Notes under the pieces: generated by a model
What the model saw: only the letters and a program-made list of their open reading frames with translations
What the model was told of the DNA's origin: nothing
Databases searched by the model: none
Translations under genes and position numbers: made by a program
DNA from: Limnomonas spitsbergensis
Lineage: Eukaryota > Chlorophyta > Chlorophyceae > Chlamydomonadales
Direction: 5' to 3'
Length of the DNA: 64,000 nt
NCBI GenBank assembly: GCA_037349105.1
Contig: JAYJMM010000032.1
Location: forward strand, 1,640,501 to 1,704,500
Shown: positions 1 through 64,000 of the stretch, one piece after another
How the letters are laid out: each line of letters opens with the position of its first letter
Position numbering within the stretch: the first letter of the stretch is position 1

Positions 1-90
1 TTCTTTTGCTTGGACTTGAGAAAGTATGAGGCCGGCTGCCCAAGCCTAGAAAACTTGAAACACTAACACAAAGAAACAGCCTGGGTGCGC
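1..90. repeat. Dispersed repeat, copy 1
   Basis: About 90 bp sharing the core CTTGGACTT and GAGGCCGGC.GCCCAA.CCTAGAAA with 8732-8822. It may be a decayed mobile-element end or a duplicated gene 3' end; the second copy lies about 400 bp past the stop codon of the flanking gene. Confidence 0.65.
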
Positions 91-255
91 TTGTGGTCCT
101 CGTCGACAGCCGAGTAAAGGTACTCTTACTTTCCATTAAGAACACTATTCACGCTAACATATTCACACTGTTCCCACTTTCCATTTGTTCCTTCACTCCC
201 CCCTGTATTCATACTATTCATACTTTTCACACTATCGGTATTGACACTGTTCCAG

Positions 256-3200
256 GGAGCGGAGCTGGAGCGTAAGCTGGAGGCTAGGAAGACCGCGGCG
301 GCCCTCATGCTCTCGAGAATGGAGGTGAGCTCAAACGGGTTACGGGTTTAGGGTTTAGCCCTCATGCTCTCATGCTCTCGAGAATGGAGGTGAGCTCTAA
401 CGGGGAGAGAGAGGGAGGTGTGGAGGCGGGGTCAATGAGGGGTTTAGGGAGGAGGTGAAACTCCAGTGCCTCCCTGTTAAGAGAAATACTTAATTAGGGT
501 ACGAAAATGCTGAAATAGTTGAGTTTCAGGGCAGATTCTACAAATGGTTTGCTCTAGCACTTACCGCTGTCCACTATCTCATACGCGGACCTGCGTGATG
601 GATGCAGTGTACAGCTGGGTTTTATAAGTGTGTCCCTTTCCAAACACAGGCTGTCCCCATACCCTGTCCCTCCACACTTCCCGCTCCCTCCACACTTCCC
701 CCCCAGGATCGTCATCATGACCATATCCTCAAGGCCCTGACCTCAGACATGGCCGCTGCATTGGCCACCTCCCTGCCCCTCCACACTTCCCACTCCCTCC
801 ACACTTCCTCCCAGGATCGTCATCATGGCCGTACCCTTAAGGCCCTGGCCTGAGACATGCCCCAAATGGCTGCCTCCCTGTCCCTTCACACTTTCCCATC
901 CCTTCACACTTCTCACTCCCTCCGCACTTCCTCCCAGGACCGTCATTATGAACGTACCCTCAAAGCCCTGGCCTCAGACATGCCCGCTGCATTGGCTGCC
1001 TCCCTGGCCGGCCAACTGGGGGGCATCAGGAGCCAGGTGGATGGCATCAGTGAGGAGGTGGCGCTGGCCAACCGACAGATCAGCTACGTAGCAGAAGGTG
1101 GGAGGAGTGTGGAGGGCAGGGGGGGTATGAAACGGCAGGCTCTAATGCGAGCTCCGAAATCTGAATCCCTGGTTTCTGATCTTGAACTTCACACTGAACT
1201 CGCCTTTCAGGCGGGTCTGGACAGAAGGCTGCCTCCGTGATGCCGGATCTAGGTGACGACCAATCCTCAAACCTCATATTGAGCAGCCAAGGCCTCCGTG
1301 CTAAGCTGCACGCCATGGTGCTGGTAGATCCGGTGAGTGGATCTGCTGGTTGGGTCATGGTGCTGGTAGATCCGGTGGGTGGATCTGCTGGGAGAGTCAT
1401 GGGATTGATATATCCGGCGAGTGGATCTTCTGGATGGATCATGGTAGTGGTATATCCGGTGGTACCTCTGCTTGTTTGTAATCCACTAATTGAGTTCCCT
1501 TGCAGCTGCCACCCCACTCCTTTCCCCACCCCGCCTGCGCACTGGCCCACCAGCCTGCCCACCTAACAACCTAACCACCTGACCACCTACCAGCCCAACC
1601 CTCCTGCCTGCCCACCTAACCACATAACCACCTGACCACCTGACCACCTGGTGGCCCAACCTTCCGGCCCAACCACCTAACCACCTGACCACCTGACCAC
1701 CCGCCGAACCAACCCTCCTGCCCGACCACCTAACCACCTCACCACCTGACCACCTGCCGGCCCAACCCTCCTGCCCTCCCACCTGCCCACCTAACCACCT
1801 GACCACCTGCCGACCCAACCCTCCTGCCCTCCCACCGGACCACCCAGGTTCCGAAGCCCCCTCGTGCGACAAGCCCCCTGGCCCATGAGGGCGGGGCGGC
1901 AGGAGCAGTGGTCGTGCGGGACAGCACCCTGCCCTCCAGCACGCCCCCAGACGTCCTGGATCCCACACTCCAGGTGGGACCGGTCATGCTTATCACACAC
2001 ACTGTCACACAAAGTGTCATGTCATCACTGAATGCCATTGTGACACCAGAGTCACACATCAACATGACGCATTCCCTCACACTTTCCACACATGGCGCCA
2101 CACCACGTTCACACTTCATCACACGTTCTGGATATTTCTTTACGCTTCACACTTAACCTGGATGCCTGCTCCCCCGCCCCTGCTTCCCTTGCTCCGACAC
2201 AGGACGCCCGCCACCCCGTTCCCACCGACGACGTTGCCGTGGCGGTCGGAAGGGCCATCTTGGACTCCCTGAAGAGGGCACGCCTGCTGCAGGGTGGGGC
2301 AGGGCAGGAGGGGCGTGCAGCGGCCGCACAGGGGCAGCCGGCATCGTCGGCCGTGGCCCGGTCCGTGGGGCTGGCCGTCCTGGACACCCTCAAGCGGGGT
2401 CACCCACCTCCAGGGCCCACCCACTGGGCCCACCCGCCACCAGGGCCGAGCTCCACTGATCCAGGGGCTCTCCTTAAGGTACTGTCAGCCTGGCTTTGGC
2501 CCAGGCTGCGCTGTTTCCTTAACTCTCATACCCCCCACGGGGCAAAGCTTTCTTTCTTTCCCCTAGCCTGGCACTAGGGCTGATGTTTTGTTGTACGGCG
2601 CTAGTGTTGGTACCGGTGAAAAGCCCGTTTCGGGGCTGGCGGTGGGATGAGGGAAACAAAGGCACGACAAGGGGTCAATCGCCGGGTGCCCATGCTCATC
2701 GCACCTGTCGTTTGCTTTGCTTGAACTCTATGGATGGAAGTTTGATATTACTCAAGTAGCTGAGGAGTTAGGCTGGCTGAAGTGTGAGGATGGTCGAAGT
2801 GTGATGCCTTGCCTGCCCAATGTCCACACCCAGAGGAGGACAAAAACGCCAATGACCGTGCTGTCACTCTTTGAGTCACTATTTTCCATACTCATGTTGC
2901 GCGCCATACCAATCTTACTGGCACTGCCTCCTCACACCAGCTCAGACCATCAAGACAGGTCCATACACTTGTTCCACACTTTCTTCACACCCTTTCCACA
3001 CCAGATGGTCGGCGCCTCTGTGCTGGAGTCCTTGCGGATTCAGCGGCCTGATGGCGCGCTGCTGGCCCCCGTGGAGGTGCCCTCAGGCCTGGCCCACGCT
3101 GTGGGGGTGGCGGTCATGGACTGCCTGGCTGAGCGCCAATGGCAAGAAAATGTGAGACATTATTCGAAACCGGATTTTGAATTCATGCGTGTGTGTGTGG

Positions 3201-6200
3201 GGGGGGTATATCGGGTTGTAGCGTTGTGGGGGTGGGAGGGTGTCGGTCATGGGTTGCCAGGCAGAGCGCCAATGGCAGCAGAATGTGAGGCATGATTCAA
3301 ATTAGGATTTGAATTCATGTGTGGGGGGCGTGTAGGGCGTTAGCATTGTGGGGGTGGCTGTCATGGACTGCCTAGCAGAGCTCCGTTGCATTCGAGTTCG
3401 TGCGTAACTGCATATTTTCATGACGGCGTGCCCTGCAAAGACCTGCAGCATCGCGTCTGATTTATGGATCATTCTTTAAAGGTTGGACGTGTTTATGGAT
3501 TTCGAAAAGCTCATGACACACACGCAGTCACACATTCCTGCTCACACACCCAGCCCCTGCTGCCACTGCTCTTTCTAATATCTAGCACGAGGAACACCTC
3601 TACCACACACGCACACCCTCTATATTTTTGTTTTTCCGTTGCACGCCTCATGCATGTGCTGCAGCTGCTATCCGTCTGTCACTACTTCATACATGTCGCC
3701 TGCTGCTACCTCCTCCTTGCCACTACTTCATACCTCCTCTCTGCTGCTGCTGCTGCTGCTGTTGCTGCTACTGTGCTACTACTGTTGCTTATACTTCATG
3801 CCTCCTCTCTGCTGCTGCTACTGCTGCTGCTGTCAGGGTGGGCTGGGGGTCCTAGGATCTGCCGTGTTGGATTCCATGGAAGAGGCGGCTAAGAGCAGGG
3901 TGCGGGCCAGCGGGGCAATGCTGCTAGCGCCCGGCCAGCCTCCACCACCACCCATGCGGTCTCGGAGCCAGGTGAGCAACAGACGTGTGGTTCTGGAGCC
4001 AGGTGAGTGGTAGGTGTGTGGTCCCAAAGCCAGAAGAGTGGGAGGAACGTGGTTACAGAGCCATGTGAGTGGTTGCGTTTGGTTTCGGAACAAGCCGGTG
4101 TATATGATGTGGTTCTGGAGCTAGGTGTGTGTGAGGAATGCTGTATATTCTCAATATATGCACCCCTGGGCCTTTCCATGTCCTTTTCCATTGAGTATCC
4201 TATCCCACACTCAAACCACCTCAACCACTGTCACCGCACCATCACCCCCATCCACCTCACCCACCCCGATTTAGGTTGTCCAAGCTGTTGGTGCTGCAGT
4301 GTTGGATAGCATGCACCCCGAACAGGCAGGGGGGCCGCCACGCCCTCCTGGCTTGGAAGCCTCGGTTGGGGCAGCGACATTGGTGGAAATGCGGCAACGC
4401 AAGCTGCAAGAAAGAAAGGTGCGTGAAGGGTGGAGTGGCCATTCTAAATTCAAATTCAAATTGATGGGCGTGGACATTAAGAGAGGATAATGGGTGTGTG
4501 GGGTCGCGGCGAATTTTGAATTTGAACATTCGAATGTTGATGTGTGGGCACAAGCATCAGATGAAGACGAGGAGTACCGGGTGCGGTATGCATGCTTAGT
4601 TTGGCGGTCCGGCCAACTCAGTATTTAAATGCAAACATTTGGAATGTTGACCATGGTTGCAAGCTTTACGAGGCAAAAGTGATTTGAACCACTTTCAAAT
4701 TACACAGGCAGCGCCAGCCATTGTCGGCTGATACTTCCACACGTCTCCACACCTTTCAAATCCCACAGGCAGTGTCGGCTGTTGTCGGTGAGGCTGCCAT
4801 GGACGCCCTTATAAACGCAAGGCAGCTGGGGGGCTTCACGACCCGGCCACCGCCCGTCCCTGCGCCCGCGCCCTCTGCCGGCGTTGTGGAGCTGAACGCC
4901 TCCACGCTTCGGCAGCAGCTGGAGGCCCTGCTCAACAGGAAGCAGGCGGACTCGGAGCGTGTGAGGTATCAGGTGTGAACGGGGTATGAACAGCAATCCA
5001 GGAAGCCGATCTGGAGGTTGTGAGCTGTCGATCAATGTTGGATATAGCTAGGGGATATAGCGAATTGATGTGTGAAATTTTTAGTTTCTTCCAAATAAAA
5101 AGGTACAGACAAATACAGTAAGGTATGAACACTTCACTCCACTCCAGCAGGCAGGTTCATAGCGGGATTCATAGCCGGATTCATAGCGGGATTCATTGTG
5201 CATACAGTGTCAGACATGGACAGGCCAGCCGGCTTGGGAGGCCGGAGGGTTGTGTGTCAAGGGAAGGGCTTCGGGTGTAAATCTTTCAAGGTATCAGTCA
5301 GGTATCTGTTCTAGGTTGTTGACTGGGATGCAGGGGTCACCGCCTGGGTGTGAGACGTCAGCGTCCGCATGTTTTGATGATGAACAGGTTTGTAATTTTG
5401 CATTGCCGGTACCGGTGTGGGCGATATGATGGTCCAATGCGCCTTGGGGGGCGCCCAGGACATTGACAAATTGAATGAAAGTGTGGAACACAGGTGTGTG
5501 GTTTGTGAGAAGCTGCGGCAAGAATCGCAAGATCACCTGCCTGACGCAAGGGTGCGCCAGCAGGAGCGTTAGGCTGGATTGTTTATGTGGGAGAGGTTAG
5601 GGATGACGGGAGATGTAGCATTATCAGTTGTCAGATAGGGATGACGGGAGATGTAGCATTATCAGTTGTCAGATAGGGATGACGGGAGCTGTAGCATTAT
5701 CAGTTGTCAGATAGGGATGACGGGAGCTGTAGCATTATCAGTTGTCAGATAGGGATGACGGGAGCTGTAGCATTATCAGTTGTCAGATAGGGATGACGGG
5801 AGCTGTAGCATTATCAGTTGTCAGATAGGGATGACGGGAGCTGTAGCATTATCAGTTGTCAGATAGGGATGACGGGAGATGTAGCATTATCAGTTGTCAG
5901 ATAGGGATGACGGGAGATGTAGCATTATCAGTTGTCAGATAGGGATGACGGGAGATGTAGCATTATCAGTTGTCAGATAGGGATGACGGGAGATGTAGCA
6001 TTATCAGTTGTCAGATAGGGATGACGGGAGATGTAGCATTATCAGTTGTCAGATAGGGATGACGGGAGATGTAGCATTATCAGTTGTCAGATAGGGATGA
6101 CGGGAGATGTAGCATTATCAGTTGTCAGATAGGGATGACGGGAGCTGTAGCATTATCAGTTGTCAGTTGCCTAATGCGGCAGTGTGAAAGCAGGGGTAGT

Positions 6201-8326
6201 GGCCTGGATTGTTCATGTAGGAGAGGTCAGGTATGACGGGAGCGCAGTGCGACATCCTTGGGTCTCGGTTGCCTGATGCCAAGGTGCACCAACACTGTCC
6301 CCACCCTGTCCTGAACCCAGGCTGAGGCCGTTCCTGGTAGTTGATTCCACCATCTCAATCAAGCCAACTTATCACCCATACTGAATTTCCATCCCCTCAC
6401 CCTCTCCCCCTGTCCTGTACCCAGGCTGAGGTGCATGAGGTGGACGACCGCGGGACTGACCCGATGCAGCAGCTGGCAAATGAGGCGCGGGCAGAGGCCC
6501 ACAGAAGGCAACAGACCTTTCACTCCCAGATCGCGTTCCCGGTCGCCACAGGGCCACAGCAGCAACAGCAGCAACAGCCACCATCACAGCAGCAGCAACA
6601 ACAGCAGCAACAGCAGGGTTCTAGTGGCGCCCCACCTCCCGGCGCCCAGACTACTACAACTGTTGCGGGTGCAGCTACAGCAACTACAGGCACCAATGCT
6701 GCTACTGATGTTCATACAACGGCTGCTACTGCTACTGCCGGGGAGTCAGGCGCCGCTCCTCCTCTGAACCAGGACTCAGCCTCTCCTGCTGCTGCTGCCG
6801 CAGCTGATGCAGCTAGGGCAGCTGCGGCTCCCTTTGGGAGCAACCAATCCAAATTTGTGGCGGCAGCCAAGGCCATATATCGAGCGGATGCAGCTGCAGC
6901 TGCGGCTGCGGCTGCTCCTTTCGGAAGCAAGCAGAATACTGCTACTGCTGTGAGTCCTCCCGCTGTTGCAAGCAGGTTCTTGGGACCCAGTGCTGGTCTC
7001 CCTCCATTCCCCGCGTCCAGTCCAGCGGGTCCGATGGGGGAGTCACTGTCCGCATGGGGCTGTGAGGAGGAGGAGGAGGAGAAACAGGGGAGGAGGGGTG
7101 CTGTGTTGGTAGGAGGCAGCGCCCCCAGAAGGGATGGAGGGGGAGGTCTGCCGTCTCCACGCCGAGCAGGACCCCTCGGGGAGACGCCGCTGGCATGGGG
7201 CGGCGGTGACAGCGATGAGGAGCTGGGGGGAAGGGGGCGTGTTTGGCGAGGCAGCGCTCCCCACAGGGAGGACAGGGAGGACAGGGAAGGGCTGCCTTTG
7301 CTCAGCCAAGCTGGGCCCCTAGGGGAGTCGCTGTCAGCCTGGGACGGTCAGGAGGAAGAGCTGGAAATGACGGCGGCAGCAGGGAGGCGGAATCTGAGTG
7401 ATCGAGGAGGAGTGCAGCAGCCATGCGGGGGCAGGAGAGGAGGTGGGGTGGAAGGGCGGGCAGTGCTCGCTCCTCAACTCATGCTTCGAGGGAGCAGCCC
7501 AGTAGCTGCGAGCCGGGATCACCATGGGCATGGCGGTGTGCATGGGCACGGGCATGCACATGGCGGTGCACATGCATGGACAATGCATGGGCTTGCTGGC
7601 AAAATGGACAGTGGGCATGCGCATGGATCAGCCATGCGCTCGTCTAACGCCCATGCAAGCAGCCAGGCACCATCCCCTGCTTTCCCCACTGCCCCTTTGC
7701 CCGCCGGTGCGCCGCCACTGACCGCCTTGACTCGAGCACGGGCCCAAGTCACAGTGGGAGACGAGCCTGCAGACAGCGGCCACGCATGGGCTCATCCTCT
7801 GGGCCTGCATGGGGCTGCTGCTGCGCCTTTAGCACGTACTTCCACACCTGCAGCACGTACTTCTACGCCTGCCGCTGCTAATCCTGCCCCTGCTGAAGGC
7901 CGTGCTGCGGCTACTGCCCCTGCTCCTGATGCTAGTTGGGCAACAGCCGGTGTGGGTTCCTCCTCCTGTCTTTCAGCCACTCCCCCCTACAGTGCCCTAT
8001 CCCGGGGGACCTACGGCGCCAATGGCCAGGAGGGTGCCAGCAGTACCAGTCAGCACAAGGGCAGCAGTACAGGACGGCACGGTGCCAGCAGTACGAATAT
8101 GTACAACTGCAGCAGTACAGGCCATAACAAGGGCGATAATGCAGACCCGTGGGGTGCTGCGGCTGCAGTGGCTTTGGCTCCCTTATCCAGGCTACAGGGT
8201 GATCGGGGCGCACCCGGGAGGGTCGTTGCGGCGCGGAGTGCGGTTCAGCAGCCGGGCGCAGCGGCGGGGCATGAGGTGCATGCGGCTGCTGCCAGGCCTC
8301 CCCTGCCGAGCTTCAGGAGGCAGTGA
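256..8326 (+). CDS. Unrecognised protein with repeated VGxAVLDSL motif and low-complexity C-terminus (5' end outside window)
   Basis: I infer 11 exons with consistent phases: 256-324, 938-1097, 1211-1332, 1848-1973, 2203-2478, 3005-3151, 3837-3971, 4275-4418, 4769-4972, 5459-5551 and 6425-8326 (TGA), giving 1125 codons in the window. Exon 1 here encodes a charged helix (ELERKLEARKTAAALMLSRM), so coding must continue upstream. The middle exons carry seven copies of a short amphipathic motif: AVGRAILDSL, SVGLAVLDTL, MVGASVLESL, AVGVAVMDCL, VLGSAVLDSM, AVGAAVLDSM and VVGEAAMDAL. The last exon encodes polyQ, polyA, three AGPxGExxxAW-acidic repeats (about 7015-7365) and a His/Gly-rich stretch (7520-7620). 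I do not recognise the family; a coiled-coil or centriolar-type scaffold is only a guess. The donor of the 4769 exon could instead be at 4960. Confidence is in the exon chain, not the function. Confidence 0.72.
301..400 (+). repeat. Donor-spanning duplication (57 bp apart)
   Basis: The exon end CTCTCGAGAATGGAG followed by the donor GTGAGCT occurs at 310-331 and again about 57 bp downstream, so the intron starts with a second, intact copy of its own 5' splice site. Confidence 0.8.
660..1000 (+). repeat. Acceptor-spanning triplication
   Basis: Three copies of a pyrimidine-rich tract, CAG, and the exon start GA(T/C)CGTCAT begin their exon-like part at 707, 815 and 938. The second copy has an in-frame TGA in the exon-like part, so I take the third as the real exon start. 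The first reads in frame into the second and then stops. Confidence 0.8.
1314..1465 (+). repeat. 42-bp tandem repeat spanning an exon end and its 5' splice site
   Basis: Units start at 1314, 1356, 1398 and 1440, exactly 42 bp apart. Each has CATGGTGCTGGTAGATCCG (or a variant) followed by GTGAGTGG, GTGGGTGG, GCGAGTGG or GTGG. The first unit is the exon end and donor; the rest are intronic copies. Confidence 0.88.
1560..1845 (+). repeat. Degenerate CCACCTAACCACCTGACC array
   Basis: Tandem, degenerate units built on CCACCTAACCACCTGACC and CCAACCCTCCTGCC fill most of the intron up to the acceptor at 1847. I see no coding potential. Confidence 0.85.
3095..3400 (+). repeat. Donor-spanning repeat, about 122-bp unit, three copies
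   Basis: The exon end GTGGGGGTGGCGGTCATGG through CGCCAATGGCAAGAAAAT and donor GTGAGAC recurs from about 3221 (CGCCAATGGCAGCAGAAT, GTGAGGC) and partly from 3343. The second copy keeps the donor; the third breaks off after the exon-like part. Confidence 0.88.
3730..3836 (+). repeat. TGC microsatellite before an acceptor
   Basis: Duplicated runs of (CTG)n with CTTCATNCCTCCTCTCTG between them form the pyrimidine-rich tract before the acceptor at 3836. The same segment (CACTACTTCATAC) is repeated three times from about 3680. Confidence 0.75.
3955..4140 (+). repeat. Donor-spanning repeat, about 30-bp unit
   Basis: The exon end TCTCGGAGCCAG with donor GTGAGC is followed by about four decayed copies (TCTGGAGCCAG-GTGAGT, CCCAAAGCCAG-AAGAGT, ACAGAGCCAT-GTGAGT, TCTGGAGCTAG-GTGTGT). 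At least two keep a plausible GT donor. Confidence 0.85.
4690..4800 (+). repeat. Acceptor-spanning duplication (61 bp apart)
   Basis: TTTCAAATTACACAG-GCAG at 4693-4711 repeats the true acceptor TTTCAAATCCCACAG-GCAG ending at 4768. The exon start (GCAG..TGTCGGCTG) is duplicated as well. Confidence 0.8.
5596..6170 (+). repeat. 38-bp minisatellite, about 15 copies
   Basis: Unit TAGGGATGACGGGAG(A/C)TGTA followed by GCATTATCAGTTGTCAGA, 38 bp, nearly identical between copies; the A and C variants occur in blocks. It lies in the last intron of the first gene. Decayed copies of the exon end and donor region (GCCTGATGCCAAGGTGC, near 6270) lie just after it. Confidence 0.95.
6300..6440 (+). repeat. 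Acceptor-spanning duplication (104 bp apart)
   Basis: CCTGTCCTGAACCCAG-GCTGAGG ending near 6327 repeats the real acceptor CCTGTCCTGTACCCAG-GCTGAGG, whose AG is 6423-6424. Confidence 0.82.
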
Positions 8327-9630
8327 GGCTAGCAGTATAATTTATCCCCGACTGAAGAAGGCAGTGGGTCTAGCCTGACCTGGCTTTGAGGGCAGGGTCG
8401 CAGGGCAGCTGGCGTTACCTGGCTTGCCCAGGAGGTTTAGGAGGCAATGAGGGACCTAGTTTAAAGAGCAGTGAGGCTTTTAGTTTCTGGGGCATGCGGG
8501 CTATAGAAGGCCGTGAGGCTGGTTAGCTCATTAGCTGGACCTGGTGGACCCTGGCCTCTTTGCGGAGAGGGCTTCTGGGCAGGTCCCGTTGATGACATTA
8601 CCAGTATGTAGGATTGCTATTTCTTGGATTCTGTTTTTAGTCCATTTGGTAACAGCGGTTCTTGGTGTCGCTCATACCGTATCCCTGGACTGATGCAGCG
8701 TCAAGACTGGGCATCGGATGTTCCAGGATTTTTTCCTTTACTTGGACTTAGCAAGCTGTGAGGCCGGCCGCCCAAACCTAGAAATTGAAATTGTAAGACA
8801 CAGTGGCTCAAGGGTGCACATGATCCACACTTTCCAAATGTACTGCACCTGACTCCAGCCTCCGGCGGGCCCATGCTGCGAGCCGCGCCAGCAACAGAGC
8901 GTTGGTTTTGTCTTCCTTTTTCCTCTCTTGTTTTATTTCACGTGACACCGAGGGGGGGGGGCAAAAAACAAAGAAAAACACCCCATCCTCGAAAAGTATA
9001 GAGCTTGACGAGAGCTTTCCATATCTGGTCTTAAAATTCCTGAAGGCCCAACAGTGGCTGAGGTACAGAGAGCCAAACAATGAGGATTCGTAGATTTTAC
9101 AAAAGCTTTTCGAATAACATCTCAGTCCCGAGGAACTGCATGGTATGAAGATCTCAGTGCATAGGTTAGGGTAAGGGCTTTCCAACGAGCCCCTATGCAT
9201 GGTCAACGTAAAGTACCCGGTCAACGCATGTCAAACTAGGAGGGGGGGGTCCAAGCCCCTAAAAACGTTTGCATTTTTTCATGAAGCCGAGATAACCTCC
9301 CAAAAGTCCTTAGGTGCAACTCCCATGTCAAACGGATGAGTTTTAGAGAATTAGGGGGGATGGGGTCCCTATTTCTTTTCTGCCCCCCCCCCCTCCCATG
9401 ACACTTCCGTATTAGTGACAGTTGCGTATCGCCTCCTTTCCCCATTCCGGGATTCCCGACTTTCCGGGAATATTGACTCTTTGAAAGCAGTTAGCATGTA
9501 ACACGCATAGTCTAGCCACGGGCACGCTCCCGCAAATAAAGTGAAGGAAAGTTCTACCAAATCTCTTGTTTTACTGGATTTAAAAGCCAAATGAGCAAAG
9601 CAAACACAACAGCAAATATGCTGTCAAGTA
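8327..9630. other. Intergenic region, no gene seen
   Basis: Follows the stop codon of the first gene. Apart from the dispersed repeat at 8732-8822 I find no reading frame with algal-type codon use, no splice-site pairs and no RNA gene. Confidence 0.5.
8732..8822. repeat. Dispersed repeat, copy 2
   Basis: Same orientation as the copy at 1-90, roughly three quarters identical by eye, ending in GGGTGCAC versus GGGTGCGC. It contains TGTAA, the usual chlorophycean poly(A) signal, so it could be the 3' UTR end of the upstream gene. Confidence 0.65.
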
Positions 9631-9633
9631 TGC

Positions 9634-9985
9634 TCCTTCTTATGTTGTAAAAATAGATGCCACATATGGTAGCAGCCAAATAACAGCCAATATTGGAACC
9701 GATCACTCGCAGAGCTCCCGATTTCAAAATGATACAAACCAATGGGAACAACGGTGTGAAATGAGCCCGGCTCCCATGTCCTCCTTCATGTCACACCATG
9801 CACCTCCATAGCTCAGCCAGCCCATAGCTCTTGATGTAATAAAAATAGCAGCCAAATGACAAACAATATTGAAACCAAACACTAGCAGCTAGCTCCCGAT
9901 TTCATCAATAATACAAACCAATACCGGTGTGTTATGTGCCTGGTTCCCATGTCCTCCTTCATGTCACACCATGCGCCTCCATAGT
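9634..9985. repeat. Diverged direct duplication, about 173 bp apart
   Basis: 9634-9812 and 9832-9985 share AAAAATAG, AGCAGCCAAAT, CAATATTG, CTCCCGATTTCA, ATACAAACCAAT and CCATGTCCTCCTTCATGTCA in the same order. The right copy abuts the 12-bp array. Confidence 0.85.
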
Positions 9986-10020
9986 CCCCAGGGTCATGGC
10001 CCTCTGCTGTCCATGCCATC

Positions 10021-10862
10021 AATGCAATCCATATCCTTGCCCATATCCTAGCCCATATCCTAGCCCATATCCTTGCCCATATCCTAGCCCATATCCGTGC
10101 CCATATCCTAGCCCATATCCTAGCCCATATCCTTGCCCATATCCTAGCCCATATCCGTGCCCATATCCTTGCCCATATCCTTGCCCATATCCTTGCCCAT
10201 ATCCTTGCCCATATCCGTGCCCATATCCTTGCCCATATCCTTGCCCATATCCTTGCCCATATCCTTGCCCATATCCGTGCCCATATCCTTGCCCATATCC
10301 GTGCCCATATCCTTGCCCATATCCTTGCCCATATCCTTGCCCATATCCTTGCCCATATCCTTGCCCATATCCTTGCCCATATCCTTGCCCATATCCTTGC
10401 CCATATCCTTGCCCATATCCTTGCCCATATCCTTGCCCATATCCTTGCCCATATCCTTGCCCATATCCGTGCCCATATCCGTGCCCATATCCGTGCCCAT
10501 ATCCTTGCCCATATCCTTGCCCATATCCTTGCCCATATCCTTGCCCATATCCTTGCCCATATCCTTGCCCATATCCTTGCCCATATCCTTGCCCATATCC
10601 TTGCCCATATCCTTGCCCATATCCTTGCCCATATCCTTGCCCATATCCTTGCCCATATCCTTGCCCATATCCTTGCCCATATCCTTGCCCATATCCTTGC
10701 CCATATCCTTGCCCATATCCTTGCCCATATCCTTGCCCATATCCGTGCCCATATCCTTGCCCATGGTCCTCTGCTGTCTCCCGCTCATATCCTTGCCCAT
10801 ATCCTTGCCCATATCCTTGCCCATATCCTTGCCCATGGTCCTCTGCTGTCTCCCGCTCATAT
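10021..10862. repeat. 12-bp satellite CCATATCCTTGC, over 60 copies
   Basis: Units are CCATATCCTTGC with CCTAGC and CCGTGC variants from 10027 to about 10770. Two interruptions by GGTCCTCTGCTGTCTCCCGC at 10765 and 10834 flank four more units. Because 12 is divisible by 3, frames stay open (PYPC on +, MGKD on -), but I judge these non-coding. Confidence 0.96.
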
Positions 10863-10885
10863 CCTCACATGGTCCCAGCATTGTG

Positions 10886-11042
10886 ACTCAGGTGACAATA
10901 TGCACAACTTCTTCGGCAAGAACATGGATGTCTTTGACGACATAAACACCAAAGGGTCATGAGCAAGGATACCCTTTGGTGTCCATGTCGTCAAAGACAT
11001 CCATGTTCTTCCCAAAGAAGTCATGCGGATTGTCACCTGAGT
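10886..11042. repeat. Long inverted repeat (arms about 71 bp, loop 14 bp)
   Basis: 10886-10956 and 10971-11042 are inverted copies with only a handful of mismatches. Both arms translate as FFGKNMDVFDDxxTKG in the frame with fewest differences, and the differences change few residues. This suggests a coding fragment duplicated in inverted orientation. I do not recognise the protein. Confidence 0.88.
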
Positions 11043-11085
11043 TGCAACGCTGCAGAGGGCTTGACTCCGCAAGGGCCCAAAAAGC

Positions 11086-11330
11086 CTAATGTGGCATAAG
11101 TCCGTCCGCGGACTCTGGCGCAAGCAATGGCGGAGAAGAAATCTGCATGAAGGCTGCAGGCAGCTGCGCTGCTAGCTGGGTAGGTGCTGGCAGCTGCACC
11201 GGGGCCGGAGCACCGGCGGCCACTTGCACCTTGAGGAAATCTGAGATGAGCAAACCGCCGTGCTCCTCCTGCAACCCAACGTGGAACGGGACGGCAACAT
11301 GCTACGACCTCTGTGGTGACCACCCCCCTT
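11086..11330 (-). CDS. Possible terminal exon, uncharacterised (fragment)
   Basis: On the minus strand a frame ending in TAG at 11086-11088 reads VAVPFHVGLQEEHGGLLISD, then a Pro/Ala/Gln-rich tail, with GC-rich third positions typical of real exons here. The start is not defined; no clear acceptor keeps this frame. It could belong with 12189-12382, with the inverted repeat beside it, or with a decayed element. Confidence 0.3.
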
Positions 11331-12188
11331 GACCCCCCAATGTTGCGGCTGCTTCTGTTGGTGCTGCTTATAGTGCTCCGGTTGCTTCTGCTGCTGCCAT
11401 TGCATCGCAAAAATCCACCTGTGTACCATCCGGGGTCATGAAGTCACGTGCATGAGGAGTGAAATAGGGGTAAGCATGGGGGTGAATGTGTGGGGAAGGG
11501 GGGAGGGGAAGGGAAAGAGGGGTAAGTTCTGGGTGAAAGCACGAGAGTGGTATCAGGGAGGAGGAGCATGAGGATGGGGTGTGGCTTAGTGCTGGGAGGA
11601 GGAGAGGGGGTAGGGGACAATCGGAGGAGAAGAAGACGAACCGTGCCGTCCACCGCAAAAGCCCCCCCCAGTGTCCAGGAGATGCAGCCAGATACAGAGA
11701 CTCGGCGCCTGAAGCCCTAAAGCACAGGCTTCTTAAGCGGATGAGTATCAGCGCCCACAGCACCATCTCAGCTCACAACTCAGCTCATAACATCATGTTC
11801 TAACATCATGTTATTCATGGCACATCAACTCACAGCACCAAGCACAGCACAGCAGCATTCACAGCAGCGCAACAGTCCTGAGCGAGCACCTGCCCACCGT
11901 AGTCTTTATTGGCCCTGCCCCCACGGGCAGTTTGCGAGGTCTAAATGGGCCCTGCCCCCACGGGCAGTTTGGGCGGGCGGGCCATGTGTGGTCATGGCAT
12001 CCCTTAGACCGAAGAAAGATCCACAATGAATTTCAGTACCCAACTTGAGATCGGTACTGATCGAAATATGGAATCTGATATCTGATACCATTGTATAATC
12101 CTGGTATAATGCGCATCACTCACCATCATATCTGATATATGATCCTATGCCGTGATACCATGCTGTCATCCTGGTATACATGACTCAC

Positions 12189-12382
12189 CATCCAATCATC
12201 CTCCACAGGCATGTCCGGTTCCAGGTCCTGCCAAGAGCCCCGCTGCCTCTTTGCCGGCGGCGACAGCATCTCGTCACAGGCCTCGTTCCGCCCCTCAAAC
12301 TTTCTCTCCGGGGGAGACAGGTTCAGCTGCACGGCGTGCAGGGCTGGCAGCATTCGACGCCCAAAATCCGTGCAGGGGCCCT
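12189..12382 (-). CDS. Probable internal exon of an unrecognised minus-strand gene
   Basis: After an acceptor GGCCAG the frame runs through FGRRMLPALHAVQLNLSPPE and a basic stretch SPPAKRQRGSW to VEDDWM, then the strong donor GTGAGTC. A second, decayed copy of the exon end and donor lies about 65 bp further into the intron (TCCTGGTATA..CTCACCAT). The KRQR patch could be a nuclear localisation signal. Neighbouring exons are not resolved. Confidence 0.4.
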
Positions 12383-12619
12383 CTGGCCTCAAAGCGCCGT
12401 GATGGGATTTGGTTGAGCGGTGATGGACCGGACCGGCGGCTGGTTCCGGGGCCTGGCCGCTGCACCTCAGGTAGCCATGTCTGACGGAGGGGGTGGGGGT
12501 CATTGGGTAGACATGCCCCTCCTCCTGCTGAGTGATGCCACAGTTGGCCCTACGTGAGGCAGCAGCATTGTGCGAACAGCAGCCAGGGATCAGGAAAGGA
12601 TTCAGGTGAATTTCGTTTG

Positions 12620-13960
12620 AAAGATATTTCTTACATTACAATATTTCTCAGCAGCAGCACTAGCAACAAAAACAACAAGGGTGGAAGGAGGCACACCAGG
12701 AGCTAGGGTGAAAGGGGACAGGACATCAGCAACAACGGTGAACAAAGGGCTGGCAGACAAAGCAGCATAAGCACAATTAGGCAGTACAGCAGCATAACCA
12801 TCAACGGCAGCTATGACAGGATGCATGGCAGCAGCAGGAACAGCTGCAGAAGTAGAAGCAGAAGCAACTATGAAAGGAGGCAAGACAGTTGCATCAGAAA
12901 CATAGCTTATAAAGGAGGAACGGTAGCATCAGCATGAACAGCAGCAGCTGTGAAAAGAGGCATGGCAGTATGGTACAAGCAGCAGCAGCAGCAGCAGTCG
13001 ACAAAGGAAGCAAGACAGCTGCAGCAGAGACATAACCTAAGAGGAGGAACAGCTGCTTCTACTCAGCAGTAGCATGAGCAGAAGCAGCTGTGAATGGAGA
13101 CACATCAGCAGCAGGAGCAACTGAGAAAGTTTTTCACAGCTGCTGCAATTCATGCTGATGCCACCGTTCCTCCTTTATAACTTATGTTTATAACTAATGT
13201 CAGCAGGAGCAACTGAGAAAGGAGTATGGCAGCAGCAGCAGCAGCTGTGAAAGGGGGAAGAAAGCTACAGCAGAGACATAAGCTAAAACGGAGGGAGAGC
13301 AGTAGCAGGAACAGCAGAAGCAGTTGTGAAAGGAGGCACATCGGCAGCAGGAGCAGCTGAGAAAGTAGGCATGGAAGTATGGCAGCAGCAGCAGCTGTGT
13401 AAGGAGGAATACTGCTACAGCTGAAACATAAGCTAAAACGGAGGGGAAGCAGCAGCAGGAAGAGCAGAAGCAGTTGTGAAAGGATGGACATCGGCAGCAG
13501 GAGCAACTGAGAAAGGAGGCATGGCAGTATGGCAGAAGTAGCAACAGCAGCTGTGAAAGAGGGAAGATAGCTGCAGAACCAGAAGCTAGAAAGGAGGGAG
13601 AGCAGCAGCTGTAAGAGTTGAAGCAGCCGTGAAAGGTGGTCAGTAGCAGCTGAAATATTAGCAGCAACGTTGAAAGGAGGCAGGGCATCAGCAGCAGTAG
13701 ATGTGGAAGGCAGCACTACAGCAGGGCATCAACAGAATCAGCAGCAGAAGCAACCATGCCAGCGATAAGCATCAGCAACAGCAGTGGGAGGGTCAGCAGC
13801 AGCAGCAGCAGCAGCTGCAGCGGTGAAAGCAACAAGTTCACAAGGCAGAAGCAACAGCAACAGCAACAGCAACAGCAGCGACAGCAGCTGTGGAAGGGGG
13901 TACAACGGCAGCAGCAGCAGCAGCAGGGGCAGCAGCAGTGAGAGTGCCAGGCAGTAGCAA
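12620..13960. repeat. Degenerate CAG-rich repeat region
   Basis: Scattered (GCA)n/(CAG)n runs mixed with degenerate units such as GCAGCAGCTGTGAAAGGAGG, some about 120 bp apart (13240-13560). Open frames on both strands are low-complexity (polyQ on +, polyL on -). It may be intron or flank of the frame that follows. Confidence 0.7.
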
Positions 13961-14022
13961 CAGCGGTGGAAGGGGCAGAAGGACACTCGACGGGAAATAC
14001 AACTCAATGTATGATTGTGCAG

Positions 14023-15055
14023 TGGCGAAAGAAAAACAGCCCCCCAGCCCTGCACCAACCTGGGTGTGCCTCCACGCCAGCAGCAGGCGGCAACGCACCA
14101 GGGCCGCTGCTACCCTCAAGTCGAGGACATGGACTTCGACCTTGGGAAGTTGGCGGCGGTGGCTGCCCTTGCTGCCCAAGGCGTGGTTATGGCCGAGGAG
14201 GAGGCAGCACAAGCATTGTGGCACCAGCTTGGCTTGCTCAGAACTCCGACGGCTCCCCCAATGGCTCACTTTAACGGCGGCGGCCGTCCAGTCCCTGACC
14301 ACCACCTGGTTCTGCCCTGGCAAGGAAGCCCTCATGGTCGTCCGGTCAAGCCGCAGTCTCCAGGCAGCACACAATGTGTGAGCTACCCACACATGCAGTG
14401 CCATGGCAGCCCGCACCTGCTGCAGGGCGCCTTGCCCAACCGCCGCTTCAGCCACCTGCGCAGGAACCTCTTCCCGAGCCCCCCACCTGACAGCCACCCG
14501 AACAGTGGCCAGCATTCCGGAGTCTCCCCCCACACGCCAGGCATCCTGAAGCGCCGTCACAGCCCAGGCGCGCCGGCGCCGGGTATCCCGCTGTCCGCAG
14601 GCAGGCACCCCGGTGATGAGCACATGGAGCACTGGCAGCGACATGACCTGCCCCCGATGCCCATGGTACATGCCTGGACTGGGATGCCCCTGCACGCTCA
14701 CGGCAGCCACAGGGCATCGAGGCCGCAGCAGCCACACGTCCAACAGGTTCCGACCAGGTCTACCCCGTCCCTGCCGCACCACATGCTTGCGCCGGCGGCT
14801 GTGTGCGATGACCAAATGGTTCGATCTGCCACCAGGGGGGACCCACCTCCGGCCTACTTCCTGCCATCACACCCCCCTGCGAAAGCCGCTCAGGCACCCA
14901 GGGCCTTCATGCACAGGCTGCCCTCCTGGGTGTCTGCTAATCTGCTGCGGCAAGCCCCCACTGCCGCCGGTGTCGGCATCTGTGTCCACGACCATGTGCA
15001 CCGCGGCGGCCTCGCCTGCATGGCCTGTGTCGGGCAGGTCAAAAAGCATTCTTAG
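14023..15055 (+). CDS. Uncharacterised His/Pro/Gln-rich protein, terminal exon (partial)
   Basis: An open frame following a TGTGCAG acceptor (AG at 14021-14022) runs to TAG at 15053-15055. It has the strong third-position C/G bias of real exons here. It encodes a helical stretch (KLAAVAALAAQGVVMAEEEA) and then a His/Pro-rich region. No known domain is visible and no ATG start is evident, so at least one upstream exon is expected, possibly inside the CAG-rich DNA. Minus-strand frames over the same region are also open, so strand assignment rests on codon use alone. Confidence 0.35.
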
Positions 15056-17256
15056 CATCCTGCAGCTGCTTCTTAGTCTCGTTGCATGGAGATCTGGGCC
15101 GGGGATGTCCGCCGGAGGATGAACCGCCAGGGGGTCTGCGCATCTCTCCCACAGAGATGTGGTCCCCCACCTGAGTGAGGCGGTTTATCCCCATTCCCAG
15201 GCGGACCCCCTAGCTACCAGTGTGGTGGTCAGGGAGGGATATGGTATTGAAGGTACTGATGTATATTAAGTACTCCTAGCGAATGCCACGGGAATGGAAG
15301 TATCATGGAACAGCAGCCAGGCTGTCAGGTGAGTCACAACTTCCTATCATAAGGGCTTTCGTCAGTTGCGGGACAGGTATTTCGATGCTTATGTAGTTCC
15401 TGAGCTTCTATCTCGCCCTGTTCTCTAGAGTGCCAAAGGCTTGAACGGAGGCTTGTGCGTGCCAACTTGAGCGTGCAAGGACGATCCAGTCGAGGTCCGG
15501 CGGGCGATGTCGCAAGGACAAAATGTTGCTCAGGATTTATCGCGCGGGGCGGGCATCAGCAGAAATGCAGAATGCCAGTTAGTTTTAAGCCTGCCATACT
15601 ATGGCAACAACGAACGAGAGCTATTGATGATCGTTTAGTTAATTGGTTCACACTCGGGCTTTTGACAGGCAGCGCGGTCGGTGAGCTAACCTAGCAGAGG
15701 GGGCGATCGTGCATGTGGACGCAAACATGAAAGCAAATATGTTTGATGGTGTGGCGATGATGTGAGGGACCCGCAATACCTTGAACATGCGGGCAAGCTG
15801 CTGCTGCGTCCCCCTGGGCGACAACAGTGTTCTTGATTCGAACGTAAACATCCCCCTCGGCAAATTGTTCTCCTTCGCAAGTCATTTTTTACAGCGTGGC
15901 CTTCCTGCAGGTTTATGCTGGGCGTCAGAAACAAAAATTCCGGCATACGGTCGGCAAAAATGAAATTACTGACGATGAGGCAACAGGCATTCCCTAAAGA
16001 TCACCTCTCACCTGTATGCGACAAAACAATTCTTAATGATGTCTTCAAATATGAAAAGGTCGCATATGCATAGGGCATGGCTGGAGACTCAATGCCGCCT
16101 TGATGACCCTGGTCCCTGAGTACCCGGGACGCGGGTAATAACAAATAAAAAGGGAGGGAATACGTGGAGGTAGGAGGAAATAGGGCGGCCCTTGCAGCGC
16201 GCAGCGCTTTTTCTGCTTATGCATGCCTGCTGTCGGTCATGAGACGACAAAAAGTAGCAGCACCCACATCCCACACTCGGGATACACAGTCACACCTCTC
16301 ACAACTGAAGTCAGCATGCATGCACATAATACATCGCAAGTCTAATTATCAGCCATGTAACAAGCAAAGCTAACGAGCTGTACTTGTATGCCTGCCATCA
16401 CTGCTGGTTTGCTGTACACTATATGCACTCAAATGTGATGCTCTGCTGGACTGTAAAAACTTCACATGTTAACCGAGCCCTGGGGGCGAACCTTTAAGAG
16501 TCCTAGGGCGCACGATCGGCATCCTCATAAATGACCAGAATCCAGTTTCTTTAAATCTATTCGGCCCCGAGACAGCGCATTGATTCTGAAACCTGACAAA
16601 GGACTAACATGCAAATGGCTTAGAGATACCAACCACACAAAATCCAAACACGGCAGAACCCTGGACCTGAACCACGTAAATGCCCAGCCCCACTGCTTGA
16701 ATACCGGCCAACAGATTTCCCAAATTTATTTATTACAGGATGCTGCACCAAGAGACCTGATCGCAGGTGAAAGTAAACATGCTTGCCCCCCTGCCTCGGC
16801 CCCTATATGCACGCTACTCCCTCTGGACACTCCCCACATTCTTCATCGGGGCTCCCCGCTAGCGACCAGCCAGTCACGACCCACAAACCTCAGCCAACCC
16901 TCTTTTCTCCCAGGCTCCCTCTACGCCTAATACTCCTGACCTCAACCAGGACCGCCTAAACATGTTTTCCATCTCCCATTCATCAGAACCGTGGCACCGT
17001 GCAGTCCTGCCCGGTGCCCGTGACCTCATGCCCCCTCCTCAACACACACCTGCCCGTCCCTCATAAAATGAGGAGAGCCTGGCAACCAAGCTACCAACAG
17101 CAGCGACTCAGGACAGCTATTTCTACCGAACAGGACCGCAGCCTTTCGTTTCAAAGCTGTATCCCTGGGCGATGCCAGGCAGCCAGGCAGTCGGGCAGCC
17201 AGCGACCTGATTGGTGCCTCAAGACTGGCAGCCAGCCTCGTTCTTGCCATCCATCT
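15056..17256. other. Convergent intergenic region, no gene seen
   Basis: Lies between the plus-strand frame ending at 15055 and the STT3 stop. Open frames are short and without algal codon bias. It should contain the STT3 3' UTR; a minus-strand TGTAA (TTACA on the plus strand near 16733) is a candidate poly(A) signal. Confidence 0.45.
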
Positions 17257-20200
17257 CTACTTGCCATGCTTGTTGTAGTCCACGGACTGGTGGCCGGCCC
17301 CAGCCGCGTGCGTCTTCTCCGGGAGGTCTGGCGGATACTGTCCTGGGCAATACCTAGGGACAGGCAGAGGAGAGGAACCATTAGGCACTGTTTCAGGCTG
17401 GGCTGATGGCGTCTCAGGAAAGTGCGGGTCCATACCTGGGGCAGGAAAGGCTGAATACGTGCACAAGTGGCCCAGTGGGTAACTTTCCCTGGTTTCTGTT
17501 CCCTGATTCATGCTTCAAGATTTGTGTTCCAGCAACCTCAGGACTCTGGTTGATGGTTCAAGTTTCCTGTTCCAGCTGCCTGCATGTTGCATGTTTAGGG
17601 TTGTCATGTCCCCTGTTTCATGCCCCTAAATTACGTGGCATGCTTCATGGGTTCAATGGGTCGTCATCCTCCCAGGTTGACCAGCATTGGCAGCTAACAG
17701 CGGCCGAGGGGGCAGCTACATTAAAGGCTGGCCAAGCCCGACAAGGGTAGCAGGCAGCGGCAAAGGGACCGCGAATCCCTTTCCGGCCATGCTCAGCATA
17801 AGTAACTATGAGTAGCTGAGGGGACACTGGCCAAGATCCTTGTCGCCCATGCCCAGAAACGCTGCGTAACAGGCTTTGAGGGGTGATAGCTCCCTTCCCA
17901 TCCTCGCGCCAGATGCAAAGCGACACCAGATCCGGCATACAGGAACTACCTGAAAACATACTGGGTGATGTGCGGTGGCACAAGTACCGCCCCACTGGCA
18001 CTAGCACCATTCGCCTCCCAGGCCTCATCTCTCTCAGGCACAACAATAACTGCCCTAGGCAGCAGAACAGCTCAGCCAGCAGGAGATAAACTCATCAGGC
18101 CCGGGCAGGGCATCATGCATTGCGAGCCAGCAACGCCCAGTCCCTCACACAGGGTCACAGGGAGACACCTCACTCAAATCACACTAGTCACACCAGGGTA
18201 GCACTCACCAGCTTCCCGGGGCGTCACACTTCCGGTTGGCAGGGTTTGCCAGCCATGCACGCGACTTCTTGGAGACCTTGAGGACCTTGTAGATACGCAC
18301 CTAGGGGGGAGCGGGAGGGCGAGGGCGAGGAGGAGGGGGCATCTTTCAAGGCAGCATTCATGAAAACCGTGATAAAAAAGGTATAATTAATTTCCCCATG
18401 GCCAATTGGCCACCCCCCTGATCTCAGCCAAATACATATCCCTCCCCCATGGCCTCAGCCCCCTCTCACCATGCCATACTTGGACTGGTGCACCTCCCTG
18501 AAAAGTGTGTTGTCCAGCACCACACCCTCCTTCTTCCCGTTCATACAAAGCTTGTACAGCAGGGACGCAGCCATTGGGGGGGTTGGGGTGTACTCGCGGT
18601 CGTAAAAGCCAAAGCTAAGAGGCAAGAAGACAGGGATCAGCGGTTAGTTGAAAATTAAATCCTCTATCCTTGGGGCCCCAAAAGATTTATCACGTGTTAT
18701 TTATAGCCTTTTATGAACCCTAATATATAACCTTACATAGGCACACATGACCTGCAGCACCTTCACTCTGGAGCCTCACTGTTGCAGCATAACCTTTTTC
18801 AAAACGGCTGGCGGTAAATGCCTAGGGATCCACCACAACCAATGCATGTGGCTGAGTTTACAACAACCAGTGTACATCAGTCTAATTACCGGTAGTGTAC
18901 ATCACCGGTACGACAGCCGGAACAGTTTGTACTAATTCGTTTCATTGTCAGGCCAGAGAGAACAGACTTGCCAGCCAATATAAGGCCGCTTAGACTGGTC
19001 ATTCAAACTAACTAGACAGGAAAATCAGTAGTTGAGCACCCCAGCCACAGAAGTACATCAGTAGCCTGGTCATTCAAACTTACTTAGTAATGCTCAAACA
19101 TTTCTCAACTTGTGTGTACTTCTCAATCTTTTGACCCCCCCCCCCTCAGACCTAGGGAGGAACATCAGTAGTTTTGCATCTAACCCAAAGCAGTACATCA
19201 GTGCCTCACCTGTAGCACAGCGGGTCGTCTTTCCCACAGATGTCAGAGTACACGGAGTTGCCAATACGTGCAATATGCGGGGACTTGGCGAGATCATCAC
19301 CCTGCCCACAGGAGAGGGTATGAACAGTGAAAGAGGGATAAGAGGGACGCAGGCAATGTGCCACAATTGACAAATCACACTAGCCTTCTACACCTTTGGG
19401 GGGGCTCGGAAGAAACATTCTAAACAGTCCATGCGATCATCAAATACACGTACACAACAAATACTCCGCCAGGTGCTTGCACAGCTCTTGGGCGTGCTAC
19501 TCCTTGGAGACGAGGCAGCACTATCCACCAATTCCAAGGCATGTGGTTGAGTATAAAACAACCACGCTCACCTGGCCTCCTGCCCAGACCAGCACGTAGT
19601 CAGCCAAGTGCCTGACTAGCTCATGTGCGCGCTTCTCCTTGGATGTGAGGCAGCGAGCTATGAGGGAGATGTGCTCCAGGTTCCAGGTGTTGCCATCAGC
19701 CAGCGTGGTGCGGTTGGCAATGCCCGAGATCTGGTACCCATAGTCCCACCTGGGAGAGGAGATAGGGTCATGGCACAAGGGGGTCATGTCAGCTACACTG
19801 TTGGAGATTTCACACATATAGAGAGGGCGGAGAGGGAGGTATAATGGGGGGGGGGGGGGCGTGAAGGGGAGTGTGAGAAGGGGAGGAAAGGGGCGCCAAT
19901 CAATCAATGGCTTAAGAGGGCCTTCAGGTTGCTGGTGTGGATGTTGGCTAGTTTGTTGCAGCAACAGCATCTTAACATCCACACAGTGGCATCCCTCCAA
20001 AGCTCCAAGCAGCACAAACAACAAACACGGACACAAGGAAGAAGACACAGCGCATGAAGACCAGTCCCAAAATGCGTGATTTAAATTGTGTGTTCGAATT
20101 TGAACCCACCATGCCAGCACGCGCGCGTCCTTAGGCGTGTTCTTGCTGAGCCAGTAGTAGGATTGCAGGTAATCGTCCACCAGGATGGTCTCGCCGCTCC

Positions 20201-23200
20201 GCAGTTTGGCCTTGAACACAATGGAGGGGTTGGACACCATCTTGGCGAACGATTGGCTGGAAGGGGCACACAAGGGGTGCGGGGGTGGGGGGGGACAGGT
20301 TAACAAGGATAAGGGAAGGGGAATAACTTGTATGGGTTCGATCAGCTAAAGAGGAGTAAATGTGTGAGCAGGAGGTCCAGGCAATCCAGGCTCAATATTC
20401 CTCCAATATTGAACCTGGACCTCAATATTGGACAAAAATTGAGGTCCAGACTCGGCAGGCTCGGGACTTAAAAAGAGTGGAGAGCGAAGGGCGTCAAGCT
20501 CAATTTTTGTGGGAACAATTTATTCAAGGGAATGAAACTCACAAACATGCAACCGATAGCATGCACATCACGAAAGTGTGACCGTCAATGTGTGACTCCG
20601 AAGCATGTTTGGGACATGAAGCACCTCCTACACATGTCATGTGAGGGAGCTCAAAGAAAAAAGGGGAACTGCCCGCCTGTACCCACCACCACCCATTCAG
20701 TGTTTGAATTTCGAACCTTAAACTCCCGAGTGCCCACCTGTACTCGTTGAAATGTGCTGCGTAGTGCTGCATGCCGTACAGCAGGGCAATAGCCACCGCC
20801 ACGCGCAGCGCCAAACCGACCTTGGACTTGTAGCTGGAACAAGAAGGCAGGTCAGGGAAGGGATAAGTGCTCACGACAGGAGGCGAGTAGGCAGTAGGTG
20901 TCCCAGACGGCAGGCGGGCATGCGGCCATCTCAATAAATCTGACTGGCAGAGATCAGGGAGGCAGGAGCAGTTCCAGCCCCAGAGAGCCCCATGTCCTCT
21001 TCTTGTGCCTTGGTACTGCCCCTCCCCTGCCCGGTCATTGGGGCACACTGCACCTCACCTGTCCCAGCCCCTGGCCCTTGTGCTCCGACCTCACCTACCC
21101 CCCCCCCCCCGTCACGAGTCACCTGCTCCCTTAACCTACCCTTACCCTTGCTTCAGCCCCTGGCCCTTGTGCTCCAACCTCATCCAGTCCCATCCTCCCC
21201 TCAGCGGCCCTGCCTTGGTGACCCTGCACCCTTCAGGCCTCATACACCACACTCACCCAGCCTCCACCGTTTTAGCCACAGCACTGAACCTGCCGCTGCC
21301 ACTGCTGCTGCTGCTTGCCTTTGACGCCTTGGATTCCCTCTTGGGTGTCTTCGCTTCGCTCTTGGGCGTGGGAGGTATGATGGGTGAGGGGGGTGCGCCC
21401 TTGATTGGGGTGGAGAGGCTCTTCACTCCATTAGGGGTGGAAGGTGGCTCAGCTGCAGCAGGGGGAGCACATACGTGTTCGAGTCTATTAAGGCCTTTCA
21501 TTGTCATGCCATGATGGGCAGTTGGGCACATACTTGTTTTCAGAGGGCAGTTGCTGTTCCAGCAGAATAGCCGACACATCCACACAAGGCAGTTGGATTA
21601 AAAATGTAGGACAGTGTGAGGCAGAGTAGAGGAGGGGAGGGGAGGGGGGAGGGAAGCCAGCCTGTCAGAGTCTTGGTCAGCCTCCAGGATGAAGCTCTAC
21701 CAGGGGGCTCTACAATCCTAATGGATAGAAATAACGAAAAAGGGTCTACAGCCTCCGGACTCGAGCAGGTTTAAGGGTTGGGTTAAGACCTGTATCCAGG
21801 TCTTACGAGTTTCAACCCCCATCAACCCGTCAGCACATGAGCGCACCAATGTCAGACTCTGATTCTACTCTCCACCCTGATCCCACCTGAGCCAGGTACT
21901 GCTTGAGCAGCCTTCGCAGGAGCTGGAGATACCAGCTGCACAAACTGGCGAATACTGTGCAGCAGGCAAGAGGCGGGCTTCAAGACAGGTGCTCACAAAT
22001 GGGCAATACGACAGGTGCACACAATGGGCAGTAAGACAGGTGCACACAAAGACAGGTGCAACTGTCACAAATGCCGCAAGGGCCAGGACCCCGTGGACCA
22101 GGGCACTGAGGTATGACGCAAGTTCTGTTTTTAATGAGATGAAGACACATAAAGTTTCAAAGGAGATGCCCGCCTGAAGGACAACCTTAACTGAACTTGT
22201 CAGGATCCTATTCGAAACAAATAAATATATTACTCTCTCCTATCTCACTATCGGTACTCCAGTAATATTTAGTATGCAAGCGCGATATGTGCACTCACCA
22301 CCAGTCAAACACTGCTCCCAACGCAACACCACTCAGTGCCGACGCGATGGGGCCCATGAGGATGATGAGACGCGCCATCTTGGTGGCAAAGAAGTACCTA
22401 GAGATGGAGGTGGGGGGGCAAGGAAGTCAGGAGGAGCTCAAGGGCAACGGGGTTTGGGGGCAACAGGTGCAAAGTATGACCAGACTTCTCAGGTTTTAGG
22501 GACCAATTGAATAGCATTGGGGCAACATTAGGGCCACAGTGCCTCAAGGCACCAAGCAGCGAGCCCCGCCATTTCAGTGCAGCAAACCCTGCTCTTGCTG
22601 GAGCACCGAAACCTAAACCCTGGTAAATCCCTTCCTATGGAAGGGGGCAAAGATCTACTGACAACGTTCAGAAACGATTAAAGATAGGGTCAGACTGTTA
22701 GTTCACTAAACATCAAACCCTTGGGATCCCAAATGATGCACACCGGACTTATAACCCCCCCCCCATGAATCCAAACCCCAATTTTACGCAGTAGGTCAAA
22801 TCAACAGGTAAGCAGGGTGTGCTTCCTCCTTCCCCCTGCTGCTATCGCATCATTGTCCCATACTCCAATGCACCCTGGACCTCGCCCACCTCAAACCTCT
22901 TCCTGAAGCCGACCATGCAACCGTCCACCTACCCGGTGATGCCGTAGAGGATGAGGAAGATCTTGGCATTCTCAGGTCCCCAGTAGGTTGCACCCTTGGT
23001 GCTCGGGTTCTTGAAGAAGGACATGGCAAACCCAAAAGGTCCCACCATGCAGGCATAGTGCAGGTAGCGCCAGTAGGCATCCTACACAAGCAGCGTATCA
23101 ATAGTACACATGATCAGGATTCAGAAACAATCAAATTATGATTCAGAGACTGATGTCCTACGCTTCGTGCATCCTGCCCCTGGGTGTAGAGTAATACATT

Positions 23201-26200
23201 TCCAAATTCGTCAACAGAATTTCTAAATGCAGGTTGCAGTGAGTGACAAAAGTCCCTCGTAGAACCGAGGTTGCGCATGCTTGAGCTCCTTCCTGCCCCC
23301 CCCCCCTCCCCTCTCACATTGGTCGTTGGTTGATGCTCAGCCACAGAGTCCACCAGTGGGTTGCCGGTGCGGGTGTGCTTCAGGAACAGTCCACGCACAC
23401 GCAAAGAGATAGGTCCAAAGTGGCCTGACTGTGGAGGAGGAAGAGGAGGAGGAGGAGGAGTAAAACATGTTTAGTTGGATACATATGAACATTCTAGATT
23501 TCCCTGATGCACGACCCCGCATCATAAATGACAACGCGATGCGCATGTCTTGCCACTCCAATTTTTATACGAAGGGGGATGAAAAACTGGAGCTATATGG
23601 ATATAGCCCCAAATTTTACTACTTCCAAATTCACACAATTGCGAAAGCTTCATTGCACATTATTTACACCCAATCCCCAGTACCCTCCTGTATCCTCCGT
23701 ACCCTCCCCTATCCCCCCAGTAGTCTCCTATGCTCTCCCATACCCTTCCGCCTTTCCCCGCCATCTCAAAAGTACCCTCCCGTACCCCCCCCCCCCATAC
23801 TCTCCCATTCCCTCCCGCACCCCCTCCCTGTACTTTCCAAAGTGGAGATAATGTGCAGTGTGTTTCAAATATTTGCCCACCAGCTACAAGGACAGCCCCA
23901 TGGCAATAACAGAGCAATTTCCCAGCAACACATACATGCACAGACAGCGGGGGAAATGTCCTGTGCTTCAAACATAAAAGGCAGTGTTTGCCCACCTGAA
24001 GCAGCATGGACAAGCCCATCGCAGCCACTGCTCCTCCTCCCAGCAACACGCTGATTTGCAGTTGGCGGTACTTGGAGGTGCCTGCAGCGATGCCCTGCCG
24101 CTTAGCCAGCAGATCCACCAGTCCGAAGATCTAGATCCAAAGAAGGGAGGGTCAACATCTGGATCATGTCAACGTATAAATCATGAAGATGTACCAGTAG
24201 ATCATGAATATCTTGAGCCACACAAGATGGACATCAGCGGTCAGATTGAAATCTCAAGAGGTCTCTCCTTAGACCTCCTGGACTGATGCCCCCCCGTTAG
24301 CGGTGGCAGATCATACCCTAGTGCCGCCTCCCTTGCTCGACCCGCACACTGCACCAAATGCTTCAAGCATGCACATGTTTCATATCAAATAAAACCCCTC
24401 TCCTCTACACCTGTTCAGCTATCACACCACCAGAACTCCAGAAAAGCAGCAGAAGAGCTCCGTTTTCCTATCCTGACAGCCAGGCTTCACTTACACTTTC
24501 CCCAGATTCTTCAGCAACCAGAGCTTCTGTACCTTTCATAACTCAAAATCGTTGTATATTCTGGATTTTCGAATTTGTCCTCTCCCAACTACCGTACCTG
24601 GTAGGCCACGAATACAGCCAGAGGCGCAATCTGCTCCAAGGACTTGAGCGGGGTCCATGCAACCACAGGCACCTGAGGGATTTCAAGGCATGGAGGTCAC
24701 AGAAATGGGCACTTTTCTTGGACAACGGAGAAGTCCTTGGGGCTTGAGCAGGGTCCATGCAACCACAAGCACCTGACGGGCTTTGTGAATTAAGGAGCTT
24801 CCCTTGGACACGTGGGAGGTTCATGGGCTTGAGCAGTGTTCATACAACCACTAGGGACCTCCAGGTTTTAAGGCTTGAGGGAACCTTCCTTAGGCAACTT
24901 GGAGGTTCACTTGATGAATACATCTCTATGGCGCATACATCACCCAAACGGGCTCATAAATTTGCTTGTCAACACCAGCAACTCAATTGCCAGGGTGTTG
25001 TTGCTATAACAGTGGTGTGGATGGGAAGATAATTAGAGTGGGAGGACAAGGAGTCAAAATGTACACCCGGAGGCAGCCTGCTGCACACACACACCGCGGC
25101 ACAAACCCTTTGTTTTCAAACATGGGGTGTTCAGAGGTTCACACTTTCCCTACAATGGCTAAGCTATCTGTCAATCCTACTGATGACACGCATATTGCTG
25201 AAATAGTTACGAAAACAAGCAGGTTGGAGGGTTCAGTTTCCGGTTCACAACATGAGCCACACAGCACCGCGTGAGCAGTGGCAGCCTGTTGAATAGTTTT
25301 CGGTCATCTGATATTGTTTGGACATCACAACCCGGAGACAGTTCCATGCCAGCACTGCAAGACATTCCACATGGCATGGCAAACATATGACAACCCGCAT
25401 GGCACGATACCCTCGTAAGAGCCACACCATTGTATGGCACATGGAATGACATTTGCATGGCAGCTCACTATGCATGGTTGCATGCCATGCAACCACGCAA
25501 CAGCCCCATGGTGTGATACCCACATGGCATGACATACAAAGGACATAGCATGCCCATGGCGATTCACAGGGCCGAACCAACATAAGAGGCTACATGAGGG
25601 TTCAGTTTCCGGTTCACAACATGAGCCACACAGCACCGCGTGAGCAGTGGCAGCCTGTTGAATGGTTTTCGGTCATCTGATATTGTTTGGACATTACAAC
25701 CCAGAGACAGTGCCATGCCAGCACTGCAAGACATTCCACATGGCATGGCAAACATATGACAACCCGCATGGCACGATACCCTCGTAAGAGCCACACCATT
25801 GTACGGCACATGGCGTACGAGAACCGGCGTACGAGGTAAAGCCTTCCCCGAGAAAGAGGGACTAAAGAAAAAAAAAAAATCTGGCCCCTGCAGATTTTTT
25901 TTTTTTCTTTAGTCCCTCTTTCTCGGGGAAGGCTTTACCTCGTACGCCGGTTCTCGTACGCCGGACCTCGTAGGCCCGGTCCGGCCTACGAGGACGGGAT
26001 TCATATGTATTTAAAATATAAACATATAAATCGCTATTTGGTAATTCATAAAGAATTCGAAAGAAAATTAACCTAATATCTGCTATATTTCCTTTTTTGT
26101 GATGGCATATGCATGGCAGCTCACTATGCATGGTTGCATGCCATGCAACCACGCAACAGCCCCATGGTGTGATACCCACATGGCATGACATACAAAGGAC

Positions 26201-28985
26201 ATAGCATGCCCATGGCGATTCACAGGGCAGAACCAACATAAGAGGCTACATGAGGGTTCAGTTTCCGGTTCACAACATGAGCCACACAGCACCGCGTGAG
26301 CAGTGGCAGCCTATTGAATAGTTTTCGGTCATCTGATATTGTTTGGACATCACAACCCAGAGCCAGTTCCATGCCAGCATTGCATGACAGTCCACATGGC
26401 ATGGCAAACATATGACAACCCGCATGGCACGATAACCTAGTAAGAGCCACCATTGTACGGCACATGGCATGGCATATGCATGGTAGCTCACAATGCATGG
26501 CAACCACGCAACAGCCCCATGGTATGACACCCACATGGCGTGGCATACAAAGGACATAACACTCACATGGCAGCTCACAGGGCATGGCACAAACATAACA
26601 AGCTACATGAGGGTTCAGCTTCCGGTTCATAACATCGGCCGCATAGCACCGCGTGAGCAGTGGCAGCCTATGAATAGTTTTCGGTTATCTGATATTGTTT
26701 GGACATCATAACCCAGTTCAGGAGTAAGCTCGATGCCAGCATGGAATCCTAGTCTACATGAGTGTATGACTTAACATGGCACAAGCATAGCCACCCCCAT
26801 GACTTCTTGGCATTGGCAGGGCAAGCAGCAGGGCATCCCGCATGGCAGGCAAGCTGCGAGGCAGCCCTCATGGCATAGCAAAGTGCATGGCATCCCGCAT
26901 GGCACCGCACCTGCATAGCGCCGATTGTTCCAACGATAAAGAATATTGTGTAGGCTTTGTACACACTCGGCGAAAAGCGGCCAATCAGCAGCAGCACCGC
27001 GGCGTGCAGGCCAACCATGTTGATGACAAAGGTGTAGCCGCCCCACGCTGCGAAGGAGAATAGACACACAAGATAAGGATCAGGGCCCTGAAGGCGGCAA
27101 GCTCTAGGTCAGCAGCAAAGACTCGACTCAGAAAGGCTGACGTTTTGTAAGCAAAAACTATTGTAGGTTCAAAAAAATACAGACATGCGCATGCATGATT
27201 GAAGGGCCGTGGGATGATAGGTTGATAAATAGAAGCACGCTGGAGACCGTAGCGCATGATTTGACTAGGGCCCACAACAGCTAATGGCTGTCAACTGAAT
27301 ACACATGAGGTAGCAGCCAGGGCACCTTATCATGCTCCCTCCTAGAGCTGACTATAATATATGAATATATCCTTTGCAACCTGAAATCAGGGGTCTGCTC
27401 AAAGAGGTGAAGTATTTATTAGCTCAACATGTATTCTCAATGAGCACTGACCTGCCACCATATAGGTGTAGGCAAAGCCGGCCAACACACTGATGGGCCA
27501 CGAGGTGGCAGACCGCAAACAGCGGCACCAGGTGTAGAAGACCAGGACCATCGCAGTGACCTGAGACCCAAAGAAATGGAGTGATGGTCAGCGCATTTTC
27601 AAACACATAAGCAGCCCGTTCTGGTATAAAAATCGTATGATTTCAAGGTGGGCATGGAAAGATCATGGGCATATACGGTGTACACCCAAGGCCATGCCAC
27701 CTTGCTGAGTTGCTGCTGCGCTGGAAGAGTGAAAGGCAGCAGCAGGATGAAGATCCTTCCGCGTTCACCCATCAGGATTGAATACCATGTTTTTTGCATC
27801 AACAACTGCCTGTAGTTTCTACTGACTGACTGACTGACTTAAGGGGGAAGTCCAGAAAGGAGCAAATGGTAGTAGGACTGACAGTGGCTTAAGATTGATG
27901 GGAGCTAACGTCAAAATGTTCCGGCCACAGTGGGAGGATCCCTTCTTCCATGCCCCAGTGCGCACACAGGCGTATATGCCGGCCTTGCTTAATCCAAAGC
28001 ACACCAACAGGCGCATGACAGCTGGCGCCCGCAGGCTGGCGTCATACGGTTCAGGACATAATGAGGGTGGCGGCTGTCAGCCCAAGTCAGACCAACCCAC
28101 AGCAGCTATATTGAGCTGTTAGCTGTCGTGCCAAATCATCTTGATGAAGCTGTAGACCTGCCCAACAGGAATCAAGACAGGCATAGTGCGCCCCACCCCA
28201 GCTGGGATGTTCCTGGAGGACCCAACATGGTGATCACTGCACTCACAGCGATGCTCTCATTGTCGTAGCCACCTCCCGCCGAGCGCATGATGTGCGCTGG
28301 TATGATGGCCATGATGAGAGCCGCTGCAGGTGCGGCAGAGGGGATGCCAGAGCACTCTGCTGCCAGCCATCCCGTCAGGACGGAGGCCAGGCCACCAAAC
28401 CAAGTAGGCACAAAGACGCAGATGTCATTCAGGGACATGCCCAAGTCCAGGCTCTGAGGCAGGATTCGATTGAGCAGGTGCCATACACCGACGGACGTCA
28501 GTTGCATGCCGGGGAAGATGGTCGTCCCCACAGGTCGTCCGAGCGGATACCAAGATTTGTGATCGAACCAAGTGAAAAACTTCTGAATGCCGTTCTCGAA
28601 GAGATATCGCGTGGCAGCATAGTTGAACCACGGGTCAAATTCTGCAAAGAAGAGAGAAAGAAAGATTGCATTGCCGTGGTGGTTAGAGGAATGAGGTGAG
28701 TAACAATAGGCGCGGTCGACCCCTTTTTCCCTTTTTCGCCCCAGCTCACTTCCTGTGGCTTGGTAGCCTGGTCCCCGGTTTCACACCGATCATTGTATCA
28801 TGCATTAGACTGGCGCACTCACCGTGGATCAGACGTCCATACTCCTTGATCGCAAACATCCTGATCTCATATGCCATCCAGAACGCAACGGCCATGACGG
28901 CAGCGCGAAACCCGAAGGTTACCACGCTCTTTACCGTGATCATGTTGCCAAGTTCTGAACTGTGCAACACACCGCAGTAGATCAT
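17257..28985 (-). CDS. STT3: Oligosaccharyltransferase catalytic subunit STT3
   Basis: Eighteen exons, all phases consistent: 28985-28823, 28641-28247, 27560-27452, 27047-26911, 24672-24598, 24130-23996, 23428-23318, 23081-22933, 22397-22299, 21954-21887, 21452-21257, 20833-20738, 20256-20110, 19749-19572, 19301-19210, 18614-18470, 18300-18209, 17353-17257 (TAG). The product is 827 aa. It transfers the lipid-linked glycan to Asn-X-Ser/Thr in the ER lumen. Visible signatures: EFDPWFNY at 55-62, YDNE at 180-183, the flexible-loop motif SVAEHQPTT at 366-374 and the catalytic WWDYGYQI at 627-634. Many hydrophobic segments come first, then a soluble C-terminal domain. A Ser/Pro/Lys linker (exon 11) separates the last membrane segments. 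The C-terminal SPHIARIGNSVY and CPGQYPP stretches recall protist-type STT3s, from memory. The ATG at 28985 follows an in-frame TGA at 29012-29010. Confidence 0.96.
19468..19652 (-). repeat. Duplicated end of STT3 exon 14 inside the following intron
   Basis: Plus-strand 19468-19521 (AGGTGCTTGCACAGCTCTTG and onward) is a diverged copy of exon sequence 19599-19652, about 131 bp away. The exon-end donor itself is no longer recognisable in the copy. Confidence 0.75.
21960..22075. repeat. Short tandem repeat beside an STT3 acceptor
   Basis: About four diverged copies of a unit near 30 bp, GACAGGTGCACACAAATGGG, lie immediately upstream (minus sense) of the acceptor of STT3 exon 10. Confidence 0.75.
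24640..24870 (-). repeat. Acceptor-spanning copies before STT3 exon 5
   Basis: On the minus strand CCTCAG-GTGCCTGTGGTTGC (true acceptor, exon start 24672) is preceded by CGTCAG-GTGCTTGTGGTTGC at about 24771 and a more decayed copy near 24850. Each copy includes about 35 bp of exon sequence (..TGGACCC.GCTCAAG). Confidence 0.85.
25229..26735. repeat. 360-bp satellite, about 3.3 copies, in STT3 intron 4
   Basis: Copies begin at 25229, 25594, 26254 and 26611 with TTCAG(T/C)TTCCGGTTCA and share TTTTCGGT.ATCTGATATTG. They are rich in the palindromic tetramers CATG/GCATGC. The second copy is split by a separate insert at about 25812-26100. Confidence 0.92.
25812..26100. mobile_element. Palindromic insert, organelle-like or MITE-like
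   Basis: A perfect inverted repeat, 25812-25883 versus 25891-25962 (72-bp arms, 7-nt loop), is followed by a second hairpin (25966-25993, CCTCGTAGGCC/GGCCTACGAGG) and about 100 bp of very AT-rich DNA. The insert interrupts copy 2 of the 360-bp satellite after GTACGGCACATGG; the satellite resumes near 26101. Volvocalean organelle genomes are known for such GC-rich hairpins in AT-rich DNA, so a nuclear copy of organelle DNA is one explanation; a foldback element is the other. Confidence 0.85.
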
Positions 28986-30700
28986 GCAAGGGACAGGTTC
29001 AGCTACACTTCAGCTACACATTAGCTACAAATCTAGATCAGGGGGGAGGGACACATGTGGGCAGAGATCAGTCAGATTTGGCCCCGCCGATTCCTGCTCG
29101 CAAGTCTTTGGCCGAAATTTCGCATTACTCAACTTCATTACTAAAATTTAACACATGTTAGCCATATGGTGTATGCTAGCTGTTTATCATGCAAGCATGT
29201 TACGATCACTTTAAATGGTGGCAACAGCATAGGTTTTATCCAGGGGTCTCATCGGAAGCTACCGGTATGCGTTGTTCACTTGCGTAACAAATGACCCGGA
29301 CCTCACACTACCTTTCCAGAGGGCACCTGGGCTGAATTTGTTATAGCTTCATATGCACTGCTTCGTTTAGCATTCCACAGCTACAATTCAGCTACACTGT
29401 AACCTACAATAAAGAGCTGGTGAAGCGATAAGCTTTCGTGCTCAGGTGACCAAGGCCGGGCAAGATTTTATCGCAATGAATCCTTTGTTGGCTGCCTGGT
29501 TTCTGATGGTGTTCTGGCTTGGTCTAAAGTAAACACTTTTTAGGGGGTAGTCTAGTTGGCTGAACTGTCTATCTTCTATGTCCCGGAAAAGAAAGGTACA
29601 TGAGAATGCTACTCCGCTTCACATGCCGGTATATGCAACTTTGCCCGGGTCCCCTCAGACTCTTTCTCTTCAGATGACCGATTTATAGGCTGTGATTCGA
29701 GAGTGCTCGGGTTCTTACCAGCACCAGTGTTCAGTGCTGCACTGTCACAGATGAATGCCCCCTAAACACATCTAGGGTGCTGAACGGCTAGTGGCCGTCG
29801 GCGTTTTTGTTCTCAGGTGCCTTCTTTGCACAGCTCAAAACAAAAAGGTTCTGAGTTATGGCACTTCATGCCTTCCACAGGTTATCCACATCACAGATTT
29901 TCATTAATCAATCCGCTGCCCTTCTCAATGCTAATTACAAAACAAGCCTTTCAACAGTTCCGTGCCCAATAAAATGTTACAGGGTTAATGCCCAAACACC
30001 AAATTGTTTTTGTCCTTACACCACTATGTGCTTATTGCTGCCTGCTGCTAAAAGAGGAAGCAGCTAATCATAATTCCAAAGGAATGAGTGCGTCATTAAC
30101 AAAACAGCGCAAACAGACAGACACTCGTGCCAATCTCGTGCCCGTCATAATGAAACAAATACTAACAAAAAACAGATCCATTACAGACTGGTGCAGACCT
30201 TTTGCAGGTGTCCATGCAGTGTGCTTTGAAGCCATGCATCGTGACACCCACACGCGCACCACCAATTGTGTTTCGGGCAGCACGCTTAGCCCTTTTCAAA
30301 CAGGCACTATCGCCGGATGTCCCGTCGCAGGTTCTCCCTCCCCCCCCCAGCAAGCCCACAATACAGCAGGGGATGCAGTTCAGAGGGACAGAGCCAGGTG
30401 TGCAGTCATGCAGCAGAAACATATCCACAAGCATCTGTCCACATCCTGGGGTCAACCACCAGTCCATCCCTTATAAATGCCAGTTTCAAGCACAAAATCC
30501 CCACCCAGTCACCCACACCCTTAACCCACCCAGCCTGCACCTTTTAACTCACACCTCATCAAAAGCGAAGCCCACCCCATCTCCTCAGATCTCAACTCCA
30601 AGACCCTCTCCCTGTACAGCAACCTGAACGCCACAGTTTCAAAAACCATTCTTAGCGTTGCAGCAGCAGCTCCCTCCTCCGCTTGCATGCCGTCCATGCT
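28986..30700. other. Intergenic region between the transporter and STT3
   Basis: Both flanking genes run on the minus strand, so this holds the 3' UTR of the transporter and the promoter/5' UTR of STT3. No coding exon is apparent. AT-richer than neighbouring exons. Confidence 0.5.
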
Positions 30701-33700
30701 CTACGCCGCAGCGGGGAACAGCTCCTGCTTCCGCACTTCCCGGCTGTTCTCAGGCAGCAGCCACGGCAGGGCAACCAATGTGCCCGTGGCCACAGCAGCA
30801 CTGGCCGCGAAGGCCAATGTGGCGCCGTTTGAGTGCCAGATAGAGCCAAACACACAGTTGGCTGACATGGCAATAACGGCCATGACAGTGTAATAGATAC
30901 CGAAGGCGGTCCCGCGCAGGTGTGCTGGCGCTTGACCCACAACAATGCTCAGCAGCGGCCCATTCATGACACCTGGGGCACAGCAGCCAGACAAGTTTTC
31001 AAATTCAAATTCAAATTAAGTTGCGGATGTGAGTCGTGACAGGTTTGCTGAGCTGGCATGACATGTGCAGCTGTGAAGCCTCCGTTAAGGACGGCTGTGG
31101 GTTATCCGGATCCGGGTTCAAATGACCTAAGGGTTGAGGGTCATAGACAGTGGTGTGCCATTGCGCCGTGATTCAAAACCCATAAAGCAATTACTGAACC
31201 TTACTGGTGAAGCAGCTAAATGAGCCCTAAGATAGCAGTGACTGATACTCAGCTACGTAATTCAGCCACTGTAAGGACCGTAGTTGGCACAGCGCTGGTT
31301 ATGTACCAAGTTAAGTAACTCACCGATGTGAACACCCATGAAGGCTAAGGAGAAGAAGACGGCCCAGGGGTGGGTGCCGCTGGCCATGAGCACGAGGTCT
31401 GCTGCAATATGCGCCCCCAGGCCCACTGCAAATGTAACACGAGGGCCGTACCTGCGAGCAAGGAGATTCAAATTACATTTCGGTAACATCAGTTCCATAA
31501 AAGGAGGTACAGATTGAGCAAATTACTTGACACCCACACACTCTCCCGGATCATTGACAAACTTAACACCCTGCCCCATCCAGCCCTGCCTAGTGGCCAT
31601 GCCCCTTTTCTCATATGCCCTCATAATCGGCCCTGCCCAGTAGGTCTGCTCCCTTCACGTACTCCCACACCCATCCTTGCTCAAGGTCGTGCCACCTCTC
31701 ATCCCCATTCAAAGTTTTGAACCCCTTCAACCCTCACCCCCGCCTGCCCCTCCCACTCACTTGTCATCTAGGAGCCCCAAGGGCCATGCCGCCACGAAGA
31801 TGGTGAGAGCCAGGGCCGCAATAACCAGCGTGGACTCCGCCTTTCCAAAGCCCACCTCCATGGCCCTGGCTTCCAGCATGGACTGTATGAGCAGGGAGGG
31901 GGGGGGGAGGAGCAAAAGAATCTGTTAAGAGGCGCAAAAACAATGTGATGAACCGGCGCTGTTGGCTGCATCGGTTATGTACATGTGGGGCTAGGGTCGG
32001 CGAATCGAAGCACAAAATCATGGCATGGGCTGTAATTTAGTAATATCCATGTATTGGATGGATATTACTGATTTACTGGAAACGATAAGTATGAACCTTC
32101 ACTGACAGTACGGCGGCGACTCCTCCACACTTCAGACACCCACCTCATTGATGTGCGATGAGCAGTACAAGGCAATGACCACCAGCATGCGGTAAAAGTT
32201 GGTGCCCATGCTCCCCACGTCGTGCACAAACTTCTTGAAGTCAAAGCCCTGCCGCTGCTGCTGCTGCTGTTGCTGATGCTGCTGCTGTTGCCTCTCGCTC
32301 TCCTCCCGCGAAGACGAAGACGCCTGGCTGCCAGAGGCGATCTGTTGCTGCAACAGCTCCTCCTGTTGTTGCGCCTGCTGTTGCTTCAACAGCGCCCGCC
32401 GGTCCTCCTCCTTTTGGTGCTCAGGTCGGACGTGGCTGGGGACTAGTAGCACGAAGGCAAGACAGCTGGCCAGGCTGACTGAGGCCGCCATGGTGAAGAT
32501 GAACTGGTAGTTGTTGCCAGAGGCCTGCCAGGAGTCAAGGGATAAGGGTGTAGGGTTTAGGGTTAAGTTGCCAGAGGCCTGTCAGGGGTTAAGGGTTTAG
32601 GGTAGAGTTGTTGTCAGAGGCCTGCCAAGGGGGGGAAGGGGACTTTAAGTGAGGGGTGAAGCAGGTGTAAAACACTCAAACCCTCGAGAAACCTGAACCC
32701 TGAACCCGTCAGTGCACACCTTAACCCTGACACTCCGTGCGTGCACCTTTCTCAAATCGTCAACCCTAACCCAATCCTTTCGCACCTTCATGAGGAAGTA
32801 GGCCATGATTGCTCCCACAGCACTGCCCCACTTCCGCAGGCTCTGTGCGAATCCGAAGCAGGAGCTGCGCGTCTTCTCAGGAGCCAGGTCACTAATGAGG
32901 GCATCTCTGGGCGCTGCCTGTGGACAGGTAAGGGGACGAATGAAGCGTCAGGGTGCAGTGTCAGGGTGGAGGATGAAGCAGGGCCCCTACAGCTGTTTGC
33001 ATGCGGCTCTGCTCACAGGACACAAATGCATCATGAATAGGAGGAGGGGGTTACGGGCCAGTGTTCATTTTTCGGGACTCAGCAACATGTCAGCTTCACT
33101 CAGGCCTCAGGCCAGGGGGGCAATTTGTGGCCAGCCACGTTGCTTTCACCGCAAGTCGTGAGCCGGTCCAGGATTGCTCCCAATGGGGCCTTCGGCGGCC
33201 TGTCCAAGGTGGACTGGTGGCGGAAAAAGAAGCACTGATAGGATAATGGGCTTGCATGTCCACGCTCCGCCCGGGTCCACACCGCCCGCGCGTTCACACA
33301 CCTGCACTCCATTCGCCAGCCGGTCGATCACTTTAGACGCAAACAGCGAGCCGACCTCGGTCGCTCCGCTCATCCCAAATTTTGCCATCGCGCCCATCGC
33401 GAAGCCAACCGTGATGGCGCCCTTGCGCGACTTCATCATGTCGCTGACCACGCCGGAGAACATGCGCACAATGTAGGAGAAAGCCTCCATGAGGCCCTCA
33501 AACATCCCCATGCTGCGCATCGTCATCTTGAGCTCCGTCACCATGTAGATGGGCAGCAGCGTCTGCGACAGAGTGGGAGGTGCGAGACATACGGCTTCAG
33601 AGGGAAGCAGACCTCTGGAACACAATGAGTGAGCGAGGGAGGAAAACAGACCACGAGTGATTAGAGGGACGGAAACGGCCCCCTAAGCCCTTGATCTCTA

Positions 33701-36087
33701 CCCTTACTGCATGTGTCACTTGTGTGTGTGTACGCATCCTCTCGGCCTCATTAGGAGGGCACTCGACAGGACGAAAACAAGCATCAGCCCTCCACCCTCA
33801 TCCTTTGTATCCTCTCCCCACCAACAAAATATGCTTGAAGCCCTCCACCCTTCACCTGCACCTCCTCTCCCTGTTACCTGGAACACACTATAAGCCTTCT
33901 ACCCTTCACCCTTCACCTGCACATCCTCCCCCCTTGCCTAAACATACTACCAGCCCCACACCCTTCACCTGCACATCCTCCCCCTCTTGCCTAAAAAATA
34001 CTATCAGCCCCACACCCTTCACCTGCACATCCTCCCCCCTTGCCTAAAATACTTTAAGCCTCACACCCTTCACCTGCACACCCTCCCCCCCAACCTAAAA
34101 CTACTTTAAGCCCCACACCCTTCACCTGCACACCCTCCCCCCTTACCTAAAACTACTTTGAGCCCCACACCCTTCACCTGCACACCCTCCCCTCTTACCT
34201 GGAACACACATGACGCCATGGTCAACGTGGCACTGACGATGCTGATGACAAGAATGGGCTGGGGAATACCGGGAATCTGAAACAAAGGGGGCAGGCAAAA
34301 GGGCTTAGTGCCAAGGATGGGCTGAGGGTAACGGGACTCTGAAAGGCAGAGGGCAGGCTAAAGGGCTTTAAGGATACAATCCTAGACCCACACCCGGCAT
34401 GGATCCCCCACCCCCATACACACAGCCCGCATGCCCTGCTTCATTCTCAGGGGCACAAACACCCTCTCACAGCCCGCAAGGCGCATGCCCTGTTTGATAA
34501 TCCATGCCCTATGCAGCACCCTTGTGCTCACAAGCTGTTCTTCTGCAGGCGGGGGGGACGGTCTGCCACCCACGGGGGCCTGCCACACTGCCGCAGACGG
34601 GCTTGACGGACCCGCCTCCGATCCAGAGGAGCTGGCAGGAAGGTGCATGCTCGGCACTGAGGTGAACAACAGTCCAGACGATTCCGCCTCCTGCTTTACA
34701 AAGTCCGTGGGAATTTCGTGACCACTGCTGCTACTACCGTTTCTGCTGCTTTCGCGGTCTGGGAGCAACTGGTCTTGACCTGCCCCCCTTGCACTAGCTG
34801 CTGCATCTGCTGCGCTGCTGCTGCTCCCCTCTTTGCTTAGAGAGGACAACATGGCCGCTGCAAACGCCTCTTCTGCTGCAGCCGCCGCTGTCCTGGCTTG
34901 CTCATCAGAGATCGAGGCGGAGGTGTCACCGCTGGTAGATCCGCTGTCAGATCCGTCCCGCTCCTCAAGTAGATCCGTCTGCTGGTGCTGCTGAGACGAG
35001 CTGGCGGAGGTAGTCTCCCCCTCCTGTTCCTCCACACCATCCTCTCCAGATCCGGTCTCCTCCCAGCTCGTGACACTGCGGCCGGAAGCCAGACCGTGGC
35101 TGCCGGGACAAGAGGCCACACATTGCTTTTAGGCAGGCCAAAAGGCTGTGCACCGCTAGTAGGCCAACAACGGACAACACTAGGCTCGTCGTCAGCAGGC
35201 AGGGGTTAGGTACCCAATACCCATTAGAGGCAATGCTGATTTTTTTTACAATCACACAGTTCACAGGTGAACCACACAGTGGTAGGTGAGGACAGCTACA
35301 CTGGTAGGTGTGGACTACATACCGGAAGGGCCTCATGGGGTCCAGAGAATGTGGACCAGAGGTCTAAAACTGAAGTATTCTCAAACAAGCAACCTTGTCC
35401 ACACATGGGCAGTTACAAAGGTTTGATCCTGCAACACCTGTGATGCCCCCTGCTGTCCTACCTGTCGCTTTCTGAAGGTACGGTGATACTGCCCCCGTTG
35501 TCCAGGAAGATGGTCAGGGGACCTCTCTGGCTGGCAGCAGGGGCCTGGAGCAGGGTGGTGGGTGAGAGCGTGTGAGCTGGATTGCAACCAGATATATTTA
35601 GTTAGGAAAGCTCTCTGGCTGGCAGCGGGAGTCTAGAGGTCGGATGGGGGGCGAGAGCGCATGTGCAAGCGGATATCTATGGGTCGGGGAACCTCTCAAA
35701 CTGGCGGCTGGAGGCTGGAAGCAGGGGCGAGGGTGCGTGCATTTAGGCCATGCGACCATTCATGTTGAAGGGCTTAGGGCTAAGGTGCTGCTGCTGGTGC
35801 TGGTGCAGTGGCTGCTGCAGGCCTTGTGTAATCAGATGCTGTGCCGAAAATGTTGTTGCTGCGGCATCCCACCTGCCACCAGCCAAGCACCAGATGCTCA
35901 CCTCTGTCATGTGGCCAGCCTTATCATCCAGAAGCCCTTCTGCTACTCCTACTCTGACCTGCCCCTGCCGCTTCTCCTGTCCCTGTCCCTGCTTCTGCCC
36001 CAGCTGCTGCTGCAGCGACGCTCGTCTGATCCCACTGACATTGCTGCTGCTACACTTATCTATCTCTACAGCCCCTGCTGCTGCCAT
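30701..36087 (-). CDS. MFS transporter with long Ser-rich N-terminus and Q-rich central loop
   Basis: Ten exons with consistent phases: 36087-35902, 35544-35462, 35099-34532, 34276-34199, 33562-33302, 32917-32786, 32524-32144, 31882-31761, 31451-31324, 30972-30701 (TAG); 736 aa. Residues 1-279 are hydrophilic, rich in Ser/Ala/Glu. The first membrane segment is in exon 4. An MFS motif A (SGVVSDMMKSRKG, about 341-353) follows, then VIDRLANGVQAAPRDALISD across exons 5-6, the counterpart of LDRxGKGxRxAPRDA in bacterial-type MFS proteins. The loop between the halves (about 468-540) is charged and polyQ. Substrate is unknown. An in-frame TGA lies upstream of the chosen ATG. The exon 3 acceptor may be 35075 instead of 35099. 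Confidence 0.88.
32510..32640 (-). repeat. Acceptor-spanning triplication before transporter exon 7
   Basis: On the minus strand GGCAG-GCCTCTGGCAAC (exon start 32524) is preceded by GACAG-GCCTCTGGCAAC (about 32578) and GGCAG-GCCTCTGACAAC (about 32621). Each copy keeps AG and the first 12 or so exon bases; TTTAGGG-like sequence lies between. Confidence 0.88.
33780..34198 (-). repeat. 52-56-bp intronic repeat whose unit begins with the 5' splice site
   Basis: About seven copies. In minus sense each reads AG-GTAAGGGGGGAGGGTGTG, then CAGGTGAAGGGTGTGGGGCTT and AAAGTAGTTTT. The first copy starts at the donor of transporter exon 4 (34199/34198, GTAAGAGGGGAGGGTGTG). Copies nearest the exon keep GT; several distal ones read GCAAG at that position. 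Confidence 0.88.
34250..34372 (-). repeat. Acceptor-spanning duplication at transporter exon 4
   Basis: Minus sense: CTTTCAG-AGTCCCGTTACCC near 34337 is a copy of the real TTTCAG-ATTCCCGGTATTCC (exon start 34276), about 62 bp upstream. CAGCCCAT follows in both. Confidence 0.8.
35510..35745 (-). repeat. Acceptor-spanning triplication at transporter exon 2
   Basis: The real exon start (35544, CTCCAG-GCCCCTGCTGCCAGCC) is repeated about 88 bp upstream as CTCTAG-ACTCCCGCTGCCAGCC and more weakly near 35715. All three continue into a version of AGAGAGGTCCCC. Confidence 0.82.
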
Positions 36088-37246
36088 GCTTTGTCTTGTT
36101 CATCTGCCACACGCCCACAACCCATACTGGCCATGCTGCTTCCCCGCCTTAGCATATCCAGTTGCTCCCCATGCTAACCCTACTGCTCCGCTTCATCCGT
36201 TGCATTTTCTTCGCCCCGTGCTGCCCCTGCTGCTGCTGCTGCTCTGCTGCATGCTATGCGTGTGCATCTCCCGATACTGCTACCACGCTTTACCCAGCCC
36301 AGTTAACAGCACCTACAAGGCACCGGGACCACAAAGTACAATTCACTGATGTACAGTCACGTCAGTGTGCAATGCCCCGCTGACGTCCATGCGCCTGCCT
36401 TCAACAGGCGTAAGGTCGCGTAAGGGTGTTCGCAACCGGACTTCCAAGGCCCCGACTGACAGTCCATGGAAGCAGGGAGGGTCTAGGTTTATGGACACCG
36501 GGGTAGAGCTAGCTTGCACCCTTATCACTCACATGGCCCTCTACACCCGCAGGACCCCGAACACAAATTCACCTCATTGAGTAGCTTTCTGTCCCCCCTG
36601 TCTCCGAATCCGACTTCGGGCTGCGCAACAACTCGAAGCGGCCTGCAGGATTCAACACAGGCGACTAGGTCACACAAAACCCCTTCACAGCCACGACGGG
36701 ACCTGGCGCTCGGCCGTGCACATGCCGTGGAGGTAATGGCAGCAGCATGGGCGCGTGCAAAGGATTGGCTCATGCGATTATGTTCCTTACGAGTTGAACC
36801 TCAGCGTGGGAGACACGGGTTTTCTCCACGACGACGATGCGACGAATATGCCTCGGCTCCGTGATGTGAATTGGGAGAAGAGCCCAGTGCGGCATGCAGC
36901 GCGTCGCATGGTGATGGGCTGTTACCGATGTCACGCTGCAAAGCGGCGCAGGTCACCCTCACAGGATGAGAGGGTAAATGGTGCGGCGAGACTGTTGCGG
37001 CTGAATAAAGTGTTGGTGTTTTTTACCAAAACGTTTGCAGGGAGCGAGGGGTGTGTAGCGAAGGGAACTAGTATTTACAGGAAAGGCTGCGCCAATGTGG
37101 ACTTGTGGCGTGGTTTCCTGGCCACAGTTGACAATTGGCAAGCCCCCAGACAGGCCCCCGCGACCATCGTGTTTGAGCTAGCGATTAACCGGTCCAATAG
37201 CAGGTGGACGAGCGTAGGCAGAACTACTTCATTAACAGGCATCAAT
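36088..37246. promoter_or_regulatory. Divergent intergenic region of transporter and carbonic anhydrase
   Basis: The transporter ATG (36087, minus) and the carbonic anhydrase ATG (37247, plus) face away from each other across 1.16 kb, so both promoters should lie here. The carbonic anhydrase frame is open upstream to 36755 without strong coding character. I see no defined TATA box. Confidence 0.4.
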
Positions 37247-40200
37247 ATGTCCCTGAAGCATGTCGGTGCTCGATTTCCATATCGGTTCCCTCCAGCACAG
37301 GGATTCGTCGAAAATGCGATTTCTGGCGTTGGCTCCGTGTTCAGAATTCTTGGGGGCGCGCTAGATGAGGTTGGTTCGATGCTTCAAGGCCCGGCAGCTG
37401 GAGTGCAGGCTGGTGAGTCGTATACTTCAGTGCATGGGGACGGACGGTGTGCAAGATGTTAGAGGGGTATTTGATCCAACAGTAGCATGGTTGGATTGGA
37501 CCTCTCGGCCTTTCCACGTACACCTACATCGATGCGACTGATGTCCTGCGTTCATGCATGGTGTCGAGAGCAATCAAGCAAACGAAATGTCTGATCGTCA
37601 GCGCATACGTGCAGCGTAGAATTACAAGCTTGTGTTTGTGGATTTATCCCCAATGTTTGTCCGACTACTGGTACAAAGGGAATATTGTGATTGGCAACGT
37701 TGCAGCCCTGGTTGTAGCCGTGGGGGGACGGTGGCAATATTGTTTTCATAAAGGAAAGATTACAAGCACACGTATTTCTTATGATATTTCGAGTATTGCC
37801 TCTTTTGGGCGTTCCGAGCGCATGACTCCCCCCCCCATCAAAGACGCATTCCCGGTTGTAGAGACAGAGGAAGGGAGAGCTGATGTGTGCTCATGGCATG
37901 TGCTGTAGTTTGTCATTGCTTGCGCAATATCAGTCCTGATGGGGGGACGATGAGCAGCAAAGCTGCAGTCAGCACTGCGCCAGTTGGCTTGCAGTGAGTA
38001 GGGTACCCGGGGAACGCTCGTTATGTATCTCCCAATCATCGGGTAGTTATATCCTCCACGAATCCACTCCTAGGGCGACATCACAACCTATTCCTCTGCA
38101 TCGACCTCTCCTCCTGATCGGTGTTAACCTGCTCATCTTGCATGAGCTGGTTAGTTTGACCCCATGCCCCTCCTCGGCCTCATTTCGTACCTTTCACGTA
38201 GACATTCCCCCCGTGTTCGCGCCTGCAGTTCAGCCAAACCTGGCTTGGGCGCCGGCTAGGCTCGACCCTGCTGCACCCCCGACCAAGGGCAGCGTCGCGA
38301 CCGTGGCGCCTGCTGGCAAAATCCTCGACATCAAGCAGATTGTGATGCCGAGGAAAGGCCAAGGTGTCTTCATTGCACCGAATGCGAATGTGATCGGGGA
38401 CGTCAAGCTAGGATCCAGGTCGTCGATTTGGTATGGCGCCGTGCTTCGAGGTCAGTGGGCTGATGGGCATGGAAAGCTTTCCGGGCAGCAGGGCAGGTTG
38501 TTAAGGGACGGGTTGCCAACATGGCTGTACTCAGGGCTGTACATGATATCACATGCATGCAAGGCACCACAGAGGCATGTGGTGGCTGCCCTTTCATGGG
38601 TTGTTTGCGCATCCGGGACTGCCTTGCATGGCTGGCAGGCCGACGCATGTCCGCCAGCAAGCCAATGTACACTAGGAGCAGGATGTGTGTCTGCGGCAGA
38701 ATTGGACAAGAAAAGCGTTGTGTCGGACTGAGCTCCTTTCGCCAGCCAGCAGTGTTGATCATGGCAGGTGCTGACACTGAATCTGCTCCCTCCCTATGAA
38801 TGTATCATACCTCGGGAGATGCGTTTTCTTGCATGGTCATCGGTGGTGTGCTGGTGAAAAATCCTGGACCCTGTTGATAAAATGTTGGGCTCACATCCTT
38901 TCCCAAATATCCTGCACTGGTTGGATATTTTCTGAACCTCAATTTTGACTTACGTAACCCTGGGATGTGCCATCAGGTAAAGCTGAGGGTGCAACTTACG
39001 AAAAGTCTGTCAAAAGCCCCGCAGTTGCTTAACTGCTAATTCAGTCTGAATCTGTGGTTTGCGGGCCCACTGCTGCATGGTTCAGACTGTCAACACGCCC
39101 TCGCCTGACTTCTGTTCTGCCTGTCCAAGAGATTTGAATGGTAAATAACGTGTACAGCAACACTGGCAGTCAGGCTGAACGCCCTTACCCTTTGCTTTGC
39201 CTGCCCAGGAGACGTGAATGGCATTGAAGTGGGCACCAACTCCAACATTCAGGACAACGTCATCATCCATGTCGCCAAGCATAGCATTGATGGGAAGCCG
39301 CAGCCCACAGTTATTGGGAACAATGTCACAATTGGTGAGGGGGGAGGGTGTCTGGTTTCTTGCTTTGGGCGCGGCACGCAGGCCAGCTGGTGGCCGTTCA
39401 CACCCGCATGATGCATAGCGTTTCCTACGTCAGGCGCTGCATTGCTTCACTTCACCTCCCTGTCTTTTGTACTTGCTTGGGGAGAAAGGATGCTTTATTT
39501 TCGAGGTAGCCATGACCTATGCTTCTTGGCCTAACATATGTGTCTCGTTTCACCCTCGCTCAAAGCATCCATGTTTTTTTAATTCTCGAGGCTCTGCTTC
39601 AGGGGCTCGGTACGTGTGGCCGGGGCCTCGACACTCGCTCAGCCCATGCAACAATGAACAGTGCAAACATGCATGCCTCCCTCTGGCGTTTACATGCATA
39701 GCGTGTACTTGCATGGCGCATATGTGCATACCGCAACATGCATCCCGCCGACAAGCATTGCTCGTACATCCATGTCGAGTACAGGCATATGTCTTATGCA
39801 TACGGTTTGTCGATTTGAAGGTTCGTCATGATTATGCGGTACTGCAAGCCCACACATCTTGTGTGAATGCCTGCAGGTCACTGCGCCACTGTACATGCGT
39901 GCACCATTGGTGACAACTGCCTCATCGGGATGGGTTCAACGGTTCTCGATGGCGTGAAGGTAAATCAGGACAGGGAAGGGAAGGGTGTGAAGGCAGGGCA
40001 GCAGCCTGACTAGATGAGGTTCATGTCTACTAGGCAGGAAAGATGGCTCAACACATGCTCGGTATGGAAAAGCTGGCCATAATCTAAAATAGTTGTTTGA
40101 CACCTCATTGCTTCCTTATACCCTGACATCCGTATTCTGAGCCAGAAGAATGTCGAGCCTTGATCCCTGGATTCCTATACCTTGAGCCTCCTGTGTGCAT

Positions 40201-41210
40201 TTTAGGGTTCCTCACACTTTTGCAATACGTCCTCCTCCTCGCAGGTGGAGTCTGGATCCATTGTGGCAGCTGGGGCGGTGGTGCCACCAAGAACTGTCAT
40301 CCCCACGGGCCAGGTAAGCAGAAATGAGGCTGAGGGGTGCAGGGCGATGACGCTTCCAGGACCTGAAAGCCTTAAGGGCTATTAAGAGGCACAGCTTCTC
40401 AAAATTTAGCGTAAAGCCGTAACATTCATATCGCCAACAATCATACACTTTGTGTATGCTTAAGGCGGGGAGCGTTGCATGCTTTGTGCGGGAAGCAATG
40501 CGCACCTGGTACCTACGTGGTAATTGTTGTTTGAACAAGTGTAACACTCGATGCTGAATGTCCACCTGTCAATGACGTTACACCTCTGGGCCCTTTTTAA
40601 AAAGGCTCGGCCATGTGGGTGCCTATCTAAAGGGTTGGGATGAATGAACGAAACAAACACCAGGGGTCAGGAAAAGAATGACGTGGGAAATTAAGTTAAG
40701 GGACAGACGAAGGGCTGGAAAAGAAAGACAAGGGGAGTTCTAGCCTGTTCCACCTTTCGGGTGAGTCACCTTGCGTGTGTCACTCCTGCGTGTTGCCTGC
40801 CAGGTGTGGGCGGGTAACCCTGCCAAGTTCCTGCGCGACCTTGAGCCAGAGGAGCGGGACTTCATCGCCAAGAGTGCTGACAACTTGTCCGAGCTGGCAG
40901 ACCTGCACAGATGTGAGTGCAGCCTCGAGGCCCTGAACCCTGATGCTATTAAAACTTTAGCCATAAACCCTGGCACCTTGCATCGTAATACACGAACCCT
41001 GGACCCTTTACTTGTTAACCCTATCCTATGGAGCCATCAACCCTGTAATCCTGTTTTGTCGCAGTTGAGAACGGGAAGACGTTTGAAGAGCTTGTGGTGG
41101 AGTCCAGGATCGAAGTAGATCGACAATACGCCACGGATCCGCTCAACACCATCCACCAGATGTACGAGCTGGACGCACAGACTCTGTTGGCCACAAGGTC
41201 CAAGAAGTAG
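37247..41210 (+). CDS. Mitochondrial gamma carbonic anhydrase (complex I-associated type)
   Basis: Seven exons with consistent phases: 37247-37412, 38202-38450, 39209-39334, 39877-39959, 40245-40313, 40804-40912, 41065-41210 (TAG); 315 aa. The product has the left-handed beta-helix hexapeptide pattern (VIGDVKLG, VIGNNVTIG, CTIGDNCLIG). All three zinc ligands of the family are present by position: His159 (NVIIHVAKH), His182 and His187 (GHCATVHAC), and the conserved Arg138 of VLRGD. In plants and green algae these proteins form a matrix-side trimer on mitochondrial complex I. The N-terminal GFVENAISGVGSVFRILG segment resembles the usual N-terminal helix. Whether it is catalytically active cannot be told from sequence. 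Chlamydomonas paralogues are CAG1-3; I cannot assign which. Confidence 0.95.
39105..39225 (+). repeat. Decayed acceptor-spanning duplication in carbonic anhydrase intron 2
   Basis: TCTGCCTGTCCAAG-AGATTTGAATGG (about 39115-39140) mirrors the true acceptor and exon start TTTGCCTGCCCAG-GAGACGTGAATGG 82 bp downstream. The copy's acceptor region has decayed. Confidence 0.65.
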
Positions 41211-43671
41211 AGCTCGGTACACAACAGCAAGGGGGCTGTACTGCTTATATTTGAATATGGGGCGGGAAGAGACTATGTCAGAGCGCGAGTCAGGGTGGGC
41301 TGAAGCCCCTGGATCTGGATTTTTATAATTAAATTTGATGAGGGGAAATGTGTGGTTGGGTTATATCTGAGGAGGCGAGCGTAACCTGGCTGGCTAGCAG
41401 TGGTATCCAACCATGATGTCCAGCTGTAATTTAGGATGCGAGGGCTATGATGCTACGCTGCTGGGCCCTGATCAAAAAGCTCGGTTGCAAAAGCGCCGCA
41501 CTGCCCGGTCAAGAATGGGGGGTGTGGGAAGTGGAGGGAGCGAGGAGAGTAGACAAAGGTAGTACCTTCAAAAAGTTATGAAAGTTTAGACCTGGCTAGC
41601 AGAGGTATCCTGTTGTAATATAGGATTTGAAATCAATGACGCAACACCTCCAGGCCCTGCACTGAAGACTAGACTTGGTGGGTGCCCCCCTACCCGGTTG
41701 GTAAATAAAAGGAAAGAGGGGTGGAACGTGCACATTAGGACGGTATGCGACGTGACAGCTTCTTCAAGGGCGGCCCCTGGACTCTAGAAGGGTGACATTG
41801 AAATTATTCCGTGGAGTATCATTAGCTACACAAGGCCCGTGCGTCTGCTTTGCATGTGACAGCTGCTCTTACAGATGGGTCGGTTTGATCGGAAATAGCC
41901 CCCCCCTAACAGCATACAGCACAGCTGCAGCAAATAGGCCATTTCCCAACCTGGACCCAAATCGTAGGGTGCTATTTACTCCCTAGCCTTGGGAGCCACC
42001 TACCGGTACTCTGACGGTATCAGATCAGCAGCGGAATAGGAAGATAAAGCTTGCAACGGAAGATACACGTGTGTGCCCGGCTAAAAAAAGACTGGGCCGC
42101 TCAGGCTTACAACGGTGCATGTGAAGTTTTGTGAGATTTGTGAAGTTTGTGAAGCATGACCCATTGGAGCACCCCCGGGTACTTGCCTTAAACCCGTAGC
42201 CCTTACATCAGGCCCTAGGGGGTGAGGTGGCTGCTTTGAGAAGTTTTAGGTAAGCAGGGTTAGGTTGTGCCCGTAAACCGTTACATGCACTAAATACGCT
42301 AGGACAGCGAGCGAAAACCAGTGCCCCCCCTGGGCAAGCAAGCAAAACACAACCACCGAGCAGTAGCGTGGGAATGAACCCCATTGTGCAGAAGGTCAGC
42401 CCCAGCCATAAAACATGACGTGGGTGCAAAAGGGTTCTGTTGGACGCCTCCTAGGAAAATTAAGAAGGAAAGAAGAAAATATAAGTGACTTTTTTGAGTC
42501 TGTGTAGAAACTGCGTTCTGCGTGAGCTAAACTTCAATGAGTTCTTGTGTTTTAACAAAAACGTTTAAATGTGTGAACTAGGTATGAAACTGTGTGACGC
42601 AGGCAGGATAGCCCATAGGAGTAATGTCAGTGACAGGCAGGGTAGCCGGAGGTCACTAGTCCTCACCCCTAGAATCTCAAGAGCGGCCATTCTGACCACC
42701 CGTGTTGAAATATTACACCGGGACCCGCCATGTCTCCACCATACTTCTTTACACAACGAGTAACATGAGGCTTTACAGCATCAAATCGAAGCATCCAAAT
42801 CCATAGCAATCCACACAATAGTACCGCAACATAACGCTTGGTACATAAACCAAAATTCGGAATCAAGTTAGGAAATCTGGGAACAAGTAATTACCTTCAG
42901 GATACAAAGGGTAGCCAGAGGGCAGGGACACCTGCACGCAGCAAGAGCTGCCAAACAAAGACGGAAAGCTACCCCCTAGCATGTGCATGCGCACACTGCC
43001 AGAGCTGTCGAAAAGAAAGAAAACCAACGTCCTTGCGGCGTTGTAACGCAATAGTGAGGGGTGTTGAGTGACTCCAGCTAGCCAGGTCATCTGCCACTCT
43101 GGCCGTTGGGTTTCATGTGGCCACATGCACTACTAGATGACAATTCAAAATTACTTGATAAATACGATCCTCCGAAAGCTGCTCACATGGTAAGAAGCCT
43201 GCTATGCGCGTTTCAAACTTTCAAAACAATCACAAATACCAGTCAGAGATAAGGAGATGGTCCTTTTTCAAAATTCAAAAAGTCGAAGCTAGAGACAGGC
43301 CCCTGCATGGCCACTTCAAAAAACCCGAAGTCGTTTTCAATCATGGCTCAGCTTAACGCCTCCCCAACAAAAAACTGGCCACAGTCATTAAAACACGCAA
43401 CACACAAAAAAGTTGGCGACCACCGTAATAATCAGTTACCCTTCCATCCAGCAACCTAAACCCTAACCCCTTGAATCCCCCAAACCCCTTGAATCCCTTG
43501 AATCCTTTATATCCTTTGAATCCCGCAGGGGAGAGAGCTGATCTGGACCATTCCTGCATACACACAGCCTGAGCCTTTGCAACTCATACACTTCCCGAGA
43601 TCACTCTACAAAAAACCCCAGTTTCAAGAATTCGAATCCAACCGACCAGATTCAAACCGCTCTCTACAGGC
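41211..43671. other. Convergent intergenic region
   Basis: Between the carbonic anhydrase stop and the RING-gene stop. It holds a diverged direct repeat (about 41385-41500 and 41590-41690, sharing TGGCTAGCAG.GGTATCC, ATTTAGGAT and GGCCCTG) and TGTAA near 41424 as a possible poly(A) signal. No gene seen. Confidence 0.5.
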
Positions 43672-46600
43672 TCACATATGAGCCGGCCATCCTCGGTATT
43701 CGAACCCACTGATTAGTGCCCTACAGAAGGGACAGCACACGCCCTTCTTGCAGTTGGGCTGCACCAGCCTCCGATAGCATTGGACTGTGGACGAGATGAG
43801 CAGCAGGCATGAGGGGTAATGCGGAGGTTAGGGGGGTCTACAGGGCGGTGAAATTGAATGAAAAATGAAATACTGTATTAACAAGTTTGGAAGTATGAAC
43901 TCCTCAATGGCTCAGTCTGGACCACCCAGCAGCCTCCGTAACAGACAACTGTGAACACCTGAGCAAACTTTGAGACTCCCCAAATCCACAAAAGCGTTGC
44001 TGCACTACCTTCACACTACCTTCACACTACCTTCACACTACCTTCACACTACAAAGCGCATGGAAAGGGATCGCCGCTTGAAGCCTGAGCATTCAGAGTC
44101 ACTCACTTTGTCATAATTGGTGCCCCCATAAGGCCTTCACAATGGGTGCCCCGGTAAGGCCTTCATGGGAGCATAGGAAGGGGTACTAGGGAGTAAGGTG
44201 AAGCACAGTACTCACCGCAGAGCTTGTGTCCACAGTCTCGGATGGTCAGGTTGTTCGGTGCAGCCTGCAGCAGCAGCAGGGGAAGAGGGCAGCCCAGAGA
44301 TAGGAGGGTCAGGTCCTTAACCGTGGATGGCCAGGTTGTTTAGTTTAGCTCAGGGATAAGGGGTAGAAGGCAGCACAGAGGTAGGAGTTAGAGGTTCAGG
44401 CCCACAACCGGTCCACCCCGGATGGTCAGGTTGTCGGGTGTAGCTCAGCGATAAGGGGTGGGGCAGTGAGGGGAAATGGGCAGCTCAGAGGTTACGGTTC
44501 ATGACGGGCTCGTCCACACTGCAACCACCACTTACCATGCATATGCCGCAACCGGTGTCTGGGTCAGAGCTGTCAGTCAAGTGCGAAATGGTGCGGAAGT
44601 GTCGCCCCGCGACAGCCACAGCGCCTGCAACAACAGCAGCAACACCACCACAGATCGAACTGGAGTGGAGAGCAGGATAATGCACAACAAACGCAACATA
44701 ATGAGAGCCCCCATTAATCTGCATGCCTCGAGAATCCCCGTCAGCCTGCTGGCCAGGGTCGCGGGTCTGGCCAAAGCCCACAACGCAACAGCCGCAACAA
44801 CAGCAACTGTACGACACTTGCAACCGGTATGAATCCGTACTCCGTGCACAACAAGAGCACATACCGCAGCCACTGCCCAGAGGGTTCAGCTTCAAGACCT
44901 GCGCACGGCCAGATCCGGATCCAGGGTGGCTGCGATGCAGCTGCAGATCCAGATCCATTACTGCAGCCGCCGAGGCAGTACGGCGAACCATTTCGAGCAC
45001 GACAGCTGGCTTGGCCGGGTGCCAGGGCATGCCATGCGTCTGTCCACCCCCGTGCGCAACAGAGGCCTCATTGCCCGCAACAACAGCAACAGCTGCTGCA
45101 GCATGAGATGACCCCGCGGCCGCCATTGATCCCTCCGCTCCCTCCATTTCTGATGCTGTGGTCCTATCTGCGTCCCAAGCTGCTGCCGCTGCCGTCGCTG
45201 CCGCTGCCATTGCGTGTGAGGATAGAGCAAGGTCCTGGGCTGCTGGCATGACGCCGTTGCACCCGTCAAGCGCCGCTTGCAATGCCCTGAACAAAGCACA
45301 GCAGGCGGGTGTCTGGGAGGAAGGTCATGCAACTATGTTTGCTACAGATGAAAATTATGCCATGTTCTGAGCAGCTTGAAAACCTCTAACTAAAATCCGA
45401 GTTTTGTTGCATGGCCTGCACACATCGGGCTAGAAATCTGCGCATTGTTGCATTGCCACACCACCTTATGCTTCAACCCGAATGCATGGACGGCTCTCCA
45501 TGAACAACTTAGGGCGCATCCCCTGTAATAATTGTTGACCAATGGCTGCCCTCACTGGGCATGCGCGTAAAAGACTGACGGGAGGCAGGGTTCAGAAAGC
45601 ATGGGGCAGGAGGCAGGGTTCAGGAAGCATGGGGCAAGAGACAGGGGATAAGTAAGCTGCTGGTCTAGCATTCCTGTTGCACTGGCAAGCGCTTTGCCCG
45701 GCAGGTTAGAGATTTCTTCATGCAATGCCATGCAGAAAATCAGGCTTTCCCATGTGTACAGACTCTGGGAAATCCCATATGCCTTAATCAGTATCAGCAA
45801 TTGCAAGTGCTGGCATTTGATGCATACCGTAATCACGGACGTGTTTCGTTGTTTTCGAAGTTTGTTGTTGCGTAAAAAGTCGTTTTTTTTGTTGATTCAT
45901 GGCCCCTTGACATGAAAAGTTCCAGTCTAATTTTTTCCCCACAAATGCTCCCTGAGCAACGATCAAAGCAACGAAATACGTCCGTGAGTATGGTATTAAC
46001 CTTAAGAATTTGCCCCCTTAAGCCTCTACTAAGCAAGCATTTCAGACAAACAGCAACCTGTCCCCCTGGCCCGTGACCTGTCCAACACATCCTGTCCAGC
46101 TCGCAAGTGACCCGCCCTCACCGGAGAGCATCCAGGCCGAAGGGGTAGAGGTTGTTACACAAGCGGATGACGAGGGTGGTCAGGGGCTGACACAGCGGCG
46201 CGGCAGCCACCGCGGGGATGGGCGACGGAGAGGCCTGAGGGAGAAGGCGAGCAGCGTCACAGGAGGCAAGGAGAGAGAAGGAACGCTGCAGCCGGGCGGG
46301 CTGTCCAGGAAATGATGCAGCGCCATCTGGTTTCAAGCGCACTATCAGTTTCATCAGGCAGGGCCTTCCGGTTTCAGTACACATACACATGTAAGCAATG
46401 ATACGCCCTGAGGCATGGAAGAATGAGCTTTATCATGCGGGGCCTTCATCTGGCTTCAAGTGCACAATCAACCACCTTTGTCAGGCATCCGGGCGGCCAC
46501 CAGGGGTTTATTGGCACCAAGCTTTTTGGGGCAGCCGGGCGGCCACCACGGGTCCCATTGGAACCCGGCTTTGACAGGACTACGGCTGGCACCCCAAGCA

Positions 46601-47336
46601 ATGCCCCATGCTGCACAGCCATCCCAACGCAGGCCATGACACAGCTGAATCGCACCATCCTGGCAGGTCCGCCCAGGCAGCAGTGCAGGGGGGGCCGGAG
46701 TACCGGTTCATAAGAGTATACTTGTTCCTCTTCAAGTAGAACAAGTATCTTCTTATGACACTTGTTCTACTGATTTAAGGACGAGTATAAGGAGATAATG
46801 AGACACTTGTACGGGTACCAGCAAAGCATCATATTATCATAGATATCTTGCCTGTGCGCCAGGGAGGACGGCGACGTTGGGCATATTGATGGAGAAGCGG
46901 CCGAATAGCAGGGCCCTTGGTGGAAGGCGAGAGGGATCCGGCTTGGATCCAGCTGGATCTAGATCTGCCCTATATCCGGATCCGTGCAGATCCATTTTTG
47001 ATCCGGGTGCAGCAAATTTGCCTCCATGGGGTTGAACCTCCCCCTGTTGCGGCAACATCAGCAACAATAGCAGGTGTTGCGGGCCCAACTACTCTTAGCG
47101 AAATCAGTTGTTGCTTAGTCGAAAGTGTGGCGGGTCAAACGAACAAGAGAAGGAGTGGGAAAGGCTGGCTGAAGGAAAGGGTGAAAGAGTGTACATGAAC
47201 TGATGCTGCAGTGCGCATACAGGTGCGTGAGGTTGCTTTTGCTGAAGATGATGCAGACCAGGAAGCGCTCACACCCTACTGTAGATTTGTTTTGCCTTCC
47301 CTCATAATTAACGTTGTTGGGGGTTGAGGGATCCAT
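43672..47336 (-). CDS. C3HC4 RING-finger protein (probable E3 ubiquitin ligase)
   Basis: Inferred exons: 47336-47221, 46915-46852, 46234-46122, 45286-44536, 44264-44216, 43784-43672 (TGA); phases agree, about 401 aa. The RING is split over the last three exons: CGIC, then RDCGHKLC, QCY and CPFC, a clean C3HC4 spacing. DCGHKLC..C..CPFCR..I resembles XBAT/XB3-type plant RINGs. Residues before the RING are Ala/Ser-rich plus an odd Cys run (CCCCGCC), so the large exon may hide an intron. The exon ending at 46852 uses a GC donor (CAG-GCAAGA). The first ATG lies inside a MITE-like element, so the start is doubtful. Alternatively these are the 3' exons of the LRR gene immediately upstream, though no splice in that gap keeps phase. 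Confidence 0.65.
44225..44455 (-). repeat. Acceptor-spanning triplication at the RING exon
   Basis: Minus sense: the real GCTGCTGCAG-GCTGCACCGAACAACCTG (exon start 44264; the exon then reads ACCATCCGAGA) is repeated near 44350 and 44440 as GAGCTAAACTAAACAACCTG and GAGCTACACCCGACAACCTG. Both go on to (A/G)CCATCC. Confidence 0.82.
46709..46757. repeat. Short inverted repeat
   Basis: CATAAGAGTATACTTGTTC (46709-46727) pairs with GAACAAGTATCTTCTTATG (46739-46757), 19-bp arms with two mismatches and an 11-nt loop. Intronic in the RING-gene model. Confidence 0.7.
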
Positions 47337-47470
47337 GAATATATTTATGATCGATTGTTGACGCCAGTTTTCAGTCAGAAATTAAGAGTTGTCGATAATT
47401 TGCCCTGAGGGCAAAGAATTCAAAGGAAACATTTTTCATACCCGAGGGAAGGCTCATCGAATCTACGGTA
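47277..47470. mobile_element. MITE-like element, copy 1
   Basis: About 194 bp bounded by imperfect terminal inverted repeats TACTGTAGATTTG..GCCTTCCCTC and, inverted at the other end, TACCGTAGATTCG..GCCTTCCCTC. It is alignable with 50983-51179 throughout (GAGGGATCCATGAATATA, CGATTGT.GACGCCAGTTT and GATAATTTGCCCTGAGGGCA). No long target-site duplication is evident. Confidence 0.82.
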
Positions 47471-47483
47471 AGCATGAATTTGT

Positions 47484-50400
47484 TCATACCTGCTGGGTGG
47501 GTGGCAGTGTGGAGGCGATGCCCCTCCTCAGCCCCAGTCGCGACTGCTCCCACTTGATGGCAGACTCGTGGCGGGCCCGAACCAGCCTGTCGGAAGCGGA
47601 GGAGGGGGGGGGTAGAGGGTCAGGGTGCATAGGAGAGCTGAGAGCCTGAGCGGGCGGGCAGAGGCCTGGGTTGGTGTGCACTGTGCAGGGTCAGACCTGA
47701 TGGACCTGGAGATTGAGAGGAAATGCCGGAGCGTGGGGCATGCGGCACACCGCTTTGGAATGCCGGAGCGTGGCTTGAGGCACACAGGCTTTGGAATGCC
47801 GCACACAAGAGGCCAGAAGAGGAATTCTTCTGATAAGGAGGGGGGTCGAGGACGAGCTACCGGGAAAGCATTGTAAGCGAAGGGATTGCACCGGTGTCCT
47901 AGGCAGCCTTTCAAGCGACAGGTAAACTTAATACTTTTTTAGTGCTAAGAAAAAGGCCAACTCTGGTGCCCACGTTGGTACTTGCTGCATGGCCGTTCAA
48001 CTCGCCACAACTTAATGATGAAATGAGTGTGGACACACTGACTGTCGCTAGTTCCCCCCCGGTCCGCCCTGCCTGGCACTCTCGAAAAAGGCTGTGGGTT
48101 GCTGCGTAAACTTTTGAATAACACTGCCCCCCTGCCCCTGAAAAGCATGCCATCTTCATCTTCACACCCAGGGGGCGTTGTGGATGCCGGCTGATCGCTA
48201 TGCAATGTGCAGGGCCAAGACTTCAAAGATTTGGGGAGAACATCTGGACAACGCCAAAAGCGTCTTGACGACAACACCTCAGCGAAAGTGCATTCCACAA
48301 AAAGACCCCTCCATTTTTTGTGCGCGGGTCATTGCGTGGGTCCCGCCTCCTGCCTTGTGCGCAGTTCATTGCGTGGGTCCCGCCCCCAGCCTTGCCATTC
48401 CCCCCCTTCATCCTAAAGCAACTGCAGGGCGTAGCTTTCCATCCGTCTAATCATCTTTATCTTTCTATACTTTGTTGTTTATGCTGCCTGCTCCCACGCT
48501 TCCCTGCCATGGACCCCCTTCAATCAAGTCCCGTGTCAGTGGCCATTTTCATGCAAGAACACCAGACCCTGCAAGCTTCAGGGTTGATGAGGGGTAAGGA
48601 TGCAGGGTTGCAAATCGAAATAACAATTCATAAGGTTCGCTGAGAGTTCCTGAGGGTTCAGGAGGTTTCCTGAGAGTTGGTCCGCACTATTTCCTTCCTC
48701 ACTCGCAAATTGCACCAACCCCTTCACCGCAGGCTTAAATAAATGACAGGTCTATGCCCTTAAGCCTGGGGGGCATCACGTGCCTCAATTAGGTCCATCA
48801 CCATTCCTGCCCTCTCTCACTTGCAGAGTGCGTCTGCCCCTTCATCGCATGCTTCGTTGGAGGATAGGTCGATGAGTCGCAGCTGGGGCAGGCAGGCCTG
48901 GGCCACCGCACAAGCCACCGCAACAATGCCCGCGTCGGAGAGGGAGTTTGCGGAGAGGTCCAATGAGACCAGGGCTGGGAGAGAGCCTGAGGATGTGTGA
49001 GGATGTGTGAGGTGTAAAATTACGTGTGAGGATGTGTGAGTTTGTGTGCGATTGTGTGAGGATGTTTGAGAATGTGTGAGTATGTGTGAGAATGTGTGAG
49101 ACTGTGTGATCATATGTGTGGATATGTTAGTAATTCAGCATGTGTTAGGGTGTGTGAGAATGTGTGGGGATATGTAAGGACTTCATAGACGGCCAGATTG
49201 CAAGTATTGAAGAATTGTCGGTGACCGGACCAGACCAGACAGAAATAGGAAAAGTGGTTCAGGAGGTATGAACTATGAAGCAGTGTGAACATGCAAGGCT
49301 GGTAACGCGTAAAGGTCTGATCTCCACAACATCAGATGACAAAACAGCCCACCGCGTGTAATGTGTGCCGCAATGTCTCCCGCCCCTCTGTCCCCGACGC
49401 CCAGCCCGGAGAAGTCGACCTGGGTGAGGAGTGGCCCCAGCAGCCCGCAGCAGCTGCAGGCCGCATCGGCCAGGGCACGCTCATGGAAACCAAAAAGCAG
49501 GGTCACCTGGGCAAGGTGGGGGGGGGGGGCGGAGTATGGAGAGGTGTGGGAAGATGGGTGTGGTTCCACCCCTGCCTAATTGGTGGATTCAGCTTGTTAT
49601 GTTAATTTGTGATAATAATTTAGAGGAGCTCATAGAGATTGAATACAGTTATAGCCTAAATTCTCAGCTACACTCCCCACTTCCCCTGCAAATCCTCAGC
49701 TGCACTCCCCATCCCCCCCTGCTAATCCTCAGCTACATTCCCCACCACCCCTGCAAATACTTCCAAACGTAAGATCTGTCGAAATTCTTAGGACTGTGCA
49801 AATCATCTAGATTGCCAGATCATCAGCACTCATCCGCAGGCGCACGTTGGCCAATGCATCAAACAAAGTTAAATTTGTTTATAAACTAAACAGCCTACAA
49901 CTTGTATGAGTTGTTTAATGCCTTGTTATGCTCCGCCGGCTCGCCCTGGCGGTACAGGCAGCGTGGGCCTCTAGCACACCCTCCAGCCCACATACTCCCT
50001 CGCCCAAAGCGGTACATATCAACATTCATTTATTAATCTTTTATCAATATTTATTTATTAATCTTTTATCAATATTCATTTATGATCCATTTATCAAAAT
50101 CCATTCATTTCTGCCCACACACTCACCCCTAGACCATCAGACACACGCCCCAGTGCTGCAGGATCCACATCTCCCTCCTCCCCACTGAGTTGTAGCGCTG
50201 CGAGGGCTGAACCGAACCCTGGGCCTGCCACGACGGTCAGCGGCAGGCCCTGCAAGTACAATGAAGCAGTACACTCTCAGCGAAACACGGGCAGTACCGC
50301 AAGCACAAGGTTTGGAATAAAATACCTATCCAACACTCCTGTACATATAAGATGATACCGCTATACATAGGTACCTGCCTCCAGGCTGCACACTGCAGTG

Positions 50401-53400
50401 CTGCTGCCAGTTGCTGCATCGCATACGAGGACTCCACTTGGAGTCTATGGCTCAAGCTCCCATTGAAGTCCAAGATTCAAGTCCCAATCAGGGTTGAGGG
50501 TTCAGGCCCCCGTCAGAGCTCATGGTTGTGTGTTTGTGTCCAGGGTTCAGGGCTCATGTCCAGGGTTCAGGGTTCATGCCCAGGGCTGATCATACATGTG
50601 CTGGGCTGATCATATATGTGCAGGGCTCAGTGCTCATGCTCAGAGGTCAGGATTCATGTCCCCAGGGTTCACCCCTCCCGTTTGAGGGTTTCACGCCTCA
50701 CCTGAATGGCCGTGATGCCGCTGCTGTCGTCATGCACCTCAAGGCGGCACCCGGGGGCATGTGGAGCAGGCAGGCCCGGCGGACAGCCGGAAGCCGGAAC
50801 CGCAAAGGGGCCCGTCTCTGCTGTCGCTGAGGTGGCGGCTGCGGTTCCGGAGGCAGAGGAGGACCCCGCACTCACCCCTGCAAACAATGACGCGGCAAAC
50901 GCAGCCAACCTGATGAGGGGCAGAGTACAAACGTCAATATTCAGATACCGGGTTTGAGAGTTCATTGATACCTTGATACCGGTACCGTAGATTTGCCTTG
51001 CCTTCCATCATGAAAACCGTTATTTAGGGATGAGGGATCCATGAATATACTAGTTATCGATTGTCGACGCCAGTTTCCAGTCAGAAATCCAGAGTTCCGG
51101 TCGATAATTTGCCCTGAGGGCAGCATTAAAAATTAAGATTTCTTTCATACCCGAGGGGAGGCAAATCAAAATTACGGTATCATGGGATCAATAGACCCTC
51201 ATGGTCCAAATTCCAAGCTCCGAGGAGCCTGCCTGATTCAGCCTCCAGATGAGACCTTTGTGCCCACATTTGTCGGGTCAATATTTTGTTCCACCCTCCA
51301 AGTTCAACTGTTTGCCCCAACTACTGGGTTCACTCTTTCCGTCCTACCTGCCAGAATCACTCCTCCAACCCACCTGCCGGGTTCACTCAAACTCCTTAAA
51401 CCTAACATACCTGCCCTGGTCACTCTTTCAATTTATCTGCCAGGTTCAATCTTTCAACCTACCTGTCGGGTTCACTATTTCAATCTACCTGCCGGGGCCA
51501 CTCTGCCAACCCACCTGTCAGGTTCACAATTTCAAACCACCTGACGGCTTCACTCTTTCAACCCACGTGCCGGGTGTACTCTTTCAATCCACCTGCCAGG
51601 TTCACTCTTTCTACCCGCCTGCCGGGTTCACTCTTCCAACCCACGTTCTTGGTTCATACTTTCAACGCACCTGCCGGGTGAACTCTTTCAACCCACCTGC
51701 CACGTCCACTCTGTCAACCCACCTGTCGGGTTTACTCTTTTAACCTACCTGCCACGTCCACTCGTTCAACCCACCTGCCGGGTTCGATTTTTCAACCCAC
51801 CTGCCGGGTTCACTGTTTCAGCCCACTTGCAAGGTTTACTTTTTCTACCCACCTGCCGGGTTCACTCTTTCAACCCACCTGCCGGGTTCACTCTTTCAAC
51901 CTACCTGCCGGGTTCATTCTTTCAAGCCACCTGCCTGGTTCACTCTTTCAACCCAACTGCTGGGTTCACTCTTTCAACCCACCTGCCGGGTTCACTCTGG
52001 GTTCTCTGGTGGTGGGCGAGGGAGGGGCGCTCCCTTCCTGAGCTACCACGGGAAAGGGTGACTGCGGGCCTGGCGGGGCCGCTCCCGTCCTGAAGGGGGT
52101 CCGGGGGCCAATCAGCAGTACATCAGTGGTGAATAAGCAGTACACAAACCGTACATCAGCATAACATGATCCGGTTCCAGGTTGGAAGGAGGACACAACC
52201 TGAGGAGTGGATCCCCTCCCGAGGGTCCCTCCCTTGGTACGTGAGAGAGGCAACAGCAGTGGGAGTCGTGTCACCAGGGGTCAAACACGACACGTCCCAG
52301 ACAGGGGCTGCATGCCTGCATCCCACCTAATTCACACCTTCCACACCCTCAACCACACTTCAGCCACCCCGGGGTCTCACATTCATACTGTTCTCCAAAG
52401 AGTGGAGGCGGCCGCTCCCACACTTCATGATACCCAGCAGGCAGCCAGCACTGACTTGGGCATCTGCCTCCACCTCGGCAGCGGCTCTGGAACCGGCTGC
52501 TTCAGCTCCAGAACCAGCAGCAGCAGCCGCATCAGATATTGAGACGACAGGTGTGGCTGTAGCGGTGCCAGTTTCACCGGCAGCTGCGGCTGTAGCGGCG
52601 GCAGCAGATGTTGCAGCACCCACGCCGGGGTCAGCAGGCCTGGTGTGCTCGTCGAAACCAGCGGACACACGGTGTGGATGGAGTGGTTGTTGCTGTTGTT
52701 GTTGCAGATGCTGTTCCAGTGGTTGTTGCTGTATCTGTTGTTGTTGTGGTTGTTGTTGCCTCAAGCCGCGTGCCGCGTCCAGCTCGGCGTGGAAGTGTGC
52801 CTGGCGCTTGGCAAGAAGGTCCACCAGGGTCTTGGCACCTGGGAGGGAGGGGGGACGGTGCAGGAAAACGTCTCAGGATCTGCAGGGGGATGTGCAACAC
52901 AAGGCAATAAATCGAAACATTGGTTAACAGTCGAGCAGGACTGTGGGAGGGTTGGGTTTTGGCACCTGCCCAGGAGGAAGGAACAGGCAAACAATTGAAC
53001 AATACTCAGGATCTGTGTGGAATTGTGGCTCACGCCATGTTCAGCAAGCACCTCCACCAGGGTCTCGGCAGTTTGGCAGTTTGGCGGGTAGTCCGACAGT
53101 GACCACCAGCCTCAGCCACAAACAGCCACACTCCGCCCTGCCCCTCCTTGCAACACCCTGCACACCATCTCTCACCCTGAAGGACAACATCGCCAACACT
53201 GAACAGCAGACAGGGCCTCAGTGGCATTCCGCCCCGCCCTTACATAAAGGCTCGCAACACCGCCTCGCAACATTACCTTGCAACACCGCCTCGCAACACC
53301 AAGCGCACCCTACACACCCCCACTCACCCTGCAAGCCCACATCGCAGACGCTGACCACTAGCCTGAGCCTGAGTGGCGCTCCTCCCCGCTCCTCCTCCTT

Positions 53401-56400
53401 GCGCAGCGGAGCCAGCCCCTCTGCCAGCCAGGCGGCGCCCTCAGGTCCCAGGCGGTTGCCACTGAGGTCCAGGTGCATCAGGCTGGAGCATCCTTGCAGG
53501 GATTCTGAAAAGTAGAGGGAGGGGGGGGGAGGGATGATGGGGGGGGGGAGGGAGGGGTGATGAGGGGGGGGTGAAGGTGGACTGAGAGGGGAGGTGTTGG
53601 TGAGAGATGAGTTGTAGAGGAGGGGGGGGGGGGGGGATGAGAGGCGGAGGAGAGGGATGATGCGTGGAGGGGGAGAGGTTTCATCACTCGTTGCGCCACG
53701 AAAGCATTGCCCCCCTCCAGCGAAAGCCGCGACCTCCTGCTTGTTAACAGCGGCAATGGTTCACTTCTCCGGGGTGTTCACATATGCACTCCTCCAGGTT
53801 TGACTCCTCGCAGGATCAGGATCCTGATGAGGACGGAAAATATTACGGGCAATTGCATCAGGGCAGTCACGGACCTTCAAATTCTACTCGGCCGGAGCCA
53901 ATGATTTTGCCATTCTGGTCGGCGGCCGATCAGCTGTCACTGCCCTGACGGGCACTTGCTCGGTCAGCCTCCACTTGCTGCCATATATTTAGTGCCCCTG
54001 CCCCCAGGCCCCCGACTAGAACTTGTCGCCACATAATGGGCACTATCTTGGTAAGCTTCCGCTTGTAGCAATTTACTTACAGTGCCCCTGGCCCCCTGCT
54101 GGAAAAATCGACAGCAACTTTCTTGAAAATGCTTCAATTGTTGCAGTTTCAATACAGTCCCCTCCCAGCCCCATCCCAGCAGGAGACAAGGCCCCTCGTT
54201 TGCTTTTGTTGTAATTCCAATCCCTGGTTTCAATACAGCCCCCCTAGCCTCTACCAGCAAAGGCCATGGCCCCTTGTTTGTTGACGCCGTTAGAGGTGTA
54301 GATGAGGGTGCGCAGGCGCGTGTTGCCCCTCAGGGCGCGGGCCAGGCGGGCGGTGGCGCGAGGCGGGATGGCACAGCCAGACACCTCCAGGGTAGTGAGA
54401 GGGGAGGAGGGACCCAGCAGGTCAGCGAGGTGGCCTGAGTGGGGGGGTAGGAAGGGGGAAGCAGTGGCAGGGGGGGGGGATGAGAGGCAAGGGTGGGTGG
54501 CGGGCAGGTGGGGCAGAATGAGGCCAGAGGCAGGGCTAGATGTGTGTGGGGGGGGGGACGAGGTTACGGGGCAGAGGCAGGGGCAGGGGCAGAGGCTGGT
54601 ACTGTGGGGGGGGTATAAAGGTAGGAGGGGCAGAGGCAGGGTCAGGGGAGAGACGAGGGAATGATGTGGTTACAGCGTACACTATGCATTTAGCCTTGTT
54701 TGCAGGTGTGGCCGCTAAGGGTTGAGGGTTTAGGGGTTAAGGGTTAAGGGTAAGCCAAAGCCATGCTTGTAGGTGTGGCCGTTTAGGGTTGAGAGGATAG
54801 GGTTTAGGGGTAAGTGTCAAGGGTTAAGGGTAAGCCAAAGCCTTGTTTGCATGCGTCAGACAGAGGCCAACATAGGCCCACCCAGCTGAACCCGCCCACC
54901 TGCTGCAGTCCCATCCATCTCCACTTTCACCAACCGCAGTGTCCGCAGCTGAGGGTGGGAGGCCACCTGGGCAGCCACCTGCTGGAAGCCCCTGCCTCCA
55001 ACCTGGGAAAAATGTGATCGTGTTTGAGGTGCAGAAGTGTGATGTGTGTGAAAGTGTGACACGTGACAGCATCGCAGCTGACTTACAAGCCCCCGTAACC
55101 CACCAGGAAAGGGTATTGTGCCAGCTCATTTGGCGTGCGGTGTGTTATAGCGTGAGGTGTGTGATCGCGTGAGGTGTGTGATCGCGTGAGGTGTGTGATC
55201 GCGTGAGCTGTGTGATCGCGTGAGCTGTGTGATCGCGTGAGATGTGTGATCACGTGAGATGTGTGATCACGTGACGTATGTGGTGCACACATTAATGAGA
55301 CATGTCACAGGCCCCTGCGTCCCCCTGACAGGTAAAGTGTGACTGTCCAGGTGTGACAGTGTGACCAGTACGATCTCCCTCGCCTCCCGCTCCCCCCCCC
55401 CCCTCCCCTCCTCCTACCTTGCATTTACAGAGGGTGAGGTGCTGCAGGCTGCGGAAGTGCAGCAGGCCGTCCCGCACCATGCTGCTGAGGCAGCGCTCCC
55501 CGTTGTGGGGGTACTCCAGCGCCCAGGTGGTGATGCCCATACCTTCATACCTGCGACAGGGATAGGTCACACATATGTCCCCTGGTGTGAAACAAGTGTG
55601 GCCTGAAAGTCTGCCACGGTATGTGAAGTGTGATGAGGCGTGTTCAGGACAGCAGCAAGCGGCCTCTGGTTGAGATGGGCGCATCAAGCTGCAGTGATAC
55701 CGGTATATGGCATGTTTGGTTCCAAAAACCTTGGAAGAAACAGCGGCTGTCATGCAAGGCCCACACAATATGCACCAGCTCCTGGAACACGCGCTGCTCC
55801 GAATCCACCCTTAACCCCTCACTCAATCCCTCACTCCCCTCACTCAATCCCTCGCTAGACTCCGCACTCAATCCCAACCTCATAACCTCATCCTCATCCC
55901 CCCCGCCCCCTGCACTCGTACATCTGGACAACCATCACAATTCGAACATGCCATGGCGCAAACACTGCTTTCACCAGCAAGCACACATGCCATGGTACCA
56001 GCCATCCAAATAAGCAGATTCAACTTTTGAGTTCGAAATTACCTTGCAAACGCTTCCTGCACCAGTGTGACCACCTGCCCTGGTACCAGCACGCCGCTTC
56101 GCCAGGGTATGAGGAAGTGTGGAACCAGAGGTACCTTGCCACCACCATTCGACAGGCCCGCTGGTACCTGCGATGAAGCAGATTAGGGGGGAGGGTGTCG
56201 GAGACAATGATGGACGTGTGGCTGGCTGGCTGGCTGGATGGACGGGGGGTTGATGGCTGGATGGATAGATGGACGGGAGGGTGTCGGAGATGGATGGGAG
56301 AGAAAGGCATTTCATATATATCACCCTCACATGAATATATATACATACCACATTTCCCATCAGGGTGTCCAATAGATCCACCCCCCATACCCATGGAACG

Positions 56401-59400
56401 GCGCCTCAATAAGGCTGTCTCGACCTCTCCCCCCTCCCTCCCCCACCTGTTGCGTGGATGCAGGGCTGGTTGGCGGAGAGCTGCTGGTAGCCGGGGAGGG
56501 CAGAACACCCTGCACGACACCGGGGTGCAGGGCGGGTGACTGGGTGGGTGACTGGGCGGGTGGTTGGGTGGGTGGGTGACTGGGAGGGTGAACATCTCTT
56601 GACACAGCCACGTAACAATTGGACAGGGTAAACCAGGTTGGCGGCAAAGCATTACAGTGAGGGCACAGCAAGGTCAAATAAAACACAATCACACTTCAAA
56701 CACGATATAGTCACTCTTCTGCAAAGGCACCCCTACCGGCGTGACGCTGACGTCGCCATCCTCCAACAGCTCGCTACTGACCACTCAGTCACACTTCAAC
56801 CCTATGTGAGTCACTCTTCTGCAGAAACCCACCTCCCGGAGTGACTCTTGACGTAATCGTTCCCACAGCTCATTGCTGATCACACAATCACACTTCCCCC
56901 CATGCACGTCACACTTCTGCAAACACCGAACTACCGGTGTGATGCTGACATCATCGCCCCCCTCCCCAGCTCAAAACTAATCACACAAGAACACTTCAAA
57001 CACGAGCGCCTGATGTGATTCACTCTTCCACAAAGGCCCACTTACCAGTGTGGCACTGATGTCATCGTCCTCCCCCAGATCACGACCGATCCCTCAGTCA
57101 CACTTAAACCACACATGGAACACTCTTCTGCCCAGGCCCACCCACCGGTGTGATGCTGACATCATCGTCTTCCCCCAGATCGAGACTGACCCCTCAGTCA
57201 CACTTAAACCACACATGAAACACTCTTCTGCCCAGGCCCACCCACCGGTGTGATGCTGACGTCATCGTCTTCCCCCAGATCGCGACTGACCCCTCAGTCA
57301 CACTTAAACCACACATGAAACACTCTTCTGCCCAGGCCCACCCACCGGTGTGATGCTGACGTGATCGTCTTCCCCCAGATCGAGACTGACCCCTTAAGTC
57401 ACACTTAAACCACACATGGAACACTCTTCTGCCCAGGCCCACCCACCGGTGTGATGCTGACATCATCGTCTTCCCCCAGATCGAGACTGACCCCTCAGTC
57501 ACACTTAAACCACACATGAAACACTCTTCTGCCCAGGCCCACCCACCGGTGTGATGCTGACGTGATCGTCTTCCCCCAGATCGAGACTGACCCCTTAAGT
57601 CACACTTAAACCACACATGAAACACTCTTCTGCCCAGGCCCACCCACCGGTGTGATGCTGACATCATCGTCTTCCCCCAGCTCGTGACCGACCCCTCAGT
57701 CACACTTAAACCACACATGAAACACTCTTCTGCCCAGGCCCACCCACCGGTGTGATGCTGACGTGATCGTCTTCCCCCAGATCGAGACTGACCCCTTAAG
57801 TCACACTTAAACCACACATGGAACACTCTTCTGCCCAGGCCCACCCACCGGTGTGATGCTGACATCATCGTCTTCCCCCAGATCGAGACTGACCCCTCAG
57901 TCACACTTAAACCACACATGAAACACTCTTCTGCCCAGGCCCACCCACCGGTGTGATGCTGACGTGATCGTCTTCCCCCAGATCGAGACTGACCCCTTAA
58001 GTCACACTTAAACCACACATGAAACACTCTTCTGCCCAGGCCCACCCACCGGTGTGATGCTGACGTCATCGTCTTCCCCCAGCTCGTGACCGACCCCTCA
58101 GTCACACTTAAACCACACATGAAACACTCTTCTGCCCAGGCCCACCCACCGGTGTGATGCTGACGTCATCGTCCTCCCCCAGATCGCGACTGATCCCTCA
58201 GTCACGCTTAAACCACACATGAAACACTCTTCTGCCCAGGCCCACCCACCGGTGTGATGCTGACATCATCGTCTTCCCCCAGATCGAGACTGACCCCTCA
58301 GTCACACTTAAACCACACATGAAACACTCTTCTGCCCAGGCCCACCCACCGGTGTGATGCTGACATCATCGTCTTCCCCCAGATCGAGACTGACCCCTCA
58401 GTCACACTTAAACCACACATGAAACACTCTTCTGCCCAGGCCCACCCACCGGTGTGATGCTGACATCATCGTCTTCCCCCAGATCGAGACTGACCCCTCA
58501 GTCACACTTAAACCACACATGAAACACTCTTCTGCCCAGGCCCACCCACCGGTGTGATGCTGACGTGATCGTCTTCCCCCAGATCGAGACTGACCCCTTA
58601 AGTCACACTTAAACCACACATGAAACACTCTTCTGCCCAGGCCCACCCACCGGTGTGATGCTGACATCATCGTCTTCCCCCAGCTCGTGACCGACCCCTC
58701 AGTCACACTTAAACCACACATGAAACACTCTTCTGCCCAGGCCCACCCACCGGTGTGATGCTGACGTCATCGTCCTCCCCCAGATCGCGACTGATCCCTC
58801 AGTCACGCTTAAACCACACATGAAACACTCTTCTGCCCAGGCCCACCCACCGGTGTGATGCTGACATCATCGTCTTCCCCCAGATCGAGACTGACCCCTC
58901 AGTCACACTTAAACCACACATGAAACACTCTTCTGCCCAGGCCCACCCACCGGTGTGATGCTGACGTGATCGTCTTCCCCCAGATCGAGACTGACCCCTT
59001 AAGTCACACTTAAACCACACATGGAACACTCTTCTGCCCAGGCCCACCCACCGGTGTGATGCTGACATCATCGTCTTCCCCCAGATCGAGACTGACCCCT
59101 CAGTCACACTTAAACCACACATGAAACACTCTTCTGCCCAGGCCCACCCACCGGTGTGATGCTGACGTGATCGTCTTCCCCCAGATCGAGACTGACCCCT
59201 TAAGTCACACTTAAACCACACATGAAACACTCTTCTGCCCAGGCCCACCCACCGGTGTGATGCTGACGTCATCGTCTTCCCCCAGCTCGTGACCGACCCC
59301 TCAGTCACACTTAAACCACACATGAAACACTCTTCTGCCCAGGCCCACCCACCGGTGTGATGCTGACGTCATCGTCCTCCCCCAGATCGCGACTGATCCC

Positions 59401-61428
59401 TCAGTCACGCTTAAACCACACATGAAACACTCTTCTGCCCAGGCCCACCCACCGGTGTGATGCTGACATCATCGTCTTCCCCCAGATCGAGACTGACCCC
59501 TCAGTCACACTTAAACCACACATGAAACACTCTTCTGCCCAGGCCCACCCACCGGTGTGATGCTGACATCATCGTCTTCCCCCAGATCGAGACTGACCCC
59601 TCAGTCACACTTAAACCACACATGAAACACTCTTCTGCCCAGGCCCACCCACCGGTGTGATGCTGACGTGATCGTTTTCCCCCAGATCGAGACTGACCCC
59701 TTAAGTCACACTTAAACCACACATGAAACACTCTTCTGCCCAGGCCCACCCACCGGTGTGATGCTGACGTCATCGTCCTCCCCCAGCTCGTGACTGACCC
59801 CTCAGTCACACTTAAACCACACATGAAACACTCTTCTGCCCAGGCCCACCCACCGGCGTGATGCTGACATCATCGTCTTCCCCCAGATCGAGACTGACCC
59901 CTCAGTCACACTTAAACCACACATGAAACACTCTTCTGCCCAGGCCCACCCACCGGTGTGATGCTGACGTCATCGTCTTCCCCCAGCTCGTGACCGACCC
60001 CTCAGTCACACTTAAACCACACATGAAACACTCTTCTGCCCAGGGCCCACCCACCGGTGTGATGCTGACGTCATCGTCCTCCCCCAGCTCGTGACCGACC
60101 CCTCAGTCACACTTAAACCACACATGAAACACTCTTCTGCCCAGGCCCACCCACCGGCGTGATGCTGACATCATCGTCTTCCCCCAGATCAAGACTGACC
60201 CCTCAGTCACACTTAAACCACACATGAAACACTCTTCTGCCCAGGCCCACCCACCGGTGTGATGCTGACGTCATCGTCCTCCCCCAGATCGAGACTGACC
60301 CCTCAGTCACACTTAAACCACACATGAAACACTCTTCTGCCCAGGCCCACCCACCGGTGTGATGCTGACGTCATCGTCTTCCCCCAGCTCGTGACCGACC
60401 CCTCAGTCACACTTAAACCACCCATGAAACACTCTTCTGCCCAGGCCCACCCACCGGTGTGATGCTGACATCATCGTCTTCCCCCAGATCGAGACTGACC
60501 CCTCAGTCACACTTAAACCACACATGAAACACTCTTCTGCCCAGGCCCACCCACCGGTGTGATGCTGACGTCATCGTCCTCCCCCAGATCGAGACTGACC
60601 CCTCAGTCACACTTAAACCACACATGAAACACTCTTCTGCCCAGGGCCCACCCACCGGTGTGATGCTGACGTCATCGTCCTCCCCCAGCTCGTGACCGAC
60701 CCCTCAGTCACACTTAAACCACACATGAAACACTCTTCTGCCCAGGCCCACCCACCGGCGTGATGCTGACATCATCGTCTTCCCCCAGATCGAGACTGAC
60801 CCCTCAGTCACACTTAAACCACACATGAAACACTCTTCTGCCCAGGCCCACCCACCGGTGTGATGCTGACGTCATCGTCCTCCCCCAGATCGAGACTGAC
60901 CCCTCAGTCACATTTAAACCACACATGAAACACTCTTCTGCCCAGGGCCCACCCACCGGTGTGATGCTGACATCATCGTCCTCCCCCAGATCGAGACTGA
61001 CCCCTTAAGTCACACTTAAACCACACATGAAACACTCTTCTGCCCAGGCCCACCCACCGGTGTGATGCTGACGTGATCGTCCTCCCCCAGCTCGTGACCG
61101 ACCACAAAGTTGTGGCTCCGGAGCATCCTGCCCAGGGTGCGCTCCATGACTGGAGGCGGTACACGGCAGGCCTGGCAGTACAGAATGCAGCAGTACACGA
61201 TTCGGTGGAGACCTGATGCGGTACAGGCCACAACAGTGCATGCTGCAAGGATTGTATTCTTCTCTGTAGGAAGTGCCTACATTGTCTCCCCCCCCCTCCA
61301 CACTAAAACCCCTCCACACACACCCATCCACACTCCTCTCCCTCCACACTTCTCACCCCCTGTAGGCTGAGTGCGTCCCTGGCCAGCTCCTTGATGCCCG
61401 AGGTAGCGCCACCATACTGGTGTCGTGC
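47484..61428 (-). CDS. Leucine-rich-repeat protein, ribonuclease-inhibitor-like repeats (5' part incomplete)
   Basis: Exons: 61428-61357, 61171-61058, 56167-56043, 55550-55418, 55002-54900, 54434-54255, 53504-53328, 52838-52434, 50877-50702, 50444-50375, 50249-50127, 49506-49353, 48986-48821, 47586-47484 (TGA). Phases agree at all joins except 50702 to 50444, where an exon or border is wrong or missing. Repeats follow LxxLxLxxN..GAxxLAxxL: LRTLRLVKVEMDG, SSLMHLDLSGNRLGPEGAAW, LVSLDLSANSLSDAG and LRLIDLSSNEACDEGADAL. Such proteins are protein-binding scaffolds; no NACHT or kinase domain is seen. Exon 52838-52434 adds polyQ and an Ala/Glu-rich linker. Further N-terminal exons are expected to the right (a possible one near 61745). 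The 56168-61057 intron is a tandem array of its own splice donor. Confidence 0.75.
50983..51179. mobile_element. MITE-like element, copy 2
   Basis: About 197 bp with termini TACCGTAGATTTGCCTTGCC and, inverted, TACCGTAATTTTGATTTGCC. Same orientation and same internal landmarks as copy 1. It lies in an intron of the LRR gene. Confidence 0.82.
51290..52010. repeat. 26-bp minisatellite, about 27 copies
   Basis: Unit TTCACTCTTTCAACCCACCT followed by GCCGGG, with frequent one-base changes and a more divergent left side. In the minus (gene) sense each unit reads GGCAGGTGGGTTG, so it carries CAG-GTGGGT, usable in principle as acceptor or donor. It lies in an LRR-gene intron next to MITE copy 2. Confidence 0.92.
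52813..53080 (-). repeat. Acceptor-spanning copies before the LRR polyQ exon
   Basis: Minus sense: true CCTCCCAG-GTGCCAAGACCCTGG (exon start 52838); copy CTGGGCAG-GTGCCAAAACCCAACC about 127 bp upstream (52965); and a weaker GCCGAGACCCTGGTGGAGG near 53060. Confidence 0.78.
53160..53345 (-). repeat. Donor-spanning duplication after LRR exon 7
   Basis: Minus sense: exon end GTCTGCGATGTGGGCTTGCAGG with donor GTGAGTGGGGGTGTGTAGGG is repeated about 152 bp into the intron as GTTGGCGATGTTGTCCTTCAGG with GTGAGAGATGGTGTGCAGGG. A short GCGAGGCGGTGTTGC tandem repeat lies between. Confidence 0.8.
55138..55275. repeat. 17-bp tandem repeat, about 8 copies
   Basis: Unit GTGTGATCGCGTGAGGT, every 17 bp, with G/C and CG/CA variants; intronic in the LRR gene. 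Confidence 0.88.
56660..57040. repeat. Decayed edge of the 100-bp array
   Basis: About four degenerate units (GGCGTGACGCTGACGTCGCC, GGTGTGATGCTGACATCATC and others) that align to the homogeneous units to the right but differ at many positions, as expected at the old edge of a tandem array. Confidence 0.8.
57041..61058. repeat. 100-101-bp satellite, 40 copies, each carrying an LRR exon end and 5' splice site
   Basis: CCACCGGTGTGATGCTGAC recurs at about 57141, 57241, 57341, 57442 and so on to 61052. In minus sense a unit reads GTCGGTCACGAGCTGGGGGA (or GTCAGTCTCGATCTGGGGGA), then GACGATGATGTCAGCATCAC and ACCG, then donor GTGGGTGGGCC. The rightmost unit is the real exon end (61058). A rare variant (GATCCCTCAGTCACGCTT) recurs near 58190, 58791 and 59394, implying a six-unit (about 601 bp) higher-order repeat. 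CCCTCAG and CCCTTAAG variants alternate. Confidence 0.95.
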
Positions 61429-61439
61429 CTGAGGGGCAG

Positions 61440-61690
61440 GGAGCAGAGGTGCAGGGTTCAGGGGGGTCAGGGGGGCAGGGTTCATGGGGGCAGGATTTAG
61501 AGCAGCAGGGGTTCAGGGAAGCAGGGAAGCAGGGGGGCAGAAGTTCAGGGGTTCAGGAGGCAGGCTGCAGGGGTTCAATGTTCAGGGCAGCAGGGGTTCA
61601 GGGATTCAGTATTCAGGGAAGCAGGGGGGTCAGGGTTCGGGGTTTCAGGGTTTCATGGTTCAGGGGTTTGGGGTTGAGGGAAACAGGGGG
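61440..61690. repeat. Degenerate GCAGGGGTTCAGGG repeats
   Basis: Short, irregular tandem units of GCAGGGGTTCAGGG and AGGGGGGCAGG type just beyond the LRR exon at 61428. A possible minus-strand exon (EEQEDQLKQR after CTGCTCAG, about 61744-61775) lies beyond them, at low confidence. Confidence 0.7.
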
Positions 61691-61852
61691 GTAGGTCATT
61701 GTCAGGTATCAGGTGCTTCAGGGACCCTCTGCTTCAGCTGGTCTTCCTGTTCCTCCCTGAGCAGAAAGAGCAGCGTCAGCTTCTGCCTTCTCTATCCATC
61801 CTTACTTTTACTCTGCCTATGACTTGTGTTATCTTCCTACCGGCATGCTTCC

Positions 61853-64000
61853 TAACCTGTAGTGTACTGGTATGCTTCCTAACCTGTAGTGTACCGGCAT
61901 GCTTCCTAACCTGTAGTGTACCGGTATGCTTCCTAACATGAGTGTACTGGTATGCTCCCTAACCTGTAGTGTACTGGTATGCTTCCTAACCTGTAGTGTA
62001 CTGGTATGCTTCCTAACCTGTAGTGTACTGGTATGCTTCCTAACCTGTAGTGTACCGGTATGCTTCCTAACCTGTAGTGTACTGGTATGCTTCCTAACCT
62101 GTAGTGTACCGGTATGCTTCCTAACCTGTAGTGTACTGGTATGCTTCCTAACCTGTAGTGTACTGGTATGCTTCCTAACCTGTAGTGTACCGGTATGCTT
62201 CCTAACCTGTAGTGTACTGGCATGCTTCCTAACCTGTAGTGTACTGGTATGCTTCCTAACCTGTAGTGTACTGGTATGCTTCCTAACCTGTAGTGTACTG
62301 GCATGCTTCCTAACCTGTAGTGTACTGGTATGCTTCCTAACCTGTAGTGTACTGGTATGCTTCCTAACCTGTAGTGTACCGGTATGCTTCCTAACCTGTA
62401 GTGTACTGGCATGCTTCATAACCTGTAGTGTACTGGTATGCTTCCTAACCTGTAGTGTACTGGCATGCTTCCTAACCTGTAGTGTACTGGTATGCTTCCT
62501 AACCTGTAGTGTACTGGTATGCTTCCTAACCTGTAGTGTACTGGTATGCTTCCTAACCTGTAGTGTACTGGTATGCTTCCTAACCTGTAGTGTACCGGCA
62601 TGCTTCCTAACCTGTAGTGTACCGGCATGCTTCCTAACCTGTAGTGTACTGGTATGCTTCCTAACCTGTAGTGTACTGGTATGCTTCCTAACCTGTAGTG
62701 TACTGGTATGCTTCCTAACCTGTAGTGTACTGGTATGCTTCCTAACCTGTAGTGTACCGGTATGCTTCCTAACCTGTAGTGTACCGGTATGCTTCCTAAC
62801 CTGTAGTGTACTGGTATGCTTCCTAACCTGTAGTGTACCGGCATGCTTCCTAACCTGTAGTGTACTGGTATGCTTCCTAACCTGTAGTGTACTGGTATGC
62901 TTCCTAACCTGTAGTGTACTGGTATGCTTCCTAACCTGTAGTGTACTGGCATGCTTCCTAACCTGTAGTGTACTGGTATGCTTCCTAACCTGTAGTGTAC
63001 TGGTATGCTTCCTAACCTGTAGTGTACCGGCATGCTTCCTAACCTGTAGTGTACTGGTATGCTTCCTAACCTGTAGTGTACTGGTATGCTTCCTAACCTG
63101 TAGTGTACTGGTATGCTTCCTAACCTGTAGTGTACTGGTATGCTTCCTAACCTGTAGTGTACTGGTATGCTTCCTAACCTGTAGTGTACTGGTATGCTTC
63201 CTAACCTGTAGTGTACTGGTATGCTTCCTAACCTGTAGTGTACCGGCATGCTTCCTAACCTGTAGTGTACCGGCATGCTTCCTAACCTGTAGTGTACTGG
63301 TATGCTTCCTAACCTGTAGTGTACTGGTATGCTTCCTAACCTGTAGTGTACTGGTATGCTTCCTAACCTGTAGTGTACTGGTATGCTTCCTAACCTGTAG
63401 TGTACCGGTATGCTTCCTAACCTGTAGTGTACTGGCATGCTTCCTAACCTGTAGTGTACTGGTATGCTTCCTAACCTGTAGTGTACTGGTATGCTTCCTA
63501 ACCTGTAGTGTACTGGCATGCTTCCTAACCTGTAGTGTACTGGTATGCTTCCTAACCTGTAGTGTACTGGTATGCTTCCTAACCTGTAGTGTACCGGTAT
63601 GCTTCCTAACCTGTAGTGTACTGGCATGCTTCATAACCTGTAGTGTACTGGTATGCTTCCTAACCTGTAGTGTACTGGCATGCTTCCTAACCTGTAGTGT
63701 ACTGGTATGCTTCCTAACCTGTAGTGTACTGGTATGCTTCCTAACCTGTAGTGTACTGGTATGCTTCCTAACCTGTAGTGTACTGGTATGCTTCCTAACC
63801 TGTAGTGTACCGGCATGCTTCCTAACCTGTAGTGTACCGGCATGCTTCCTAACCTGTAGTGTACTGGTATGCTTCCTAACCTGTAGTGTACTGGTATGCT
63901 TCCTAACCTGTAGTGTACTGGTATGCTTCCTAACCTGTAGTGTACTGGTATGCTTCCTAACCTGTAGTGTACCGGTATGCTTCCTAACCTGTAGTGTACC
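61853..64000. repeat. 27-bp satellite, about 79 copies, truncated by window edge
   Basis: Unit GGTATGCTTCCTAACCTGTA followed by GTGTACT, 27 bp, with GGTATG/GGCATG and TACTGG/TACCGG variants; one unit near 61940 lacks a few bases. Since 27 is divisible by 3 all frames stay open (for example KHTSTLQVR on minus); I treat these as non-coding. In minus sense the unit contains CTACAG-GTTAGG. Confidence 0.96.

Follow-up and report, generated by a model that had tools for sequence, protein, structure and literature searches.

How does an intron come to consist almost wholly of copies of its own 5' splice junction, and which of the copied donors would be used? Both questions are raised by a minus-strand gene that enters our 64-kb window (the whole stretch of DNA analysed) from the right. 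They bear on two older ones, how the spliceosome chooses among equal sites and how introns lengthen. We modelled nine exons of this gene from the window and the adjoining sequence of contig C32 (Table 1). In the predicted model all exon borders are AG..GT, phases are compatible, and no stop interrupts the frame. The first four exons look hydrophobic and membrane-like on visual inspection, and the later part of the gene has leucine-rich repeats (LRR_6, E = 1.3e-11, for a 606-residue model with further exons). No array-free paralogue of this LRR-type gene was found in the genome, where only the gene's own exons reached E < 0.1. A sequence search of the PDB gave no match, and neither did Rfam and tRNA scans of the window.

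Anatomy of the array intron

Tandem Repeats Finder described the array with a period of 100, 40.6 copies and 95% matches. The first-pass annotation had proposed about 40 tandem copies of the gene's own 5' splice site with near-identical donors, and both points stand. The string GGTGGGTGGGCC occurs 40 times, so that each unit carries a donor-like site, as in a splice-donor minisatellite. Cut at the donor, the array falls into 39 complete units, each 100 or 101 bp long and representing 18 distinct types in all; the donor string GTGGGTGGGCC is identical in 39/39. When the commonest unit was searched against the genome (260 Mb, 124 contigs), at least 42 matches were found, a lower bound since the search skips very common words. 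All of them lie at this single locus, as in a minisatellite or satellite.

Each unit consists of exon end, donor and intron start, as originally described, but the exon contributes 46 bp and the intron, donor included, 54 bp, instead of 45 + 45 bp. The earlier claim of a six-unit higher-order repeat holds for units 13-38, where the mean edit distance is 2.2 at lag 6, 1.5 at lag 12 and 4.6 at lag 1. Near the exon, units 0-12 are instead most periodic at lag 3 (mean edit distance 2.2). Higher-order amplification is thus supported, with two periods. At the end distal from the exon the units are decayed. One decayed stretch, which includes the last array unit, aligned at 77% identity (score 235) and a second, 56920-56737, at 71% (score 158), each against a null maximum of 70. 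The last piece, 56736-56686, has 75% identity and a score of 48, under the 95% null of 53. Beyond it lies the intron tail, which, besides itself, has 34 partial matches elsewhere, within tail positions 91-164 and at 75-90% identity.

The exon 61171-61058 ends with ..EDDHVSITP at donor GTGGGT in phase 0 (CCG/GTGGGT, the slash marking the junction here and below), just as first read. That reading had this exon spliced directly to the exon at 56167, across a 4.9-kb intron (56168-61057). Our gene model departs from it: a 63-nt exon with borders gtgcag/../gtgggg intervenes in phase 0-0, and the array intron shortens accordingly. The proline/serine linker encoded by this small exon reads PPTSP here and PPDSP in two relatives, P0001 and P0002; that of a third, P0003, is different. 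The sequence supports a predicted intron of an LRR-type gene that is nearly all tandem copies of its own 5' splice junction. Without the units, it would be a few hundred bp long, like its neighbours of 185, 279 and 492 bp.

Table 1. Positions of the array intron, the exons of its gene and other introns with junction copies. Numbers are window positions; those above 64000 continue the window along contig C32.
Feature	Position	Strand	Basis or remark
Exons 1-4 of the LRR-type gene	73792-73709, 73333-73160, 72616-72429, 71766-71559	-	Predicted
27-bp satellite in an intron of the LRR-type gene, two introns upstream of the array intron	61838..64000, on to contig ~1711779	-	Repeat and gene model
Coding exon ARHQYGGATSGIKELARDALSLQG, upstream in the LRR-type gene	61357..61428	-	Gene model, alignment with relatives
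Coding exon ACRVPPPVMERTLGRMLRSHNFVVGHELGEDDHVSITP, phase 0 in and out	61058..61171	-	Splice signals, phase; P0001 and P0002 align
Final 46 bp of the exon, which form the exon half of the unit	61058..61103	-	Unit positions 55-100 match at 87%
True 5' splice junction of the array intron	61058/61057	-	Splice signals, phase
Array intron, 4548 bp (array, decayed units, and tail with acceptor gtgcag)	56510..61057	-	Gene model
Tandem array, 40 units of 100/101 bp, donor GTGGGTGGGCC in each	57034..61103	-	Tandem Repeats Finder, donor split
Decayed units, ~71-77% identity	56686..57045	-	Unit alignment; last piece below 95% null
Intron tail, 176 bp, without unit homology, 3' splice site at its end	56510..56685	-	Unit alignment, splice signals
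63-nt exon GVLPSPATSSSPPTSPASTQQ, phase 0-0	56447..56509	-	Splice signals; PP[DT]SP linker in P0001 and P0002, absent from P0003
Coding exon VPAGLSNGGGKVPLVPHFLIPWRSGVLVPGQVVTLVQEAFA-R	56043..56167	-	Gene model, alignment with relatives
Ninth modelled exon of the LRR-type gene	55550-55418	-	Gene model
Intron with copied exon end and donor (65 nt downstream) and copied acceptor and exon start	325..937	+	Scores 62 (null maximum 21) and 54 (24)
Intron opening with copies of its own exon end and donor, 42-bp unit	1333..1847	+	Score 57, null maximum 25
Intron with copy of exon end and donor 133 nt downstream	3152..3836	+	Score 49, null maximum 26

The window and the genome hold other repeats and gene families. 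The 27-bp satellite extends over ~9.4 kb in all and occupies most of its intron, with CAGGTTAGG in most units; many units at its far end differ in length by 1 base, perhaps from assembly noise. Four weak matches (E ~10) at G000:C124:6694281-6703247 lie exactly 2950 bp apart, a spacing that apparently reflects an unrelated large tandem repeat. Chlorophyll a/b-binding proteins gave 111 matches in the genome and kinesins 139, from which we take the source to be a green alga. Light-harvesting matches on several contigs (G000:C110:1203062-1255071, C109:176521-286068 and others) have near-equal scores, and several carry one in-frame TAG, which suggests recent family amplification or pseudogenes.

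Could misassembled long reads have produced the copy number, or the entire array? The 1-base length differences of the 27-bp satellite do resemble noisy reads. Yet the 18 unit types of the array follow an ordered pattern with the decayed units at one end, its 4.1 kb are within ordinary long-read reach, and low-copy versions of the same pattern occur at other junctions, as described below. An artefact of this kind is very unlikely.

Donor choice and the age of the intron

The first-pass annotation held that splicing at a later donor would add unit sequence to the mRNA. Reading frames refine this claim. All but one of the donor-like choices (41/42) meet a stop, TAA, 39 nt into the intron, and the first donor alone is open. 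Because reading past the first donor runs into this TAA, an intact protein needs the outermost donor. We infer that this donor is the one used in the RNA; if so, the splicing machinery must probably separate the true site from its copies by position.

A different role would have the units act as small exons or alternative donors, yielding variable proteins or a poison switch that lowers expression. Forty equal donors would suit such a role, as would some single-unit mini-exons whose frame is open, including 33-nt ones from 9 units, and a 42-bp junction unit in another gene of the window would be read in frame. Against it stand the stop met once the first donor is skipped, the absence of a repeated segment at the array position in the relatives' proteins, and the properties of the commonest unit. 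There the AGs have pyrimidine fractions of only 0.25-0.55 over the preceding stretch of at most 20 bases, and the sole mini-exon of a length divisible by three carries a stop. With such poor acceptors, stops and wrong lengths, we rejected mini-exons as the main function of the units, and use of the units in general seems to us quite improbable.

Where did the unit come from? Relatives of the encoded protein were identified in several ways: P0001 with a query lacking the 63-nt exon (E = 1.3e-13), P0002 with a longer model (E = 2.1e-68, 53% identity over 66%), and P0003 and P0004 by searching with the alignment. The end of the exon can be aligned with the coding sequence of relatives (DFVIDDELGKEEE and DFVINEALGREEE against NFVVGHELGEDDH), FVVGHELGEDD at this exon end corresponding to their FVIDDELGKEE and FVINEALGREE. 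This indicates that the array was probably derived from an ancestral coding end. By its sequence, the exon is the likely source of the array unit.

The relatives also speak to the age of the intron. P0002 and P0003 have one uninterrupted stretch from PW.. to ..FSR, which is divided among six exons in this genome. Going by the protein reading, five introns, including the array intron and the 27-bp-satellite intron, are missing from both. P0001 is uninterrupted over the last two introns of this stretch, and covers those two only. Residues resembling a read-through intron 3' end precede PW in P0002 and P0003, which suggests that both derive from genomic DNA; for P0003, whose longest contig is 13.9 kb, a genomic origin is probable. 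Because the relatives' proteins read through its position, the array intron appears to be lineage-specific. In an unrooted tree this gene pairs with P0003 at a support of 0.71, and P0001, P0002 and P0004 lie on the other side. This grouping leans toward intron gain in this lineage over loss in the relatives, but we do not claim a gain.

These same observations would suit an intron that was born, and not merely enlarged, by a tandem duplication that created new splice sites: such an intron would be absent from relatives, as it is from the PW..FSR stretch of P0002 and P0003 and, for the last two introns, from P0001, and the grouping with the probably genomic P0003 also counts in its favor. But the junction is CCG/GTGGGT and not AGGT. 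An acceptor probe scored 16, under null means of 20.5 (whole intron) and 18.2 (its last 1500 nt), and the intron part of the unit does not resemble coding sequence. The unrooted, weakly supported tree is also compatible with loss in the relatives. We regard birth by duplication as unlikely, and favor enlargement of an existing intron.

Junction copies in other genes

The array intron has smaller counterparts, some of them in the same window, which the first-pass annotation left unmentioned. At the left end of the window, an unrelated plus-strand gene (gene A) repeats its exon end and donor after positions 324, 1332, 3151 and 3971, and its acceptor and exon start before position 938. The LRR-type gene, too, carries three copies of an acceptor, the one that precedes PWHHLDLLRTL. 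Among kinesin loci, the exon end ..SKLTRLLQ/gtgaca of L042 is followed by three junction-spanning copies, and /GATTCCCTGGGTGGC (DSLGG) of L043 is, together with its acceptor, copied twice upstream. The LLQ/ and /DSLGG ends are, we presume, conserved kinesin motifs.

At window positions 1333-1461, the junction array has a 42-bp (14-codon) unit; splicing at the copied sites would insert repeats in frame and could thereby give alternative proteins. In L040 (G000:C124:7568601-7573000, numbered in minus-strand orientation), a ~170-bp unit is present four times at ~2966-3650 and contains the exon end ..DSRLTFLLQ followed by GCAAGT; the true donor may be of GC-AG type. The donor of L040 exon 2712-2966 is very poor, and our model probably ends that exon in the wrong place.

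We surveyed junctions with a 42-bp probe (30 bp of exon and 12 bp of intron) spanning each junction and compared with up to 1500 nt of its own intron. To count as a match, a copy had to reach a Smith-Waterman score of at least 26 and outscore every one of 100 or 200 dinucleotide-shuffled versions of its intron; a first pilot used 60 shuffles. The set unselected for repeats comprised 14 kinesin loci, found by homology, and seven other segments. Kinesin batch 1 consisted of nine loci from 139 genome matches, chosen for several exons close together; 7/37 matches were dropped where no stop-free exon could be defined, leaving 30 exons. Batch 2 consisted of five of 12 further loci, with 0/17 matches dropped. 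For the seven other segments, readable exons were picked from the lists of a gene finder trained on 16 hand-made exons (a self-trained version over-predicted and was dropped). Pfam confirmed five of the seven, namely STT3, MFS, UbiA and two synaptobrevins, and did not confirm the gCA and C124 segments. The MFS transporter and STT3 oligosaccharyltransferase genes of the window (30701-33562 and 18209-28641, respectively, minus strand) were read exon by exon.

With genes noticed by eye left out (gene A, its upstream part and the LRR gene), 29/160 junctions were copied in their own intron versus 1/160 in the wrong-side control (Fisher p = 1.6e-8), in predicted gene models some of whose exon ends are uncertain. 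The copied junctions comprised 14/80 donors and 15/80 acceptors. Acceptor copies had at first appeared rarer (4/52, versus 9/51 for donors), a difference that disappeared with more genes. Kinesin batch 1 gave 7/29 donors and 8/30 acceptors (15/59; wrong side 0/59), and batch 2 gave 6/17 and 5/15 (11/32; wrong side 0/32). The seven other segments gave 1/34 donors and 2/35 acceptors, with 1/69 on the wrong side. The genes noticed by eye had 10/33 donors and 5/33 acceptors copied, with 1/66 on the wrong side. Counts depend somewhat on the seed, with 9, 12 and 11 of 67 donors in the window-area set, and 6/29 for batch 1 donors with another seed. Kinesins (26/91; wrong side 0/91) and other segments (3/69) differ in frequency (p = 5e-5), several kinesin genes looking paralogous and their junctions not all independent. 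The rate thus varies among genes, and we claim no genome-wide figure.

Probes from the interiors of exons and introns served as controls; these include the genes noticed by eye, and probes within one array are not independent. Exon interiors matched the adjacent intron in 13/462 cases (8/156 for kinesin batch 1, 3/54 for batch 2 and 2/252 for the window-area set), the 8/156 being due in part to copies that reach deep into the exon. Intron interiors matched the rest of their intron in 155/666 cases, a rate not different from that of donors (p = 0.32), which fits near-neutrality of junction copies.

The similar rates for intron interiors and donors (155/666 and 14/80) can also be turned the other way. 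If local repeats are as frequent inside introns as at their ends, the array could be an ordinary intronic minisatellite that touches an exon by chance, with no general pattern behind it; the low count in the seven unselected segments points in the same direction. What weighs against chance contact is the kinesin set, where more than a quarter of the junctions (26/91) have a copy in their own intron and none on the wrong side, together with copies that hold conserved coding bases, for example at the LLQ/ and /DSLGG ends. We consider chance contact quite unlikely.

How good are the copies as splice sites? The best ones keep GT in 18/22 cases and AG in 17/19 (genes noticed by eye included; 2/43 matches, with the junction outside the aligned block, were omitted). 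Their motif scores are often, but not always, like those of the real site. For 13 copied donors in seven introns, reading on meets a stop in 10 cases and stays open up to the copy in three. Two of these three are in the plus-strand 42-bp array, in frame, one having GC for GT; the third is out of frame. A closer look at 21 strong matches left two without a junction-spanning copy, donor 324 of gene A, whose copy was hidden by self-match masking, and an MFS acceptor.

Origin of the array and comparison with known systems

Our preferred explanation, to which we assign a probability of about 0.7, is a minisatellite born at the splice junction. Short local tandem duplications would be frequent in this genome, and one straddling an exon-intron boundary would copy the exon end, the splice site and the start of the intron. 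As long as the exon-proximal site stayed in use, the copies would become intron and leave the protein unchanged, making the duplication nearly neutral; duplications within exons would mostly be removed by selection. Unequal exchange or slippage could then have amplified the unit to ~40 copies with 3- and 6-unit higher-order repeats, turning an ordinary intron of a few hundred bp into one of 4.5 kb. Such amplification, higher-order repeats included, is normal for a minisatellite. Donors are copied about as often as the interiors of introns, and exon interiors seldom, which matches the prediction of this mechanism. The uneven frequency among genes counts against it, as does a contrast within the array: among units, the intron part varies less than the exon part (mean pairwise difference 0.023 versus 0.062), for which the explanation does not account.

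We see the array as an extreme case in a class that recurs in this genome, and as a variant of splice-site minisatellites and of tandem-duplication effects on introns. We lean slightly toward the broader view that junction duplication is a common route of intron growth, that about one-sixth of the sampled junctions (29/160) carry decoys, and that position, not sequence, directs the spliceosome to the exon-proximal site at both ends of the intron. If true, the 40-donor intron is a natural experiment on splice-site choice, at the far end of a continuum. Identical donors in one intron, along with the smaller cases elsewhere, would let position effects be measured without engineered genes. For gene finders, copied junctions are near-perfect decoys in exon prediction.

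One close parallel is a human interferon-induced transcript (6-16/IFI6), whose minisatellite of 12-nt units reportedly supplies multiple splice donors, several of them used, in a single gene. In both cases tandem units carry a splice donor beside an exon. Here the unit is 100 bp long with 46 bp coding, there are 40 copies, and other junctions are affected too; the stop 39 nt into the intron argues against use of multiple donors in our array, at least as its sequence reads. Zhuo et al. (PNAS 2007) are said to describe human introns that originated from tandem arrays and are alternatively spliced; introns derived from tandem arrays are the likeness that the title suggests.

A review covers the gain of introns through tandem duplication of AGGT segments in the genome (PMC3443670), and there are cases in Drosophila (PMC2891723) and further work (PMC4974935). 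The model resembles our case in that a duplication in or near an exon yields sequence that is spliced out, with the protein unchanged. It differs in that a new intron arises there from duplicated AGGT or proto-splice sites, whereas our case involves duplication of a donor or acceptor already in place, with growth of the intron. In the AGGT model both splice sites stem from one AGGT-like segment; in our intron the donor junction is CCG/GTGGGT and the acceptor has no match in the array. Introners, as outlined in PMC9860276, are repetitive DNA that makes introns, with copies dispersed in many genes, in contrast to an array unit found at one locus. We tried and rejected this identity for our unit: the genome search placed it at this locus only, and neighboring introns are unique or have two partial matches of 78-80%.

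Human tandem repeats that alter exon structure are the subject of PMC2812944, and a Chlamydomonas comparison notes long introns and leaves their cause open (PMC8226300). Among the titles and abstract openings covered, a scope mostly outside subscription journals, we found none stating that duplicated splice junctions make introns grow. In Chlamydomonas and Volvox, tandem repeats are enriched near intron-exon junctions, at both intron ends, and a role in splicing has been suggested (PMC3887541). That study, in the passages covered, counts repeats and makes no mention of junction copies, whereas the repeats described here are copies of the junction itself. Junction duplication, as a countable route of intron growth, may bear on the tandem repeats at green-algal intron ends.
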